Assembly: GCA_022788185.1 (NCBI GenBank) | Contig: JALEVV010000034.1 | Location: forward strand, 1-43,426 | DNA length: 43,426 nucleotides | DNA from: Spirochaetales bacterium | Lineage (GTDB): Bacteria > Spirochaetota > Spirochaetia > Sphaerochaetales > Sphaerochaetaceae | Reading direction: 5' to 3' | Shown here: positions 1 through 43,426 of the stretch, one piece after another | How the letters are laid out: every line of letters begins with the position of its first letter | Numbering within the stretch: the first letter of the stretch is position 1 | Translations under genes and position numbers: made by a program | The notes under the pieces: generated by a model | What the model was told of the DNA's origin: nothing | Database searches by the model: none | Seen by the model: the letters and a program-made list of their open reading frames with translations, nothing else

Positions 1-39
1 TTCACGCTGTTCTAGTGTAAGATGCCTATGGTGACCCAT
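1..39 (-). CDS. IS30-family transposase, N-terminal 13 codons only (partial)
   Basis: Only the first 13 codons are present (MGHHRHLTLEQRE), running off the left edge. The start is set by AGGAGG at about 46-51 on the minus strand. Similarity to IS30 transposase N-termini is by recognition of the LTLEQRE signature; the helix-turn-helix and DDE catalytic parts cannot be seen. Confidence 0.5.
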   Translation of the reverse strand, partial: MGHHRHLTLEQRE

Positions 40-137
40 GGCTTCCTCCTGAATAATGTTGTAGCAAACACCATTCTATCAGAAGTTATGGGTCACTTTT
101 CCAATTTACCCTCATTGTTGCATTTGAATTGTAGATT
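1..137 (-). mobile_element. Left-edge fragment of an IS30-family insertion sequence
   Basis: Bases 1-39 read on the minus strand give the start of an IS30-type transposase (MGHHRHLTLEQRE), preceded by a good ribosome binding site (AGGAGG, 6 bases before the ATG). IS30 transposases typically begin with a short basic stretch followed by LTLEER/LTLEQR, which matches. The rest of the gene lies outside the window. The outer end of the element is probably near 115-137, where the AT-rich stretch TTGCATTTGAATTGTAGA resembles a terminal inverted repeat; that boundary is a guess, because the other end is not visible. Confidence 0.55.
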
Positions 138-428
138 CAAGTCATAAAAATGCTGCATCACTTCAGCAAACAGGATATCTGAATTATTTCTTCACGCCGC
201 TGACACTGACCGTTTGCCTGATAAGGAAAATGTGATTACCTTCCTGAAAACTGTTGGAATTATGTGATTTCCATCCACATGGAAAGACAATATCCCTGCT
301 TCCGCGCATTCCTTCCGAAACAATATATAACAGACGGAATTGCATCCTTATGACAGTTATCGGAACATGCATTAAAGGTAGCGGCAGAAGTTCTTATTGA
401 AGGTTATTCGATATTTCAGCCGTTTGAT
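138..428. other. Gene-poor stretch between the IS30 edge and brnA
   Basis: No convincing gene is seen. A 62-codon minus-strand open frame (184-372) has no clear ribosome binding site and no family I recognise; it may be a remnant of an older gene interrupted by the insertion. No RNA gene or clear terminator was found. Confidence 0.4.
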
Positions 429-704
429 TCACGCACCCAGAACAGCGTCTCTCAGAATCTTGTTGATTCGTGTCTGATATCCTTTTCCTTCAGCCTTCAG
501 TGCCTCCAGTACATCCCTGTCAATTTTTATGGATATCTGCTGCTTTACGGGAACAGTCCTGTACCATTCGGGGTGAGATTCATGTGCAAAGAGAGCCCTT
601 GCCGCCTCAGCCTCCGTTATTTCAGGTGAATCATCATCCGGAACCGGAATAATGGCTGCAATTTCCTTAAGTCGCTCATCTGTAATACTCTTTATATTTC
701 TCAT
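429..704 (-). CDS. brnA: BrnA-type antitoxin
   Basis: A 91-residue protein of the BrnA/CopG-like antitoxin family. BrnA binds and neutralises the BrnT ribonuclease toxin and represses the shared promoter. The C-terminal half carries the family signature VPVKQQISIKIDRDVLEALK followed by a GYQTRINKILRDAV helix: a ribbon-helix-helix DNA-binding fold in which the beta strand is QQISIKID. The N-terminal half (residues 1-45) is acidic and is the likely toxin-wrapping part. The gene starts inside the 3' end of brnT with a 29-base overlap, so the two are translationally coupled in the usual toxin-first order of brnTA. Length is normal for the family, and there is no sign of decay. Confidence 0.88.
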   Translation of the reverse strand: MRNIKSITDERLKEIAAIIPVPDDDSPEITEAEAARALFAHESHPEWYRTVPVKQQISIKIDRDVLEALKAEGKGYQTRINKILRDAVLGA

Positions 705-987
705 TGTATAGCTTCTCCTCCTTTGATGTAGCTTTTCTTGCGTTAATTATCCTTAGACGTTTGCCTCTTTCCATAAAACAGGTGGTAATGATGACGATTC
801 CTCTGATACACCCTATTCCCCTGAATCGCTCCTCATTCACGGAATGCTCAGTATCAGCAATTTCCAGAAAGGCTGGATCATCAAAAACCTCCAGAATTTC
901 TTCGAATGACAGTAGATGCTTCTTCTTATTCAGCTCGTTCTTCCCACTGTCCCATTCGAATCGCCCGTCGTTGCTGATTACCGTCAT
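676..987 (-). CDS. brnT: BrnT-type ribonuclease toxin
   Basis: A 103-residue protein of the BrnT family (DUF497, RelE-like fold), which inhibits translation by cutting RNA. The family pattern is clear: FEWDSGKNELNKKKHLLSF near the N-terminus (residues ~10-28), a central FDDPAF, an ERFRGIGCIRGIVIITTCF strand and the C-terminal RLRIINARKATSKEE block with the conserved Arg and Ala/Arg residues. The start ATG has AGGAG 7-8 bases upstream. It forms a bicistronic unit with brnA. Placement next to an insertion-sequence edge fits a mobile or stabilising module. Confidence 0.88.
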   Translation of the reverse strand: MTVISNDGRFEWDSGKNELNKKKHLLSFEEILEVFDDPAFLEIADTEHSVNEERFRGIGCIRGIVIITTCFMERGKRLRIINARKATSKEEKLYNEKYKEYYR

Positions 988-1004
988 TTAAAAGGTCTCC
1001 TGAA

Positions 1005-1048
1005 CATAATATATATCCAATAATATATACCGTCAAATATATATTAAT
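1005..1048 (-). promoter_or_regulatory. brnTA promoter with TATATAT-rich operator
   Basis: On the minus strand TTGACG (1036-1031) and TATATT (1013-1008) are separated by exactly 17 bases, a near-consensus sigma-70 promoter reading into brnT with a very short leader. Three AT-only blocks (TAATATATA, AATATATAT and similar) span and flank the boxes at roughly 10-base intervals, which suits repeated binding of the ribbon-helix-helix antitoxin for autorepression. The boxes are seen directly; operator function is inferred from the family. Confidence 0.6.
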
Positions 1049-1166
1049 CCATTACGGCACAAAGCCATGTGAAGACAAAGTAAGTGTGTTTTCATACTTT
1101 CCTATGCTGTTGCACATTCCTTCTCAGAAAGTACATGATGGATAGGATCGTGTCCCTATAATTTCC

Positions 1167-1196
1167 TTGCCAGATTCCTCAAACCCATGATAAAAT
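1167..1196 (+). promoter_or_regulatory. Putative promoter of the GH94 gene
   Basis: TTGCCA (1167-1172) and TAAAAT (1191-1196) are 18 bases apart and end just before a perfect inverted repeat, about 45 bases upstream of the start codon. The -10 box is imperfect, so the assignment is moderate. Confidence 0.4.
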
Positions 1197-1200
1197 TAGT

Positions 1201-1219
1201 TTGTTCAAACAGTGAACAA
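1201..1219. promoter_or_regulatory. Inverted-repeat operator TTGTTCA-N5-TGAACAA
   Basis: TTGTTCA and TGAACAA form perfect 7-base arms around AACAG. The site sits at the expected transcription start and 5 bases before the GGGGAGG ribosome binding site of the GH94 gene, the position of a repressor operator. The cognate regulator is not in the window; a ROK or LacI type is plausible. It could also fold as a small leader hairpin. Confidence 0.5.
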
Positions 1220-1239
1220 TTAAAGGGGAGGAAAAGTTC

Positions 1240-3630
1240 ATGCAATATGGCTATTTTGATGACAGAAACAGGGAGTATGTGATAACACGTCCCGACATAC
1301 CCGTATCCTGGACAAACTATCTGGGCTGCGAGAAGACCGGAACGGTGATAAGCCATAATGCAGGCGGCTACATGTTCCATGAGAGTGCGGAGAACCACCG
1401 CATAACCCGCTTCAGGGCAAACGGAGTCCCGCTGGACCGTCCGGGACACTATGTATACCTCCGTGATGATGATACGTCCGACTACTGGTCAGTATCGTGG
1501 CAGCCCGTGGCCAAGAGCCTTTCAAAGGCCAAATATGAGGTGCGTCACGGCATGTCATATTCCATCTTCAAGTGTTCATACAACGGCATTAAGGCAAGCC
1601 AGAAACTCTTCATACCCATCGGGGATGCGGTGGAGCTCTGGGACATAACGGTGAAGAACACCACATCCAGGGAAAGGAACATTTCACTCTTTCCGTACTG
1701 CGAGTTCTCCTTCAACCTCATTGAAATAGATAACCAGAACCTGCAGATGTCACTTTACTCACAGGGCTCAAGGTATGAGGACGGAGTAATCGAAATAGAC
1801 AACTTCTATGATCCTGACATGTATCACTACTTCACCTCCTCCTTCACCCCCGACGGCTTTGACTCCGTCAGGGATACATTCATCGGGGTTTACAATACCG
1901 AAACAGATCCCGAAGGAGTGAAGACCGGAATCATGCATGACTCCGTCGAACTCGGAGGCAACCACTGCGGTGCCTTCAGGGCAAAGGTCACCCTTGCACC
2001 CCGAGAGGAGAAGCGCTTTATCGTGATGCTCGGAGTGGGAAACCTGGAAGAAGGCAGGAGGATTAAGGCGAAATACTCCTCTTCCGATGAAGTTGATAAG
2101 GCATTCAGAAGGATCAGGAGGTACTGGGCCGACAAGTGTTCATGCCTGCAGATCGACACCCCCAACAAAGACATGAATACCATGATCAACATCTGGGATC
2201 TCTATCAGAGCGAGACAAACGTCAACTTCTCCCGCTTCTCATCGTTCATCGAGGTCGGCGGAAGAACTGGACTCGGATACAGGGACACGGCACAGGATGC
2301 GATGTGCATCCCCCACTCCGCTCCCAGGCGCTGCAGGGAGCGGATAGAGGAACTCCTAAGGGGACTTACAGAGGCAGGATACGGTCTTCACCTATTTGAA
2401 CCCGATCTCTTCAATCCTGAAATCCCGAAGAAGGAAAAGAGACCCTCTCCCACCGTCAAGCCTGAGCCTGAGAAGGGCAGTCTCATCCACGGTCTCAAGG
2501 ACACATGCTCTGATGATGCCCTCTGGCTTGTGGGATCAGTATGCGAATATGTAAAGGAAACGGGAGACCTGAAGTTCTTTGACAGGAAGATTAATTATGC
2601 AGAAGGCTCCTTCGACACGGTATATGGACACCTGAAGAGAATCCTGGACTTCTCTGCAGAGCAGGTCGGTGAAAGCGGCATATGCAAGGGCCTCAGGGCA
2701 GACTGGAATGACTGTCTGAATCTGGGCGGCGGGGAATCGGCACTCACAAGCTTCCTCCACTACTGGGCAACCTCGTATTTCATCGAAGCCGCGGCAAAGC
2801 TCGGAAGAAGTGAGGATGAACTGAAGTACACAGCCCTTAAGGAGAAGATCAGGGAAGCATGCGAGCGCGTGCTCTGGGATAAGGAGTGGTACATAAGAGG
2901 AATCACAAAGAGCGGAAGGAAGATCGGAACGAGCGAGGACGTGGAAGGAAAGGTCCATCTGGAATCCAATTCCTGGGCCGTACTTTCCGGAGCCGCTTCG
3001 CCTGAGCATGCCGCTAAGGCAGTGGACGCCATCGACAAGTATCTGTATTCGGAGTACGGCATACACCTCAATGCACCTTCCTTCGGCACACCCGATGATG
3101 AAATCGGATTCGTGACCAGGGTTTACAAGGGAGTAAAGGAAAACGGTGCCATCTTCTCCCACCCCAATCCCTGGGCCTGGGCAGCGGCAGCGCTCCTCGG
3201 TCAGGGCGACAGGGCAATGAAGTACTACAATGCACTCTGCCCCGCAAGGCAGAATGACATGATCGAGATCAGACAGGCGGAGCCCTACTCCTACTGTCAG
3301 TTCATCATGGGCCGTGACCACAGTGCCTTCGGCCGTGCACGCCATCCCTGGCTTACGGGCTCGGCAGGCTGGGCATACTTCTCTGCCACCCGTTACATGC
3401 TCGGAGTGCGTCCCGATTACGATGAACTCGTGATCTCACCTGCGATCCCGCATGAATGGGATGGCTTCAGGATGCAGAGGAAGTGGCGCGGAGCCACATA
3501 TCTCATCGAGGTGAAGAATCCCGAACACAAGGAATCGGGAGTGAGGGAAATATACCTCAACGGCGAAAAGGTCGACAGGATACCGCCTCAGAAGAAAGGA
3601 ACGACCGTTAAGGTTGAAGTGATAATGTGA
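1240..3630 (+). CDS. GH94 glycoside phosphorylase (N,N'-diacetylchitobiose / cellobiose phosphorylase type)
   Basis: A 796-residue enzyme of glycoside hydrolase family 94, which splits a beta-1,4 disaccharide with inorganic phosphate into sugar-1-phosphate and free sugar, saving ATP. Family landmarks are the N-terminus YGYFDDRNREYVITRPD, the DRPGHYVYLRDDD block, SFIEVGGRTGLGYRDTAQDA in mid-protein and DWND at 488-491, whose second Asp (D491) aligns with the catalytic acid of characterised members. HPWLTGSAGWAY and QWRGATY-like blocks close the protein. From memory the sequence resembles chitobiose phosphorylase (ChbP) more than clostridial cellobiose phosphorylase, but both subgroups share most motifs and no alignment was run. 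There is no signal peptide, so the enzyme is cytoplasmic. The start is set by GGGGAGG 8 bases upstream. The hexosamine 1-kinase at 18.4-19.4 kb would make the same type of product (GlcNAc-1-phosphate). Confidence 0.9.
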   Translation: MQYGYFDDRNREYVITRPDIPVSWTNYLGCEKTGTVISHNAGGYMFHESAENHRITRFRANGVPLDRPGHYVYLRDDDTSDYWSVSWQPVAKSLSKAKYEVRHGMSYSIFKCSYNGIKASQKLFIPIGDAVELWDITVKNTTSRERNISLFPYCEFSFNLIEIDNQNLQMSLYSQGSRYEDGVIEIDNFYDPDMYHYFTSSFTPDGFDSVRDTFIGVYNTETDPEGVKTGIMHDSVELGGNHCGAFRAKVTLAPREEKRFIVMLGVGNLEEGRRIKAKYSSSDEVDKAFRRIRRYWADKCSCLQIDTPNKDMNTMINIWDLYQSETNVNFSRFSSFIEVGGRTGLGYRDTAQDAMCIPHSAPRRCRERIEELLRGLTEAGYGLHLFEPDLFNPEIPKKEKRPSPTVKPEPEKGSLIHGLKDTCSDDALWLVGSVCEYVKETGDLKFFDRKINYAEGSFDTVYGHLKRILDFSAEQVGESGICKGLRADWNDCLNLGGGESALTSFLHYWATSYFIEAAAKLGRSEDELKYTALKEKIREACERVLWDKEWYIRGITKSGRKIGTSEDVEGKVHLESNSWAVLSGAASPEHAAKAVDAIDKYLYSEYGIHLNAPSFGTPDDEIGFVTRVYKGVKENGAIFSHPNPWAWAAAALLGQGDRAMKYYNALCPARQNDMIEIRQAEPYSYCQFIMGRDHSAFGRARHPWLTGSAGWAYFSATRYMLGVRPDYDELVISPAIPHEWDGFRMQRKWRGATYLIEVKNPEHKESGVREIYLNGEKVDRIPPQKKGTTVKVEVIM

Positions 3631-3662
3631 TGCCACGCTTCGGGATTTAATTCATGATACAT

Positions 3663-3700
3663 ATCGCCGCCGCACTTCCTCAGGAGCGGTGGCGATTTTC
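3663..3700 (+). terminator. Rho-independent terminator after the GH94 gene
   Basis: ATCGCCGCCGC (3663-3673) pairs with GCGGTGGCGAT (3686-3696) through one G-T pair, an 11-base stem with a 12-base loop, followed by a TTTTC run. It ends the GH94 transcript 33 bases after the stop codon. Confidence 0.75.
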
Positions 3701-3785
3701 TTTCCCACATATCTCACGGCATTGCCAGCCGGACTGTAATCCATGTTGTTTCTCATATGAGGTGGAAGGAAACATTGTATTGGGA

Positions 3786-3791
3786 TATAAT
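3786..3791 (+). promoter_or_regulatory. Possible -10 box upstream of the TauE/SafE-type permease
   Basis: A perfect TATAAT lies 18 bases before the ATG at 3810, with no good -35 box at 16-18 bases. As a terminator lies just upstream, the permease operon needs its own promoter; this is the best candidate. Confidence 0.3.
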
Positions 3792-3809
3792 TCTTACCTG
3801 AGGTATTCA

Positions 3810-4571
3810 ATGACAGTCATAATCATCCTGACAGCCCTCATCGCAACATTCGTGGGCTCAATTTCCGGTATCGGCGGCGGTGTTCTCATCAAGCCCGTCA
3901 TGGATGCGATCTTCGATGCAACCAGCTCCCAGATAAGTTTCTATTCAGGCACTACGGTACTTACCATGACGATAGTCTCACTTATCAGGAGCAGGAAGGA
4001 AAAACTCGATCCCAGAGGACTCTGGCTGGCAGTCGGAGGAGCGGCAGGCGGATATGCGGGCAAGATGGTTTTTGATTCTGTCCTGAAGAGCTTCGGCTCC
4101 GTGGGCCTCATACAGAACATCATCATGGTCATCCTCACAGGACTTGTATTCGTTTACACGATGAAGAAGGATTCCATAAAGACAAAGAACTTCCGCTCCC
4201 CTGCAGTAAGTCTGGCAACAGGTCTTTTCCTGGGAGTTGCCTCATCCTTCCTCGGAATCGGCGGAGGTCCCATCAACCTGATGTTCCTCTCCTACTTCTT
4301 CAGCATGGATACAAAGACTGCCGCCCTGTCCTCCCTCTGGATCATCTTCTTCTCACAGGCAGTTTCATTCATCAGCTCCGCCGTGACGAGGACCATTCCG
4401 GAAGTTGACCTGGTACTCCTGTTCTCAATGATGGCATGTGCGGTAATCGGGGCAACCGTGGGAAGGATGGTTTCAAAGAAGCTCACGAACAAGGGCGTTG
4501 ACAAGCTCTTCATGGGACTTCTTATTGTCATCATCTTCATCTCAGTTTACAACTGTTTCAGATTCGCATAA
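3810..4571 (+). CDS. TauE/SafE-family (DUF81) membrane permease
   Basis: A 253-residue integral membrane protein of the TauE/SafE family (COG0730), whose members move sulfite, sulfonates or other small organic anions across the inner membrane. The two half-repeats of the family are visible: GSISGIGGGVLIKP near residue 15 and SSFLGIGGGPINLMFL near residue 147, each the glycine-rich start of a four-helix bundle; about eight membrane spans are predicted. I place the start at 3810 (MTVIIILTALIATF), with GAGG 6 bases upstream, because the open frame extending upstream to 3654 is hydrophilic and runs through the terminator. Substrate is unknown. It is followed after 12 bases by the MtnA-like gene, so the two are co-transcribed. 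Confidence 0.82.
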   Translation: MTVIIILTALIATFVGSISGIGGGVLIKPVMDAIFDATSSQISFYSGTTVLTMTIVSLIRSRKEKLDPRGLWLAVGGAAGGYAGKMVFDSVLKSFGSVGLIQNIIMVILTGLVFVYTMKKDSIKTKNFRSPAVSLATGLFLGVASSFLGIGGGPINLMFLSYFFSMDTKTAALSSLWIIFFSQAVSFISSAVTRTIPEVDLVLLFSMMACAVIGATVGRMVSKKLTNKGVDKLFMGLLIVIIFISVYNCFRFA

Positions 4572-4583
4572 GGAGAAGTGAAA

Positions 4584-5642
4584 ATGGAAAGAGCTGATAA
4601 AGGCCTTGCCTTCATGCTGCAGTATGAGAATGTGGCATGGTATGAGGAAGGCGCGGTAAAAGTACTCGACAGAAGGATCTACCCCGCTGAAAAGAAATTC
4701 GTCATATGCAGAAGCGTACCTGAGGTCGCCCTTGCGATTAAGGACATGGTGACCCAGTCGACAGGTCCATACACCCTTGCTCCCATGGGCATGGCCCTGG
4801 CAGCCTGGGAGTGCAGGGATAAGTCCCCTGCAGAGCAGAAGGCCCATCTCGAAGAGGCTTCCATGATCATTTCAACATCCCGGCCTACCACGAGAAAGCG
4901 TATGGCGATGCTCACTGAAAGCTGCATTCCCGTTGCCCTTAAGGCTGCTGAGGAAGGCCGCAGGGCCGATGAGGCTGTCAGGGATCATGTGGTTGAAATG
5001 AACAACGCCAGGTATAACCGCGTCAGACAGGCTGCCAGATACCTTGTTGAGAAGTTCCCTGAAGGCGGAACCGTAATGACCCAGTGCTACGCCGAGACGA
5101 TCCTCGGCATGATGCTGCTTGAGTGCAGAGAAAGGGGAAACCACATCAGGCTCTTCTGCCCCGAGACACGCCCCTACTTCCAGGGAGCCCGCTTCACCTC
5201 GACCGTTTGTCATGAGATGGGTTTCGACACCACCCTCATAACCGATAACATGCCTGCCTTCGTCATGGCAAAGGAGCATGTGGATGTGTTCACCTGTGCC
5301 GCTGATGCCATCAGCTGTGACGGCTACGTCTTCAACAAGGTCGGTACAAGCCAGATCGCGATCTGTGCAAAGCACTTCGGCATCCCGGTTTACGTATCGG
5401 GCGCACCCGACATCGGACACCCCACATACGATACCGTCACGATTGAAATGAGGGATCCGGACTTCGTGCTTCAGGCAATGGGAGTCAGGACCGCCGAAGA
5501 GGGCGTTAAGGGCTACTACCCTGCATTTGACATGACACCTCCAGAGCTCATCACAGGAATCGTCACGAACAAGGGCATCTTTGCACCTGGTGAGCTTGAC
5601 GGCTATTTCAGTGACGGAATGCCATATGAACTGACGGTATGA
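4584..5642 (+). CDS. MtnA-like aldose-1-phosphate isomerase (eIF-2B alpha/beta/delta fold)
   Basis: A 352-residue protein of the family containing methylthioribose-1-phosphate isomerase (MtnA), ribose-1,5-bisphosphate isomerase and eIF2B subunits. The core is recognisable: GGTVMTQCYAETILG (MtnA has THCNAG), CPETRPYFQGARFTS (DETRPLLQGARLT), ITDNMPAFVM, and AADAISCDGYVFNKVGT (GADRIAANGDVANKIGT). The two catalytic residues of MtnA are retained as C168 and D241. The surrounding motif residues differ enough that the substrate may not be methylthioribose-1-phosphate; deoxyribose, ribose or another aldose-1-phosphate is possible. No MtnK, MtnB or MtnC gene is nearby. The start is the ATG at 4584, 8 bases after AAGGAG that overlaps the stop codon of the permease; the GTG at 4578 is too close to it. 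Confidence 0.75.
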   Translation: MERADKGLAFMLQYENVAWYEEGAVKVLDRRIYPAEKKFVICRSVPEVALAIKDMVTQSTGPYTLAPMGMALAAWECRDKSPAEQKAHLEEASMIISTSRPTTRKRMAMLTESCIPVALKAAEEGRRADEAVRDHVVEMNNARYNRVRQAARYLVEKFPEGGTVMTQCYAETILGMMLLECRERGNHIRLFCPETRPYFQGARFTSTVCHEMGFDTTLITDNMPAFVMAKEHVDVFTCAADAISCDGYVFNKVGTSQIAICAKHFGIPVYVSGAPDIGHPTYDTVTIEMRDPDFVLQAMGVRTAEEGVKGYYPAFDMTPPELITGIVTNKGIFAPGELDGYFSDGMPYELTV

Positions 5643-5679
5643 CCGTGACGATAAGGTCCAAAACGGTTATCTTAAGAAC

Positions 5680-6813
5680 ATGAAACGAAAGCTTATCACC
5701 CTGGCTGTCATCATCGTGGCAGCCGGACTTTTACTTATCTCTTCCTTCGATCTCTTTGACACCTCCGAAAGTGCCGCTTACAGTGAGTTCATGTCGGCTC
5801 TTGAAAACGGTGCGGTCAGTGAAGCGGAATTCACCGGAGGAAAGATAAAATACAGAGTCGGAGACACTGTCTACAGCGTCACTGATCCCGAGTCCCCCGC
5901 CCTCAAGGAAAAACTCCTTCTCTCAGGAGCTGAGGTAAGGACATCAGACGGGGACATCAATGCAGTAGGGGATGCGATATTCAACATCTTCTTCATTTGC
6001 CTCATCGGCTTCGGAGTCTATAAGCTCATATCGTGGTACACGAACACATTCAAAGTGGTCAGGCACACGGGTGTGCACTTTTCCGATGTGGCAGGTCTTG
6101 ATGACATCAAGAAGGAAATATCCTTCCGGGTGAAGCTCATGAAGGAAGGAAAGGGCACCGTCAGGGACAGCAGGGGCATCATCCTGGAAGGCCCTCCCGG
6201 AAACGGAAAGACACTCTTTGCCCGGGCCCTTGCCGAGGAGTGCGGTGTCAGCTTCATCGCCACCAAGGGTGCGGATTTCCAGGGAGCCCTGATGGGACTG
6301 GGCGCATTCAAGGTGAAAATGCTTTTCAGCAAGGCAAGGCGCAGGAAGCCATGCATAGTCTTCATCGATGAGTTTGACTCGATCGGCGAGAAGAGATCAT
6401 ATGCGGGCTCGGGAATCGATAAGGAGAACAACAGACTCATCACCACACTGCTGAATGAGATGGATGGCTTTGAGGCGTCCACGGGAGTGCTTGTGATCGC
6501 GGCGACAAACTCATATCAGTCCCTCGATGCGGCACTGGTGCGTCCCGGAAGATTCGACCTCAAGTACACAGTCTCCAATCCCGATGCCGCGGCAAGGAGC
6601 GAGCTCATTGCCATTTACACGAAGAACATGAAACTCGATCCATCCCTCACACCGGAGATGCTTGTGAAGGCCTTTGACGGACTTTCAGCCGCTGCAATTG
6701 AAAGCATACTTTCAGGTGCCGCGGCCATTGCGCTTCAGAACAGTCTTCAGGCAATCGATGCGCGTGTGATAAATACCGCAGCCCTGAGGGCAAGGGAAAA
6801 ACTCAGAAAGTAG
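5680..6813 (+). CDS. FtsH-like membrane AAA ATPase lacking the M41 peptidase domain
   Basis: A 377-residue protein with the N-terminal architecture of FtsH: membrane span at ~5-23, an extracytoplasmic FtsH_ext-like domain (SEFMSALENGAVSEAEF, residues ~35-90), a second span at ~99-118, then HFSDVAGLDDIKKEI and an AAA module. Walker A is GPPGNGKT (171-178), Walker B IVFIDEFD (226-233), and the second region of homology ends in LVRPGRFD with R288 and R291 as arginine-finger candidates. After a short lid helix region the protein stops; there is no HEXXH zinc peptidase domain, and the next gene converges with an 11-base overlap, so none is hidden by a frameshift. The pore segment reads KGADFQGALMGLGA instead of the usual SGSDFVEMFVGVGA. 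It is probably an unfoldase or membrane-protein remodeller. No strong ribosome binding site is seen; it lies 37 bases behind the MtnA-like gene. Confidence 0.8.
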   Translation: MKRKLITLAVIIVAAGLLLISSFDLFDTSESAAYSEFMSALENGAVSEAEFTGGKIKYRVGDTVYSVTDPESPALKEKLLLSGAEVRTSDGDINAVGDAIFNIFFICLIGFGVYKLISWYTNTFKVVRHTGVHFSDVAGLDDIKKEISFRVKLMKEGKGTVRDSRGIILEGPPGNGKTLFARALAEECGVSFIATKGADFQGALMGLGAFKVKMLFSKARRRKPCIVFIDEFDSIGEKRSYAGSGIDKENNRLITTLLNEMDGFEASTGVLVIAATNSYQSLDAALVRPGRFDLKYTVSNPDAAARSELIAIYTKNMKLDPSLTPEMLVKAFDGLSAAAIESILSGAAAIALQNSLQAIDARVINTAALRAREKLRK

Positions 6814-7915
6814 CTCTTGCCCTCTTCTCCACCTCCACTATCCTCAAAAGACGGTCAATCGCATAGGGGAAGAATTCCTTATAGGCAGGACAGAGATATG
6901 AGAGGCTGAGCTCTCCTGTCCTGAAATCCTCCCTGTCCCTTCTGCAGCCGCCGCGGCAGAGGCGGTACCAGCGGCAATTCATGCACTCAGGCTCAACTTT
7001 CATGCTCTTTTCAATGAAACCCAGGGCCTTTCGCTTTTCATCAAGCGAGGCAAGAGTGTCGGCAATGATGTTTCCCATAAGATACCCATCCAGGGAGTAG
7101 AAGTCACATGGATATACCGAACCATTTCCCTCGATCACATAGTAGTTGCCGCACCTTCCGCTCATGCCGCATGCTTCGGGAGGATATCCCAGCAGCATGG
7201 TGACCAGATTGTCGAAGTATCTTACCGAGATGTACTCTCCCCTGCTCCATCTGTCATAGTATCTGTCAAAAAGGATCTTAAGGGCCTTGCCGTAAAGTTC
7301 CGGTGTCAGTGACCAGGGATTCTTCTCGCCGCTTATCTCATCAAGGCAGGGTATGAACTGAAGATATTTAAAGCCATTTCTCGCGAAGAAGTCGAAGATA
7401 TCACCGATGTTCATGGCAACATCCCTGTTGACCGTCGTGAGGATGTTGAATTCCACATGTTCGGCGGAAAGGAACGATGCGGCCCTGAAAACCCTGACAA
7501 AGGAGCCCTTTCCGTCAGGCCCCTTCCTGTATATATCATGTATCTTCTTATTGCCGTCCATCGAAAGTCCGATGAGATACCCGTTTTCACGGAAGAAGGC
7601 TGCCCACTCCCTGTCCAGATCATATCCGTTGGTCTGGAGGCAGAACGAGACCCTGTCCCCGCCCTTTTCCCGGGCATATGCGGTAAATTCCCTGAAGAAA
7701 TCAAGTCCGGCCAGAGTGGGTTCCCCTCCCTGGAAGGAGAAATTCACCCGGTCACTTTCACTCAGCGCCCGGTCAATGAGGATCCTGGCAGTCTCCTCAC
7801 TCATGAAGCCATGGACTTTGACAGCCCTGTTCTCGGCTTCATCTTTGTAGAAGCAGTAGGTACAGCGCATGTTGCATGCAGCCGATGCGGGTTTGATGAG
7901 AAACGTTCTGTTCAT
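6803..7915 (-). CDS. Anaerobic sulfatase-maturating enzyme (radical SAM, SPASM)
   Basis: A 370-residue radical SAM enzyme that converts the active-site Cys (or Ser) of sulfatases to formylglycine in the cytoplasm without oxygen. The S-adenosylmethionine cluster motif CNMRCTYC has C14, C18 and C21. SFQGGEPTLAG and LQTNG are the usual downstream motifs. The C-terminal SPASM region supplies auxiliary cluster cysteines: C249, C255, C270, then C311, C314, C320, C324 and C342 (CMNCRWYRLCRGGC ... LCPAYKEFF). Length is normal for anSME. Its clients are presumably the two Cys-type sulfatases at 31.4-35.3 kb. It stands alone, convergent with the FtsH-like gene. Confidence 0.9.
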   Translation of the reverse strand: MNRTFLIKPASAACNMRCTYCFYKDEAENRAVKVHGFMSEETARILIDRALSESDRVNFSFQGGEPTLAGLDFFREFTAYAREKGGDRVSFCLQTNGYDLDREWAAFFRENGYLIGLSMDGNKKIHDIYRKGPDGKGSFVRVFRAASFLSAEHVEFNILTTVNRDVAMNIGDIFDFFARNGFKYLQFIPCLDEISGEKNPWSLTPELYGKALKILFDRYYDRWSRGEYISVRYFDNLVTMLLGYPPEACGMSGRCGNYYVIEGNGSVYPCDFYSLDGYLMGNIIADTLASLDEKRKALGFIEKSMKVEPECMNCRWYRLCRGGCRRDREDFRTGELSLSYLCPAYKEFFPYAIDRLLRIVEVEKRARATF

Positions 7916-7944
7916 ATTCTTATTCTATCACCTACAGGCCAATG

Positions 7945-8169
7945 TCAGAAAGGGATATACGTATGCCAGAACCATGATACGGGAAATACCAGGACAAGTG
8001 CGGGAATCAGGTTTACCACAGGAAGATTCCTTATTTTCGCAACCCTGAAGCCCGTTGCCAGTGTTATGAGACCTCCGCATGCCTTGAAGTCAAGCATCAC
8101 ATCAGGTGCGATAAAGCGGGCTACGAATGAGCTGACTGCAAAAACGGCAATGAGGAGAAGTGCCTTCGG
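7945..8169 (-). pseudogene. C-terminal remnant of a DUF554-type membrane protein
   Basis: Reading leftwards from about 8169 to a TGA at 7945-7947, the minus strand encodes LLLIAVFAVSSFVARFIAP, then KACGGLITLATGFRVAKIRN and NLIPALVLVFPVSWFWHTYI. This is the end of a DUF554 (YdfK/YqgA) protein, whose last two helices carry GG-L-I/L-GIGLN and NLLPAL patterns. The N-terminal two thirds are missing: upstream of 8169 the sequence changes to unrelated DNA. I read it as a gene cut by the event that brought in the neighbouring AT-rich DNA. No start codon or ribosome binding site is available. Confidence 0.6.
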
Positions 8170-8258
8170 CTACCAGGACTTCGATTATTTCGCTTATCTG
8201 ATCTGGTAGCAGACCCACAAGGATTCCCTGTATGGAAAGCCGTAGACGGAAGCTCAGG
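8155..8258 (+). pseudogene. Possible ISL3-type transposase tail (decayed)
   Basis: The plus strand reads RRSAFGYQDFDYFAYLIW, an in-frame TAG, then QTHKDSLYGKP and a stop. The FGYQDFDYF pattern resembles the C-terminus of ISL3-group transposases (FGYRNFxNF type). Only this tail is present, with an amber codon where a glutamine codon would fit. It overlaps another open reading in a different frame, so the call is tentative. Confidence 0.3.
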
Positions 8259-8442
8259 CAAACATTATTCAAGGAAGTATCCCTACAACCAGAAGCGTCT
8301 GAAACAGACTGTCTTCAGACTTTCTGATGGAGGTAATAAGGAGGCCGTATGACCTCAGAATTACACGCCAAAAGATTTAGATCCTAAAAATGATCCTGCC
8401 AAATATGACAGCACAATACTTTTATTCTGTTACAGCGATTAG
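8170..8442 (+). pseudogene. Open reading remnant with an internal TGA, unknown family
   Basis: One plus-strand frame is open from 8170 to a TAG at 8440-8442 except for a single TGA at 8350-8352. The residues on both sides look protein-like (LVADPQGFPVWKAVDGSSGK ... LKQTVFRLSDGGNKEAV, stop, PQNYTPKDLDPKNDPAKYDS). A single W or R codon mutated to TGA would explain it. No start codon, ribosome binding site or recognised family; it is either a broken gene end carried in with the island or chance. Confidence 0.3.
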
Positions 8443-8446
8443 TATT

Positions 8447-8477
8447 TGAAAGGGCTACCGGATATCTCAGGTAGCCC
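8447..8477 (-). terminator. Terminator of the AT-rich operon
   Basis: GGGCTACC (8452-8459) and GGTAGCCC (8470-8477) form a perfect 8-base stem with a 10-base loop. On the minus strand it is followed by TTTCAAAT, a weak U-tract. It sits 8 bases past the stop codon of the last gene of the operon. Confidence 0.65.
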
Positions 8478-8484
8478 GTATAAA

Positions 8485-9468
8485 TCAGACAAGATCAGCA
8501 AGTTTCTCAGCAAGTTCAAGAATATCTATTCCTTTTGTAAACTGAAGACATGTTCCACTTGGATACCTAGTCTTTTCAACCCAGCTCTCAGGAATTGCCT
8601 TTAATCCATATTTGGCACCAAGGATAGCACCTGCAACAGCCCCTATCGTATCGGCATCTCGGCCATAGTTACCTGCAAGGACCACTCCTTTTCTGAAGTC
8701 ATCATGACAAAGTCTGAGACAGGCAAAGGCTGAGGGAATTGCTTCTGCTGTAGTAGCCCAGGTCGAGCATCTTGTCTCATCATGAATCTTCATCCACGAA
8801 GAAAGCACATCAAATCCACTCTCCTCAATTATTCTCTTTGTTTCAATCATTTCATGATATGTCCAGCATTCCTCAGGAAGCGAATCCATAGCTGCATCAA
8901 ATATTTCTTCCCACTCCCCATCGGCCATGGCAACTGCTACTGCTGCGGCAACGGCCTGAGCGCCCCAAATACCATCACGATAATGACTGATACGGGCATC
9001 TATTTCAGCAAGTTTTCTTGCTTTTTCGGGATTCCCTGCCGAAATGATTCCAACTGGAGGAATTCTCATGGCAGTGCCATCAGACATATGAAACACATTG
9101 AATTTTCCACTTTCTGGAGCCCGAAGTCCCTTTCTGATATTATTTGCGGCAGATATCTCACTTTGACCACCGCGCTTGAACTCGTCCTGCACTACGACAT
9201 GTTTAAGCCACGAATCCATAATACATTCGTCAGTCAGCTCTCCCCCGCAGTTGACGAGGGTGGTCGCTGTCAGCATCGCAAATTCTGTATCATCTGTACT
9301 CCAAGTGGATTTGCTGCTGAAATCCGTTGTAAACCCATAATTCACACGATTATCCTGAACCCTGCAAGCATCACCGAAGGAATCACCGATCGCAAGACCG
9401 ATTAATGCACCTTTTGCTCTGTCAAGCAAATCATTTCTGTCTCTGAGTATCTCAGATCTGTTTCTCAT
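8485..9468 (-). CDS. ADP-ribosylglycohydrolase-fold hydrolase (DraG/ARH family), short form
   Basis: A 327-residue protein of the ADP-ribosylglycohydrolase family, all-helical enzymes that use two Mg ions to cut N- or O-linked ribosyl bonds. The metal-binding motifs are intact: STDDTE at 57-62 and GRDADTIGAVAGAILGA beginning at 269 (D271, D273, T274). GALIGLAIGDSFGDA (20-34) is the usual first helix. It is cytoplasmic and single-domain. It overlaps the preceding, larger family member by 17 bases and has its own GAGAGGAAGG ribosome binding site, so both are made together as the last genes of the LacI operon. Family members act on ADP-ribosylated proteins, ADP-ribose derivatives, or, in loci such as the E. 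coli yegTUVW cluster (nucleoside transporter, hydrolase, sugar kinase), probably on small glycosides. Linkage to a CUT1 importer favours a small imported substrate. Confidence 0.85.
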   Translation of the reverse strand: MRNRSEILRDRNDLLDRAKGALIGLAIGDSFGDACRVQDNRVNYGFTTDFSSKSTWSTDDTEFAMLTATTLVNCGGELTDECIMDSWLKHVVVQDEFKRGGQSEISAANNIRKGLRAPESGKFNVFHMSDGTAMRIPPVGIISAGNPEKARKLAEIDARISHYRDGIWGAQAVAAAVAVAMADGEWEEIFDAAMDSLPEECWTYHEMIETKRIIEESGFDVLSSWMKIHDETRCSTWATTAEAIPSAFACLRLCHDDFRKGVVLAGNYGRDADTIGAVAGAILGAKYGLKAIPESWVEKTRYPSGTCLQFTKGIDILELAEKLADLV

Positions 9469-11587
9469 AATCCTTCCTCTCCCCTGTATCAGTCTCTATT
9501 TCAGCATCTGAAAAATAGGTTCGTCCAAGTGTTGTCGAGCCAAACCCAACCATTCCATAATCAAAAGCATCATCCTTAACACTGATTATTTCCTGTCCGT
9601 CAATGAAAAGAGAAATACTGTCATTTTCAGCTACAGCTTTCATTCTGTATGTCCTACCATATTCCCATCTGAAATACGCTTTTGCCAGTTGTGTTATTCC
9701 AAAATCATTTTTCAGAACTGAAACGTTATCTTTTCCGTCAAAACCAAGGTAATAGCCCCTGCAGATTCCCTTAGCCCTAAGTGCTAGTAAATGCTGTTCT
9801 CCTGATCCTGGCCGTACATTCAGTGCTATTGAAGAATACGCTGAATAGTAGTTGCCAGTAAAACTGAAAGCACTCCGGCATCTAAGATTCTCTATTTCCT
9901 TTCCGATTTTTCTCCAGGAAACATCCGTATGCACCAAAGGAATAAGAGAACCGAAGTCAGTATGGCTTTTGGAGAAATCGATTTTGTATTTTCCTTTTCC
10001 ATAAACATGAAAGTCATCGATATAAAGCAGTCCTCTGCAACGATCTGCCTTTTTGGTAAGGCCTTCCATTTCAAATCCCACTTCATCGATTATCTCACCT
10101 GATGTATCAGGAACAGTGAATGTAATCTCTGTCCATTGACCGCGCTTAGGTTTATTATATGAAGCAATCAGTTTCGTTCCGTTTATCGTATGCACATATC
10201 CATTGATTCCCAAATCATCAAGTCCTGTCCACTGATCATTGTAAAGTCTGAAAGAAACAGTCTGACCTGAGACAACCTTAGGTGAGAAAGCGGGCATGTA
10301 ACGCTCATCTGAGAAATCAGACCTCACAAAAAATGGCTTATTAAAGATTCTGCATACCTGACCTCTGTAAAACTGACTGTAAATGATTTCCAGTGTACCG
10401 TTTTCTGCGTTCTCCGGATCATTTCCATGCCTTATCTGACAGAGGCACTCATCTGATGCCTTAAATCCATGTGTTGATCCAGGCAATTCAAAGTCAAAAA
10501 ACAAGCTACCCAGTTTCAGATCCCTGAACTCAGGAGGTATCTCAATTCCCTTCAGTTTATATCCAAGGTGGCAGAGTTCCTTTGAAAATGATGGAATGTC
10601 CAAAATATTCAGATATCCTGAAATTCCGGAAAGGACAATCTGATCATTCACTGGTGTTCTGTACTTTTCAGGAATACATTCGATTCCATTGGCAACAGCC
10701 AGAACGGTTGCAACATTACCAGCATTGCAGTCAGTATCTTCTCCGCAACTGCATGCTATCTCAATTGTTTGGGTGTAATCTCCATCTCCATAATACAGAG
10801 CAAGGAAACACACACCTGCATTGGGTATAATGTGACAGTTTCCAGGATATTTACTACTGTTCCAGTCTCTGTATAGCATCCTCATGCAGCCTCTCCAGTC
10901 ATCCGGATGCTCATCATGATATGCCTTGACAGCTCTTGCTACACGATAATAATCCGAATTGCTGTCTATAAGGCTGAGACCAGTCTCAATTATTTCATTC
11001 AGGTCAGATGTATCAAAAGCTTTAGAAATTGCGGCACAGAAGAATCGCGCACCATTCAGGCCTTCACCGTCATGGGATACACTTGCAGCAATTTCACCGT
11101 AACGGGCTGCCTTTTCAGGATCCGACGGATTTACAAGACCAAATGTGTCAATAAAAATCTGACCGCCAATCTGCTGTGCTATAATCTCTCCGTTTGTCCT
11201 TATGGATCCGGAATCCGGTGCTTTGATACCGTTTCTGAGATTTAGATATGCAGTATGTTCAGTACTGATTCCATACCCTCCCCACCAAAACATTCCAACA
11301 CCTTCACGGGCATAATTGAGCCAGGCTTTTGCAACATCTTCAGGAGAAAGTTCACCATCCCGCGCATCATCAATCAATGCTCGGATAAAATATGCAGGTC
11401 CATTGGAATCATCATCAGCCGCAAAAGTTTTGTATGGTTTAACATATCTGTCAATGAATCCATATACCTTCTCAATACGATCCATATTCCAAAGTGCAGG
11501 CTCTACAGGAGCACCCAATCTGATGCCTATGCACTTTCCAAGGAAACCGGCATAGACTTTTTCGAAGTAGTTTTCAGGAATAAGCAT
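9452..11587 (-). CDS. ADP-ribosylglycohydrolase-fold enzyme with C-terminal beta-sandwich extensions
   Basis: A 711-residue protein. Residues 1-340 are an ADP-ribosylglycohydrolase-type domain: GFLGKCIGIRLGAPVE near residue 14, a variant metal motif AADDDSNG (56-63; the family usually has STDDT), and CGEDTDCNAGNVATVLA (281-297), where D284 and D286 match the second metal motif. Residues ~360-530 look like a galactose-binding beta-sandwich that ends in LLYIDDFHVYGKG, and ~535-705 look like a concanavalin/DUF1080-type sandwich ending in DYGMVGFGSTTLGRTYFSDA. There is no signal peptide, so these glycan-binding-like domains are cytoplasmic. It follows the binding-protein gene after a stem-loop and precedes the short family member. 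The extension suggests a carbohydrate-like, not protein, substrate. Function not established. Confidence 0.8.
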   Translation of the reverse strand: MLIPENYFEKVYAGFLGKCIGIRLGAPVEPALWNMDRIEKVYGFIDRYVKPYKTFAADDDSNGPAYFIRALIDDARDGELSPEDVAKAWLNYAREGVGMFWWGGYGISTEHTAYLNLRNGIKAPDSGSIRTNGEIIAQQIGGQIFIDTFGLVNPSDPEKAARYGEIAASVSHDGEGLNGARFFCAAISKAFDTSDLNEIIETGLSLIDSNSDYYRVARAVKAYHDEHPDDWRGCMRMLYRDWNSSKYPGNCHIIPNAGVCFLALYYGDGDYTQTIEIACSCGEDTDCNAGNVATVLAVANGIECIPEKYRTPVNDQIVLSGISGYLNILDIPSFSKELCHLGYKLKGIEIPPEFRDLKLGSLFFDFELPGSTHGFKASDECLCQIRHGNDPENAENGTLEIIYSQFYRGQVCRIFNKPFFVRSDFSDERYMPAFSPKVVSGQTVSFRLYNDQWTGLDDLGINGYVHTINGTKLIASYNKPKRGQWTEITFTVPDTSGEIIDEVGFEMEGLTKKADRCRGLLYIDDFHVYGKGKYKIDFSKSHTDFGSLIPLVHTDVSWRKIGKEIENLRCRSAFSFTGNYYSAYSSIALNVRPGSGEQHLLALRAKGICRGYYLGFDGKDNVSVLKNDFGITQLAKAYFRWEYGRTYRMKAVAENDSISLFIDGQEIISVKDDAFDYGMVGFGSTTLGRTYFSDAEIETDTGERKDYEKQI

Positions 11588-11600
11588 TTTGTCCCCAAAT

Positions 11601-11622
11601 GGGACTGCCCGAAGACAGCCCC
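11601..11622 (-). other. Intercistronic stem-loop after the binding-protein gene
   Basis: GGGACTG (11601-11607) pairs with CAGCCCC (11616-11622) with one G-T pair around an 8-base loop. It lies in the 45-base gap between the binding-protein stop and the next start. No U-tract follows on the minus strand, so it is more likely an mRNA-stabilising or partial attenuating hairpin than a full terminator. Confidence 0.45.
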
Positions 11623-11632
11623 TATTTTTATT

Positions 11633-13102
11633 TTATTTTAAAATCTTGTTGGCGTAATCTGTTACGGCCTTTCCGCCCATTGCATTCCATTCAGCAACAA
11701 AGGCTTTCCAGTCAGCACTGGTCTTCTTTCCGGCGACGAAGTCAGCTGCAAATTCCTTATAAACAAGCGTTGCAGCATCCCATTCAGTGGAAAGCTCATC
11801 AGGAATGGCAAAACTGTTATCAAGGATAAGAGAAGCATTTGCCATTTCCGTTGCCTTAGCCATTATCGGTTTTGCTCCAAGAGGAACCTGTCCGATGATT
11901 TCCATTCCAACATCATAACCGCTGAGTGATTCGTGGAAACGAGGCCACCATGAGTTATCAAGAACATTCAGTTTACCATCAGCTGTAATTTCATAGTGAA
12001 CTCCTTCGAAACCATACTGATCAAGCAGAGCACCTTTTCCGCCGGCTAGCCAGTCAAGGATATCAAATACAAGCTGTTTGTTTTTACTGTACTTGCTTAT
12101 AGCCCAACCTCTAGTCTCTTTATCAATTGCAACCGGTTTGAGAGCCTGAACCCCATCAGGTCCTTTTGCAGGAGGAAGAACATGTAGAGTTGCATTCTCA
12201 TTATTTGCCGCAATCATCTTGTTCTCATATTTTGGAACGACAGTATTCTGTGTACCTACAACAATTCCCGCCTCTCCCGTATAGAAAGCCTGCTCCTTAG
12301 CAGAATATTTCTTTGTGAGATATTCGTTATCAAAAAGACCTTCTTTATAAAGCTGAGCATAGAATTCAAGTTTTTTTAGTTCATTATCACTTACATTCTT
12401 ATAAATATATTTACCATCTTTATCCTTGACCCATGACTGAGAATCACCAAATGCCTGACCGAAAACCATATCAAGCTCATAAAGGCCATCAGTTGCTCCC
12501 TGACAGGTAAAAACTGTCTTGGAAGTAAATTTTGCTTTAAGTTCTCTCATGAATGCAAGGTAGTTTTCCGGTGTGGGATCAGCAACAAGAGAATCGGCAG
12601 TATCCATCTGATCAAACCAATCCTGTCTTACCAGAGGAACTTTGTTACCGGGTGTGGAGTTCCAAAGCAGGTAGGGGTAGTTCTCAAGGCGTGCAAGAGA
12701 ATGTGCCCCAAGCGTATTCTTAAGGTTTTTTGAAGACTGAATATAAGGTCTCAGGTCTTCAAGGATACCCTGTGTAACGCCAAACTGATAGTCTCCACCC
12801 TGGAAGTAAATCAGGTCTGGAATATTTCCGCTCTGAAGCATCAGGCTGACTGCATCCGCATAACTTCCCTCCTGAATCTCAACAGGCTGAAAATCAACAT
12901 AAATACCATCTTCAGCCAGCAGGACCTCCATTTTGTCCAGCATCTCAAGATAATCACTGACATCCTTAATCACACAAGTAATCACAGTAGGATTGTCTTT
13001 AGTCGCAGCTGAACTTACAGCCTTTGTTTCTTCTTTTGCTCCCTGTGCAAATACAGAAAAAGCAAGTAGAAGCACCAATGAAACAACAATAAGTCTTTTC
13101 AT
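11633..13102 (-). CDS. Extracytoplasmic solute-binding protein (LplA/CUT1 type)
   Basis: A 489-residue secreted binding protein for an ABC importer of oligosaccharide-like substrates. The leader MKRLIVVSLVLLLAFSVFAQ has a basic N-end, a hydrophobic core and a VFA cleavage site; no lipobox Cys is seen, the usual spirochaete style. The mature part has the LplA/YtcQ-type layout, with ITDEIA-like and IPDLIYFQGGDY segments and a C-terminal KTSADWKAFVAEWNAMGG. The start is set at 13102 (AAAGGAGATAAAAATG); an in-frame extension to 13147 lacks a ribosome binding site. It follows its two permeases, the usual order for Lpl-type systems. Confidence 0.85.
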   Translation of the reverse strand: MKRLIVVSLVLLLAFSVFAQGAKEETKAVSSAATKDNPTVITCVIKDVSDYLEMLDKMEVLLAEDGIYVDFQPVEIQEGSYADAVSLMLQSGNIPDLIYFQGGDYQFGVTQGILEDLRPYIQSSKNLKNTLGAHSLARLENYPYLLWNSTPGNKVPLVRQDWFDQMDTADSLVADPTPENYLAFMRELKAKFTSKTVFTCQGATDGLYELDMVFGQAFGDSQSWVKDKDGKYIYKNVSDNELKKLEFYAQLYKEGLFDNEYLTKKYSAKEQAFYTGEAGIVVGTQNTVVPKYENKMIAANNENATLHVLPPAKGPDGVQALKPVAIDKETRGWAISKYSKNKQLVFDILDWLAGGKGALLDQYGFEGVHYEITADGKLNVLDNSWWPRFHESLSGYDVGMEIIGQVPLGAKPIMAKATEMANASLILDNSFAIPDELSTEWDAATLVYKEFAADFVAGKKTSADWKAFVAEWNAMGGKAVTDYANKILK

Positions 13103-13115
13103 TTTTATCTCCTTT

Positions 13116-14006
13116 TTATTCTTTAACACCACCCGACAGAACACCACTTGTATGATATTTTAAGACTATCGGGTAAATGATAAGAATCGGTATCAGGGCA
13201 ACCCATATTGTAGTTGCCTTCATTGCTTCCATATCTAACTGGGCAATGATGTTATTTGCATTGATATTTGCGAGTCCATACATATTGACCTGATCATTCT
13301 CAACAACGAATTTCCGCAGGAGGACCTGCAATACAGTATTCTTTTCACTGCTTAAGAAGATGCTTGAATAGAAGAATTCATTCCACTTAGTAACAAAGTA
13401 GAACATCCCAATAGTAACTGTGGGAACCTTCATAAGAGGCATGTAAATTCTGCAGAATATAGTCCAGTGTCCTGCACCATCAAGCATTGATGATTCAACT
13501 ATGGAAACAGGAACATCCTCAAAAAATCTCATGAAAATTACGAGATAATATACACTTACTGCCTTGTAAAAGACCATTGACATAAGATTATCCAGTAAAT
13601 GTAAATCCTTCATGAGGAAATACTCCTGAACCATTCCTGGCACCATAATCATCATAAAAATCAGGAAATACATTAATGGCTTCTTTCCTGCAAGATTTTT
13701 TCTTGTAAGAACATATGCAGCGGTTGAAGTCAGAAGGAGGCTTAATACTGTTCCCGTAATTGTTATGAAAAGGCTGTTCCTGAAGCTTATTCCAATCAGT
13801 GGATTATTGAAAACTACCTGATAGTGAAACAGCGAAAAACCTCTTGGAAGCATATCAGTACCAGTAACAAGGTAAGCCTCAGCAGGATCAGATAATGATC
13901 TTGCAAGGAGGTTCACTAGAGGAACGATGATTGTAAGGGCAATGAATACAAGAATAAAAGCAATCAAGATTTTGCCAATCGTAAATCTCTTTTTAACTAC
14001 AGCCAT
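13116..14006 (-). CDS. CUT1 ABC transporter permease (LplC/YtcP type)
   Basis: A 296-residue inner-membrane permease with about six spans. The cytoplasmic EAA loop that contacts the ATPase reads ESSMLDGAGHWTIFCRIYMP. The C-terminus YPIVLKYHTSGVLSGGVKE is characteristic of the LplC/YtcP subgroup (fungal-cell-wall or host-oligosaccharide importers). The start is the ATG at 14006, sharing one base with the stop of the preceding permease (TGATG) and 7 bases after GGGGG; a second ATG at 14012 lacks a usable ribosome binding site. No ATPase gene is present. Confidence 0.85.
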   Translation of the reverse strand: MAVVKKRFTIGKILIAFILVFIALTIIVPLVNLLARSLSDPAEAYLVTGTDMLPRGFSLFHYQVVFNNPLIGISFRNSLFITITGTVLSLLLTSTAAYVLTRKNLAGKKPLMYFLIFMMIMVPGMVQEYFLMKDLHLLDNLMSMVFYKAVSVYYLVIFMRFFEDVPVSIVESSMLDGAGHWTIFCRIYMPLMKVPTVTIGMFYFVTKWNEFFYSSIFLSSEKNTVLQVLLRKFVVENDQVNMYGLANINANNIIAQLDMEAMKATTIWVALIPILIIYPIVLKYHTSGVLSGGVKE

Positions 14007-14899
14007 CACCATGCCCCCTTTCCCGTAAGCTTCTTTGAAGTAATATGGGTTGATATCACAAGAACTGCTCCGATAATTCCCTTAAAGAGATTTGCTGCAG
14101 TTGCAAGAGAATACTGACCGTTTTTCAGTCCTATTCTGTAAACATATGTATCAAGAATGTCTATTTTGCTCAGTACAGCATCATTGGAGAAGTTCATCAC
14201 CTGATCAAGCCCTGCATTGAGAATGAATCCTACATTCAGTATTAATACCGTGACCATTGTAGGGAATAAAGCAGGGAGTATAATTTTCTTCATTACCATC
14301 CATCTGGAAGCTCCATCAATCTCCGCCGCCTCATATAGCGTGCTGTCAATAGTCAGGATAGCGGCAGAAAAAACTATGGAGTCCCAGCCGACACTCCTCC
14401 ATGCTTCAGACATGAACAACGTCCACCTGATAGTATCCTTACTGGTAAGGAAATCAATCGGTCCGATTCCAAAAATTCCCAGGACGGTATTAACTGCTCC
14501 GCTCTTACCCATGAAACTGAACCATACCCCTGCAATAACAACCCATGACAGGAAATGAGGAAGGTATGATACTACCTGAATACTCTTTCTGAATGGTCCT
14601 ATGGAAAACTCGTTAAGACAGATAGCGAATATAATCGGGAGTGGGAAGAACATGAATATTTTCATGAAACTTATGATCAGAGTATTCTTAAGAATTCTCC
14701 AGAACATTGGAGTAGAAAAGAGCTTGCCGAACCATTTCAACCCGACAAATACATCGCTTTCAAAAATACGAAAGTCAAAGAAAGCAAGTTTCATCTCATA
14801 AATCGGCTTCAGGTGAAATACTAGAAAATAAACAAGCGTCGGAAGGAGCATGATATAAAGAACAATGTCACCTTTAATTCTTTTAATATTTTTTTTCAT
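14006..14899 (-). CDS. CUT1 ABC transporter permease (LplB type)
   Basis: A 297-residue inner-membrane permease. The LplB signature is clear: LLPTLVYFLVFHLKPIYEM near the N-terminus, PIIFAICLNEF, VSYLPHFLSWVVIAG, and the EAA loop EAAEIDGASRWMVMKKIILP. The C-terminus GQYSLATAANLFKGIIGAVL is also typical. It partners the LplC-type permease directly downstream. It overlaps the HAD gene by 17 bases and has AAAAGGAGAT as ribosome binding site, so expression is coupled. Confidence 0.85.
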   Translation of the reverse strand: MKKNIKRIKGDIVLYIMLLPTLVYFLVFHLKPIYEMKLAFFDFRIFESDVFVGLKWFGKLFSTPMFWRILKNTLIISFMKIFMFFPLPIIFAICLNEFSIGPFRKSIQVVSYLPHFLSWVVIAGVWFSFMGKSGAVNTVLGIFGIGPIDFLTSKDTIRWTLFMSEAWRSVGWDSIVFSAAILTIDSTLYEAAEIDGASRWMVMKKIILPALFPTMVTVLILNVGFILNAGLDQVMNFSNDAVLSKIDILDTYVYRIGLKNGQYSLATAANLFKGIIGAVLVISTHITSKKLTGKGAW

Positions 14900-15452
14900 G
14901 TCTTATCTCCTTTTCTATTTCATGTGCAGCAGACAAAATATTCTCAGTCAAAACGACTCTCTCATATGGAGAAAGCTTCATTTCCTCCAGGCTAGCATGC
15001 CCGGCACCGGTCATTACCAGATATGCTTTTGATCCTACATTTCGTGCCATCTCAACATCACTGTGATAGATATCACCTATGAAAATGCATTCACTGAGAT
15101 TCAGCCCGTATTCTTCTGCAGCAATCTTAGGGAAATACGGCTTTGGCTTCCGGCAACTGCATCCGTCTTCCTTACGGTGCGGGCAACAGAATACTTTTTC
15201 AACACTGATACCGGACTCCCTTAGCTCAGAGATCAGCCGATCCGCACTATGGTCAAAATCATCATGACTGATGATTCCCTTTGCTATCCGGCTCTGATTG
15301 GTAATGATGAACAGAAGATATCCGCAGTCCTGAATAATCCTTAGTGCTTCTTTTGCATTATCAAAAAAAGCAAATGATGTGATATCACCATAAGCACTTC
15401 CACCAAGAGTACCCTGCAGATCAAAAAAAACTGCTCTTCTGTCGTTTGCCAT
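14883..15452 (-). CDS. HAD-IIIA protein, GmhB/HisB-N-like, with altered nucleophile motif
   Basis: A 189-residue HAD-superfamily protein of the GmhB (heptose-1,7-bisphosphate phosphatase) and HisB N-domain type. Motif II is ITNQS (50-54), the zinc-binding loop CPH..C.C (C90, H92, C98, C100) is followed by RKPKP with K102, and motif IV is GDIYHSD with D127 and D132. Motif I reads FFDLQGT: the nucleophile D11 is kept, but the second Asp, normally the general acid/base, is Gln13. That predicts slow or altered phosphatase activity, or a phosphotransfer role. It sits between DUF4387 and the permeases in the LacI operon. The ATG is preceded by GTAGGAGATGGT. Confidence 0.78.
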   Translation of the reverse strand: MANDRRAVFFDLQGTLGGSAYGDITSFAFFDNAKEALRIIQDCGYLLFIITNQSRIAKGIISHDDFDHSADRLISELRESGISVEKVFCCPHRKEDGCSCRKPKPYFPKIAAEEYGLNLSECIFIGDIYHSDVEMARNVGSKAYLVMTGAGHASLEEMKLSPYERVVLTENILSAAHEIEKEIRHEKKY

Positions 15453-15460
15453 ACCATCTC

Positions 15461-15772
15461 CTACGGAATTATGAATTCCATCAGCGGTGCATGTTGCTGA
15501 GCACCATAAACATCTCTGTCAAAAGCCGAACCCGATGAAATCTTTCTGTTGAATGTCACTTTAATTCCCATTGCGGAGTCAAAGAAAACCACTTCAGTAA
15601 TATCTTTATCTTGCAGGTTATATGCACGGCAGATATTTTCCCTGTTTATTACACCGCTCCTGACAACACGTTCATAGTTCTCCCTGCTATCAAAAAGAAC
15701 ATCAAGAGTAATCTGAAAAGGACCACTGTTCTTACTTCTGAGTACCTTTGCAAGTTCAACAAGCTTTGTCAT
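15461..15772 (-). CDS. DUF4387 protein (AtuA-associated)
   Basis: A 103-residue protein of the DUF4387 family. Recognised by LAKVLRSKNSGPFQITLDVLF at the N-terminus, the VVFFDSAMGIKVTF core and the C-terminal DRDVYGAQQHAPLMEFIIP. The family has no established activity but is regularly found beside DUF1446 (AtuA-like) proteins, sometimes fused, so the two probably form one enzyme or complex. Here it begins 10 bases after the DUF1446 gene with TAGGAGAT as ribosome binding site. Confidence 0.85.
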   Translation of the reverse strand: MTKLVELAKVLRSKNSGPFQITLDVLFDSRENYERVVRSGVINRENICRAYNLQDKDITEVVFFDSAMGIKVTFNRKISSGSAFDRDVYGAQQHAPLMEFIIP

Positions 15773-15782
15773 GATTTATCTC

Positions 15783-17144
15783 CTATCGCATCTCTATCGG
15801 GAACAGTGCAGTTGGATCAGATACTTTCATCAGATGATAAACAGAGAACTCAAATACCTTTCCGAACTCTATGTCGCTTGGCGCAAACGGAAAAGCAAGA
15901 TTACCAGCTGTTGCTTTTCTGCCTTCATAACCATAGTGCATGAATGTACTCCTTAATGACGCACAAATTGCGGATGCAATATCCTGTGTCTTTGCAACTA
16001 CCTGGAAAAGAACTCCTATCTCGTGCGGAAGATCCTTGAGCGGTTCAAGTTCTCCCATTACCCCGTTTAGTCCATAGTTGTAAAAGGAAATATCATATAA
16101 AGCCGGATTAATTTCGGAATACTGTTCGGCAACACTTTTCCTGACAAGGTCCTCAACTTCCTCAATTTTTGAGATGAGAATTGGATCCCTGACACCTGCA
16201 ATCACACACGTTCTGTAGCTAGTAAGCCTTGCGCCTTCCAGTTTGATCCAATAGCCATCAGAGGGTATAAGATGACTTCCATAAACACTGACTCTATTTT
16301 TTGCTACCTGTTCAAACCTACACTGAGACAGGTCCTGTATAATTCCGGGTCCATGCAGAATATAAGGATGATCTTTCTCATAGAAAGTATGTGCGGCAAC
16401 GCTTAAAGTGGAACATTTTCTCTTTTCATCACACGGATATACATCAAAATGATCTTCATAAAGTTCTCCCATCATGCAGTCTTTTGTTGTACCCGGATTG
16501 CAACATAATGCTCCACACTCAAGTACCTTACCCAAATGATAACTGAGTGCTTTGTCAAAGCCGTTGAATATACCTACTGCGGCAAACGGAGCAGGATCAT
16601 ATGCCCTTCCGCATACAATGAGTTCAGCACCCATGGAAAGGGCCTGAACGATTGGTTCAATACCCATCTGAGCTACTACGGATGTAGTTTCCTCCAATGC
16701 TTCAGCCTCCAAAGGCTTCACAGTCGGACTAAGTGGGATGACTTCCCCTTTGGACATGCTCTTTCTGATTTCTTCTTTAGGTATGTCTGCCCATATTATG
16801 GCTGTTCTTGTACCCTCAAAACCTTCTTCCCTGAGAATTTCATCAATAATGTCCATAGTCCATTCAACATGAACTTTTCCCCCGCTTCCTCCAGCAGATC
16901 CGATCAGGACAGGAATACCAAGTTTTTTTCCTCCTGTAATAATCCTTTTCAAATCCTTTTTGGCCGCTAGGCGAGATACTATCGCAACACCGGCACCCAG
17001 TTTGTGGGGTCCCGCATCCGTTGAACCGGCATCCACGACTATGGCATCGGGTTTCATTTTCAGTCCATTTTCAAAAGATGAATCAGGGAATCCATATCCA
17101 AGAATTCCACACGGAGACAGTATTCTGAATGACTTTTTCCCCAT
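15783..17144 (-). CDS. DUF1446 / AtuA-family protein
   Basis: A 453-residue protein of the DUF1446 family, named for AtuA of acyclic terpene utilisation in Pseudomonas, though most members lie in other contexts. Marks of the family: VDAGSTDAGPHKLG (residues ~38-51), LIGSAGGSGG (~85), ELIVCGRAYDPAPFAA (~190), the EDHFDVYPCDEKRKC region, and PHEIGVLFQVVAKTQDIASAI in the C-terminal part. No biochemical activity is firmly known; in the terpene pathway it acts with CoA-linked steps. Here it has no acyl-CoA genes around it, but a sugar-type importer. The start ATG at 17144 overlaps the lacI stop by one base (TGATG), with AGGAGG inside the end of lacI. Confidence 0.82.
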   Translation of the reverse strand: MGKKSFRILSPCGILGYGFPDSSFENGLKMKPDAIVVDAGSTDAGPHKLGAGVAIVSRLAAKKDLKRIITGGKKLGIPVLIGSAGGSGGKVHVEWTMDIIDEILREEGFEGTRTAIIWADIPKEEIRKSMSKGEVIPLSPTVKPLEAEALEETTSVVAQMGIEPIVQALSMGAELIVCGRAYDPAPFAAVGIFNGFDKALSYHLGKVLECGALCCNPGTTKDCMMGELYEDHFDVYPCDEKRKCSTLSVAAHTFYEKDHPYILHGPGIIQDLSQCRFEQVAKNRVSVYGSHLIPSDGYWIKLEGARLTSYRTCVIAGVRDPILISKIEEVEDLVRKSVAEQYSEINPALYDISFYNYGLNGVMGELEPLKDLPHEIGVLFQVVAKTQDIASAICASLRSTFMHYGYEGRKATAGNLAFPFAPSDIEFGKVFEFSVYHLMKVSDPTALFPIEMR

Positions 17145-18145
17145 CACAGCCTCCTAACGCTTTCTCGTTCAACCAATGTCACGGGCAACAGCACCTTTTC
17201 TGGTACTGGCCGTTCTTCAATAAGATCCGTTGCAATCTGAGCGGCAAATTCTCCTATTCTTTTCGGATATTTCCGTACTGTGGTTATTTTTGGTGAAATA
17301 AAACCACATGACATATTGTCATCCATGCCCATAACGGAAATATCATTTGGCACTTTCAACCCCAGTCTTGCAATCTCCTGGATGAAACCTATTGCAACAA
17401 GGTCATTTCCGCAAAGTACGGCAGAAGGACGGTTCTCCATCTCAGCTACGATTTCTGCATACTGAATACCACTTTCAACTGTCAGGGGCGCATAATGAAT
17501 AAGCGATTCATCGAATTGTATCCCTTTTGAAGAAAGAAAATTAAGATATCCTTTCAGCCTGACACTGTCGCTGTAATCATCGCAGTCATTGGTAATTGGA
17601 TGTACCATGGATATTCTTCGATGACCCATTTCATACAGATAATCCATTGCATCAGAAACAGCCATTGCTGAATCAGTACCCACAATGGGGAATCCTGATA
17701 CTTCTCTTTTATCACCCATAATCACAACAGGACATTTCAAGGCATATAATTTTTGATAATCTACAGCAGGAGAATTAATCATAACGGCATCTACTCTGTG
17801 GCTTTTGACCATATCCAGATACTTTTCCTCCCTTGAGCTCTGCCAGTCACTGTTTGCCAGGATTAAGGAATATCCAAGTTTATCTAGATAATCCTGAGCA
17901 CCACGTACAACATCCGACCAGAATGAGTTAGTTATGTCGGGAATGATGAGCAGTATTGTATTAGTTCGGGTTGTCCTCATTGCCATGGCAAGAGTGTTCT
18001 TTACATATCCAAGTTCCTCTGCTGCAGTCAGGACCTTCTGCCTTGCCCTTTCACTTACACCATACACATCACCAGCAAGAACCCTGCTTGCTGTACTTTT
18101 TGATACGTTGGCTTTGTTTGCAACATCAATAATTGTAACAGACAC
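17144..18145 (-). CDS. LacI-family transcriptional repressor of the AT-rich operon
   Basis: A 333-residue LacI/GalR regulator. The N-terminal helix-turn-helix is TIIDVANKANVSKSTASRVL and the hinge helix RARQKVLTAAEELGYVKN; the periplasmic-binding-like sensor domain follows (ILLIIPDITNSFWSDVVRGA ... AVLCGNDLVAIGFIQEIARLG ... VMGMDDNMSCGFISPKITTV). The start is the GTG at 18145, 5 bases after AGGAG; upstream codons in the same frame lie across the operator and promoter and are not translated. It is the first gene of its own operon, so it is autoregulated, with a candidate operator 20 bases upstream. The effector is presumably derived from the imported substrate. Confidence 0.88.
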   Translation of the reverse strand: MSVTIIDVANKANVSKSTASRVLAGDVYGVSERARQKVLTAAEELGYVKNTLAMAMRTTRTNTILLIIPDITNSFWSDVVRGAQDYLDKLGYSLILANSDWQSSREEKYLDMVKSHRVDAVMINSPAVDYQKLYALKCPVVIMGDKREVSGFPIVGTDSAMAVSDAMDYLYEMGHRRISMVHPITNDCDDYSDSVRLKGYLNFLSSKGIQFDESLIHYAPLTVESGIQYAEIVAEMENRPSAVLCGNDLVAIGFIQEIARLGLKVPNDISVMGMDDNMSCGFISPKITTVRKYPKRIGEFAAQIATDLIEERPVPEKVLLPVTLVERESVRRL

Positions 18146-18164
18146 ACTATCTCCTAATATTTTT

Positions 18165-18176
18165 GAGAACGTTCCC
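18165..18176. promoter_or_regulatory. LacI-type operator GAGAACGTTCCC
   Basis: The core GAACGTTC is a perfect 8-base palindrome with the central CG typical of LacI-family operators. It lies between the -10 box and the GTG start of lacI, where binding would block transcription of the whole operon. Confidence 0.6.
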
Positions 18177-18192
18177 GAAACTTCTTTTTTCA

Positions 18193-18220
18193 AGTATATA
18201 TCACATTCAGGCTTATGCAA
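18193..18220 (-). promoter_or_regulatory. Promoter of the LacI operon
   Basis: TTGCAT (18220-18215) and TATACT (18198-18193) are 16 bases apart on the minus strand. The predicted start is around 18186, about 10 bases before the operator. This is the only good promoter found for the nine-gene unit. Confidence 0.6.
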
Positions 18221-18293
18221 GATTTTTTTTGGATTCAATTTATAGCTTTTGGTATATCCTTACACTGAAACCAAAAAGTTAAAGACATTACTA

Positions 18294-18340
18294 CCGCAAA
18301 AATAAAGGGCTGCTAAAGAACCCTTGAGTTTTATAGCAGC
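18294..18340 (-). terminator. Terminator after the hexosamine kinase gene
   Basis: On the minus strand GCTGCTA (18340-18334) pairs with TAGCAGC (18315-18309), then CCTTTATTTTTG follows as a U-tract. It separates the kinase transcript from the LacI operon, which lies downstream in the same direction. Confidence 0.7.
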
Positions 18341-18365
18341 ACCAATTAGCAGTAATTCTGTATTA

Positions 18366-19439
18366 TCAGCGATATAGCTCAGGATCAGCTGCAATCCTTT
18401 CCATCTCTTCCCTCTGCTCCAGCATGTCCCTTAACAGTCCTGTCTGAGTCCTCGTACGGACAAGATTATGCTCCGGGTAATCGGTATGGTAGTAGACGTC
18501 TCCGGCGAGGTAGTCGTCAAGGAACCTGACAGCCTGTTCATAGACGATCGTGATGACACCCAGTACCAGGGTTTTCCTTTCCTCTGCGGTAATGATGGGA
18601 CTCACAGCAGGTATGAAGCCCTTTGCATATGCCCTGTACATATCAAGGTCCAGGCCTGCCTTCCAGTACTCCTTCTCATCCTCGGCAACCTTATTTGCCG
18701 AATATCTGATGGAGTCGGCAAAGTCGTGGCAGAGAAGACCCGGCATGACGGTATCCAGGTCGATGACCGCAAGTGGTTCAAGGGTATCCTTATCCACAAG
18801 GACGTTGCTGGTCTTAGTGTCGTTGTGAGTGACACGGAGAGGAAGATTCATCGCAGAAAGACGCGATGCCTCATCCTTCAGGCTTATAAGGTATTCGATA
18901 TCCTCCTTTGCGCTTTCCACCCTTTTCACGGGATCCTTTTCCACTGTTTCCAGGAAGTGTGCGATGCGCTTTGGCGTGTTGTGGAAATCGGGAATTGTTT
19001 CAGTAAGAAGAGAGGCATCGATATCTGCCAGATCAAGGGCAAAGGTGCCGAAGGCACGTCCTGCCATCTCCAGGGATTCGGCCGTGGCCTTTCCTTCAAA
19101 GGAAACGGTGTTGGCGATGAATTTAGACATGCGGTATGCACCGCTTTCATCCCTGTAAAGGAGAGTGCCGTTATCGGAAGGGAGGAAGTGAAGGGTTGCC
19201 CTTTCAGGGTCCTTCCCCCTCGCTTCGGCTTTCCGCCTGATATGATTCGTGACGGTGTCGATATTCCTCATCATGCCTTCCGCATCGGCGAAGATCGAGG
19301 TGTTGATACGCTGAAAAATATACCTCTCACCGTTTGAATCGGTGATGAGATCGGTAGTGTTGATGATACCGTTCGTAAGGGCCTTTGAGTCCTTTATCGG
19401 GAAGGCTGCGGGAAAGTGGGAAAGTGCTTCTTTGTTCAT
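18366..19439 (-). CDS. nahK: N-acetylhexosamine 1-kinase (NahK-like, APH fold)
   Basis: A 357-residue aminoglycoside-phosphotransferase-fold kinase closely matching Bifidobacterium NahK, which makes GlcNAc-1-phosphate and GalNAc-1-phosphate from ATP. Shared segments include GIINTTDLI (24-32), RYIFQRINTSIFADAEGMMR (39-58), the catalytic loop LRVTHNDTKTSNVL (201-214) with D207, the metal motif IDLDTVMPG (226-234), and the end YPEHNLVRTRTQTGLL. Length equals that of NahK (about 359). There is no signal peptide. It is transcribed alone, divergent from the Gfo/Idh/MocA gene, and ended by its own terminator. It fits salvage of hexosamines released from host glycans, together with the GH94 phosphorylase. 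Confidence 0.87.
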   Translation of the reverse strand: MNKEALSHFPAAFPIKDSKALTNGIINTTDLITDSNGERYIFQRINTSIFADAEGMMRNIDTVTNHIRRKAEARGKDPERATLHFLPSDNGTLLYRDESGAYRMSKFIANTVSFEGKATAESLEMAGRAFGTFALDLADIDASLLTETIPDFHNTPKRIAHFLETVEKDPVKRVESAKEDIEYLISLKDEASRLSAMNLPLRVTHNDTKTSNVLVDKDTLEPLAVIDLDTVMPGLLCHDFADSIRYSANKVAEDEKEYWKAGLDLDMYRAYAKGFIPAVSPIITAEERKTLVLGVITIVYEQAVRFLDDYLAGDVYYHTDYPEHNLVRTRTQTGLLRDMLEQREEMERIAADPELYR

Positions 19440-19476
19440 ATCTCAATCATAAACCATTATCAGTGAATTAGCCATA

Positions 19477-19505
19477 TTGCTTTCACCGTGGACGGGGGTT
19501 ATAAT
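19477..19505 (+). promoter_or_regulatory. Promoter of the Gfo/Idh/MocA gene
   Basis: TTGCTT (19477-19482) and a perfect TATAAT (19500-19505) are separated by 17 bases, 21 bases before the ATG at 19527. It lies in the 87-base divergent gap with the kinase gene; no clear promoter was seen for the kinase. Confidence 0.65.
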
Positions 19506-19526
19506 TTTTTTCCGATGGAGGTTGAT

Positions 19527-20813
19527 ATGGAAAAGAAGAAGATCCGTATCGCTATTGCGGGCCTGGGCTCGCGCGGAAGGACTGCCTACGGCGCAATCCT
19601 TCTCGACATGAAGGACAGGGCAGAGGTCGTTGCCGTTGCAGACTTTGATGAAAACAGGACGCGCCTTGCCGCGGCAGAACACAATGTCGCACCGGACATG
19701 GTGTTTTCATCAGTGGAGGAGATGCTTTCAAAGGATAAGCTTGCCGATGCCGTCCTGATCTGCACGCAGGATCAGGATCATGTGCGCCATGCGCTCATGG
19801 CCCTTGAAAAGGGATATGACATCCTGCTTGAGAAGCCGGTGAGTCCCGACCTGAATGAGCTCAGGGCAATCGTGAGGAAGAGTGAGGAGACCGGACGCAG
19901 AGTACTGGTCTGTCATGTACTGAGATACACTCCGTTCTTCCAGACAATAAAGAAAGCAATCGACAGCGGCCGGATCGGACGTGTCGTCACCGTGCAGGCC
20001 ATCGAGAACGTCAGATACTGGCATCAGGCCCACTCCTTCGTGAGAGGCAACTGGAGAAGGAAGGAAGATACAAGCCCCATGATCCTGGCAAAGTGCTGCC
20101 ATGATCTGGACTACCTCATCTGGCTCTGCGGTTCAAAGTGCAGGAGCGTCTCATCCTACGGCTCACTGAGCTACTTCAAGGCTGAGTGCGCACCCGAGGG
20201 TGCTGCAATGCGCTGTATGGACGGCTGTAAGGCCAAGGAAAACTGTCCCTACGATGCTGAGAAGATCTATCTCACGAATAAGGATACGGGCATTCTCGGC
20301 GGAAACACCGAGTGGCCTATCGACGTGCTTTCCGATGAACCCACCGTGGAGTCGGTCACTAAGGCGATCAAGGAAGGGCCCTACGGCAGATGCGTGTTCC
20401 ACTGTGACAACGATGTAGTCGACAACCAGATCGTTGCCATGGAGATGGAAAGCGGTGCAACGGTAACTCTCACGATGTCCGCATTCACCAGCATCGGCGG
20501 ACGCACCATCAAGGTGATGGGAACCCTCGGTGACATCACGGGCGACATGCATGATAACATCATTAAGATCACTGAATTCGGAAAGGAACCTGAAATCATC
20601 GACCTCGGTCGTGAGGAAAAGGACTTTGCAGGCCATGGCGGCGGCGATGCAATGCTCATAGATGAGTTTGTTTCACTGCTTGAGGGCGCTGAAGTGAACA
20701 ACACGGTCACTACCCTGGCAGTCAGTGTGGAGAGCCACCTGGTGGCACTGGCAGCTGAGACCTCCCGTCTGGAAGACGGAAAGCCCCAGCTCATTGCCCC
20801 GCTCAGAGGCTGA
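19527..20813 (+). CDS. Gfo/Idh/MocA-family sugar oxidoreductase
   Basis: A 428-residue NAD(P)-dependent dehydrogenase-like protein. The Rossmann dinucleotide loop is AIAGLGSRG (9-17), the substrate-side motif LLEKPVS (100-106) has the catalytic Lys103, and CHDLDYL (191-197) is the third family motif. It carries a Cys-rich insertion with C221, C230, C234 and C240 (CMDGCKAKENC), seen in a subset of the family and possibly binding a metal. The start ATG at 19527 has GGAGG 6 bases upstream; an earlier in-frame ATG at 19488 precedes the transcription start. It converges with the GH38 gene (11-base overlap). Substrate is likely a sugar or glycoside; family members can also be NAD-dependent glycosidases. 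Confidence 0.85.
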   Translation: MEKKKIRIAIAGLGSRGRTAYGAILLDMKDRAEVVAVADFDENRTRLAAAEHNVAPDMVFSSVEEMLSKDKLADAVLICTQDQDHVRHALMALEKGYDILLEKPVSPDLNELRAIVRKSEETGRRVLVCHVLRYTPFFQTIKKAIDSGRIGRVVTVQAIENVRYWHQAHSFVRGNWRRKEDTSPMILAKCCHDLDYLIWLCGSKCRSVSSYGSLSYFKAECAPEGAAMRCMDGCKAKENCPYDAEKIYLTNKDTGILGGNTEWPIDVLSDEPTVESVTKAIKEGPYGRCVFHCDNDVVDNQIVAMEMESGATVTLTMSAFTSIGGRTIKVMGTLGDITGDMHDNIIKITEFGKEPEIIDLGREEKDFAGHGGGDAMLIDEFVSLLEGAEVNNTVTTLAVSVESHLVALAAETSRLEDGKPQLIAPLRG

Positions 20814-23688
20814 GGGCAAGAAAGATACTTCTTATCCTGAAGGGTGTGAACTCAAGTTCATGCCCTTCATGCTTTATAAGGGTCTCCTCAATGAGATCAC
20901 TCTCATATACGCCAGTAACCCTATCGGAGAAATCAAGGCACACCCTGCCCTCACTGCCTTCCGCCTCATGGAACCGGATGACAAGGCCATCCCGCTTTTC
21001 AGAAACCTTAACCGTATCGAGAACGACGGTACCTTTGGTGCACCTCCAGGTAAACGGCAGGGACGGAACGCATCCCTCCTCATAACCATAGCCTGCCCTT
21101 ACGGCACTCTGCAGACCTTCCCTTCCGCCGGGAGCGAAATGGACGGCGTATACGAATTCATGGTGACCGATATCGGCATCGGGATCAGGGGCCTTCGGGG
21201 ATCTCAGGAGGGAAATGCTCATGGTGCTTCCCTTTACCCTGTAGCCGTACTTGCTGTCACTTGTCAGGATGACTGAGTTCTGCGTGTCTCCGAAGTGTGT
21301 GAAGAGTCCCGAGGGAACCTCAAACTGGGCACGCTCGGCGGACGTACTGTCCCCGGTGCTTCTGGAGATGTGGCCGAACGGAACTGAGTACTCCGCATAG
21401 GGCGACACTATTGAAGTATCGAACTCGGAGCGGAGTATCTTGTGCTCCTCGTTCCAGTCCACTGACGTGTGGAACTCGATCACGGGAACATCGGCCCTTA
21501 TGACGGCCCTCTGAGTCATGAAGGAGGTCTTTGAAATACGTGTTTCCGTAACGATCTCGGCCCTGCCGGAAAATACCTTCACTTCACAGCTTTCAGGATC
21601 ATTCACCCTCTTTCTCAAGGGTATCATGTCTGCTTCCATGTCCCAGGCATCCCAGTTGACCGTCTCGTCGGGTGAGAACGTTACTTTGTTGAAGAGTCCG
21701 TCCTTTTTCACCAGCTCCCTGTCAAAGGCATGCACAGAGATAAAGCCACCCTTTCCATCGGGAGTCAAGTCACCCCACGGGGTGTATATCACTCCGTTTT
21801 CATACCTGATACCGCCTTCATGCTTACTTACAGGGGATGAGAACCTGACATCCGGGGAAAGCACGCCTCCGTCCACAAGCTCCACGGCCTTTTGAGTATC
21901 TTCAAGGGCCTTTTCATAAGCCTGGACCGCTTCCTTCATCGCACGCCCTATGCAGGAACCGGGCAGGATGTCATGGAACTGGTTGGTAAGCAGTGTCTCC
22001 CAGGCCGTATCCAGCAGGGCAAGGGCACTTTTTACCCTTTCGCTCATGCCCTCAGAGGCAAAGCGGGAGGATACGAAGAACTCGGCATCGGAAAGGGCCT
22101 TTTCCAGCTTTCTGTTGCCCTTCTTCACTTCAGCCTGAACGGTGTAGGTTCCCCTGTGAAGCTCCAGGTACAGCTCACCCTTATATACGGGAAGCTCAGC
22201 GGCACGGGAGAAAATCTCCTCCATTGCGCCCTGCAGTGTGGTCCACCTGTTTTTGGGCAGTCCCTGAAGATCCTCCATCCTCTTAATCATCTCGATGTCC
22301 TCGAGCATCGTGCCGCCGCCACCGTCACCCTCACCTATGCTTCTCATGAGTACGCTCTGAAGGTCCTTGTGACGGATCTTGTTCCAGACATGCATTATCT
22401 GCTCCGGCTCGTTCTTTCCCTCATAGGCATCTATTATCATGTGGGAAGGAATGCGCGTGCCGTCCAAACCTTCCCAGATGAAAAGGTCATAGGGGAAGGC
22501 ATTTGTGTCATTCCACCCGATCTTGCTCGTCACGAAGTAATCAATGCCGGAGCCCTTCAGGATCTGGGGCAGCTGTGCATTGTAGCCAAAGGAGTCGGGA
22601 ACCCAGAAGACAGTACCCTTTACGCTTCCGAAGAGCTCCCTTACCAGCCTGCGCCCATATATGAACTGTCTGACAAAGGACTCCCCGGAGGGCAGCATGC
22701 AGTCCGGCTCAACCCAGCTTATGCCCTGAACCTCAAAGCGGCCTTCGGCTTCATAACGCTTCATCTTCCCGAAGACCGACGGATAGCGGTCCCGGACCGC
22801 CTTCATCTGTACAGGCTGGGTGAAGGTGAACGGGAACTCCGGGAACTCATCCATGTACTTCATCATCTGACAGGTGGTTCTCGCGGCCTTTCTCTCGGTC
22901 TCCGAAATCGGCCAGAGCCAGGCATGATCGAGATGGGCGTTGCCTATGGAGAGTATCTGAGGTGCAATCGTGCCGTTATGGGCATCAAGGACGGGGCGAA
23001 GCATTTCACGTGCTTTTCCGGCCTGCGCTTCAAGAACCTCATCCCCGGAGGCATAGTCAAGGGTAATGAGTGCCCTGTGCAGCGTGTCGGTCACGGTCTG
23101 ACAGAGCAGTGATGATTCCTCAAGGGTGGCGATAAGCCCCCTCAGCACCCTTGCGTCAAAGTAAAGGTTCCAGAGATTTTCATTCTTTCTCAGCAGCCTC
23201 GGCTTTGAGAATATCAGCGGATAACTCTTCTTTCTCTCGGCCACTGCGGTGAGGACGCGTCCGCCCTCACCCGGGTGGTATCCGGGAAAGGCGTGTCCTC
23301 CCCACGCCTCCAGCAGGAGGGAAAATCTTCCGTCGAACTGAGTGATCCTGAAGAGCGGATGGAAGGGATTGACGGCCCCCTCGGGCTTTGAATTGATATA
23401 AACCAGCGTATCTGTCTCGGTCCTGAGTTCAAGGTAATACTCTTCCCCATTCCGCTTATCATAGTTCACGTCACACGTGAAGACCGTGTTGATCCAGGGC
23501 TTTCCCCAGAAGTGGGGGAAGGAATCGATGACAGAAAGCGCCGCATCTGAGGGAAGGCCTTTCTCATCCAGCGGATTCTCACTGTCGCATGTATGCCAGA
23601 CGGAAGCGAACTCAATTTCAGCCAGTCTTCTCTTTTCCAGCGTATCGATGCATCTGTCTATTCTTTTCAGGGCTTTGGTGTAAAGCAT
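20803..23688 (-). CDS. GH38 alpha-mannosidase
   Basis: A 961-residue cytoplasmic alpha-mannosidase of glycoside hydrolase family 38. The zinc site begins with GNAHLDHAW (H252, D254), and WVPDSFGYNAQLPQI supplies the catalytic nucleophile D365. The order is an N-terminal beta-rich domain (1-245), the catalytic barrel (~246-510), a helical middle region (LTNQFHDILPGSCIG, ~600) and a long C-terminal beta-sandwich. No signal peptide is present. The start at 23688 has GGAGA 4 bases upstream; a longer in-frame start is within that ribosome binding site. It is the last gene of the operon led by the binding protein at 26.7-28.0 kb, so the imported sugar is probably an alpha-mannoside, such as an N-glycan or mannan fragment. 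Confidence 0.9.
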   Translation of the reverse strand: MLYTKALKRIDRCIDTLEKRRLAEIEFASVWHTCDSENPLDEKGLPSDAALSVIDSFPHFWGKPWINTVFTCDVNYDKRNGEEYYLELRTETDTLVYINSKPEGAVNPFHPLFRITQFDGRFSLLLEAWGGHAFPGYHPGEGGRVLTAVAERKKSYPLIFSKPRLLRKNENLWNLYFDARVLRGLIATLEESSLLCQTVTDTLHRALITLDYASGDEVLEAQAGKAREMLRPVLDAHNGTIAPQILSIGNAHLDHAWLWPISETERKAARTTCQMMKYMDEFPEFPFTFTQPVQMKAVRDRYPSVFGKMKRYEAEGRFEVQGISWVEPDCMLPSGESFVRQFIYGRRLVRELFGSVKGTVFWVPDSFGYNAQLPQILKGSGIDYFVTSKIGWNDTNAFPYDLFIWEGLDGTRIPSHMIIDAYEGKNEPEQIMHVWNKIRHKDLQSVLMRSIGEGDGGGGTMLEDIEMIKRMEDLQGLPKNRWTTLQGAMEEIFSRAAELPVYKGELYLELHRGTYTVQAEVKKGNRKLEKALSDAEFFVSSRFASEGMSERVKSALALLDTAWETLLTNQFHDILPGSCIGRAMKEAVQAYEKALEDTQKAVELVDGGVLSPDVRFSSPVSKHEGGIRYENGVIYTPWGDLTPDGKGGFISVHAFDRELVKKDGLFNKVTFSPDETVNWDAWDMEADMIPLRKRVNDPESCEVKVFSGRAEIVTETRISKTSFMTQRAVIRADVPVIEFHTSVDWNEEHKILRSEFDTSIVSPYAEYSVPFGHISRSTGDSTSAERAQFEVPSGLFTHFGDTQNSVILTSDSKYGYRVKGSTMSISLLRSPKAPDPDADIGHHEFVYAVHFAPGGREGLQSAVRAGYGYEEGCVPSLPFTWRCTKGTVVLDTVKVSEKRDGLVIRFHEAEGSEGRVCLDFSDRVTGVYESDLIEETLIKHEGHELEFTPFRIRSIFLALSL

Positions 23689-23733
23689 AACATCTCCATT
23701 CAAAGACGGCCCTGCAATGCAGAGCCGTATGAT

Positions 23734-24897
23734 TCACATGGCGCCGAGCGCCTTTTCAAGATCCTTGATAAGGACATCCGAGGATTCAAGTCCGATGTGG
23801 ACACGGACCAGGCTTACCCTGTCATCGGGAACAGGCTCTCCCTTCCTGAAGTGGGTGGCAGCCGGGAACACGAGGCTTTCGTATCCGCCCCAGCTCACTG
23901 CCTTCTTGAAGTAGTAGAGACTGTCCGTGAAACGTTTCACCGCTTCCACATCCCTTGTCTTCAGACGGAAGGAGAAGAGTCCGCTTCCTCCCCTGAGCTG
24001 CTTTGCGGCAAGACCGCTCTGCTCATAGGATGGCAGCATCGGGTAAAGCACCGATTCAACCTCACTCCTCTTCTCAAGCCAGGAGGCCACCGCCAGTGCA
24101 TTCTGATAGTGGACTGGCATCCTGACGGCCAGGGTCCTCAGGTTCCTGAGGATAAGCCAGGCCATCATGGGATCGGGAACGGGTCCCAGGGCCTGGAACT
24201 CGGTCTGGAATAGATGGACCATGTCGGCTTCATCGCGGCCGACTATGACGCCGCCGAGCACGTCGGAGTTACCGCCGATGTACTTTGAGGCCGAGTGGAC
24301 GACGAAGTCTATTCCGTAATCGATCGGGTTCTGGAATATGGGAGTTGCCCAGGTGTTGTCGATTATCGTCTTTATGCCCTTGCTTCTTGCCAGCGTGGCA
24401 ACCTCCTCCAGGTTCTGAAGGCGGAAGGTAAACGATGTGGGGCTCTCCAGATAGATAACCCGGGTGTTCGGCCTGATCGCACGCTCGATGTTCTCTGTCG
24501 AGCGGCCGTCAACTATAGTGCACTCTATACCGTATCTTGCCAGATACTTCGTTCCGATGTACTGGGTCCAGTCATAGGTATCCTGTACCATGACGATGTG
24601 GTCACCGCCCTTCAGACAGCTGAAGATGGCAAGGCTTATGGCCGCAACACCGGAGGTCACGAGCTTTGCCCTGGCACCGTGCTCCAGCTCAGCAAGCTTC
24701 AGCTCGCAGAGATTGACGGTCGGGTTGTTTCCCCTTGTGTAGATGTAGTGGGAGGGCTCATCGGAGAGCGCCTCCTGGAATGCATCAAAGGTGGGAAAAC
24801 TGAAGATTGAAGTCTGGAATATGGGAGGGCTCACTGCCCCGAGGGGCAGGTCATGCTCTCCCAGATGCAGAAGGATGTCGGATATTTCTTTTGCCAT
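23734..24897 (-). CDS. Cys/Met-metabolism PLP enzyme (cystathionine gamma-synthase/beta-lyase family)
   Basis: A 387-residue pyridoxal-phosphate enzyme of the trans-sulfuration family. YTRGNNPT (53-60) provides the phosphate-binding Tyr and Arg from the neighbouring subunit, D180 in IIDNTWATPIFQNP contacts the cofactor nitrogen, and K205 in HSASKYIGG is the Schiff-base lysine. The family acts on homocysteine, cystathionine, methionine or related amino acids, in the cytoplasm. It begins 4 bases after the permease stop, with AAAGGGG as ribosome binding site, and is followed by the mannosidase gene. A role in sugar import is not obvious; the subgroup cannot be fixed by eye. Confidence 0.88.
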   Translation of the reverse strand: MAKEISDILLHLGEHDLPLGAVSPPIFQTSIFSFPTFDAFQEALSDEPSHYIYTRGNNPTVNLCELKLAELEHGARAKLVTSGVAAISLAIFSCLKGGDHIVMVQDTYDWTQYIGTKYLARYGIECTIVDGRSTENIERAIRPNTRVIYLESPTSFTFRLQNLEEVATLARSKGIKTIIDNTWATPIFQNPIDYGIDFVVHSASKYIGGNSDVLGGVIVGRDEADMVHLFQTEFQALGPVPDPMMAWLILRNLRTLAVRMPVHYQNALAVASWLEKRSEVESVLYPMLPSYEQSGLAAKQLRGGSGLFSFRLKTRDVEAVKRFTDSLYYFKKAVSWGGYESLVFPAATHFRKGEPVPDDRVSLVRVHIGLESSDVLIKDLEKALGAM

Positions 24898-24901
24898 ATG
24901 A

Positions 24902-25750
24902 TTACCCCTTTACGCCGCCGTCGGTAAGACCTGCGACAATGTATTTCTGGCCGATGCCGAACACGATCATGGTGGGCAGGAGTGCGACCACGATACCCGC
25001 ACTCATCAGATCCCAGCTGACACCTGCCTTCGAGATGAAGGAATTGAGGGCAACGGGAACCGTGTACTTCGATGACTTGTTGATGAGCATGACTGAAAGG
25101 AAGAGCTCGTTCCAGATGTTGATGAAGGCGAAGCAGAAGATAGCCGCAATACCGGGCAGCGTTGTCGGCAGGACAACGTGGATGATCGACTGAAGCATGT
25201 TGCATCCGTCAATCCTGGCTGCCTCCTCAAGGCTTGCCGGGATGCGGTCGAAGAAGCTCCGGCTCATGATCGTGCAGAAGGCCACGACCGTTCCGATGTA
25301 GACGAAGATGAGCGTTCCATGGTTGTCGACGAGCTTCATCTTGGAGAACATCGTGAAGAGAGGGACCATGAGCATGAAGGACGGAATTGTCTGCGTGAAG
25401 TACATGAGCACTTCGAGGAAGCCCTTGGCCTTAACTGCCTTCAGGCGGGAAAGCGCGAAACCGGAAAGGATCGATATCACCATTGCCCCGACTGATGCGA
25501 TGACAGTGACCTTGAATGAGTTGAGGAAGTAGCGTCCGAAGTTGCTGTAGGAGAAGAGTCTCTTATAAGCATCGAACGTGGGATTCTCAGGCCAGTAGAT
25601 GAGCGGAATCGCATAGAGTTCCTTTGCACCCTTGAGGCTTGTGACAAAGATCCAGAAGAGTGGAAGAACCGCAACGAGCAGGAAGAGCGCAAGGATGATG
25701 ACCCTGACGGTAACGCCTGCAATTTTCTTTGCCTGTTTTGCTTTAATCAT
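24902..25750 (-). CDS. CUT1 ABC sugar permease (MalG/UgpE type)
   Basis: A 282-residue inner-membrane permease with about six spans. The EAA loop is EEAARIDGCNMLQSIIHVVLP, and the C-terminus KYIVAGLTDGGVKG is the standard end of MalG/UgpE-type proteins (FVxGLTxGAVKG). Its ATG overlaps the stop of the first permease by four bases (ATGA). It works with the preceding permease and binding protein; the ATPase must be encoded elsewhere. Confidence 0.9.
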   Translation of the reverse strand: MIKAKQAKKIAGVTVRVIILALFLLVAVLPLFWIFVTSLKGAKELYAIPLIYWPENPTFDAYKRLFSYSNFGRYFLNSFKVTVIASVGAMVISILSGFALSRLKAVKAKGFLEVLMYFTQTIPSFMLMVPLFTMFSKMKLVDNHGTLIFVYIGTVVAFCTIMSRSFFDRIPASLEEAARIDGCNMLQSIIHVVLPTTLPGIAAIFCFAFINIWNELFLSVMLINKSSKYTVPVALNSFISKAGVSWDLMSAGIVVALLPTMIVFGIGQKYIVAGLTDGGVKG

Positions 25751-26628
25751 ACATCGTCCTCCGATTTCTTCATCACCTTGAGATAGATGATGGAATATGT
25801 GAAAAGGATGACCATGATGATGACACCGATGGCTGATCCCTGACCGTAGTCATATTCGGTGAATACCTTGGTTACCATGCTGGTTGCCAGGATGTTCGTT
25901 GAGTTGATGGGACCTCCCTGAGTCATTGCGTAGATGATGTCGGGGAAGTTCATGATCCACATCGTCCTTAAGAGGACTGTGGAGACGATTGTCGGTTTGA
26001 TGTAGGGAATCGTGACCGAGAATAGCTGCTGGACGCTGCCGCAGCCATCGATCGTGGCGGCCTCATAGAGCTCCTTGGGAACTGACTGGAGGGCCGCAAG
26101 CAGCATGATTCCGAAGTAGGGAACGCCATACCAGACGTTGGTGATGACGACACTGACCATTGCCCATCTGGGCTCTGAAAGCCAGCCGATGTTCGACTTG
26201 ATGATACCGGCCTTCATCAGCAGGTCGTTGATAATACCGAACTGTCCGTTGAAGAGCCATGACCAGATGAGACCGATGGCAAAGCCGCAGAGAGCCCAGG
26301 TATAGAATACGAAACCGCAGTAGATGCTTCTGCCCGTAAACGGCTTACGGAGCATCATTGCCAGCAGAAAACCCAGGAGGAACTGGAATATGAGTGAGAA
26401 CACTACCCAGAGAAGCGTGTTCCACAGCACCTGCGTGAAACTGATGCTGGTACTCTTTATTACCGAAACGAAGTTATCAAAGCCTATGTAGTGAATGTCC
26501 TTCAGGTTGAACAGGTTGTAGTTCTGGAAGGCCATCTGCACGCCCTTTGCCAGCGGGAAGTAAATCAGCAGCCCGATGAAAAGGAGTGCGGGAAGTATCA
26601 TTAATGCATACCATTTGTTGTCTTTCAT
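25747..26628 (-). CDS. CUT1 ABC sugar permease (MalF/UgpA type)
   Basis: A 293-residue inner-membrane permease. ALLFIGLLIYFPLAKGVQMAF is the first span; the EAA loop reads EAATIDGCGSVQQLFSVTIP; MTQGGPINSTNILATSM is the usual C-terminal MalF/UgpA motif (TxGGPxxxT). It is separated from the binding-protein gene by a 73-base gap with a stem-loop. Confidence 0.9.
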   Translation of the reverse strand: MKDNKWYALMILPALLFIGLLIYFPLAKGVQMAFQNYNLFNLKDIHYIGFDNFVSVIKSTSISFTQVLWNTLLWVVFSLIFQFLLGFLLAMMLRKPFTGRSIYCGFVFYTWALCGFAIGLIWSWLFNGQFGIINDLLMKAGIIKSNIGWLSEPRWAMVSVVITNVWYGVPYFGIMLLAALQSVPKELYEAATIDGCGSVQQLFSVTIPYIKPTIVSTVLLRTMWIMNFPDIIYAMTQGGPINSTNILATSMVTKVFTEYDYGQGSAIGVIIMVILFTYSIIYLKVMKKSEDDV

Positions 26629-26642
26629 CTGTTTATCCCTAC

Positions 26643-26673
26643 TTAAAATTTCAGGGCCGCATTAGCAGCCCTG
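26643..26673 (-). other. Intercistronic stem-loop between binding protein and permease genes
   Basis: CAGGGCCGC and GCAGCCCTG (26652-26660 and 26665-26673) form a 9-base stem with one G-T pair and a 4-base loop, followed on the minus strand by AAATTTT. It resembles a weak terminator or attenuator that would give more binding protein than permease, a common arrangement in ABC importer operons. Confidence 0.5.
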
Positions 26674-26701
26674 ATACCGTATTTCCTATGCCGGAAACCG
26701 G

Positions 26702-27967
26702 TTATTTTGTCCAGAAATCGCTGAGGATCTTGATTGTGTCTTCAACGGATGTCTTTCCGAGGAGCATGTTCTGCATAGCGTTCATGTGAACAGTGCCATA
26801 CTCTGTGAAGCGGGGATCAGCAAGCGGGAACTTGACGTAGACTGTGTCCTCTCCTCCGATTGCATCAGACCATGCCTTGTAGATGCCCATGCTGAACATC
26901 TCGGAGATATCATAAGCGCCCTTGTTGACGGGAAGTGCACCGTAGAACTCACAGATTCTTGCATTGATTTCAGCGGAAACCATGTACTGGATGAACTTGA
27001 AGGCTTCTTCGGGGTGCTTGGAGTTGGCTGCAACTGCAAGACCTGCGAAACCGTAGTCGAGATATCTCTTACCGGAAGCTCCGACAGGAACGGGGATGAC
27101 TGTATACTGAGACTCGTCAAGAGCGTCCTTTACGCTGCCGACTGCATCGGGATCCTGGAAAAGGAACGGTGTTGTGCCGCTGATGAAGCCGTTGATCTGC
27201 TCTGCATAACCCCAGTTGACTGCATCGGAAGGAGAACTCTTCTGGAAGAGCTCGAGGTAGTCGTACATAGCCTTCTTACCGCCTTCGGTGTTGAGGTAGA
27301 ACTCGCCGTCCTTGGTGAAGTAGAGGTTTTCCTCATTGATGTCGGCAACCTCAGGAAGCATCATGATATCAGTGGTCTTACAGGGAGTTCCCTTACCTCT
27401 GATTGCGAGTGAGTACTGGCCCTTTGCGGGATCAGCAACCTGAGCACATGCTGCATAGAACTCATCGAGTGTCTTGGGGAGAGCGATACCCTTCTCTGCG
27501 AGGATATCCGTTCTGACCATGAGGCCCTTGATGTAAAGGTACTGAGGAATGAAGTAGGTTGTGTCACCCATGGATGCACCTGCGAGGAGAGCTGCTTCAA
27601 CGAGCTGGTCCTTTGCGCCCCATGCATCAACTTCAGAACCGATGTCCTTCAGAAGACCTGCATTGATGAGGGTTGCGACGGAGTTATCACGGATTTCACA
27701 GATATCGACATCCTGTCCGGCCTGGAGCATGGAAGCGAGCTTTGTCTCTGCCTGCTCGTAGGGAGGTGAAACAAGTTCAATATCGATATTGGGGTTTTCA
27801 GCCTCGAAGGCTGCAATGGCTTCTTCAAGAACGAGGGTTCTCTCCGGTGAAGTCATGACTTCCACGAATGTAAGGGTGACCTTATCATTCTTTTCACTTG
27901 CGCCCTGAGCAAAGAGTGAAGTGGCAATGAGTGCGGTGATCATCAGAACTGCGATGAACTTCTTCAT
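26702..27967 (-). CDS. Extracytoplasmic sugar-binding protein (UgpB/MalE-like)
   Basis: A 421-residue secreted binding protein. The leader MKKFIAVLMITALIATSLFA ends in an FAQ cleavage site, and the mature protein starts QGASEKNDKVTLTF, typical of spirochaete binding proteins. The IAAFEAENPNIDIELV segment and the GFAGLAVAANSKHPEEAFKF block are standard for type-1 sugar-binding folds. It leads the operon with both permeases, the PLP enzyme and the GH38 mannosidase; the ligand is therefore likely a mannose-containing oligosaccharide. The ribosome binding site is TGGAGGAAT before the ATG. Confidence 0.88.
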   Translation of the reverse strand: MKKFIAVLMITALIATSLFAQGASEKNDKVTLTFVEVMTSPERTLVLEEAIAAFEAENPNIDIELVSPPYEQAETKLASMLQAGQDVDICEIRDNSVATLINAGLLKDIGSEVDAWGAKDQLVEAALLAGASMGDTTYFIPQYLYIKGLMVRTDILAEKGIALPKTLDEFYAACAQVADPAKGQYSLAIRGKGTPCKTTDIMMLPEVADINEENLYFTKDGEFYLNTEGGKKAMYDYLELFQKSSPSDAVNWGYAEQINGFISGTTPFLFQDPDAVGSVKDALDESQYTVIPVPVGASGKRYLDYGFAGLAVAANSKHPEEAFKFIQYMVSAEINARICEFYGALPVNKGAYDISEMFSMGIYKAWSDAIGGEDTVYVKFPLADPRFTEYGTVHMNAMQNMLLGKTSVEDTIKILSDFWTK

Positions 27968-28004
27968 GTGTTATTCCTCCATGGTTAGTGTTGGTTATTC
28001 AGGA

Positions 28005-28032
28005 TTATAATCCCACTCCCCCCAGATTTACA
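28005..28032 (-). promoter_or_regulatory. Promoter of the mannoside uptake operon
   Basis: On the minus strand TGTAAA (28032-28027) and a perfect TATAAT (28010-28005) are 16 bases apart, 38 bases before the binding-protein ATG. The -35 box is weak, which would suit an activator-dependent promoter. Confidence 0.5.
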
Positions 28033-28117
28033 GTTTTTTTTTCACCATTTTCAGCAACATTTATTAAAGTTTTCATACTTTTTCTTCCCCCGCCACTTAA
28101 GACTGCCGTAAATCCGG

Positions 28118-28156
28118 TGTGAAAACGGGGAAAAGCCCTTCTCCGGTCTTTTCACA
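28118..28156. repeat. Long inverted repeat TGTGAAAA ... TTTTCACA
   Basis: Perfect 8-base arms at 28118-28125 and 28149-28156 enclose a partly paired GC-rich core (CGGGGA with TCTCCG). It lies between the divergent mannoside operon and the AlbA-type gene. It could be a regulator site for either or a hairpin; no U-tract follows on either side. Confidence 0.35.
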
Positions 28157-28186
28157 TAACGGGAAATAGCATTCCACGGAATACCG

Positions 28187-28256
28187 GTGAAGCAGTGAAG
28201 TAATGAGTGAAGTTGAGTGAAGTAATACTACACTATACTTCACTAATCAACTGAAT
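28187..28256. repeat. GTGAAG array upstream of the AlbA-type gene (repeat copy 1)
   Basis: Four direct GTGAAG units start at 28187, 28195, 28207 and 28217, and an inverted CTTCAC lies at 28238-28243. The part from 28204 to 28256 recurs almost unchanged downstream of the gene at 29754-29805. AGTGAAGTA and TACTTCACT form a palindrome around ATACTACAC. It is probably the operator for the gene product. Confidence 0.75.
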
Positions 28257-28267
28257 CATATTATATT
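28239..28267 (+). promoter_or_regulatory. Promoter of the AlbA-type gene, overlapped by its repeat
   Basis: TTCACT (28239-28244) and TATATT (28262-28267) are 17 bases apart. The -35 box lies within the inverted CTTCACT unit of the repeat, so any protein bound there would exclude RNA polymerase. CGGAGG at 28273-28278 is the ribosome binding site for the ATG at 28285. Confidence 0.6.
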
Positions 28268-28284
28268 TTATCCGGAGGCAGTAC

Positions 28285-29748
28285 ATGTATTTTGAAGAAT
28301 TGGTCCCCGGAATTAACATTGAAGACAGAAAAACGGAATTCAAAAGACTGCTTGAAGAAGGGAAAAGCGATGACAGCGGAAAAGCAAAGGAAACAGGATG
28401 GCTTAAGACCATAGCCGCTTTTGCCAATACGGAAGGAGGCACACTCTATGTGGGTGTGGATAATTCAACCCACAAAGTAATATCGCTTTCCCATGATACT
28501 GCAGACAGAATGATCCTCATGGTCAGGCGTCAGATTAAGGATAAGCTCGAACCGCAGATAAAATATGATATAAGTCATATCCCTGTACGGGAAGAAGCTG
28601 AAACCCGTTATGTGATATCAATCACTGTGGAAAAAAACAGGGCCCTTCCCGTATTTCTCCATTCAGGCGGGCTTATGGGCATCTTCATCCGCTCTTATGG
28701 TTCCACTGTGCAGGCCTCACCCGAAGCGGTCCGTGATCTGATACTGATGAGCGACAGTGTTCCTTTCGACCGTGATACCACCGATTTCCCCTATGACAGA
28801 TCGGAGTTCTCCTGCCTGTCTGCGGTTTATAAGGAAAAAACAGGTGAGGAACTGACGGATAAGGCACTTATGTCGATCGGTTTCTTTGATGAGAAAAACA
28901 ATCTCAGAAGAGGAGCAATTCTGTTTTCAGACCATTACTCAGGAGAAAGAACAAGAATAACATGCACGAAATGGCCCGAAGCGGATAAGGGTGGGAATAT
29001 CATACTGGCACAGGAGGATTACCAGGGCAATGTCTTTGAGACGATAGATAAGGCACTGAAATTTGTGGAATCACATTCGGTAAAGGGATTCAGGAAGGAG
29101 GAAAGAGGAAGATCGGATTACATATCATATCCTTCAAGATCGGTGTTTGAAGGCCTTGTGAATGCGGTTGCACACAGAAACTACTACATGACAGGTACTC
29201 AGATTGAGGTAAACATCTTCACTGACAGACTCGAGATTACATCTCCCGGAAGTCTGATAGGATACCCCGAAATCAGGAAAGAAAGAAATATTGCACGAAT
29301 CATACCGCGCCGAAGAAATGAACTGATTTCAGCAGTTCTGGTCTGGTGCAGATACATGGAAAGCAAGGGATCCGGCTTTGACAAAATCGAAGCAGACTAC
29401 CGGGGCAGGGGTGAGAAATGGAGTCCCTATGTCTCATCCGATTCCGCATCATTCACACTTGTTCTTCCTGACCTGAGCCATGCAGGCGGTGTCATTGATG
29501 AGACGTCGGTCCCGGAGATTTATACAGACAGGGATACCGGAGGACAGAACGACAGGAAGATTCTATCGTTCTGCTATTCAGCATCCCGAAGTGCTTCTGA
29601 GATTGCAGCATTTATCGGAATCAGGCCGTCTACATATTTCCGAAAGAGCATTATCGCAAGGCTGGTTAATGAAGGATACCTGATCGAGGACAGATCATCA
29701 TCCCCTGCCCTTTACAGGTCGTCCCCCGACAAAGTTCACATAGTGTGA
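28285..29748 (+). CDS. AlbA_2 (Schlafen-like) domain putative regulator / ATP-binding protein
   Basis: A 487-residue protein with three parts. Residues ~10-130 are an AlbA_2 (Schlafen AlbA-like) domain: EFKRLLEEGK, then ETGWLKTIAAFANTEGGTLYVGVDN. Residues ~270-390 are the HATPase_c_4-like region (COG2865) with EGLVNAVAHRNY (290-300), LEITSPGSLIGYP and SKGSGFDKIE. The C-terminal ~70 residues (DRKILSFCYSASRSASEIAAFIGIRPSTYF) form a winged-helix DNA-binding domain. Such proteins are often misnamed RecG helicases; no helicase motif is present. Function in the family is poorly known, with roles in transcription control and defence proposed. It is bracketed by two copies of a GTGAAG repeat, the upstream one inside its own promoter, which strongly suggests autoregulation. 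The gene is monocistronic. Confidence 0.82.
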   Translation: MYFEELVPGINIEDRKTEFKRLLEEGKSDDSGKAKETGWLKTIAAFANTEGGTLYVGVDNSTHKVISLSHDTADRMILMVRRQIKDKLEPQIKYDISHIPVREEAETRYVISITVEKNRALPVFLHSGGLMGIFIRSYGSTVQASPEAVRDLILMSDSVPFDRDTTDFPYDRSEFSCLSAVYKEKTGEELTDKALMSIGFFDEKNNLRRGAILFSDHYSGERTRITCTKWPEADKGGNIILAQEDYQGNVFETIDKALKFVESHSVKGFRKEERGRSDYISYPSRSVFEGLVNAVAHRNYYMTGTQIEVNIFTDRLEITSPGSLIGYPEIRKERNIARIIPRRRNELISAVLVWCRYMESKGSGFDKIEADYRGRGEKWSPYVSSDSASFTLVLPDLSHAGGVIDETSVPEIYTDRDTGGQNDRKILSFCYSASRSASEIAAFIGIRPSTYFRKSIIARLVNEGYLIEDRSSSPALYRSSPDKVHIV

Positions 29749-29753
29749 ACTAT

Positions 29754-29805
29754 TGAGTGAAGTGGAGTGAAGTAATACTACACTCTACTTCACTGATAAC
29801 TGAAT
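29754..29805. repeat. GTGAAG array downstream of the AlbA-type gene (repeat copy 2)
   Basis: GTGAAG units start at 29757 and 29767, with inverted CTTCAC at 29788-29793: the same 10- and 21-base spacing as at 28207, 28217 and 28238. Of 53 upstream positions only about six differ in this copy (one is a deleted base). No promoter -10 box follows at the corresponding place, so this copy is not a second promoter for a rightward gene. Confidence 0.75.
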
Positions 29806-29812
29806 TCTTACC

Positions 29813-30384
29813 TTACTGGCGCACGTATGCCGCCACAACCTTTATCTGACCGCCGCAGGATCTTATCCTGTATTTTTTCACTGAAGACGGGATGATGAAA
29901 GACTCGGCATAGTGAACCTCGAAGGGAGCAAAGGAGCCATCGATGCTTTCCACAACAGCCTTTTCACCTTCAACGAGATTTAGCTGCTGAACGCTGTCAT
30001 TCATCTCCACTTCAAATACAGATGACGTTGTGTATCTTACCGTCTCGATGAACTCAAGCTCATGAAGGCCTGTGATTTCCTTCCTGTAATCCCCACTCTC
30101 CTCAACCGTCCGGATTCTGTCCACAAGATTATCCATTACCCATCCTGTGGTCCTGTCCCACTGAATGTTCTTCATCCCATGATCAATGTGGATGGGCCTC
30201 GGAAGGCCGTCCAGGCCTACCCTGCCCCAGTCCCAGAGCTTGAAGGTGAAGATATACGGAGTTGCGCTGATCTCCAGCACCATGGCATTCTTTCCGAGCA
30301 GTGAACCGTGCCTGCAGGGATGAGTATGTGGTCATGCTTTTTCACAGGAATCCTGTTCACGTACTTTTCAGCATCAAAGAGTAT
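29813..30384 (-). pseudogene. C-terminal remnant of a class I mannose-6-phosphate isomerase, frameshifted
   Basis: The minus strand encodes FDAEKYVNRIPVKKHDHILI and PAGTVH, then after a one-base frame change near 30299-30303 continues LGKNAMVLEISATPYIFTFK, LWDWGRVGLDGLPRPIHIDH and on to the stop at 29813. This is the cupin half of a ManA-type phosphomannose isomerase: IPAGTVH is the metal/substrate motif and DGLPRPIHIDHG is typical of large class I members. The N-terminal half is missing, replaced by the start of a ROK kinase. A working protein is very unlikely. The intact 156-codon frame from 30283 alone would lack the active site. Confidence 0.7.
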
Positions 30385-30456
30385 TTAACCCTTTTCACCG
30401 AGTGCGGCATATTTAACTCCCGTTCCGCCCACATCAAACATGATATACTTCCTCAT
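30385..30456 (-). pseudogene. N-terminal fragment of a ROK-family sugar kinase
   Basis: From an ATG at 30456, 23 codons read MRKYIMFDVGGTGVKYAALG and EKG before a TAA at 30385-30387. FDVGGTGVKYA is the phosphate-1 ATP-binding motif that opens ROK kinases. The rest of the gene is absent; phosphomannose isomerase sequence follows at once. In several bacteria a ROK fructokinase gene precedes manA (as in Bacillus gmuE-gmuF), so one internal deletion could have joined the two. Confidence 0.65.
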
Positions 30457-30460
30457 ATCT

Positions 30461-30476
30461 GTTATAATGTTATAAC
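30461..30476. promoter_or_regulatory. Palindrome GTTATAA-TG-TTATAAC upstream of the ROK remnant
   Basis: Perfect 7-base arms with a 2-base centre lie 4 bases before the relic start codon. It looks like the operator of the former kinase/isomerase operon, in the style of a GntR or ROK repressor, and has outlived the genes. Confidence 0.4.
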
Positions 30477-30527
30477 TTATATTGTTTTGCCAACCTTTTT
30501 ATCATGCCACAAAATACATGATGATCA

Positions 30528-30554
30528 GTGAAGTGGAGCAGAACTCCACTTCAC
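30528..30554. repeat. Perfect inverted repeat built on GTGAAGTGGAG
   Basis: GTGAAGTGGAG (30528-30538) and CTCCACTTCAC (30544-30554) form an 11-base perfect stem with a 5-base loop. It lies 13 bases after the end of the discoidin-like gene on the minus strand, so it may be the operon terminator, though no good U-tract follows. It contains the same GTGAAGTGGAG string found at 29757-29767 near the AlbA-type gene. Confidence 0.6.
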
Positions 30555-30567
30555 CGTAAGTTCCGGT

Positions 30568-31344
30568 TTATGACCAGAGCATTTCCTTTCCGTAAACCTC
30601 TGCCTGAATGAGGGCCGGGAACGGGGAAGGATCATCACTCTTGATAAGATCGCAGATGGTGAGGGAATTGACGATTCTCGGGGAAATCCTGAAGATCTGC
30701 CTGCCATCCTTCTTTACCAAGGGAAGCTTTTCGGCCGATCCGTCGGAGAACTTCACCATGCACTCATCCCACCAGGCATCGTGGGGGAAGTCCGCACGGG
30801 TGTAGATGATTATCCTGTCGATGAGGACGCGGCAGCCGAACTCCAAATAGAGCTCTGCCTTGGGGTCCCTGTTTATGCCCCAGCTCTCAAAGGGCCATGG
30901 ACCGTGACCGGAGGATGCGACAACACCGTCGAAGGCGTTGCGGGAAGCAAAGACGCTCTCTCCCCGGGTCTCGATGTTTGCCTTTGAGTGAGGGAAGACC
31001 GCATCGTTGGTGTGTCCGTCATAGGGATTGTATGCCAGGTTCCTGTACTGCCACTCAAACTCATATGCACGTCTTACATACATGTAGTGAAGATCCCCCG
31101 TGAAAACCCTGGGATCATAGCAGAGCTTCTTCTCATCAAAGGGAACAGGGAAGGAAAAATCCTTTCCTGACGCATATACGATCGTGCGGCCGAGTCCGAG
31201 GTCCAGAAGATAGTGGGACTTCTCAAGGCCTGAAATATTTATCGTGTCACCCGGTTCAAAGGTACCGTTCCAGACGAGGTATGCTTCCTCTTCACCGCTT
31301 TTTGAAGCAAGCGCTTCACCGTTTCTCATTATGCTTATTGTCAT
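30568..31344 (-). CDS. Cytoplasmic discoidin-like (F5/8 type C) protein of unknown function
   Basis: A 258-residue protein I do not recognise as a named family. The N-terminal part (1-90) is a small beta-rich domain (EEEAYLVWNGTFEPGDTINI). Residues ~95-255 resemble a discoidin/F5-8C carbohydrate-binding fold: NAFDGVVASSGHGPWPFESW, then KAELYLEFGCRVLIDRIIIY, and an ending LIQAEVYGKEM. A WWDEC and several Trp residues suggest a sugar-binding face. No signal peptide is seen, so it works in the cytoplasm. It is the last gene of the glycosaminoglycan operon, 68 bases after the first sulfatase gene. Homologues may be known as enzymes of uronide metabolism, but I cannot assign one. The second ATG (31344) is chosen for better spacing to GGAG. 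Confidence 0.6.
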   Translation of the reverse strand: MTISIMRNGEALASKSGEEEAYLVWNGTFEPGDTINISGLEKSHYLLDLGLGRTIVYASGKDFSFPVPFDEKKLCYDPRVFTGDLHYMYVRRAYEFEWQYRNLAYNPYDGHTNDAVFPHSKANIETRGESVFASRNAFDGVVASSGHGPWPFESWGINRDPKAELYLEFGCRVLIDRIIIYTRADFPHDAWWDECMVKFSDGSAEKLPLVKKDGRQIFRISPRIVNSLTICDLIKSDDPSPFPALIQAEVYGKEMLWS

Positions 31345-31415
31345 CATGTCTCCATTTTACAACTTTGTTTTCAGTTAAGGGAAATCCTTGTTTTTAACAA
31401 CTGACTCCGCACTTT

Positions 31416-32789
31416 TCACATTTCAGGTGCCGTTTTCCCTTCATGGTTCTGATAACCGCACTTATGGCTCCTCCACCTTCTGTCGGCCTTCACCTCCAGG
31501 GTGAAGAACGGATCATCGGTTTCAGTCACATACTTATCAAGAAGGGCTCTCATCTCATGGAGGGTATTCCTGACGGAGGCATCTGAAGCCCTGTTGACCT
31601 TTTCATGAGGATCCTCATCCAGGAAATACAGCTCCTCACCGTTTCCCTCCAGATATCTTATGTACTTCACATCTCCCCTTCTTATCATACGGCCGGGTGA
31701 AATGGTGTATCCCCACTCAGTGAACCACTCGGAAGTGACGTATGGCCGGTCGGGAAGGGTCCCGTTTTCAGCCATCGACGAAATGTCCATGCCGTCAAGG
31801 CCCGGGGGAACCGGCAGTCCCGCCAGGGACAGCAGGGTCGGAAAGAGGTCAAGTGTGGAGCATATGCCCCTGGCACTTCCCCTGGCATTCACACCCTTTC
31901 CTGAGATGATGAAGGGTACCCTGGTAACCTCCTCATAGAGAGTCACCTGCTTTGTGACCGATCCCCTGGAAGCCAGGTTATCCCCATGGTCGGATAAAAA
32001 GACGTACGTAATGTCATCCCCTATCGGCGAAGCTTCGAGCGCCTTCATAATCTCGCCTATATACCTGTCCGCAACGGAAAGATAGTAGTGGTAAGCGGCA
32101 ATGTACTCCCTGAAGTTGTCATCACTCCACCCTACCGTCTGACTCTGTCTCACATGGGAGCAGCAGAGGTACTGCACGGGAAGGGGACGGTTTTCAATAT
32201 CATCAAAGACGTAGTTTTCCGGAAGCGGGGGAAGCTTTCCTTCCACCCTTACCGGATGGGGACCCTTATTGCGTCCGACCCACCCGCAGATATTGTGCGG
32301 GTTGATGAAATCAACGACCATCAGAAGCGGCCTGTCATAGCTCCACTCCGATAAGAATTTCTTCGTTTCGGAAAGAGTGTACGCATCGGCATAGGTATCC
32401 ATGTTGAACGGAAACTCAGGCCTTTCATCGGGGATCACCAGCTCACCTTCATCGGAACAGGTGAATCCCCTAAGGGCACCGCCGTCATGCTTTTTGCCGA
32501 AGTGACGGGTCTCATAGCCCGCCCTTCTGAACTCCTCCCCCAGGGCCGGAAAGGATTCATCAAGGGGTGTTACCGGCCATGAGCGGCCATTTGACCACAC
32601 CCTGTTCCTGTGGCTGTGCTGCCCTGACCAGAGTGCCGCACGGGAGGGCTGGCAGAGGGGACAGGGGCAGTAGGCTGCCTCTGCCGATATACCGTTCTCT
32701 GCCAGACGGTCAATATTGGGAGTGGAACCGCAGGCTCCAAGCGCCCTCCAGGAGAGCTGATCAAGCTGGAAAATGACGAAGTTCCTCAT
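31416..32789 (-). CDS. Type I sulfatase (Cys-type), cytoplasmic
   Basis: A 457-residue arylsulfatase-fold enzyme that removes sulfate esters from sugars. The formylglycine motif is CQPSR at 46-50 (LCQPSRAALWSGQ), a Cys-type site to be modified by the anaerobic maturase. The metal-binding ends are FQLDQLSWRALG (D10) and TYVFLSDHGDNLASRG (~280). There is no signal peptide, so it acts on imported sulfated oligosaccharides, consistent with the adjacent GH88 hydrolase. It starts 3 bases after the GH88 stop, with a weak ribosome binding site (GGTAAG), so translation is probably coupled. Regiospecificity (2-O, 4-O, 6-O or N) cannot be read from the sequence. Confidence 0.88.
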   Translation of the reverse strand: MRNFVIFQLDQLSWRALGACGSTPNIDRLAENGISAEAAYCPCPLCQPSRAALWSGQHSHRNRVWSNGRSWPVTPLDESFPALGEEFRRAGYETRHFGKKHDGGALRGFTCSDEGELVIPDERPEFPFNMDTYADAYTLSETKKFLSEWSYDRPLLMVVDFINPHNICGWVGRNKGPHPVRVEGKLPPLPENYVFDDIENRPLPVQYLCCSHVRQSQTVGWSDDNFREYIAAYHYYLSVADRYIGEIMKALEASPIGDDITYVFLSDHGDNLASRGSVTKQVTLYEEVTRVPFIISGKGVNARGSARGICSTLDLFPTLLSLAGLPVPPGLDGMDISSMAENGTLPDRPYVTSEWFTEWGYTISPGRMIRRGDVKYIRYLEGNGEELYFLDEDPHEKVNRASDASVRNTLHEMRALLDKYVTETDDPFFTLEVKADRRWRSHKCGYQNHEGKTAPEM

Positions 32790-32792
32790 ATC

Positions 32793-33959
32793 TTACCAAT
32801 AGGGCTCCCATTTTTTCATAAGTCTTGTCAGGGCTTCCATGTAGAAGTAATCGCCCCAGACGTTGCACTCATCCACACCCCTGTTGTTGCATGGATTGTA
32901 CGGACTCTTTCTGGCATATGTACCGTGGAGAAGCTGTCCGTCCGAGACGGAAGGATCCTTTACGGCATAATCCCGGTAAAGGGCTCCCATGAGTTTCCGG
33001 GCTGTCAAAACAAGCCGCTCACTCTCTTCCTTTTCAGTATACTTTGCCGCTTCCAGCATGCCGCATACCGCAGCGGAAAGCGCTGAGGTGTCCTTGGGCT
33101 CAGTGGAAGGATATTTAAAGTCAAAATCCCAGTAAGGGATCACATCCTCGGGCAGATGGTCGAGGAAGAAGGATGAGACACGGCGGAAGACATCGAGATA
33201 TTCAGGCTTCCTGAGATACCTGTAAGCAAGGGCCGAGCCGTAAACTCCCCAGGCCTGACCACGGGCCCAGGCAGAACCGTCACGGTACCCCTGGAAGGTG
33301 ACACCCTTCAGGGGCAGTCCCGTTTCAGGATCGAAGAAGTAGGTGTGATAAGTGGAGTTATCAGGGCGGACCACGCACTTCATTGCGGTCTCCAGATGGA
33401 TATCGGCTATTTTCCTGTATTTTTCATCTCCCGTGGTCTCACTTGCCCAGTAGAGCAGCGGAAGGTTCAGAAGGCAGTCGATGATGAGACGATAGTTGTC
33501 CTTTGCGCCCAGCTCTCCCCACGCCTGGATAAAGCCACCCTTCTCCTGGAAGCGGGAAATGAGGTTGTCCGCGGCAAGCAGTGCGGCCTTCCTGCCCGTT
33601 TCGGAACCTGTCAGCTTATAGGCCGCGACACATGAGGGGGAATAGAGGAATCCCATGTCATGGTGGTCAACGTCGATGTGACGCTCAATCCGGTCCAGAA
33701 ATGAATCAACCTGACGGAGAGCCGCCTTTCTGAAGCACTCCTTTCCGGATAGCTCATAGGCCAGCCAGATCTCTCCGGTCCAGAAGCCCGTCGTCCACTC
33801 CACGTTCTCACTCTGGGGATAAAAACCGTTTTCCGAATGGGAATACTTGAATTTATCCGTAAACCTTTCAAGACAGCTTTCTGTCTGTCTTACCGCGCAC
33901 TCACAGGCGCCCTTCAGCTCCTCACCCTCAAGGGGCCTCACGTTTTCATAACCCGGCAT
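32793..33959 (-). CDS. GH88 unsaturated glucuronyl hydrolase
   Basis: A 388-residue (alpha/alpha)6-barrel enzyme that removes the 4,5-unsaturated uronic acid left by polysaccharide lyases on chondroitin, hyaluronan or heparan fragments. Landmarks: EWTTGFWTGEIWLAYE (54-69), DVDHHDMGFLYSPS (96-109) with D101, and YRLIIDCLLNLPLLYWA with D161. These two Asp residues align with D88 and D149 of Bacillus UGL at almost the same spacing. GSAWARGQAWGVYG and DYFYMEALTRL complete the pattern. No signal peptide. It lies between two sulfatases, with GGAGG before the ATG; the set fits stepwise removal of sulfate and uronate from a glycosaminoglycan disaccharide. Confidence 0.9.
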   Translation of the reverse strand: MPGYENVRPLEGEELKGACECAVRQTESCLERFTDKFKYSHSENGFYPQSENVEWTTGFWTGEIWLAYELSGKECFRKAALRQVDSFLDRIERHIDVDHHDMGFLYSPSCVAAYKLTGSETGRKAALLAADNLISRFQEKGGFIQAWGELGAKDNYRLIIDCLLNLPLLYWASETTGDEKYRKIADIHLETAMKCVVRPDNSTYHTYFFDPETGLPLKGVTFQGYRDGSAWARGQAWGVYGSALAYRYLRKPEYLDVFRRVSSFFLDHLPEDVIPYWDFDFKYPSTEPKDTSALSAAVCGMLEAAKYTEKEESERLVLTARKLMGALYRDYAVKDPSVSDGQLLHGTYARKSPYNPCNNRGVDECNVWGDYFYMEALTRLMKKWEPYW

Positions 33960-33960
33960 G

Positions 33961-35331
33961 CTACCTCCTCAGGAGAAAGTCATCATGGCTCTTCTCCAGC
34001 TCGCCTTTAAGCAGTGCGTCGTAGTACACTGCCCTTTCATCATTTCCATCCAGCTCTTCAGCATTCAGCTGATATGGATCATTCACATTGTCAAAGAGAA
34101 TCCTTTTCTGCGCTTCTCCCGGCCTTGTGCCGTTATCGACCACATAGGTGTGACCCTCATCCCTTATCGCCCTCCAGCCGAAGGCCCTGTTATCCAGTCC
34201 CCTTTCCAGGTATGGATTCACCAGTTCAGGCATGCCCGGGATCATGAGGTGCTCCGTGAAGGAGCGGACCTTGTCACCATCGCCCTTCATGGCACCCGTA
34301 TGGCTTTTTCCCTCCACCGAGGGAGGAATGGGAATACCCATAAGCTCAAGCAACGTGGGCATATGGTCCTCGCTTGCGACCATGCCGTCATAACGGCCAC
34401 ATGGGAGGGATGAATCGTGTATCACAAGCGGAATCCTCAGGGATTCTTCATAGTAAATGTTCTTACCATACAGTCCATGTGAGCCCATGCAGTCACCGTG
34501 GTCCGCTGAGAGGACAACGATGGTATCATCCCAGAGTCCGTTCTCCCTGAGATATGAGACGAGACGGGAGAACTCCATGTCCAGTCCGGTGACGGCAGCT
34601 TTGTACTCCCGCAGCTTCAGACGGTAGTCTTCATTCGTCCTCATGTGCCCGGGAACGTTCTTCCTGAAGGAGATGTCCTCTTCAGGATAGAGGGCCAGCA
34701 GCTCCTCAGGCACCCTGTCATAGGGCGGATGAGGCGGATTCCAGGAGATGAAGAGGGAGAACGGCATGTCAGAAGGTCTTGCTTCCAGAAATTCGATCGC
34801 CTTATCGGTTTCATGCCTGGGAGACCACTCGTCAACAGTTATCATCTCATCGGTGTTTTCCCAGTAGTGAGGTGCTGTATGGTTGTCATATGCACCATAG
34901 GAGTACCAGTAGTCGAAATGGTGTCTTCTGTCTCCGGGAGGTGTATATGCATCCCAGCAGGCGGCTCCCGATGAGGGGCTGTCCGAGTAGTTCATTTCAG
35001 AGGAATCGAGGTGCCACTTTCCGATGTAGCCGTTGTAATAACCCGCTTCATGGAGGACGTCGCTGATCAGGGTCTCACCGTCCTCGATGTGAATGTGATC
35101 CCTGAGTCCGATCTTACAGTTGGTCCAAAAGCCCGTATTCAGAGGATGCTTTCCCGTCATCAGGGCAGCCCTGTGGGGTGAGCACAGCGGATATGTGCTC
35201 ACGGCCTGAGAGCAGAAGAGTGATGCTGCGGCAAAGTCATCCATGGCGGGGGTGCTTACAGGGTCCTCTCCCGCAAAGCCATATGCATGATAGCGCCACT
35301 GATCGGCGAAAACATAAATAAGGTTTTTCAT
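33961..35331 (-). CDS. Type I sulfatase (Cys-type), cytoplasmic, second copy
   Basis: A 456-residue sulfatase. The maturation motif is CSPHR at 50-54 (LCSPHRAALMTGKHP), matching the C-x-P-x-R rule, so it depends on the maturase. Metal ligands lie in YVFADQWRYHAYG (D10) and VVLSADHGDCMGSHG (~290); GYIGKWHLD and NPPHPPYD are typical substrate-side motifs. The start is at 35331 with GGAGAGGAAG upstream; an in-frame extension to 35376 runs back through a stem-loop and is not used. No signal peptide. It directly follows the binding-protein gene of this operon and is distinct enough from the other sulfatase to have a different position specificity. Confidence 0.88.
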   Translation of the reverse strand: MKNLIYVFADQWRYHAYGFAGEDPVSTPAMDDFAAASLFCSQAVSTYPLCSPHRAALMTGKHPLNTGFWTNCKIGLRDHIHIEDGETLISDVLHEAGYYNGYIGKWHLDSSEMNYSDSPSSGAACWDAYTPPGDRRHHFDYWYSYGAYDNHTAPHYWENTDEMITVDEWSPRHETDKAIEFLEARPSDMPFSLFISWNPPHPPYDRVPEELLALYPEEDISFRKNVPGHMRTNEDYRLKLREYKAAVTGLDMEFSRLVSYLRENGLWDDTIVVLSADHGDCMGSHGLYGKNIYYEESLRIPLVIHDSSLPCGRYDGMVASEDHMPTLLELMGIPIPPSVEGKSHTGAMKGDGDKVRSFTEHLMIPGMPELVNPYLERGLDNRAFGWRAIRDEGHTYVVDNGTRPGEAQKRILFDNVNDPYQLNAEELDGNDERAVYYDALLKGELEKSHDDFLLRR

Positions 35332-35350
35332 CACTTCCTCTCCTTTCAGG

Positions 35351-35374
35351 GATGCGGGGAGGAATCCCCGCATC
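35351..35374 (-). other. Strong intercistronic stem-loop after the binding-protein gene
   Basis: GATGCGGGGA (35351-35360) and TCCCCGCATC (35365-35374) form a perfect 10-base stem with a 4-base loop, in the short gap between the binding-protein and sulfatase genes. No U-tract follows, so an mRNA 3'-end protector for abundant binding-protein message is likely. Confidence 0.6.
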
Positions 35375-35382
35375 ATTGACTT

Positions 35383-36987
35383 TTATTTTCCTGCGCTCAT
35401 GTAGTAGTCATAAGCCTTCTGGTTGATCGCGATTGCCTCATCGATGCCCCTTGCATGGAGCTCGCTGATGAACTTATCGTAATCAGCCTCGAAATCGGCA
35501 GTACCGATGATCCAGGACTGGAACTTCTCCTCAACATACGGCTTGATGTTGTTCATGATCCTCTTGTATCTGGACTCATCCTCCGGCTGATACTTCATGT
35601 CCAGTTCACCGTCGGAATATGGCGGCTGGTCCTCGAGGAACCATTCGGGATGACTTTCATAGAGATCACTTGCGGCAAAGCCCCACTTGTTCATGCTTGC
35701 AAGCTCGTAACCGCCGTCCTGGTTGAAACCGACACGGTAGAGGGAACCGATGCTTCTGAGATATCCGACGACTGACTGGTTACCCTTGAGAACTGAGTCA
35801 TAGAACTTCTTATTGCCGTTCTCATCGGTGTACCACTCCTCACCCTCAATACCCCAGTTCATGAGTGCCGATCCATCCTCTGTGAAGAGGTAATCGAAGA
35901 ACTTGATGACTGTCACGGGATCCTTGCATGCTGATGAAATACCCCAGCCGACACCAGGGAAGCGTTCGGTTCTTTCCTTGACGACGCCGTTCTGGTCTGC
36001 GGGAGGTGCTATGGCGATAAGCTCGATTCCCGGAACATCAGAGGCAAGCTTCACGTTGTACTCTGATGTGGATACCCAGTCATGGGTGCATCCTCCGAGG
36101 TTTGCGGAGAAGAGCACGTCACGGCTCTTGTTGCCGCGGGTGAAGATCTCAGGATCGATGATGCCGTCCTTATACCACTGGATCAGCTTTCTCACACCAT
36201 ATCTGAAGTTCTCCTCAAGAGGTTCGAACTCAACGACGCCGTTTCTGGTATAGAAACCCGTTGAGCTGTCGAAGAGGTAGAGATACTCTTCAGGCATCTT
36301 CCATCCTGCCCTGTCGAAGAGAGGTACCTCATCTTTAAGGCCGTTGCCGTTGGGATCCTCATTCCTGAAGGCATACATAACCTTCTCGAACTCATCAATA
36401 TCTGTCGGGGCATCAAGACCGAGCTTCTCAAGCCAGTCATTTCTTATCCACCAGTACTCAGCAGCCTTCAGTCCCTGGTTCTTGGGGATGAAGTAGATGT
36501 TGCCATCGGTTGATGTGGCATACTGTCTGAACTTCGGATCCTCATCCATCATCTTCTTAATGTTGGGTGCATACTCATCGATGAGGTCATTGAGGGGAAT
36601 GAGTCCTCCGTCACGGCCCAGGCTCTCGAGATCGGCGGTGGAGACATAGCCGATGACGTCCGCAAGGTTACCCGATGAGAGCATGAGGTTATATGCCTCA
36701 GTCTCATTGGAGTTGGACTGGCTGATAACGCTTTTAAAGCTGATGTTGGTATCAGCGGCAAGACGCTGCCAGACCTTCCAGGAACTGTCGAAGGGCATGT
36801 TGTTGAAGTTAAGGAAGATGGAGAACTCCGTCGGAGTATCCGCTATCGGGAGGTGGAAGGTTCCATCCTCATTGAGTGTGGGACGTACTGCGGCAGTGGT
36901 GCCTGCGGTCGTTTCGCTCTGGCCGCCTGCAAAGAGCGGAGCGGCGAGAAGAAGGATGACGGTCAGTACGGTCAGGGTCTTTTTCAT
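35383..36987 (-). CDS. Extracytoplasmic solute-binding protein (LplA/CUT1 type) of the glycosaminoglycan operon
   Basis: A 534-residue secreted binding protein. The leader MKKTLTVLTVILLLAAPLFA is followed by GGQSETTAG, a typical spirochaete mature N-terminus without a lipobox Cys. ADTPTEFSIFLNFNNMPFDS and LSSGNLADVIGYVS are usual for the LplA subgroup; WWIRNDWLEKLGLDAPTDID with a DPNGNG calcium-like loop is characteristic of it. The start is set by AGGAGGAAAT 8 bases before 36987. The ligand is probably a sulfated unsaturated oligosaccharide, from the neighbouring sulfatases and GH88 enzyme. Confidence 0.87.
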   Translation of the reverse strand: MKKTLTVLTVILLLAAPLFAGGQSETTAGTTAAVRPTLNEDGTFHLPIADTPTEFSIFLNFNNMPFDSSWKVWQRLAADTNISFKSVISQSNSNETEAYNLMLSSGNLADVIGYVSTADLESLGRDGGLIPLNDLIDEYAPNIKKMMDEDPKFRQYATSTDGNIYFIPKNQGLKAAEYWWIRNDWLEKLGLDAPTDIDEFEKVMYAFRNEDPNGNGLKDEVPLFDRAGWKMPEEYLYLFDSSTGFYTRNGVVEFEPLEENFRYGVRKLIQWYKDGIIDPEIFTRGNKSRDVLFSANLGGCTHDWVSTSEYNVKLASDVPGIELIAIAPPADQNGVVKERTERFPGVGWGISSACKDPVTVIKFFDYLFTEDGSALMNWGIEGEEWYTDENGNKKFYDSVLKGNQSVVGYLRSIGSLYRVGFNQDGGYELASMNKWGFAASDLYESHPEWFLEDQPPYSDGELDMKYQPEDESRYKRIMNNIKPYVEEKFQSWIIGTADFEADYDKFISELHARGIDEAIAINQKAYDYYMSAGK

Positions 36988-37014
36988 GAAAAATTTCCTC
37001 CTGTTCATGTAATG

Positions 37015-37935
37015 TTAACCTTTATTTGCACCGAGGGTCAGTCCACTCCTGAAATACTTCTGCACAAAGGGGTAGACAATGGCCATCGGAATTATGGCGA
37101 GTATTATGAGTGCGTATATGATTGTCGTCTGGTTCGACAGCGATGATGCGGTGACGATCGCGCTTTCCATCTCATTCTTGACCTTATCGACAAGCAGTTT
37201 CTTCAGCAGTACCTGGAGAGGAACCTTTGAGTCGTCGGTCAGAAGGTTCATTGGCCAGAAGTAACCGTTCCACCTGTTGACCGCATAGAAGAGACCGACC
37301 GTTGCCAGGGCAGGCTTCGAAAGCGGCAGGTAGATTTTCGAGAAGATCCTGAAATCCCCTGCACCGTCGATGAACGCTGCCTCCTCAAGGGATTCGGGAA
37401 CCTGTTCGAAGAAGCTCTTCAGGATGATCATGTTATATGTGTTCATCGCAAAGCCGAAGAGGATCGCATTCCTGCTGTTGAGCATATGGAAATCCCTGAA
37501 TGTCATGTAAAGCGGAATGATTCCGGCACTGAACCACATGGTGAAAACGGTAAAGAGCGTAAAAATCTTCCTTCCCACCAGACGCTTCTTGGAAAGTGCA
37601 TATGCCATTGTCGTGGAGAAAGCCATGTTCACGAGCACTCCGCCGAAGGTGTAGTAGAGGCTGTTCATCAGTGACGTCCAGAGAAACGGGGTTCTGAAGG
37701 CCTGCCTGTAGGAATCGAGGTTGAAGCCCACGGGGGTAAGGATTACGGATCCGTTCTCAACCGGCAGCGGCTGGGAAACCGATGCGATTAGGACGTAGTA
37801 GATCGGGTAAAGAATTATTGCAACAAGAATGACTCCGAAGGCATTGAGACATGCATCGAACACCTTCTCTCCTCTGCTCTGTATCTTAATACCGGCATGT
37901 TTGCCGCTCTGTCTGATTGATTGTGTTTTTTTCAT
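37015..37935 (-). CDS. CUT1 ABC permease (LplC/YtcP type)
   Basis: A 306-residue inner-membrane permease with six spans; the EAA loop reads EEAAFIDGAGDFRIFSKIYLP and the C-terminus YPFVQKYFRSGLTLGANKG is typical of the LplC/YtcP group. AGGAGAACTGAAAG precedes the ATG. The gene lies 13 bases after the partner permease and 27 bases before the binding-protein gene. Confidence 0.88.
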   Translation of the reverse strand: MKKTQSIRQSGKHAGIKIQSRGEKVFDACLNAFGVILVAIILYPIYYVLIASVSQPLPVENGSVILTPVGFNLDSYRQAFRTPFLWTSLMNSLYYTFGGVLVNMAFSTTMAYALSKKRLVGRKIFTLFTVFTMWFSAGIIPLYMTFRDFHMLNSRNAILFGFAMNTYNMIILKSFFEQVPESLEEAAFIDGAGDFRIFSKIYLPLSKPALATVGLFYAVNRWNGYFWPMNLLTDDSKVPLQVLLKKLLVDKVKNEMESAIVTASSLSNQTTIIYALIILAIIPMAIVYPFVQKYFRSGLTLGANKG

Positions 37936-37948
37936 CTTTCAGTTCTCC

Positions 37949-38890
37949 TTACCACAGTGCGTTCTCAGTGAGGCGCTTGCTGACCTTATTGGCGGCAACT
38001 ACAAGAACGAGTGCGATTACGGCCTCAAAGAGACCTGCCGCGGTAGCTACCCCGTAGTCACCGTTCTGAATACCCATTCGGAATGAGTACGTTGAAATGA
38101 CATCTGCGGTGGCATAGGTTGACGGTTCATATAGAAGCAGGATCGATTCATATCCGACTTTGACCATCTTTCCGATATTCATGATGAACATGGTGACGAC
38201 CGTGGGCAGGATGCCGGGAACCGTGATGTTTATGATCCTTCTCCATCGTCCCGCACCGTCAACTATGGCTGCCTCATAGAGCTGGGGATCGATGCCCATG
38301 AGTGCCGCGATGTAGACGATGGCGTTGAAGCCGGCGGTCTGCCACAGGGTCATGGTCGTGTATACTGGGCGGAAGTACTGGGGATAGACCATGAAGTACT
38401 TTGCTTCAAAACCCAGCTTTACCAGGATCATGTTGATGATACCGGTACTGGGAGAGAGGAAGTTGACGACCATACCGCAGACGACGACCGTTGAGATGAA
38501 GTGCGGAAGGAACGATATCGTCTGAACTGCTTTTGCAATGATTTTACTCTTCATCTCCGTAATCATGATTGCAAGGATCACGGGCACGGGGAAGCAGATA
38601 AGCATCTGCCATAGGGCGATCATGATCGTGTTCTTCACGGTTCTGGCAAAGTCCGGACCTGTCATGTATATCTTAAAGTTCTCAAGTCCGACAAAGCGGC
38701 TGCCCTCAAAGCCGCGGAATATGTTGTAATCATAGAAGGCCATCCGGAGTCCCAGCATCGGCTTGTAGCAGAACATCACATACCAGATGAGCCCGGGGAG
38801 CAGGAACAGGTAAAGCGGCCAGCATCTTCCGAGCTTTCTGGCAAGCGATCTGTCCCTGGCAATAAGAGTATCACCATTTCCCTTTTTCAT
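37949..38890 (-). CDS. CUT1 ABC permease (LplB type)
   Basis: A 313-residue inner-membrane permease, first gene of the glycosaminoglycan operon. LFLLPGLIWYVMFCYKPMLG is the first span with the LplB-specific YKPM motif; VQTISFLPHFISTVVVCGMV and EAAIVDGAGRWRRIINITVP (EAA loop) follow. The start at 38890 is the ATG of MKKGNGDT; the open frame upstream to 38929 has no ribosome binding site. Confidence 0.87.
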   Translation of the reverse strand: MKKGNGDTLIARDRSLARKLGRCWPLYLFLLPGLIWYVMFCYKPMLGLRMAFYDYNIFRGFEGSRFVGLENFKIYMTGPDFARTVKNTIMIALWQMLICFPVPVILAIMITEMKSKIIAKAVQTISFLPHFISTVVVCGMVVNFLSPSTGIINMILVKLGFEAKYFMVYPQYFRPVYTTMTLWQTAGFNAIVYIAALMGIDPQLYEAAIVDGAGRWRRIINITVPGILPTVVTMFIMNIGKMVKVGYESILLLYEPSTYATADVISTYSFRMGIQNGDYGVATAAGLFEAVIALVLVVAANKVSKRLTENALW

Positions 38891-38939
38891 TTCGCATAAA
38901 TCTCCTTTTGAGGCCAGTCTAAAGGCCATTTCCTTACGC

Positions 38940-38968
38940 TGTATATCGTTCTTTTTCTCAAAGCGTCA
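38940..38968 (-). promoter_or_regulatory. Putative promoter of the glycosaminoglycan operon
   Basis: TGACGC (38968-38963) and TATACA (38945-38940) are 17 bases apart on the minus strand, 50 bases before the permease start. Both boxes are imperfect, as expected for an AraC-activated promoter. Confidence 0.4.
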
Positions 38969-38972
38969 TCGG

Positions 38973-38991
38973 TTTTCCCGTTTCGGGAAAA
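38973..38991. promoter_or_regulatory. Inverted repeat TTTTCCCG-TTT-CGGGAAAA
   Basis: Perfect 8-base arms with a 3-base centre in the gap between the divergent permease operon and the AraC-type regulator, just upstream of the predicted -35 box. A regulator site is likely. A related CGGGAAA half-site follows at 39038-39044. Confidence 0.45.
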
Positions 38992-39066
38992 TTGCACATC
39001 GGGCGGAAAAATGGGGACATGATTTTCTCGACAAAGCGGGAAATCCGTTGGACAATTGATATTCAT

Positions 39067-41172
39067 ATGAAAAAAGGGGCGTATTATCTAAAGATAGTCA
39101 GGATATTCTCTGCCATTGCGGCATCACTGGCGCTGATACTCATCATCGCGGCGGCAATGTTCATAAGCAGCCACAGTGACAGGGAGAGAAACGTCCTTAC
39201 CTCATCCCTCATGACACAGAGAGAGACCATGAGGGGAACCCTTTCATACATCAGGGACTCCATCAACCGTCTGGTTGCCAATGAGCACGTGAGGACGTGG
39301 GCAAACAGCGAGTGGGGAGACACCGACTACTACTACAGCGCACTCAAGATCTATCAGGCAACGAGGGAGGAGACCACCTTCCAGGACTATCTGGATTACA
39401 CCGTATCGGTAACAGGTCAGGATCCGAGGGCCTTCGTCATCACATCCCAGGGCACGCTTGAGAAGAATGCCCTGGCATTCACCCCGGATGAAACCCTGAT
39501 GCAGGACGGCGTCTTCATACCCGGCGTGTACCGGACATACAGGGACAACTCACTCCTGCTCGTGACGAACAGGAAGGTGGATGACAGTATACTGACATTC
39601 CTCACGACCTTCCGTCTTCCCGAAGAGCTGGTTTCGGGACAGAGCTTTACCTATTCCGTCTATGATCAGAAGAGGGATGTGATGATAGCCCGCAGCAGGG
39701 ATTTCGCAGCCACCGCCGAAAAGATCAAATGGGCAGAGGACGGGAGCACGACCGCAATTGACGGAATGACCTGCTTCACAGACACCTATGCCGATCTGGG
39801 TATTTCCGTCATATACAGCTTCCAGCCTCCCCGCTCATATTCCATCGTGATACTCACCGTCACGGCCGCAGTCCTTCTCATCGTATGTGTCATTTTTTTA
39901 ATGTACTCAGCTGCCAAATTCCTTTACCGGCCCGTCGGAAGGACCCTTCAGGAGGTAACTCAGGACGGTGATGAGGTCAGGGATGAGTTTGAAGTCATAG
40001 TAAGCCGCTGCCGGGACATCGAGCAGCTCTCCCGGGATCTGGAGGAGGCTCTCATGGAACAGAAGCTCCTGTCGGAGCAGCAGAAGTACAGGGCCTTCCT
40101 CAGGGGTGTTCCCTACCAGCCGGGAGACAATGATGCCACCTCCTTCTTCACCGTGGCCGCAGTCCAGTTCATGAGTGACGATGAGGAGCTGAACCTCCTC
40201 TTCGCAAAGCTGGACACCCACACGAAGGACATGCCCCATCTCCACTTTGTCAGGATGAACTTCCAGGAGGCGGCCCTGGTCTCCAAGGCCGACACTGCCA
40301 GACTCTCAAGGGCAAATCTCCTTGAGTCGGTAAGACAGTTCAATGCCGACCTCAACGAGAAGGTCGAGATGAAGTGCGGCATCTCCGATACCGCCGAAGG
40401 CTACGATGAGATCGCACGTCTCTACGGCAGGGCCGCTGAGATACTCAGTTACCGTTATAAGTTCAGCAACAAGACGGTACTGACAGAAGAAGACGTGAAG
40501 GGAGAATCGGAAAGAGCCAGCTTCCCCCTATCGGAGTTCAACAGGCTCATAACCGCCCTGCTCGCCTCCTCCCCTGATGCTCTCACGATCTATGACAGTG
40601 CCGTGGAGAGGAACCGGAAGCTTTCGTTCACCGAACATAAGACATTCTCCTACACCATGATCAACACGGCTATCAGATACTTCCAGGACCTGAAGACGAC
40701 TCCGGAGGAGCTGCTCTCACGTCCTGTCGACTGGACAGCCCTGTATGCATGCAGTGATCCTGCCGCCGCCATCATGGAGGTCCGGCAGATACTGGCCTCC
40801 GCCATCAGCGTCAGGAGGGAAAAGGACGAACTGGAAAGCTCCGATCTGGTGGGTAAGATGAAGGATTACATCAATTCCCATTTCAGGGAGAACATCATGC
40901 TAGTCGACCTGGCAGCGGAATTCAACCTCACCCCGAAGTACTGTTCCCAGCTATTCGGGGAGCTTTCAAACGACAACTTCAAGAACTATCTCAACAGACT
41001 CAGGATCAATGAGGCGTGCCGTGAGATCGAGAAGGATCCGGAAGTGAAGATAACCGCACTGGGGCTCAGTCTTGGCTTTTCCAGCGCCAACACCTTCATA
41101 AGGGTGTTTTCCAAATACGTGGGCATCACCCCGAAGCTCTTTGCCGAGAAGATAATCAAGGAGAAAAGATGA
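39067..41172 (+). CDS. Membrane-anchored AraC-family regulator
   Basis: A 701-residue regulator with two membrane spans: ~9-31 (IVRIFSAIAASLALILIIAA) and ~260-283 (VILTVTAAVLLIVCVIFLMY). The ~230 residues between them form an extracytoplasmic sensor, as in dCache-type members. The C-terminal ~100 residues are an AraC helix-turn-helix domain: IMLVDLAAEFNLTPKYCSQL (first helix-turn-helix) and ITALGLSLGFSSANTFIRVF then GITPKLF (second). Proteins of this design, like Bacillus YtdP/YesS, usually sit beside LplABC importers and control them, so this one probably senses glycosaminoglycan fragments outside the cell and activates the divergent operon and the lyase. The start at 39067 is chosen to open with the first span; its ribosome binding site is weak. 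Its stop overlaps the lyase start (ATGA). Confidence 0.85.
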   Translation: MKKGAYYLKIVRIFSAIAASLALILIIAAAMFISSHSDRERNVLTSSLMTQRETMRGTLSYIRDSINRLVANEHVRTWANSEWGDTDYYYSALKIYQATREETTFQDYLDYTVSVTGQDPRAFVITSQGTLEKNALAFTPDETLMQDGVFIPGVYRTYRDNSLLLVTNRKVDDSILTFLTTFRLPEELVSGQSFTYSVYDQKRDVMIARSRDFAATAEKIKWAEDGSTTAIDGMTCFTDTYADLGISVIYSFQPPRSYSIVILTVTAAVLLIVCVIFLMYSAAKFLYRPVGRTLQEVTQDGDEVRDEFEVIVSRCRDIEQLSRDLEEALMEQKLLSEQQKYRAFLRGVPYQPGDNDATSFFTVAAVQFMSDDEELNLLFAKLDTHTKDMPHLHFVRMNFQEAALVSKADTARLSRANLLESVRQFNADLNEKVEMKCGISDTAEGYDEIARLYGRAAEILSYRYKFSNKTVLTEEDVKGESERASFPLSEFNRLITALLASSPDALTIYDSAVERNRKLSFTEHKTFSYTMINTAIRYFQDLKTTPEELLSRPVDWTALYACSDPAAAIMEVRQILASAISVRREKDELESSDLVGKMKDYINSHFRENIMLVDLAAEFNLTPKYCSQLFGELSNDNFKNYLNRLRINEACREIEKDPEVKITALGLSLGFSSANTFIRVFSKYVGITPKLFAEKIIKEKR

Positions 41173-42983
41173 GACCCTACCACCTGTCATCCGTTCCGGT
41201 GCTTCCGGACAGGGCAGACATCATAAGCTGGGCCGATGAGACGGCGGCTGGAATAATCACGCACAGGGCCCACTACGAGATGGAGCGCTGCACCGTAAAA
41301 GTCCCCTTCTCCGATAAGCTCTGGAACGAACTGCCACCGGGGATAAGCGATCCTGAGTGGATCTATGCCTTTGCCCGTCACAGCTGTCTTCTCAGCCTGG
41401 CAGAGGCCTATGTGCTGACCCGGGATGAAAAGTTCCTTCAGTCGTACAGACTCATACTCACATCCTTCCTCCGCCACTCCGACAGGAATGGTGAGTCGTG
41501 GAGGAGCCTCGAGGCAGGCATCAGGGCGGAAAACTGGACAAGGAGCCTTGAGCTGCTCTCACTTGTTACCGATGTGAAGGACATCAGGGACATGATGGAA
41601 TCATCCTTTGATGAACACATCTCACTTCTGCTTTCATCGCACAGGGGCTTTCACCGGCTCTCAAACTGGGGAATAATACAGGACCACGGACTCTTCATCC
41701 TAGGCCTTTACCGTGACGATTTTCACCTGATGGATACAGCCCTTAACAGATTATGTGAGGAAGCACGCCTCCAGTGTCTTTCCGACGGCGTGCACTGGGA
41801 GCAGAGCCCGCTTTATCAGGCGGAGGTGCTCCATTCACTCCTCGACACACTGCTTCAGGCAGAGAGGAACCGGATTAATGTCCCTGATGAACTGAAGGAA
41901 AACACTCACCTTCTGGCAAAGGGACTTTCCTCACTCACCGGGCCCGACGGGAACATCTTCCTGCAGGGTGACAGTGATGAGATAGCTGCGGATGATCTTC
42001 TCACCCTCGCCGCATACCTCTTTGACGATGCATCCCTCCTATCGGGATACAGTATGGAAAATGCCTTGGACGGGCTTCCACCTTGCAAGGAAAGAGCAGA
42101 GAGGAAGAGCGCTTCACTCATGGCCAGCGGGAACCATATCATCAGGTCAGAGGGAATTTCAGTTCATCTATTTTCCGGCTGCATGGGCTCCGGACACGGT
42201 CACGTCGCACCGCTTCACATCGACGTATTCCTGAAGGACAGGGCGTTCATGACAGACTCAGGGCGCTTCACCTATCTTGATTCGGCAAAAAGAACGTATT
42301 ACAGGAGTGCCGAGGCCCATAACATCCCGAAGCTTCAGGGGGAATACCCTCATAAACCCTCAGGCTCGTGGAGTTTTTCATCAATCGGAGAATCCTCGCG
42401 TGGGTTCATGTCTGAAAGAATGGGATATGAACTCATAAGGGCGGAAAACCACGCTTATGCGGGACTGACGGTAAGACGTACGGTACTTAAGCTCGACCCT
42501 TCCCATTTTGTAATAATCGATGAATTCATCTCGGAAGACACAGTAAAAGCCGAAGCCCTCTTCCACCTCCACCCTGACTGTACCATTCATGACAATGCGA
42601 TAGAAAACCATGGGGAAACGATGTATATCTCTTCGACAGGAGCCCTCAGTACCGAAGAGTGCATGATATCCCTGCACTACAACGAAGAGTCTCCGTCAAA
42701 GCTTCTGAGGATATCGGGATCCCTCCCCCATAACGGCACCATGGTCACGATTCTTTCCACGGTGCCAGTTGAGACTGAAATTCTTCCCGTGGTCCTTCAG
42801 GACTCAGGAAGGGTGCTCACCGACTCGGAGGCAGTTGCCTTCAGGACAGGTAAGTTCACGGTACTTACACGTCCGGCGGAGATCGTGAATCAGGTGGATG
42901 TCATGACTGCAGGTGAGCTTGAAGGATACGGCAGGCTCATCGTGAAGGAAGACGGGAAAGCTCCCGTCACCCTCCTCTGGTAA
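41169..42983 (+). CDS. Heparinase II/III-family polysaccharide lyase, cytoplasmic
   Basis: A 604-residue protein of the heparinase II/III superfamily, enzymes that break uronic-acid polymers by beta-elimination. The N-terminal helical toroid carries RLSNWGIIQDHGLF (164-176; N166 and H173 are candidates for charge neutralisation and base) and DGVHWEQSPLYQAEV (206-220; Y216 as candidate catalytic Tyr). The C-terminal beta-sandwich begins near residue 330 with GSGHGHVAPLHIDVFLKD and SGRFTYLDSAKRTYYRSAEA, followed by AHN, the usual metal-site region. No signal peptide, so it acts on imported oligosaccharides and makes the unsaturated ends used by the GH88 enzyme. Whether heparan, chondroitin, hyaluronan or alginate is the substrate cannot be read directly. 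It is co-transcribed with the AraC-type regulator. Confidence 0.83.
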   Translation: MRPYHLSSVPVLPDRADIISWADETAAGIITHRAHYEMERCTVKVPFSDKLWNELPPGISDPEWIYAFARHSCLLSLAEAYVLTRDEKFLQSYRLILTSFLRHSDRNGESWRSLEAGIRAENWTRSLELLSLVTDVKDIRDMMESSFDEHISLLLSSHRGFHRLSNWGIIQDHGLFILGLYRDDFHLMDTALNRLCEEARLQCLSDGVHWEQSPLYQAEVLHSLLDTLLQAERNRINVPDELKENTHLLAKGLSSLTGPDGNIFLQGDSDEIAADDLLTLAAYLFDDASLLSGYSMENALDGLPPCKERAERKSASLMASGNHIIRSEGISVHLFSGCMGSGHGHVAPLHIDVFLKDRAFMTDSGRFTYLDSAKRTYYRSAEAHNIPKLQGEYPHKPSGSWSFSSIGESSRGFMSERMGYELIRAENHAYAGLTVRRTVLKLDPSHFVIIDEFISEDTVKAEALFHLHPDCTIHDNAIENHGETMYISSTGALSTEECMISLHYNEESPSKLLRISGSLPHNGTMVTILSTVPVETEILPVVLQDSGRVLTDSEAVAFRTGKFTVLTRPAEIVNQVDVMTAGELEGYGRLIVKEDGKAPVTLLW

Positions 42984-42985
42984 CC

Positions 42986-43312
42986 TCAGAGCAGGTGTAT
43001 GAGCACCATGTACACGGCTGTTCCTCCCGCGATCGGGAGGAGCATCGTACGGCGCATGAAATACAGGATGACTGTCACTGCCGATCCGACCAGTGAAGCG
43101 ATGACGGTGGCAGATGAATAAGAGGCATATCCCCTGAAGCAGTAGACCACGAGCATTGCAAGTACTGCGGCGGGAAGCATTTTACCAAGGTATGTGACCG
43201 TCCGGGGTATCTTCCTTCCCGATGGAAACAGTATGAAGGGAAGAAACCTCGTAAGCAGTGTCGCAAGCGAAAGGCATGCGATGGTACTGACTGCTCCCAC
43301 GGGCAAGCCCAT
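42986..43312 (-). CDS. azlD: AzlD-family branched-chain amino acid exporter subunit
   Basis: A 108-residue membrane protein with about four spans. ACLSLATLLTRFLPFILFPS near the N-terminus and TYLGKMLPAAVLAMLVVYCF are the AzlD signatures (the TxxxRxxPF and P-A-xxA motifs). AzlD forms a small subunit with AzlC. Length from the ATG at 43312 matches the family, but no ribosome binding site precedes it and the open frame continues upstream through AT-rich sequence unlike AzlC. The N-terminus may therefore be altered or the junction artificial. Convergent with the lyase gene, 2 bases apart. Confidence 0.75.
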   Translation of the reverse strand: MGLPVGAVSTIACLSLATLLTRFLPFILFPSGRKIPRTVTYLGKMLPAAVLAMLVVYCFRGYASYSSATVIASLVGSAVTVILYFMRRTMLLPIAGGTAVYMVLIHLL

Positions 43313-43426
43313 GGGGTTCTGATTACCAAGAGTAGCTTGTAATCGTACATCATTTTCAGACTTTGGAGTTACAAGTGTAAGCCTATTTGAATCAGGACTT
43401 TCATTATCAAGCAGTCCTACGACCAC
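43313..43426. other. AT-rich right edge, unidentified
   Basis: Base composition changes sharply just upstream of azlD. The minus strand is open here (DNESPDSNRLTLVTPKSEND and so on) but matches nothing I know and is not AzlC. It may be the end of an insertion sequence or other repeat at which the sequence broke. Confidence 0.35.

Follow-up and report, generated by a model that had tools for sequence, protein, structure and literature searches.

An operon joining ADP-ribosylglycohydrolase-fold enzymes and a CUT1 importer to exchangeable lyases, with a possible role in the use of citrate-type sugar conjugates

We describe a nine-gene operon of a Spirochaetales bacterium whose sister operons keep the importer and the two ADP-ribosylglycohydrolase genes, but exchange AtuA/DUF4387 for CitDEF or for a CoA ligase and a citryl-CoA lyase. 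Such an exchange of three unrelated lyases in one operon context makes a hydroxy acid of the citrate type the probable partner of the sugar. Judging from sequence comparison, we give a probability of about 0.6 to the reading that the operon, under LacI control, serves the breakdown of a glycoconjugate in which a sugar, perhaps ribose or a similar pentose, is joined to a citrate-type 2-hydroxy acid (citrate, citramalate or a close relative).

Layout, conservation and origin of the operon

The operon occupies positions 8485-18145 of a 43,426-nt stretch of contig JALEVV010000034.1 (hereafter the window). All nine genes lie on the minus strand, in the 5'→3' order lacI, AtuA/DUF1446, DUF4387, HAD, LplB, LplC, solute-binding protein, HYD2, and HYD1, where HYD1 and HYD2 are the two ADP-ribosylglycohydrolases. 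The preliminary description of this DNA had reported nine tightly spaced genes on one strand, which the ORFs, the Pfam/NCBIfam assignments and an intergenic spacing of −17 to +45 bases bear out. The LacI-family repressor gene (17144..18145; Pfam LacI and Peripla_BP_3) has a plausible GTG start at 18145, the coordinate proposed before, while the ORF list instead has a TTG at 18238. In some relatives, LacI is replaced by a FadR-like GntR gene, as judged by eye from the sequences and by gene labels.

The same description had assigned one promoter with an operator to the row. A LacI-type palindrome, TTTTGAGAACGTTCCCGAAA (18161..18180, no strand assigned), with 8/10 pairs and an AACGTT centre, stands as a candidate operator. 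The promoter fared differently: the sigma-70 scan gave 20 sites across the region versus 23.3 expected by chance, none of them between lacI and its upstream neighbour, leaving a sigma-70 promoter for the operon unsupported. GC3 is 0.34-0.43 in all nine operon genes versus 0.60-0.67 in the five flanking genes measured, which suggests that the operon is a horizontally acquired island. Elsewhere, the window carries two sulfatases, a heparinase II/III-like gene and a radical SAM gene (31416-42983 and 6803-7915), perhaps for the use of sulfated glycans, and a GH94-family gene (1240-3630).

A genome-neighbourhood search, proposed earlier as a check on the operon, was positive. The core of regulator, AtuA, DUF4387, LplB, LplC, solute-binding protein, HYD2, and HYD1 recurs in Spirochaetota and Bacillota. 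Scanning genome contigs for AtuA, we obtained 17 loci, from Spirochaetota, a Firmicutes MAG, Geosporobacter, Anaerosolibacter, and Clostridium. In the loci that were long enough, the order from AtuA to HYD1 after a LacI or GntR gene was kept with few departures: L030 and L031 have a divergently oriented LacI gene, an esterase lies between HYD2 and HYD1 in two Clostridium operons (L049 and L050), and AtuA is present as two ORFs in L053. Because many genomes from two phyla share this gene order, clustering by pure chance can be ruled out.

The HAD gene (14883..15452) encodes an accessory HAD-IIIA phosphatase, GmhB/histidinol-phosphatase-like, with TIGR01656 and TIGR01662 above cut-off. It had been taken for a member of the pathway, but tblastn (E <= 1e-4) found it in 0/22 other AtuA-type loci, and we therefore do not count it as core.

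Two hydrolases and a CUT1 importer

HYD2 (9452..11587; 711 aa) combines an ADP-ribosylglycohydrolase domain (PF03747, residues 14-307) with about 400 further residues, and its residues 575-683 weakly resemble a solved levanase domain (4b1l, E 0.0018). HYD1 (8485..9468; 327 aa) is an ADP-ribosylglycohydrolase of the same Pfam family; the PF03747 scores of the two hydrolases were 178.9 and 172.7 bits against a cut-off of 26.2. HYD2 has the metal-type motifs ADDDSN and GEDTDC. The Asp-rich metal-binding motifs of HYD1, TDDT and RDADT, were invariant in 14 aligned rows, and DDT and RDAD[TS] were present in 38/39 HYD1-labelled proteins. HYD1 scored below the named equivalogs DraG (TIGR02662, 65.4 bits, cut-off 337.05) and Tri1 (NF041672, 63.1 bits, cut-off 490), and HYD2 matched neither of these two models. 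The predicted structure model of HYD1 reached a pLDDT of 81.8. No signal peptide was apparent by eye in either hydrolase. Enzymes of the ADP-ribosylglycohydrolase family cut bonds at the anomeric carbon of ribose. To our knowledge, genes of this family are widespread among bacteria, and a catabolic role is known for few of them.

Oligosaccharides are the usual cargo of CUT1 importers. The LplB-like (14006..14899) and LplC-like (13116..14012) CUT1 permeases, both with BPD_transp_1, together with the binding protein, identify a CUT1 ABC importer; no ATPase gene was present among the operon ORFs. The solute-binding protein (11633..13102) has a signal-peptide-like start by eye. It had no Pfam family at E 0.001, and its PDB matches were AlgQ1 and AlgQ2 (AlgQ1, E 2.2e-8).

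As a known system of similar composition, E. coli yegTUV also groups a transporter gene with genes for a putative ADP-ribosylglycohydrolase and a putative sugar kinase. It differs in having an MFS nucleoside-type transporter, one hydrolase and, in the passages describing it, no lyase gene, and a link to glycogen was proposed there (PMC10819704).

Lyases and their exchange in sister operons

The lyase genes of the window are AtuA/DUF1446 (15783..17147; PF07287), a citramalate-lyase-type subunit A, and the adjacent DUF4387 (15461..15772; PF14330), the corresponding subunit B. The two proteins match both chains of PDB 9erq/9evf, entries that name the citramalate lyase CmlA/CmlB (9erq_A CmlA, E 9.5e-134; 9erq_B CmlB, E 1.2e-25). 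The matches are nearly full-length, covering AtuA residues 5-446 of 454 and DUF4387 residues 4-99 of 103. DUF1446/DUF4387 had been described as a pair without known activity, a view that these matches contradict and rule out.

The operon pair nevertheless differs from CmlA/CmlB in its AtuA identity (49% over 438 positions), in forming a clade of its own, in fixed residue changes, and in having an importer and glycohydrolases as neighbours instead of genes for methylaspartate mutase and the ammonia-lyase. In L021-L023, three genomes from the same class as the window, the AtuA-DUF4387 pair is accompanied by genes for methylaspartate mutase and for methylaspartate ammonia-lyase (Pfam names checked in L022). 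The identity of these AtuA proteins to 9erq_A was 58-61%, versus 45-52% for operon-type AtuA. In a midpoint-rooted AtuA tree, built without 9erq and having two very long branches and four other AtuA rows outside both clades, the operon type formed a single clade (21 rows, 100/99) adjacent to the methylaspartate type (3 rows, 99/98). The window AtuA lies outside the clade of the methylaspartate-cluster enzymes in this tree; hence, we filed the pair as CmlAB-like and not as CmlAB.

Compared with CmlA and the methylaspartate rows, the changes fixed in all 21 operon AtuA rows include Lys49 (Tyr), Lys222 (Ala/Ser), His260 (Asp), and Lys411 (Ile/Val), but also Asp259 (Ser). An Arg occupies position 411 in 3/4 of the outside AtuA rows. 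The fixed Lys/His changes would be in keeping with a substrate of greater negative charge, for instance citrate, although this is only suggestive.

Citramalate is an intermediate of the methylaspartate pathway, and a 2015 paper describes a DUF1446 gene adjoining mal and, in the passages concerned, leaves the fate of citramalate open (PMC4682846). A methylaspartate pathway complete except for citramalate lyase has also been reported (PMC6163223). In Prevotella intermedia, according to the passages on these loci, AtuA genes adjoin methylaspartate ammonia-lyase, and an ADP-ribosylglycohydrolase gene lies separately in a hemin locus (PMC10434189). We found no description of the operon gene set and no paper on 9erq in the open-licence literature searched.

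DUF4387 was found in 17/150 related genomes at 18 places, namely 10 of this operon type (two of them on contigs ending inside lplB), 3 in methylaspartate clusters, 2 with TctABC-type neighbours, and 3 elsewhere. In L032 and L033, the neighbours of AtuA-DUF4387 are genes of a TctA/TctB/TctC tricarboxylate transporter, with Pfam support in L032, and a gene for a protein of 765 aa (748 aa in L033) that is aconitase-like by eye. This would be another AtuA context with citrate-like substrates.

We searched for HYD2 in 394 genomes of the window's class and read the neighbourhoods of the best matches and of a minority of the weaker ones. HYD2 was patchy, being matched in 60/394 genomes. At the 29 best places (E <= 1.2e-150), a set chosen by HYD2 alone, a lyase module lay beside HYD2 in 25, by hand count within the fetched stretch: 8 were AtuA, 11 CitDEF, and 6 ligase/lyase. 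As for the four places without a module, the contig ends at HYD2 in G209 and G274; in G049 it ends 2.4 kb past HYD2, with none seen upstream; and in G089, whose HYD2 contig was not widened, AtuA is on another contig. In the class of Geosporobacter, HYD2 was rare (9/391 genomes); three were of the operon type (G417, G553, and G693), and in the other six genomes, where HYD2 is mostly a paralogue, the loci opened show no lyase. Two further HYD2 searches (6/291 and 5/291 genomes matched, largely the same genomes) gave no new operon.

A HYD2 tree, which left out four copies and four rows of <600 residues, contained an operon clade of 40 rows (100/100); the fetched region L112 was without a HYD2 label. 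A lyase module accompanied 37 of these rows, where the 19 AtuA rows were partly picked via AtuA or DUF4387 and are biased, versus 1/13 outside the clade, the CitDEF of L108 on a long branch. The lyase labels on the tree needed 9 changes, compared with 27.7 when shuffled. The window HYD2 is sister to that of the CitDEF-type L130 (99/97), so close relatives differ in their lyase.

HYD1 adjoins 37/40 operon-clade HYD2 rows, 33 by ORF labels and the others by tblastn (L034, L087, L088, and a fragment in L094); by ORF labels and tblastn, it was not found near L095 and L097, both on cut contigs, or near L104. LplB/LplC adjoin 38/40 rows, and therefore something is imported. Beyond the ORF picks, tblastn added DUF4387 in L031, L048, L051, and L085, LplC in L030 and L031, HYD1 in L034, L087, and L088, the lyase of L087, and the CitE of L097. 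As a control, we counted CitF by hand in the same 394 genomes: 13/81 CitF matches over the cut-off lay within 10 kb of a HYD2 match, L108 included, with <1 expected by chance on a rough estimate.

These counts bear on the reading that the importer is an ordinary oligosaccharide importer, HYD1 and HYD2 act simply as glycosidases, and the lyase, loosely co-regulated with them, consumes citrate or citramalate that arises elsewhere in metabolism. The usual cargo of CUT1 importers and the resemblance of the binding protein to the alginate-binding AlgQ speak for it, as do the HYD2 rows outside the clade, 7/13 of which adjoin LplB/LplC-type permeases and 12/13 of which are without a lyase. However, three unrelated lyases accompany the same importer and hydrolases at 25/29 of the best HYD2 places, and we regard this reading as unlikely.

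In sister operons of the second type, citrate lyase CitDEF with CitC/CitXG stands in for AtuA/DUF4387; CitDEF is absent from the window. The set is complete in L130 (G693, class of Geosporobacter; L130:1981-10716), where CitX-CitG, CitC, CitF, CitE, a Ser-bearing CitD, a third ADP-ribosylglycohydrolase, HYD2, and a ribokinase-like gene form one row, and the importer and HYD1 face away from it. In contrast, the carrier Ser is missing, by eye, from CitD of the spirochaete operons. This Ser, the first in the L130 TLESSD, holds the prosthetic group in known CitD proteins; the residue aligned with it by eye is Lys (9) or Arg (2) in 11/11 readable sequences (L086, L089, L093, L094, L097-L102, and L108), a twelfth, L103, being unaligned over the site. 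Because of this replacement, a carrier-free citrate lyase is possible; the spirochaete CitDEF may work on free CoA thioesters, with CitF as a CoA transferase.

The prosthetic group of citrate lyase contains a ribose-ribose bond. This bond and the fold family of HYD1/HYD2 would suit hydrolases that act on nucleotide-type ribosyl bonds, whether in ADP-ribose-like compounds, in ADP-ribosylated proteins or in the phosphoribosyl-dephospho-CoA group of citrate lyase, with the lyase as target or partner. Against this, HYD1 and HYD2 persist in AtuA-type and CoA-ligase-type operons, where no acyl carrier gene was labelled, the presumed carrier Ser is gone from the spirochaete CitD, and LplB/LplC accompany nearly the whole operon clade. 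Action on the prosthetic group is thus disfavoured, and the reading as a whole appears very improbable.

The CitE of L102 best matched a 'citrate lyase subunit beta-like' protein, followed by malyl-CoA lyase. This second match, along with the fixed changes of operon AtuA at positions 49, 222, 260, and 411, leaves some room for the same pathway acting on another 3-hydroxy acid (malate, hydroxymethylglutarate, or a branched sugar acid) with a sugar other than ribose. We consider that version rather improbable, as citrate or citramalate is the simplest acid common to the AtuA, CitDEF, and citryl-CoA lyase families.

The third type carries an ATP-grasp/CoA-binding ligase and a citryl-CoA lyase. 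In L091, the lyase gave 184 bits to citryl-CoA lyase 6hxp versus 64 bits to citrate synthases, and the large ligase subunit gave 180 bits to succinyl-CoA synthetase (3ufx) and 134 bits to citryl-CoA synthetase (6hxq). Both thus resemble the citryl-CoA synthetase/citryl-CoA lyase system, but the operon version is tied to HYD1/HYD2 and CUT1 importer genes; it is not in the window. In L092, a carbon-nitrogen hydrolase gene (PF00795, L092:5682-6506) lies between HYD2 and the CoA ligase, which hints at amide-linked substrate variants. A HYD2 paralogue operon (L110:4834-15334) has two sulfatase-like genes, judged by eye, and a ribokinase-like gene, and is without a lyase.

Proposed pathway and its meaning

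From the gene content, homology, conservation, and lyase swap observed here, we infer a substrate, a bond type and a series of reactions. The shared step would be cleavage of a citrate-type acid, since three unrelated systems known for splitting citrate, citramalate or their CoA esters can fill it. What else stays constant, namely an importer with its binding protein and two hydrolases in which no signal peptide was seen, makes it probable that the acid is taken up in conjugated form and released within the cell.

We propose that the binding protein and LplB/LplC, with an ATPase encoded elsewhere, would import the conjugate. HYD2 and HYD1, presumably metal-dependent and cytoplasmic, would then hydrolyse one or more linkages at the anomeric carbon. 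The released acid would be split by AtuA-DUF4387, with acetate and either oxaloacetate or pyruvate, as the 2-oxoacid, for products. Elsewhere, CitDEF or the CoA ligase and citryl-CoA lyase would take this step, with acetate or acetyl-CoA and a 2-oxoacid as the predicted products. Finally, the sugar would receive a phosphate group, a step for which several relatives encode a candidate ribokinase-like enzyme within the operon.

A PfkB gene closest to ribokinase lies 3' of HYD1 in L030, L031, L043-L046, and G553 (L136). A ribokinase-like gene was present within 9 kb in 7/40 operon-clade HYD2 rows and was not found within that distance in the other 33, the window included. TIGR02152 was the best family for the two proteins tested (L046, 229.9 bits; L043, 237.9 bits), which missed the cut-off of 299.65, and the best solved matches of the L046 protein were ribokinases, with 1vm7 at the top. 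Ribokinase-type matches in the window's own genome were all below the cut-off (best, 86.8 bits). The ribokinase-like neighbour of some relatives fits a putative ribosyl substrate.

The bond may be a glycoside or an ester, and the acid may be citrate or citramalate. The lyase families themselves disagree on the acid, with citramalate for CmlAB, citrate or citramalate for CitDEF, and citryl-CoA for the citryl-CoA lyase, and the lyase could serve an acid made elsewhere in the cell. A 'citric acid glucoside' has been reported in wheat (PMC12929553) and citrate-linked parishins in an orchid (PMC7288046); the passages concerned draw no link to the operon. The preliminary outline of a catabolic unit, in which an imported glycoconjugate is cut in the cytoplasm, is supported by the conserved neighbourhood and proves largely right apart from its DUF1446/DUF4387 and HAD parts, and the proposed chemistry is now much narrower.

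Taken together, we give slightly less than an even chance to a broader reading, in which the operons represent a patchy, wide-ranging and undescribed pathway on sugar conjugates of citrate-type acids. ADP-ribosylglycohydrolase-fold enzymes would serve in it as true glycosidases, followed by four interchangeable cleavages: CmlAB-like, classical CitDEF, CitDEF with a Ser-less CitD (presumably using free CoA), and the pair of CoA ligase and citryl-CoA lyase. The exchange of three lyases predicts, without a substrate screen, the type of acid that the hydrolases should release, which makes the pathway testable with a handful of compounds. It also suggests what DUF1446/DUF4387 pairs may catalyse outside the methylaspartate route, and it draws attention to a form of citrate lyase that has seemingly lost the carrier residue. 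If the pathway is real, an overlooked class of citrate glycosides would be food for anaerobes.
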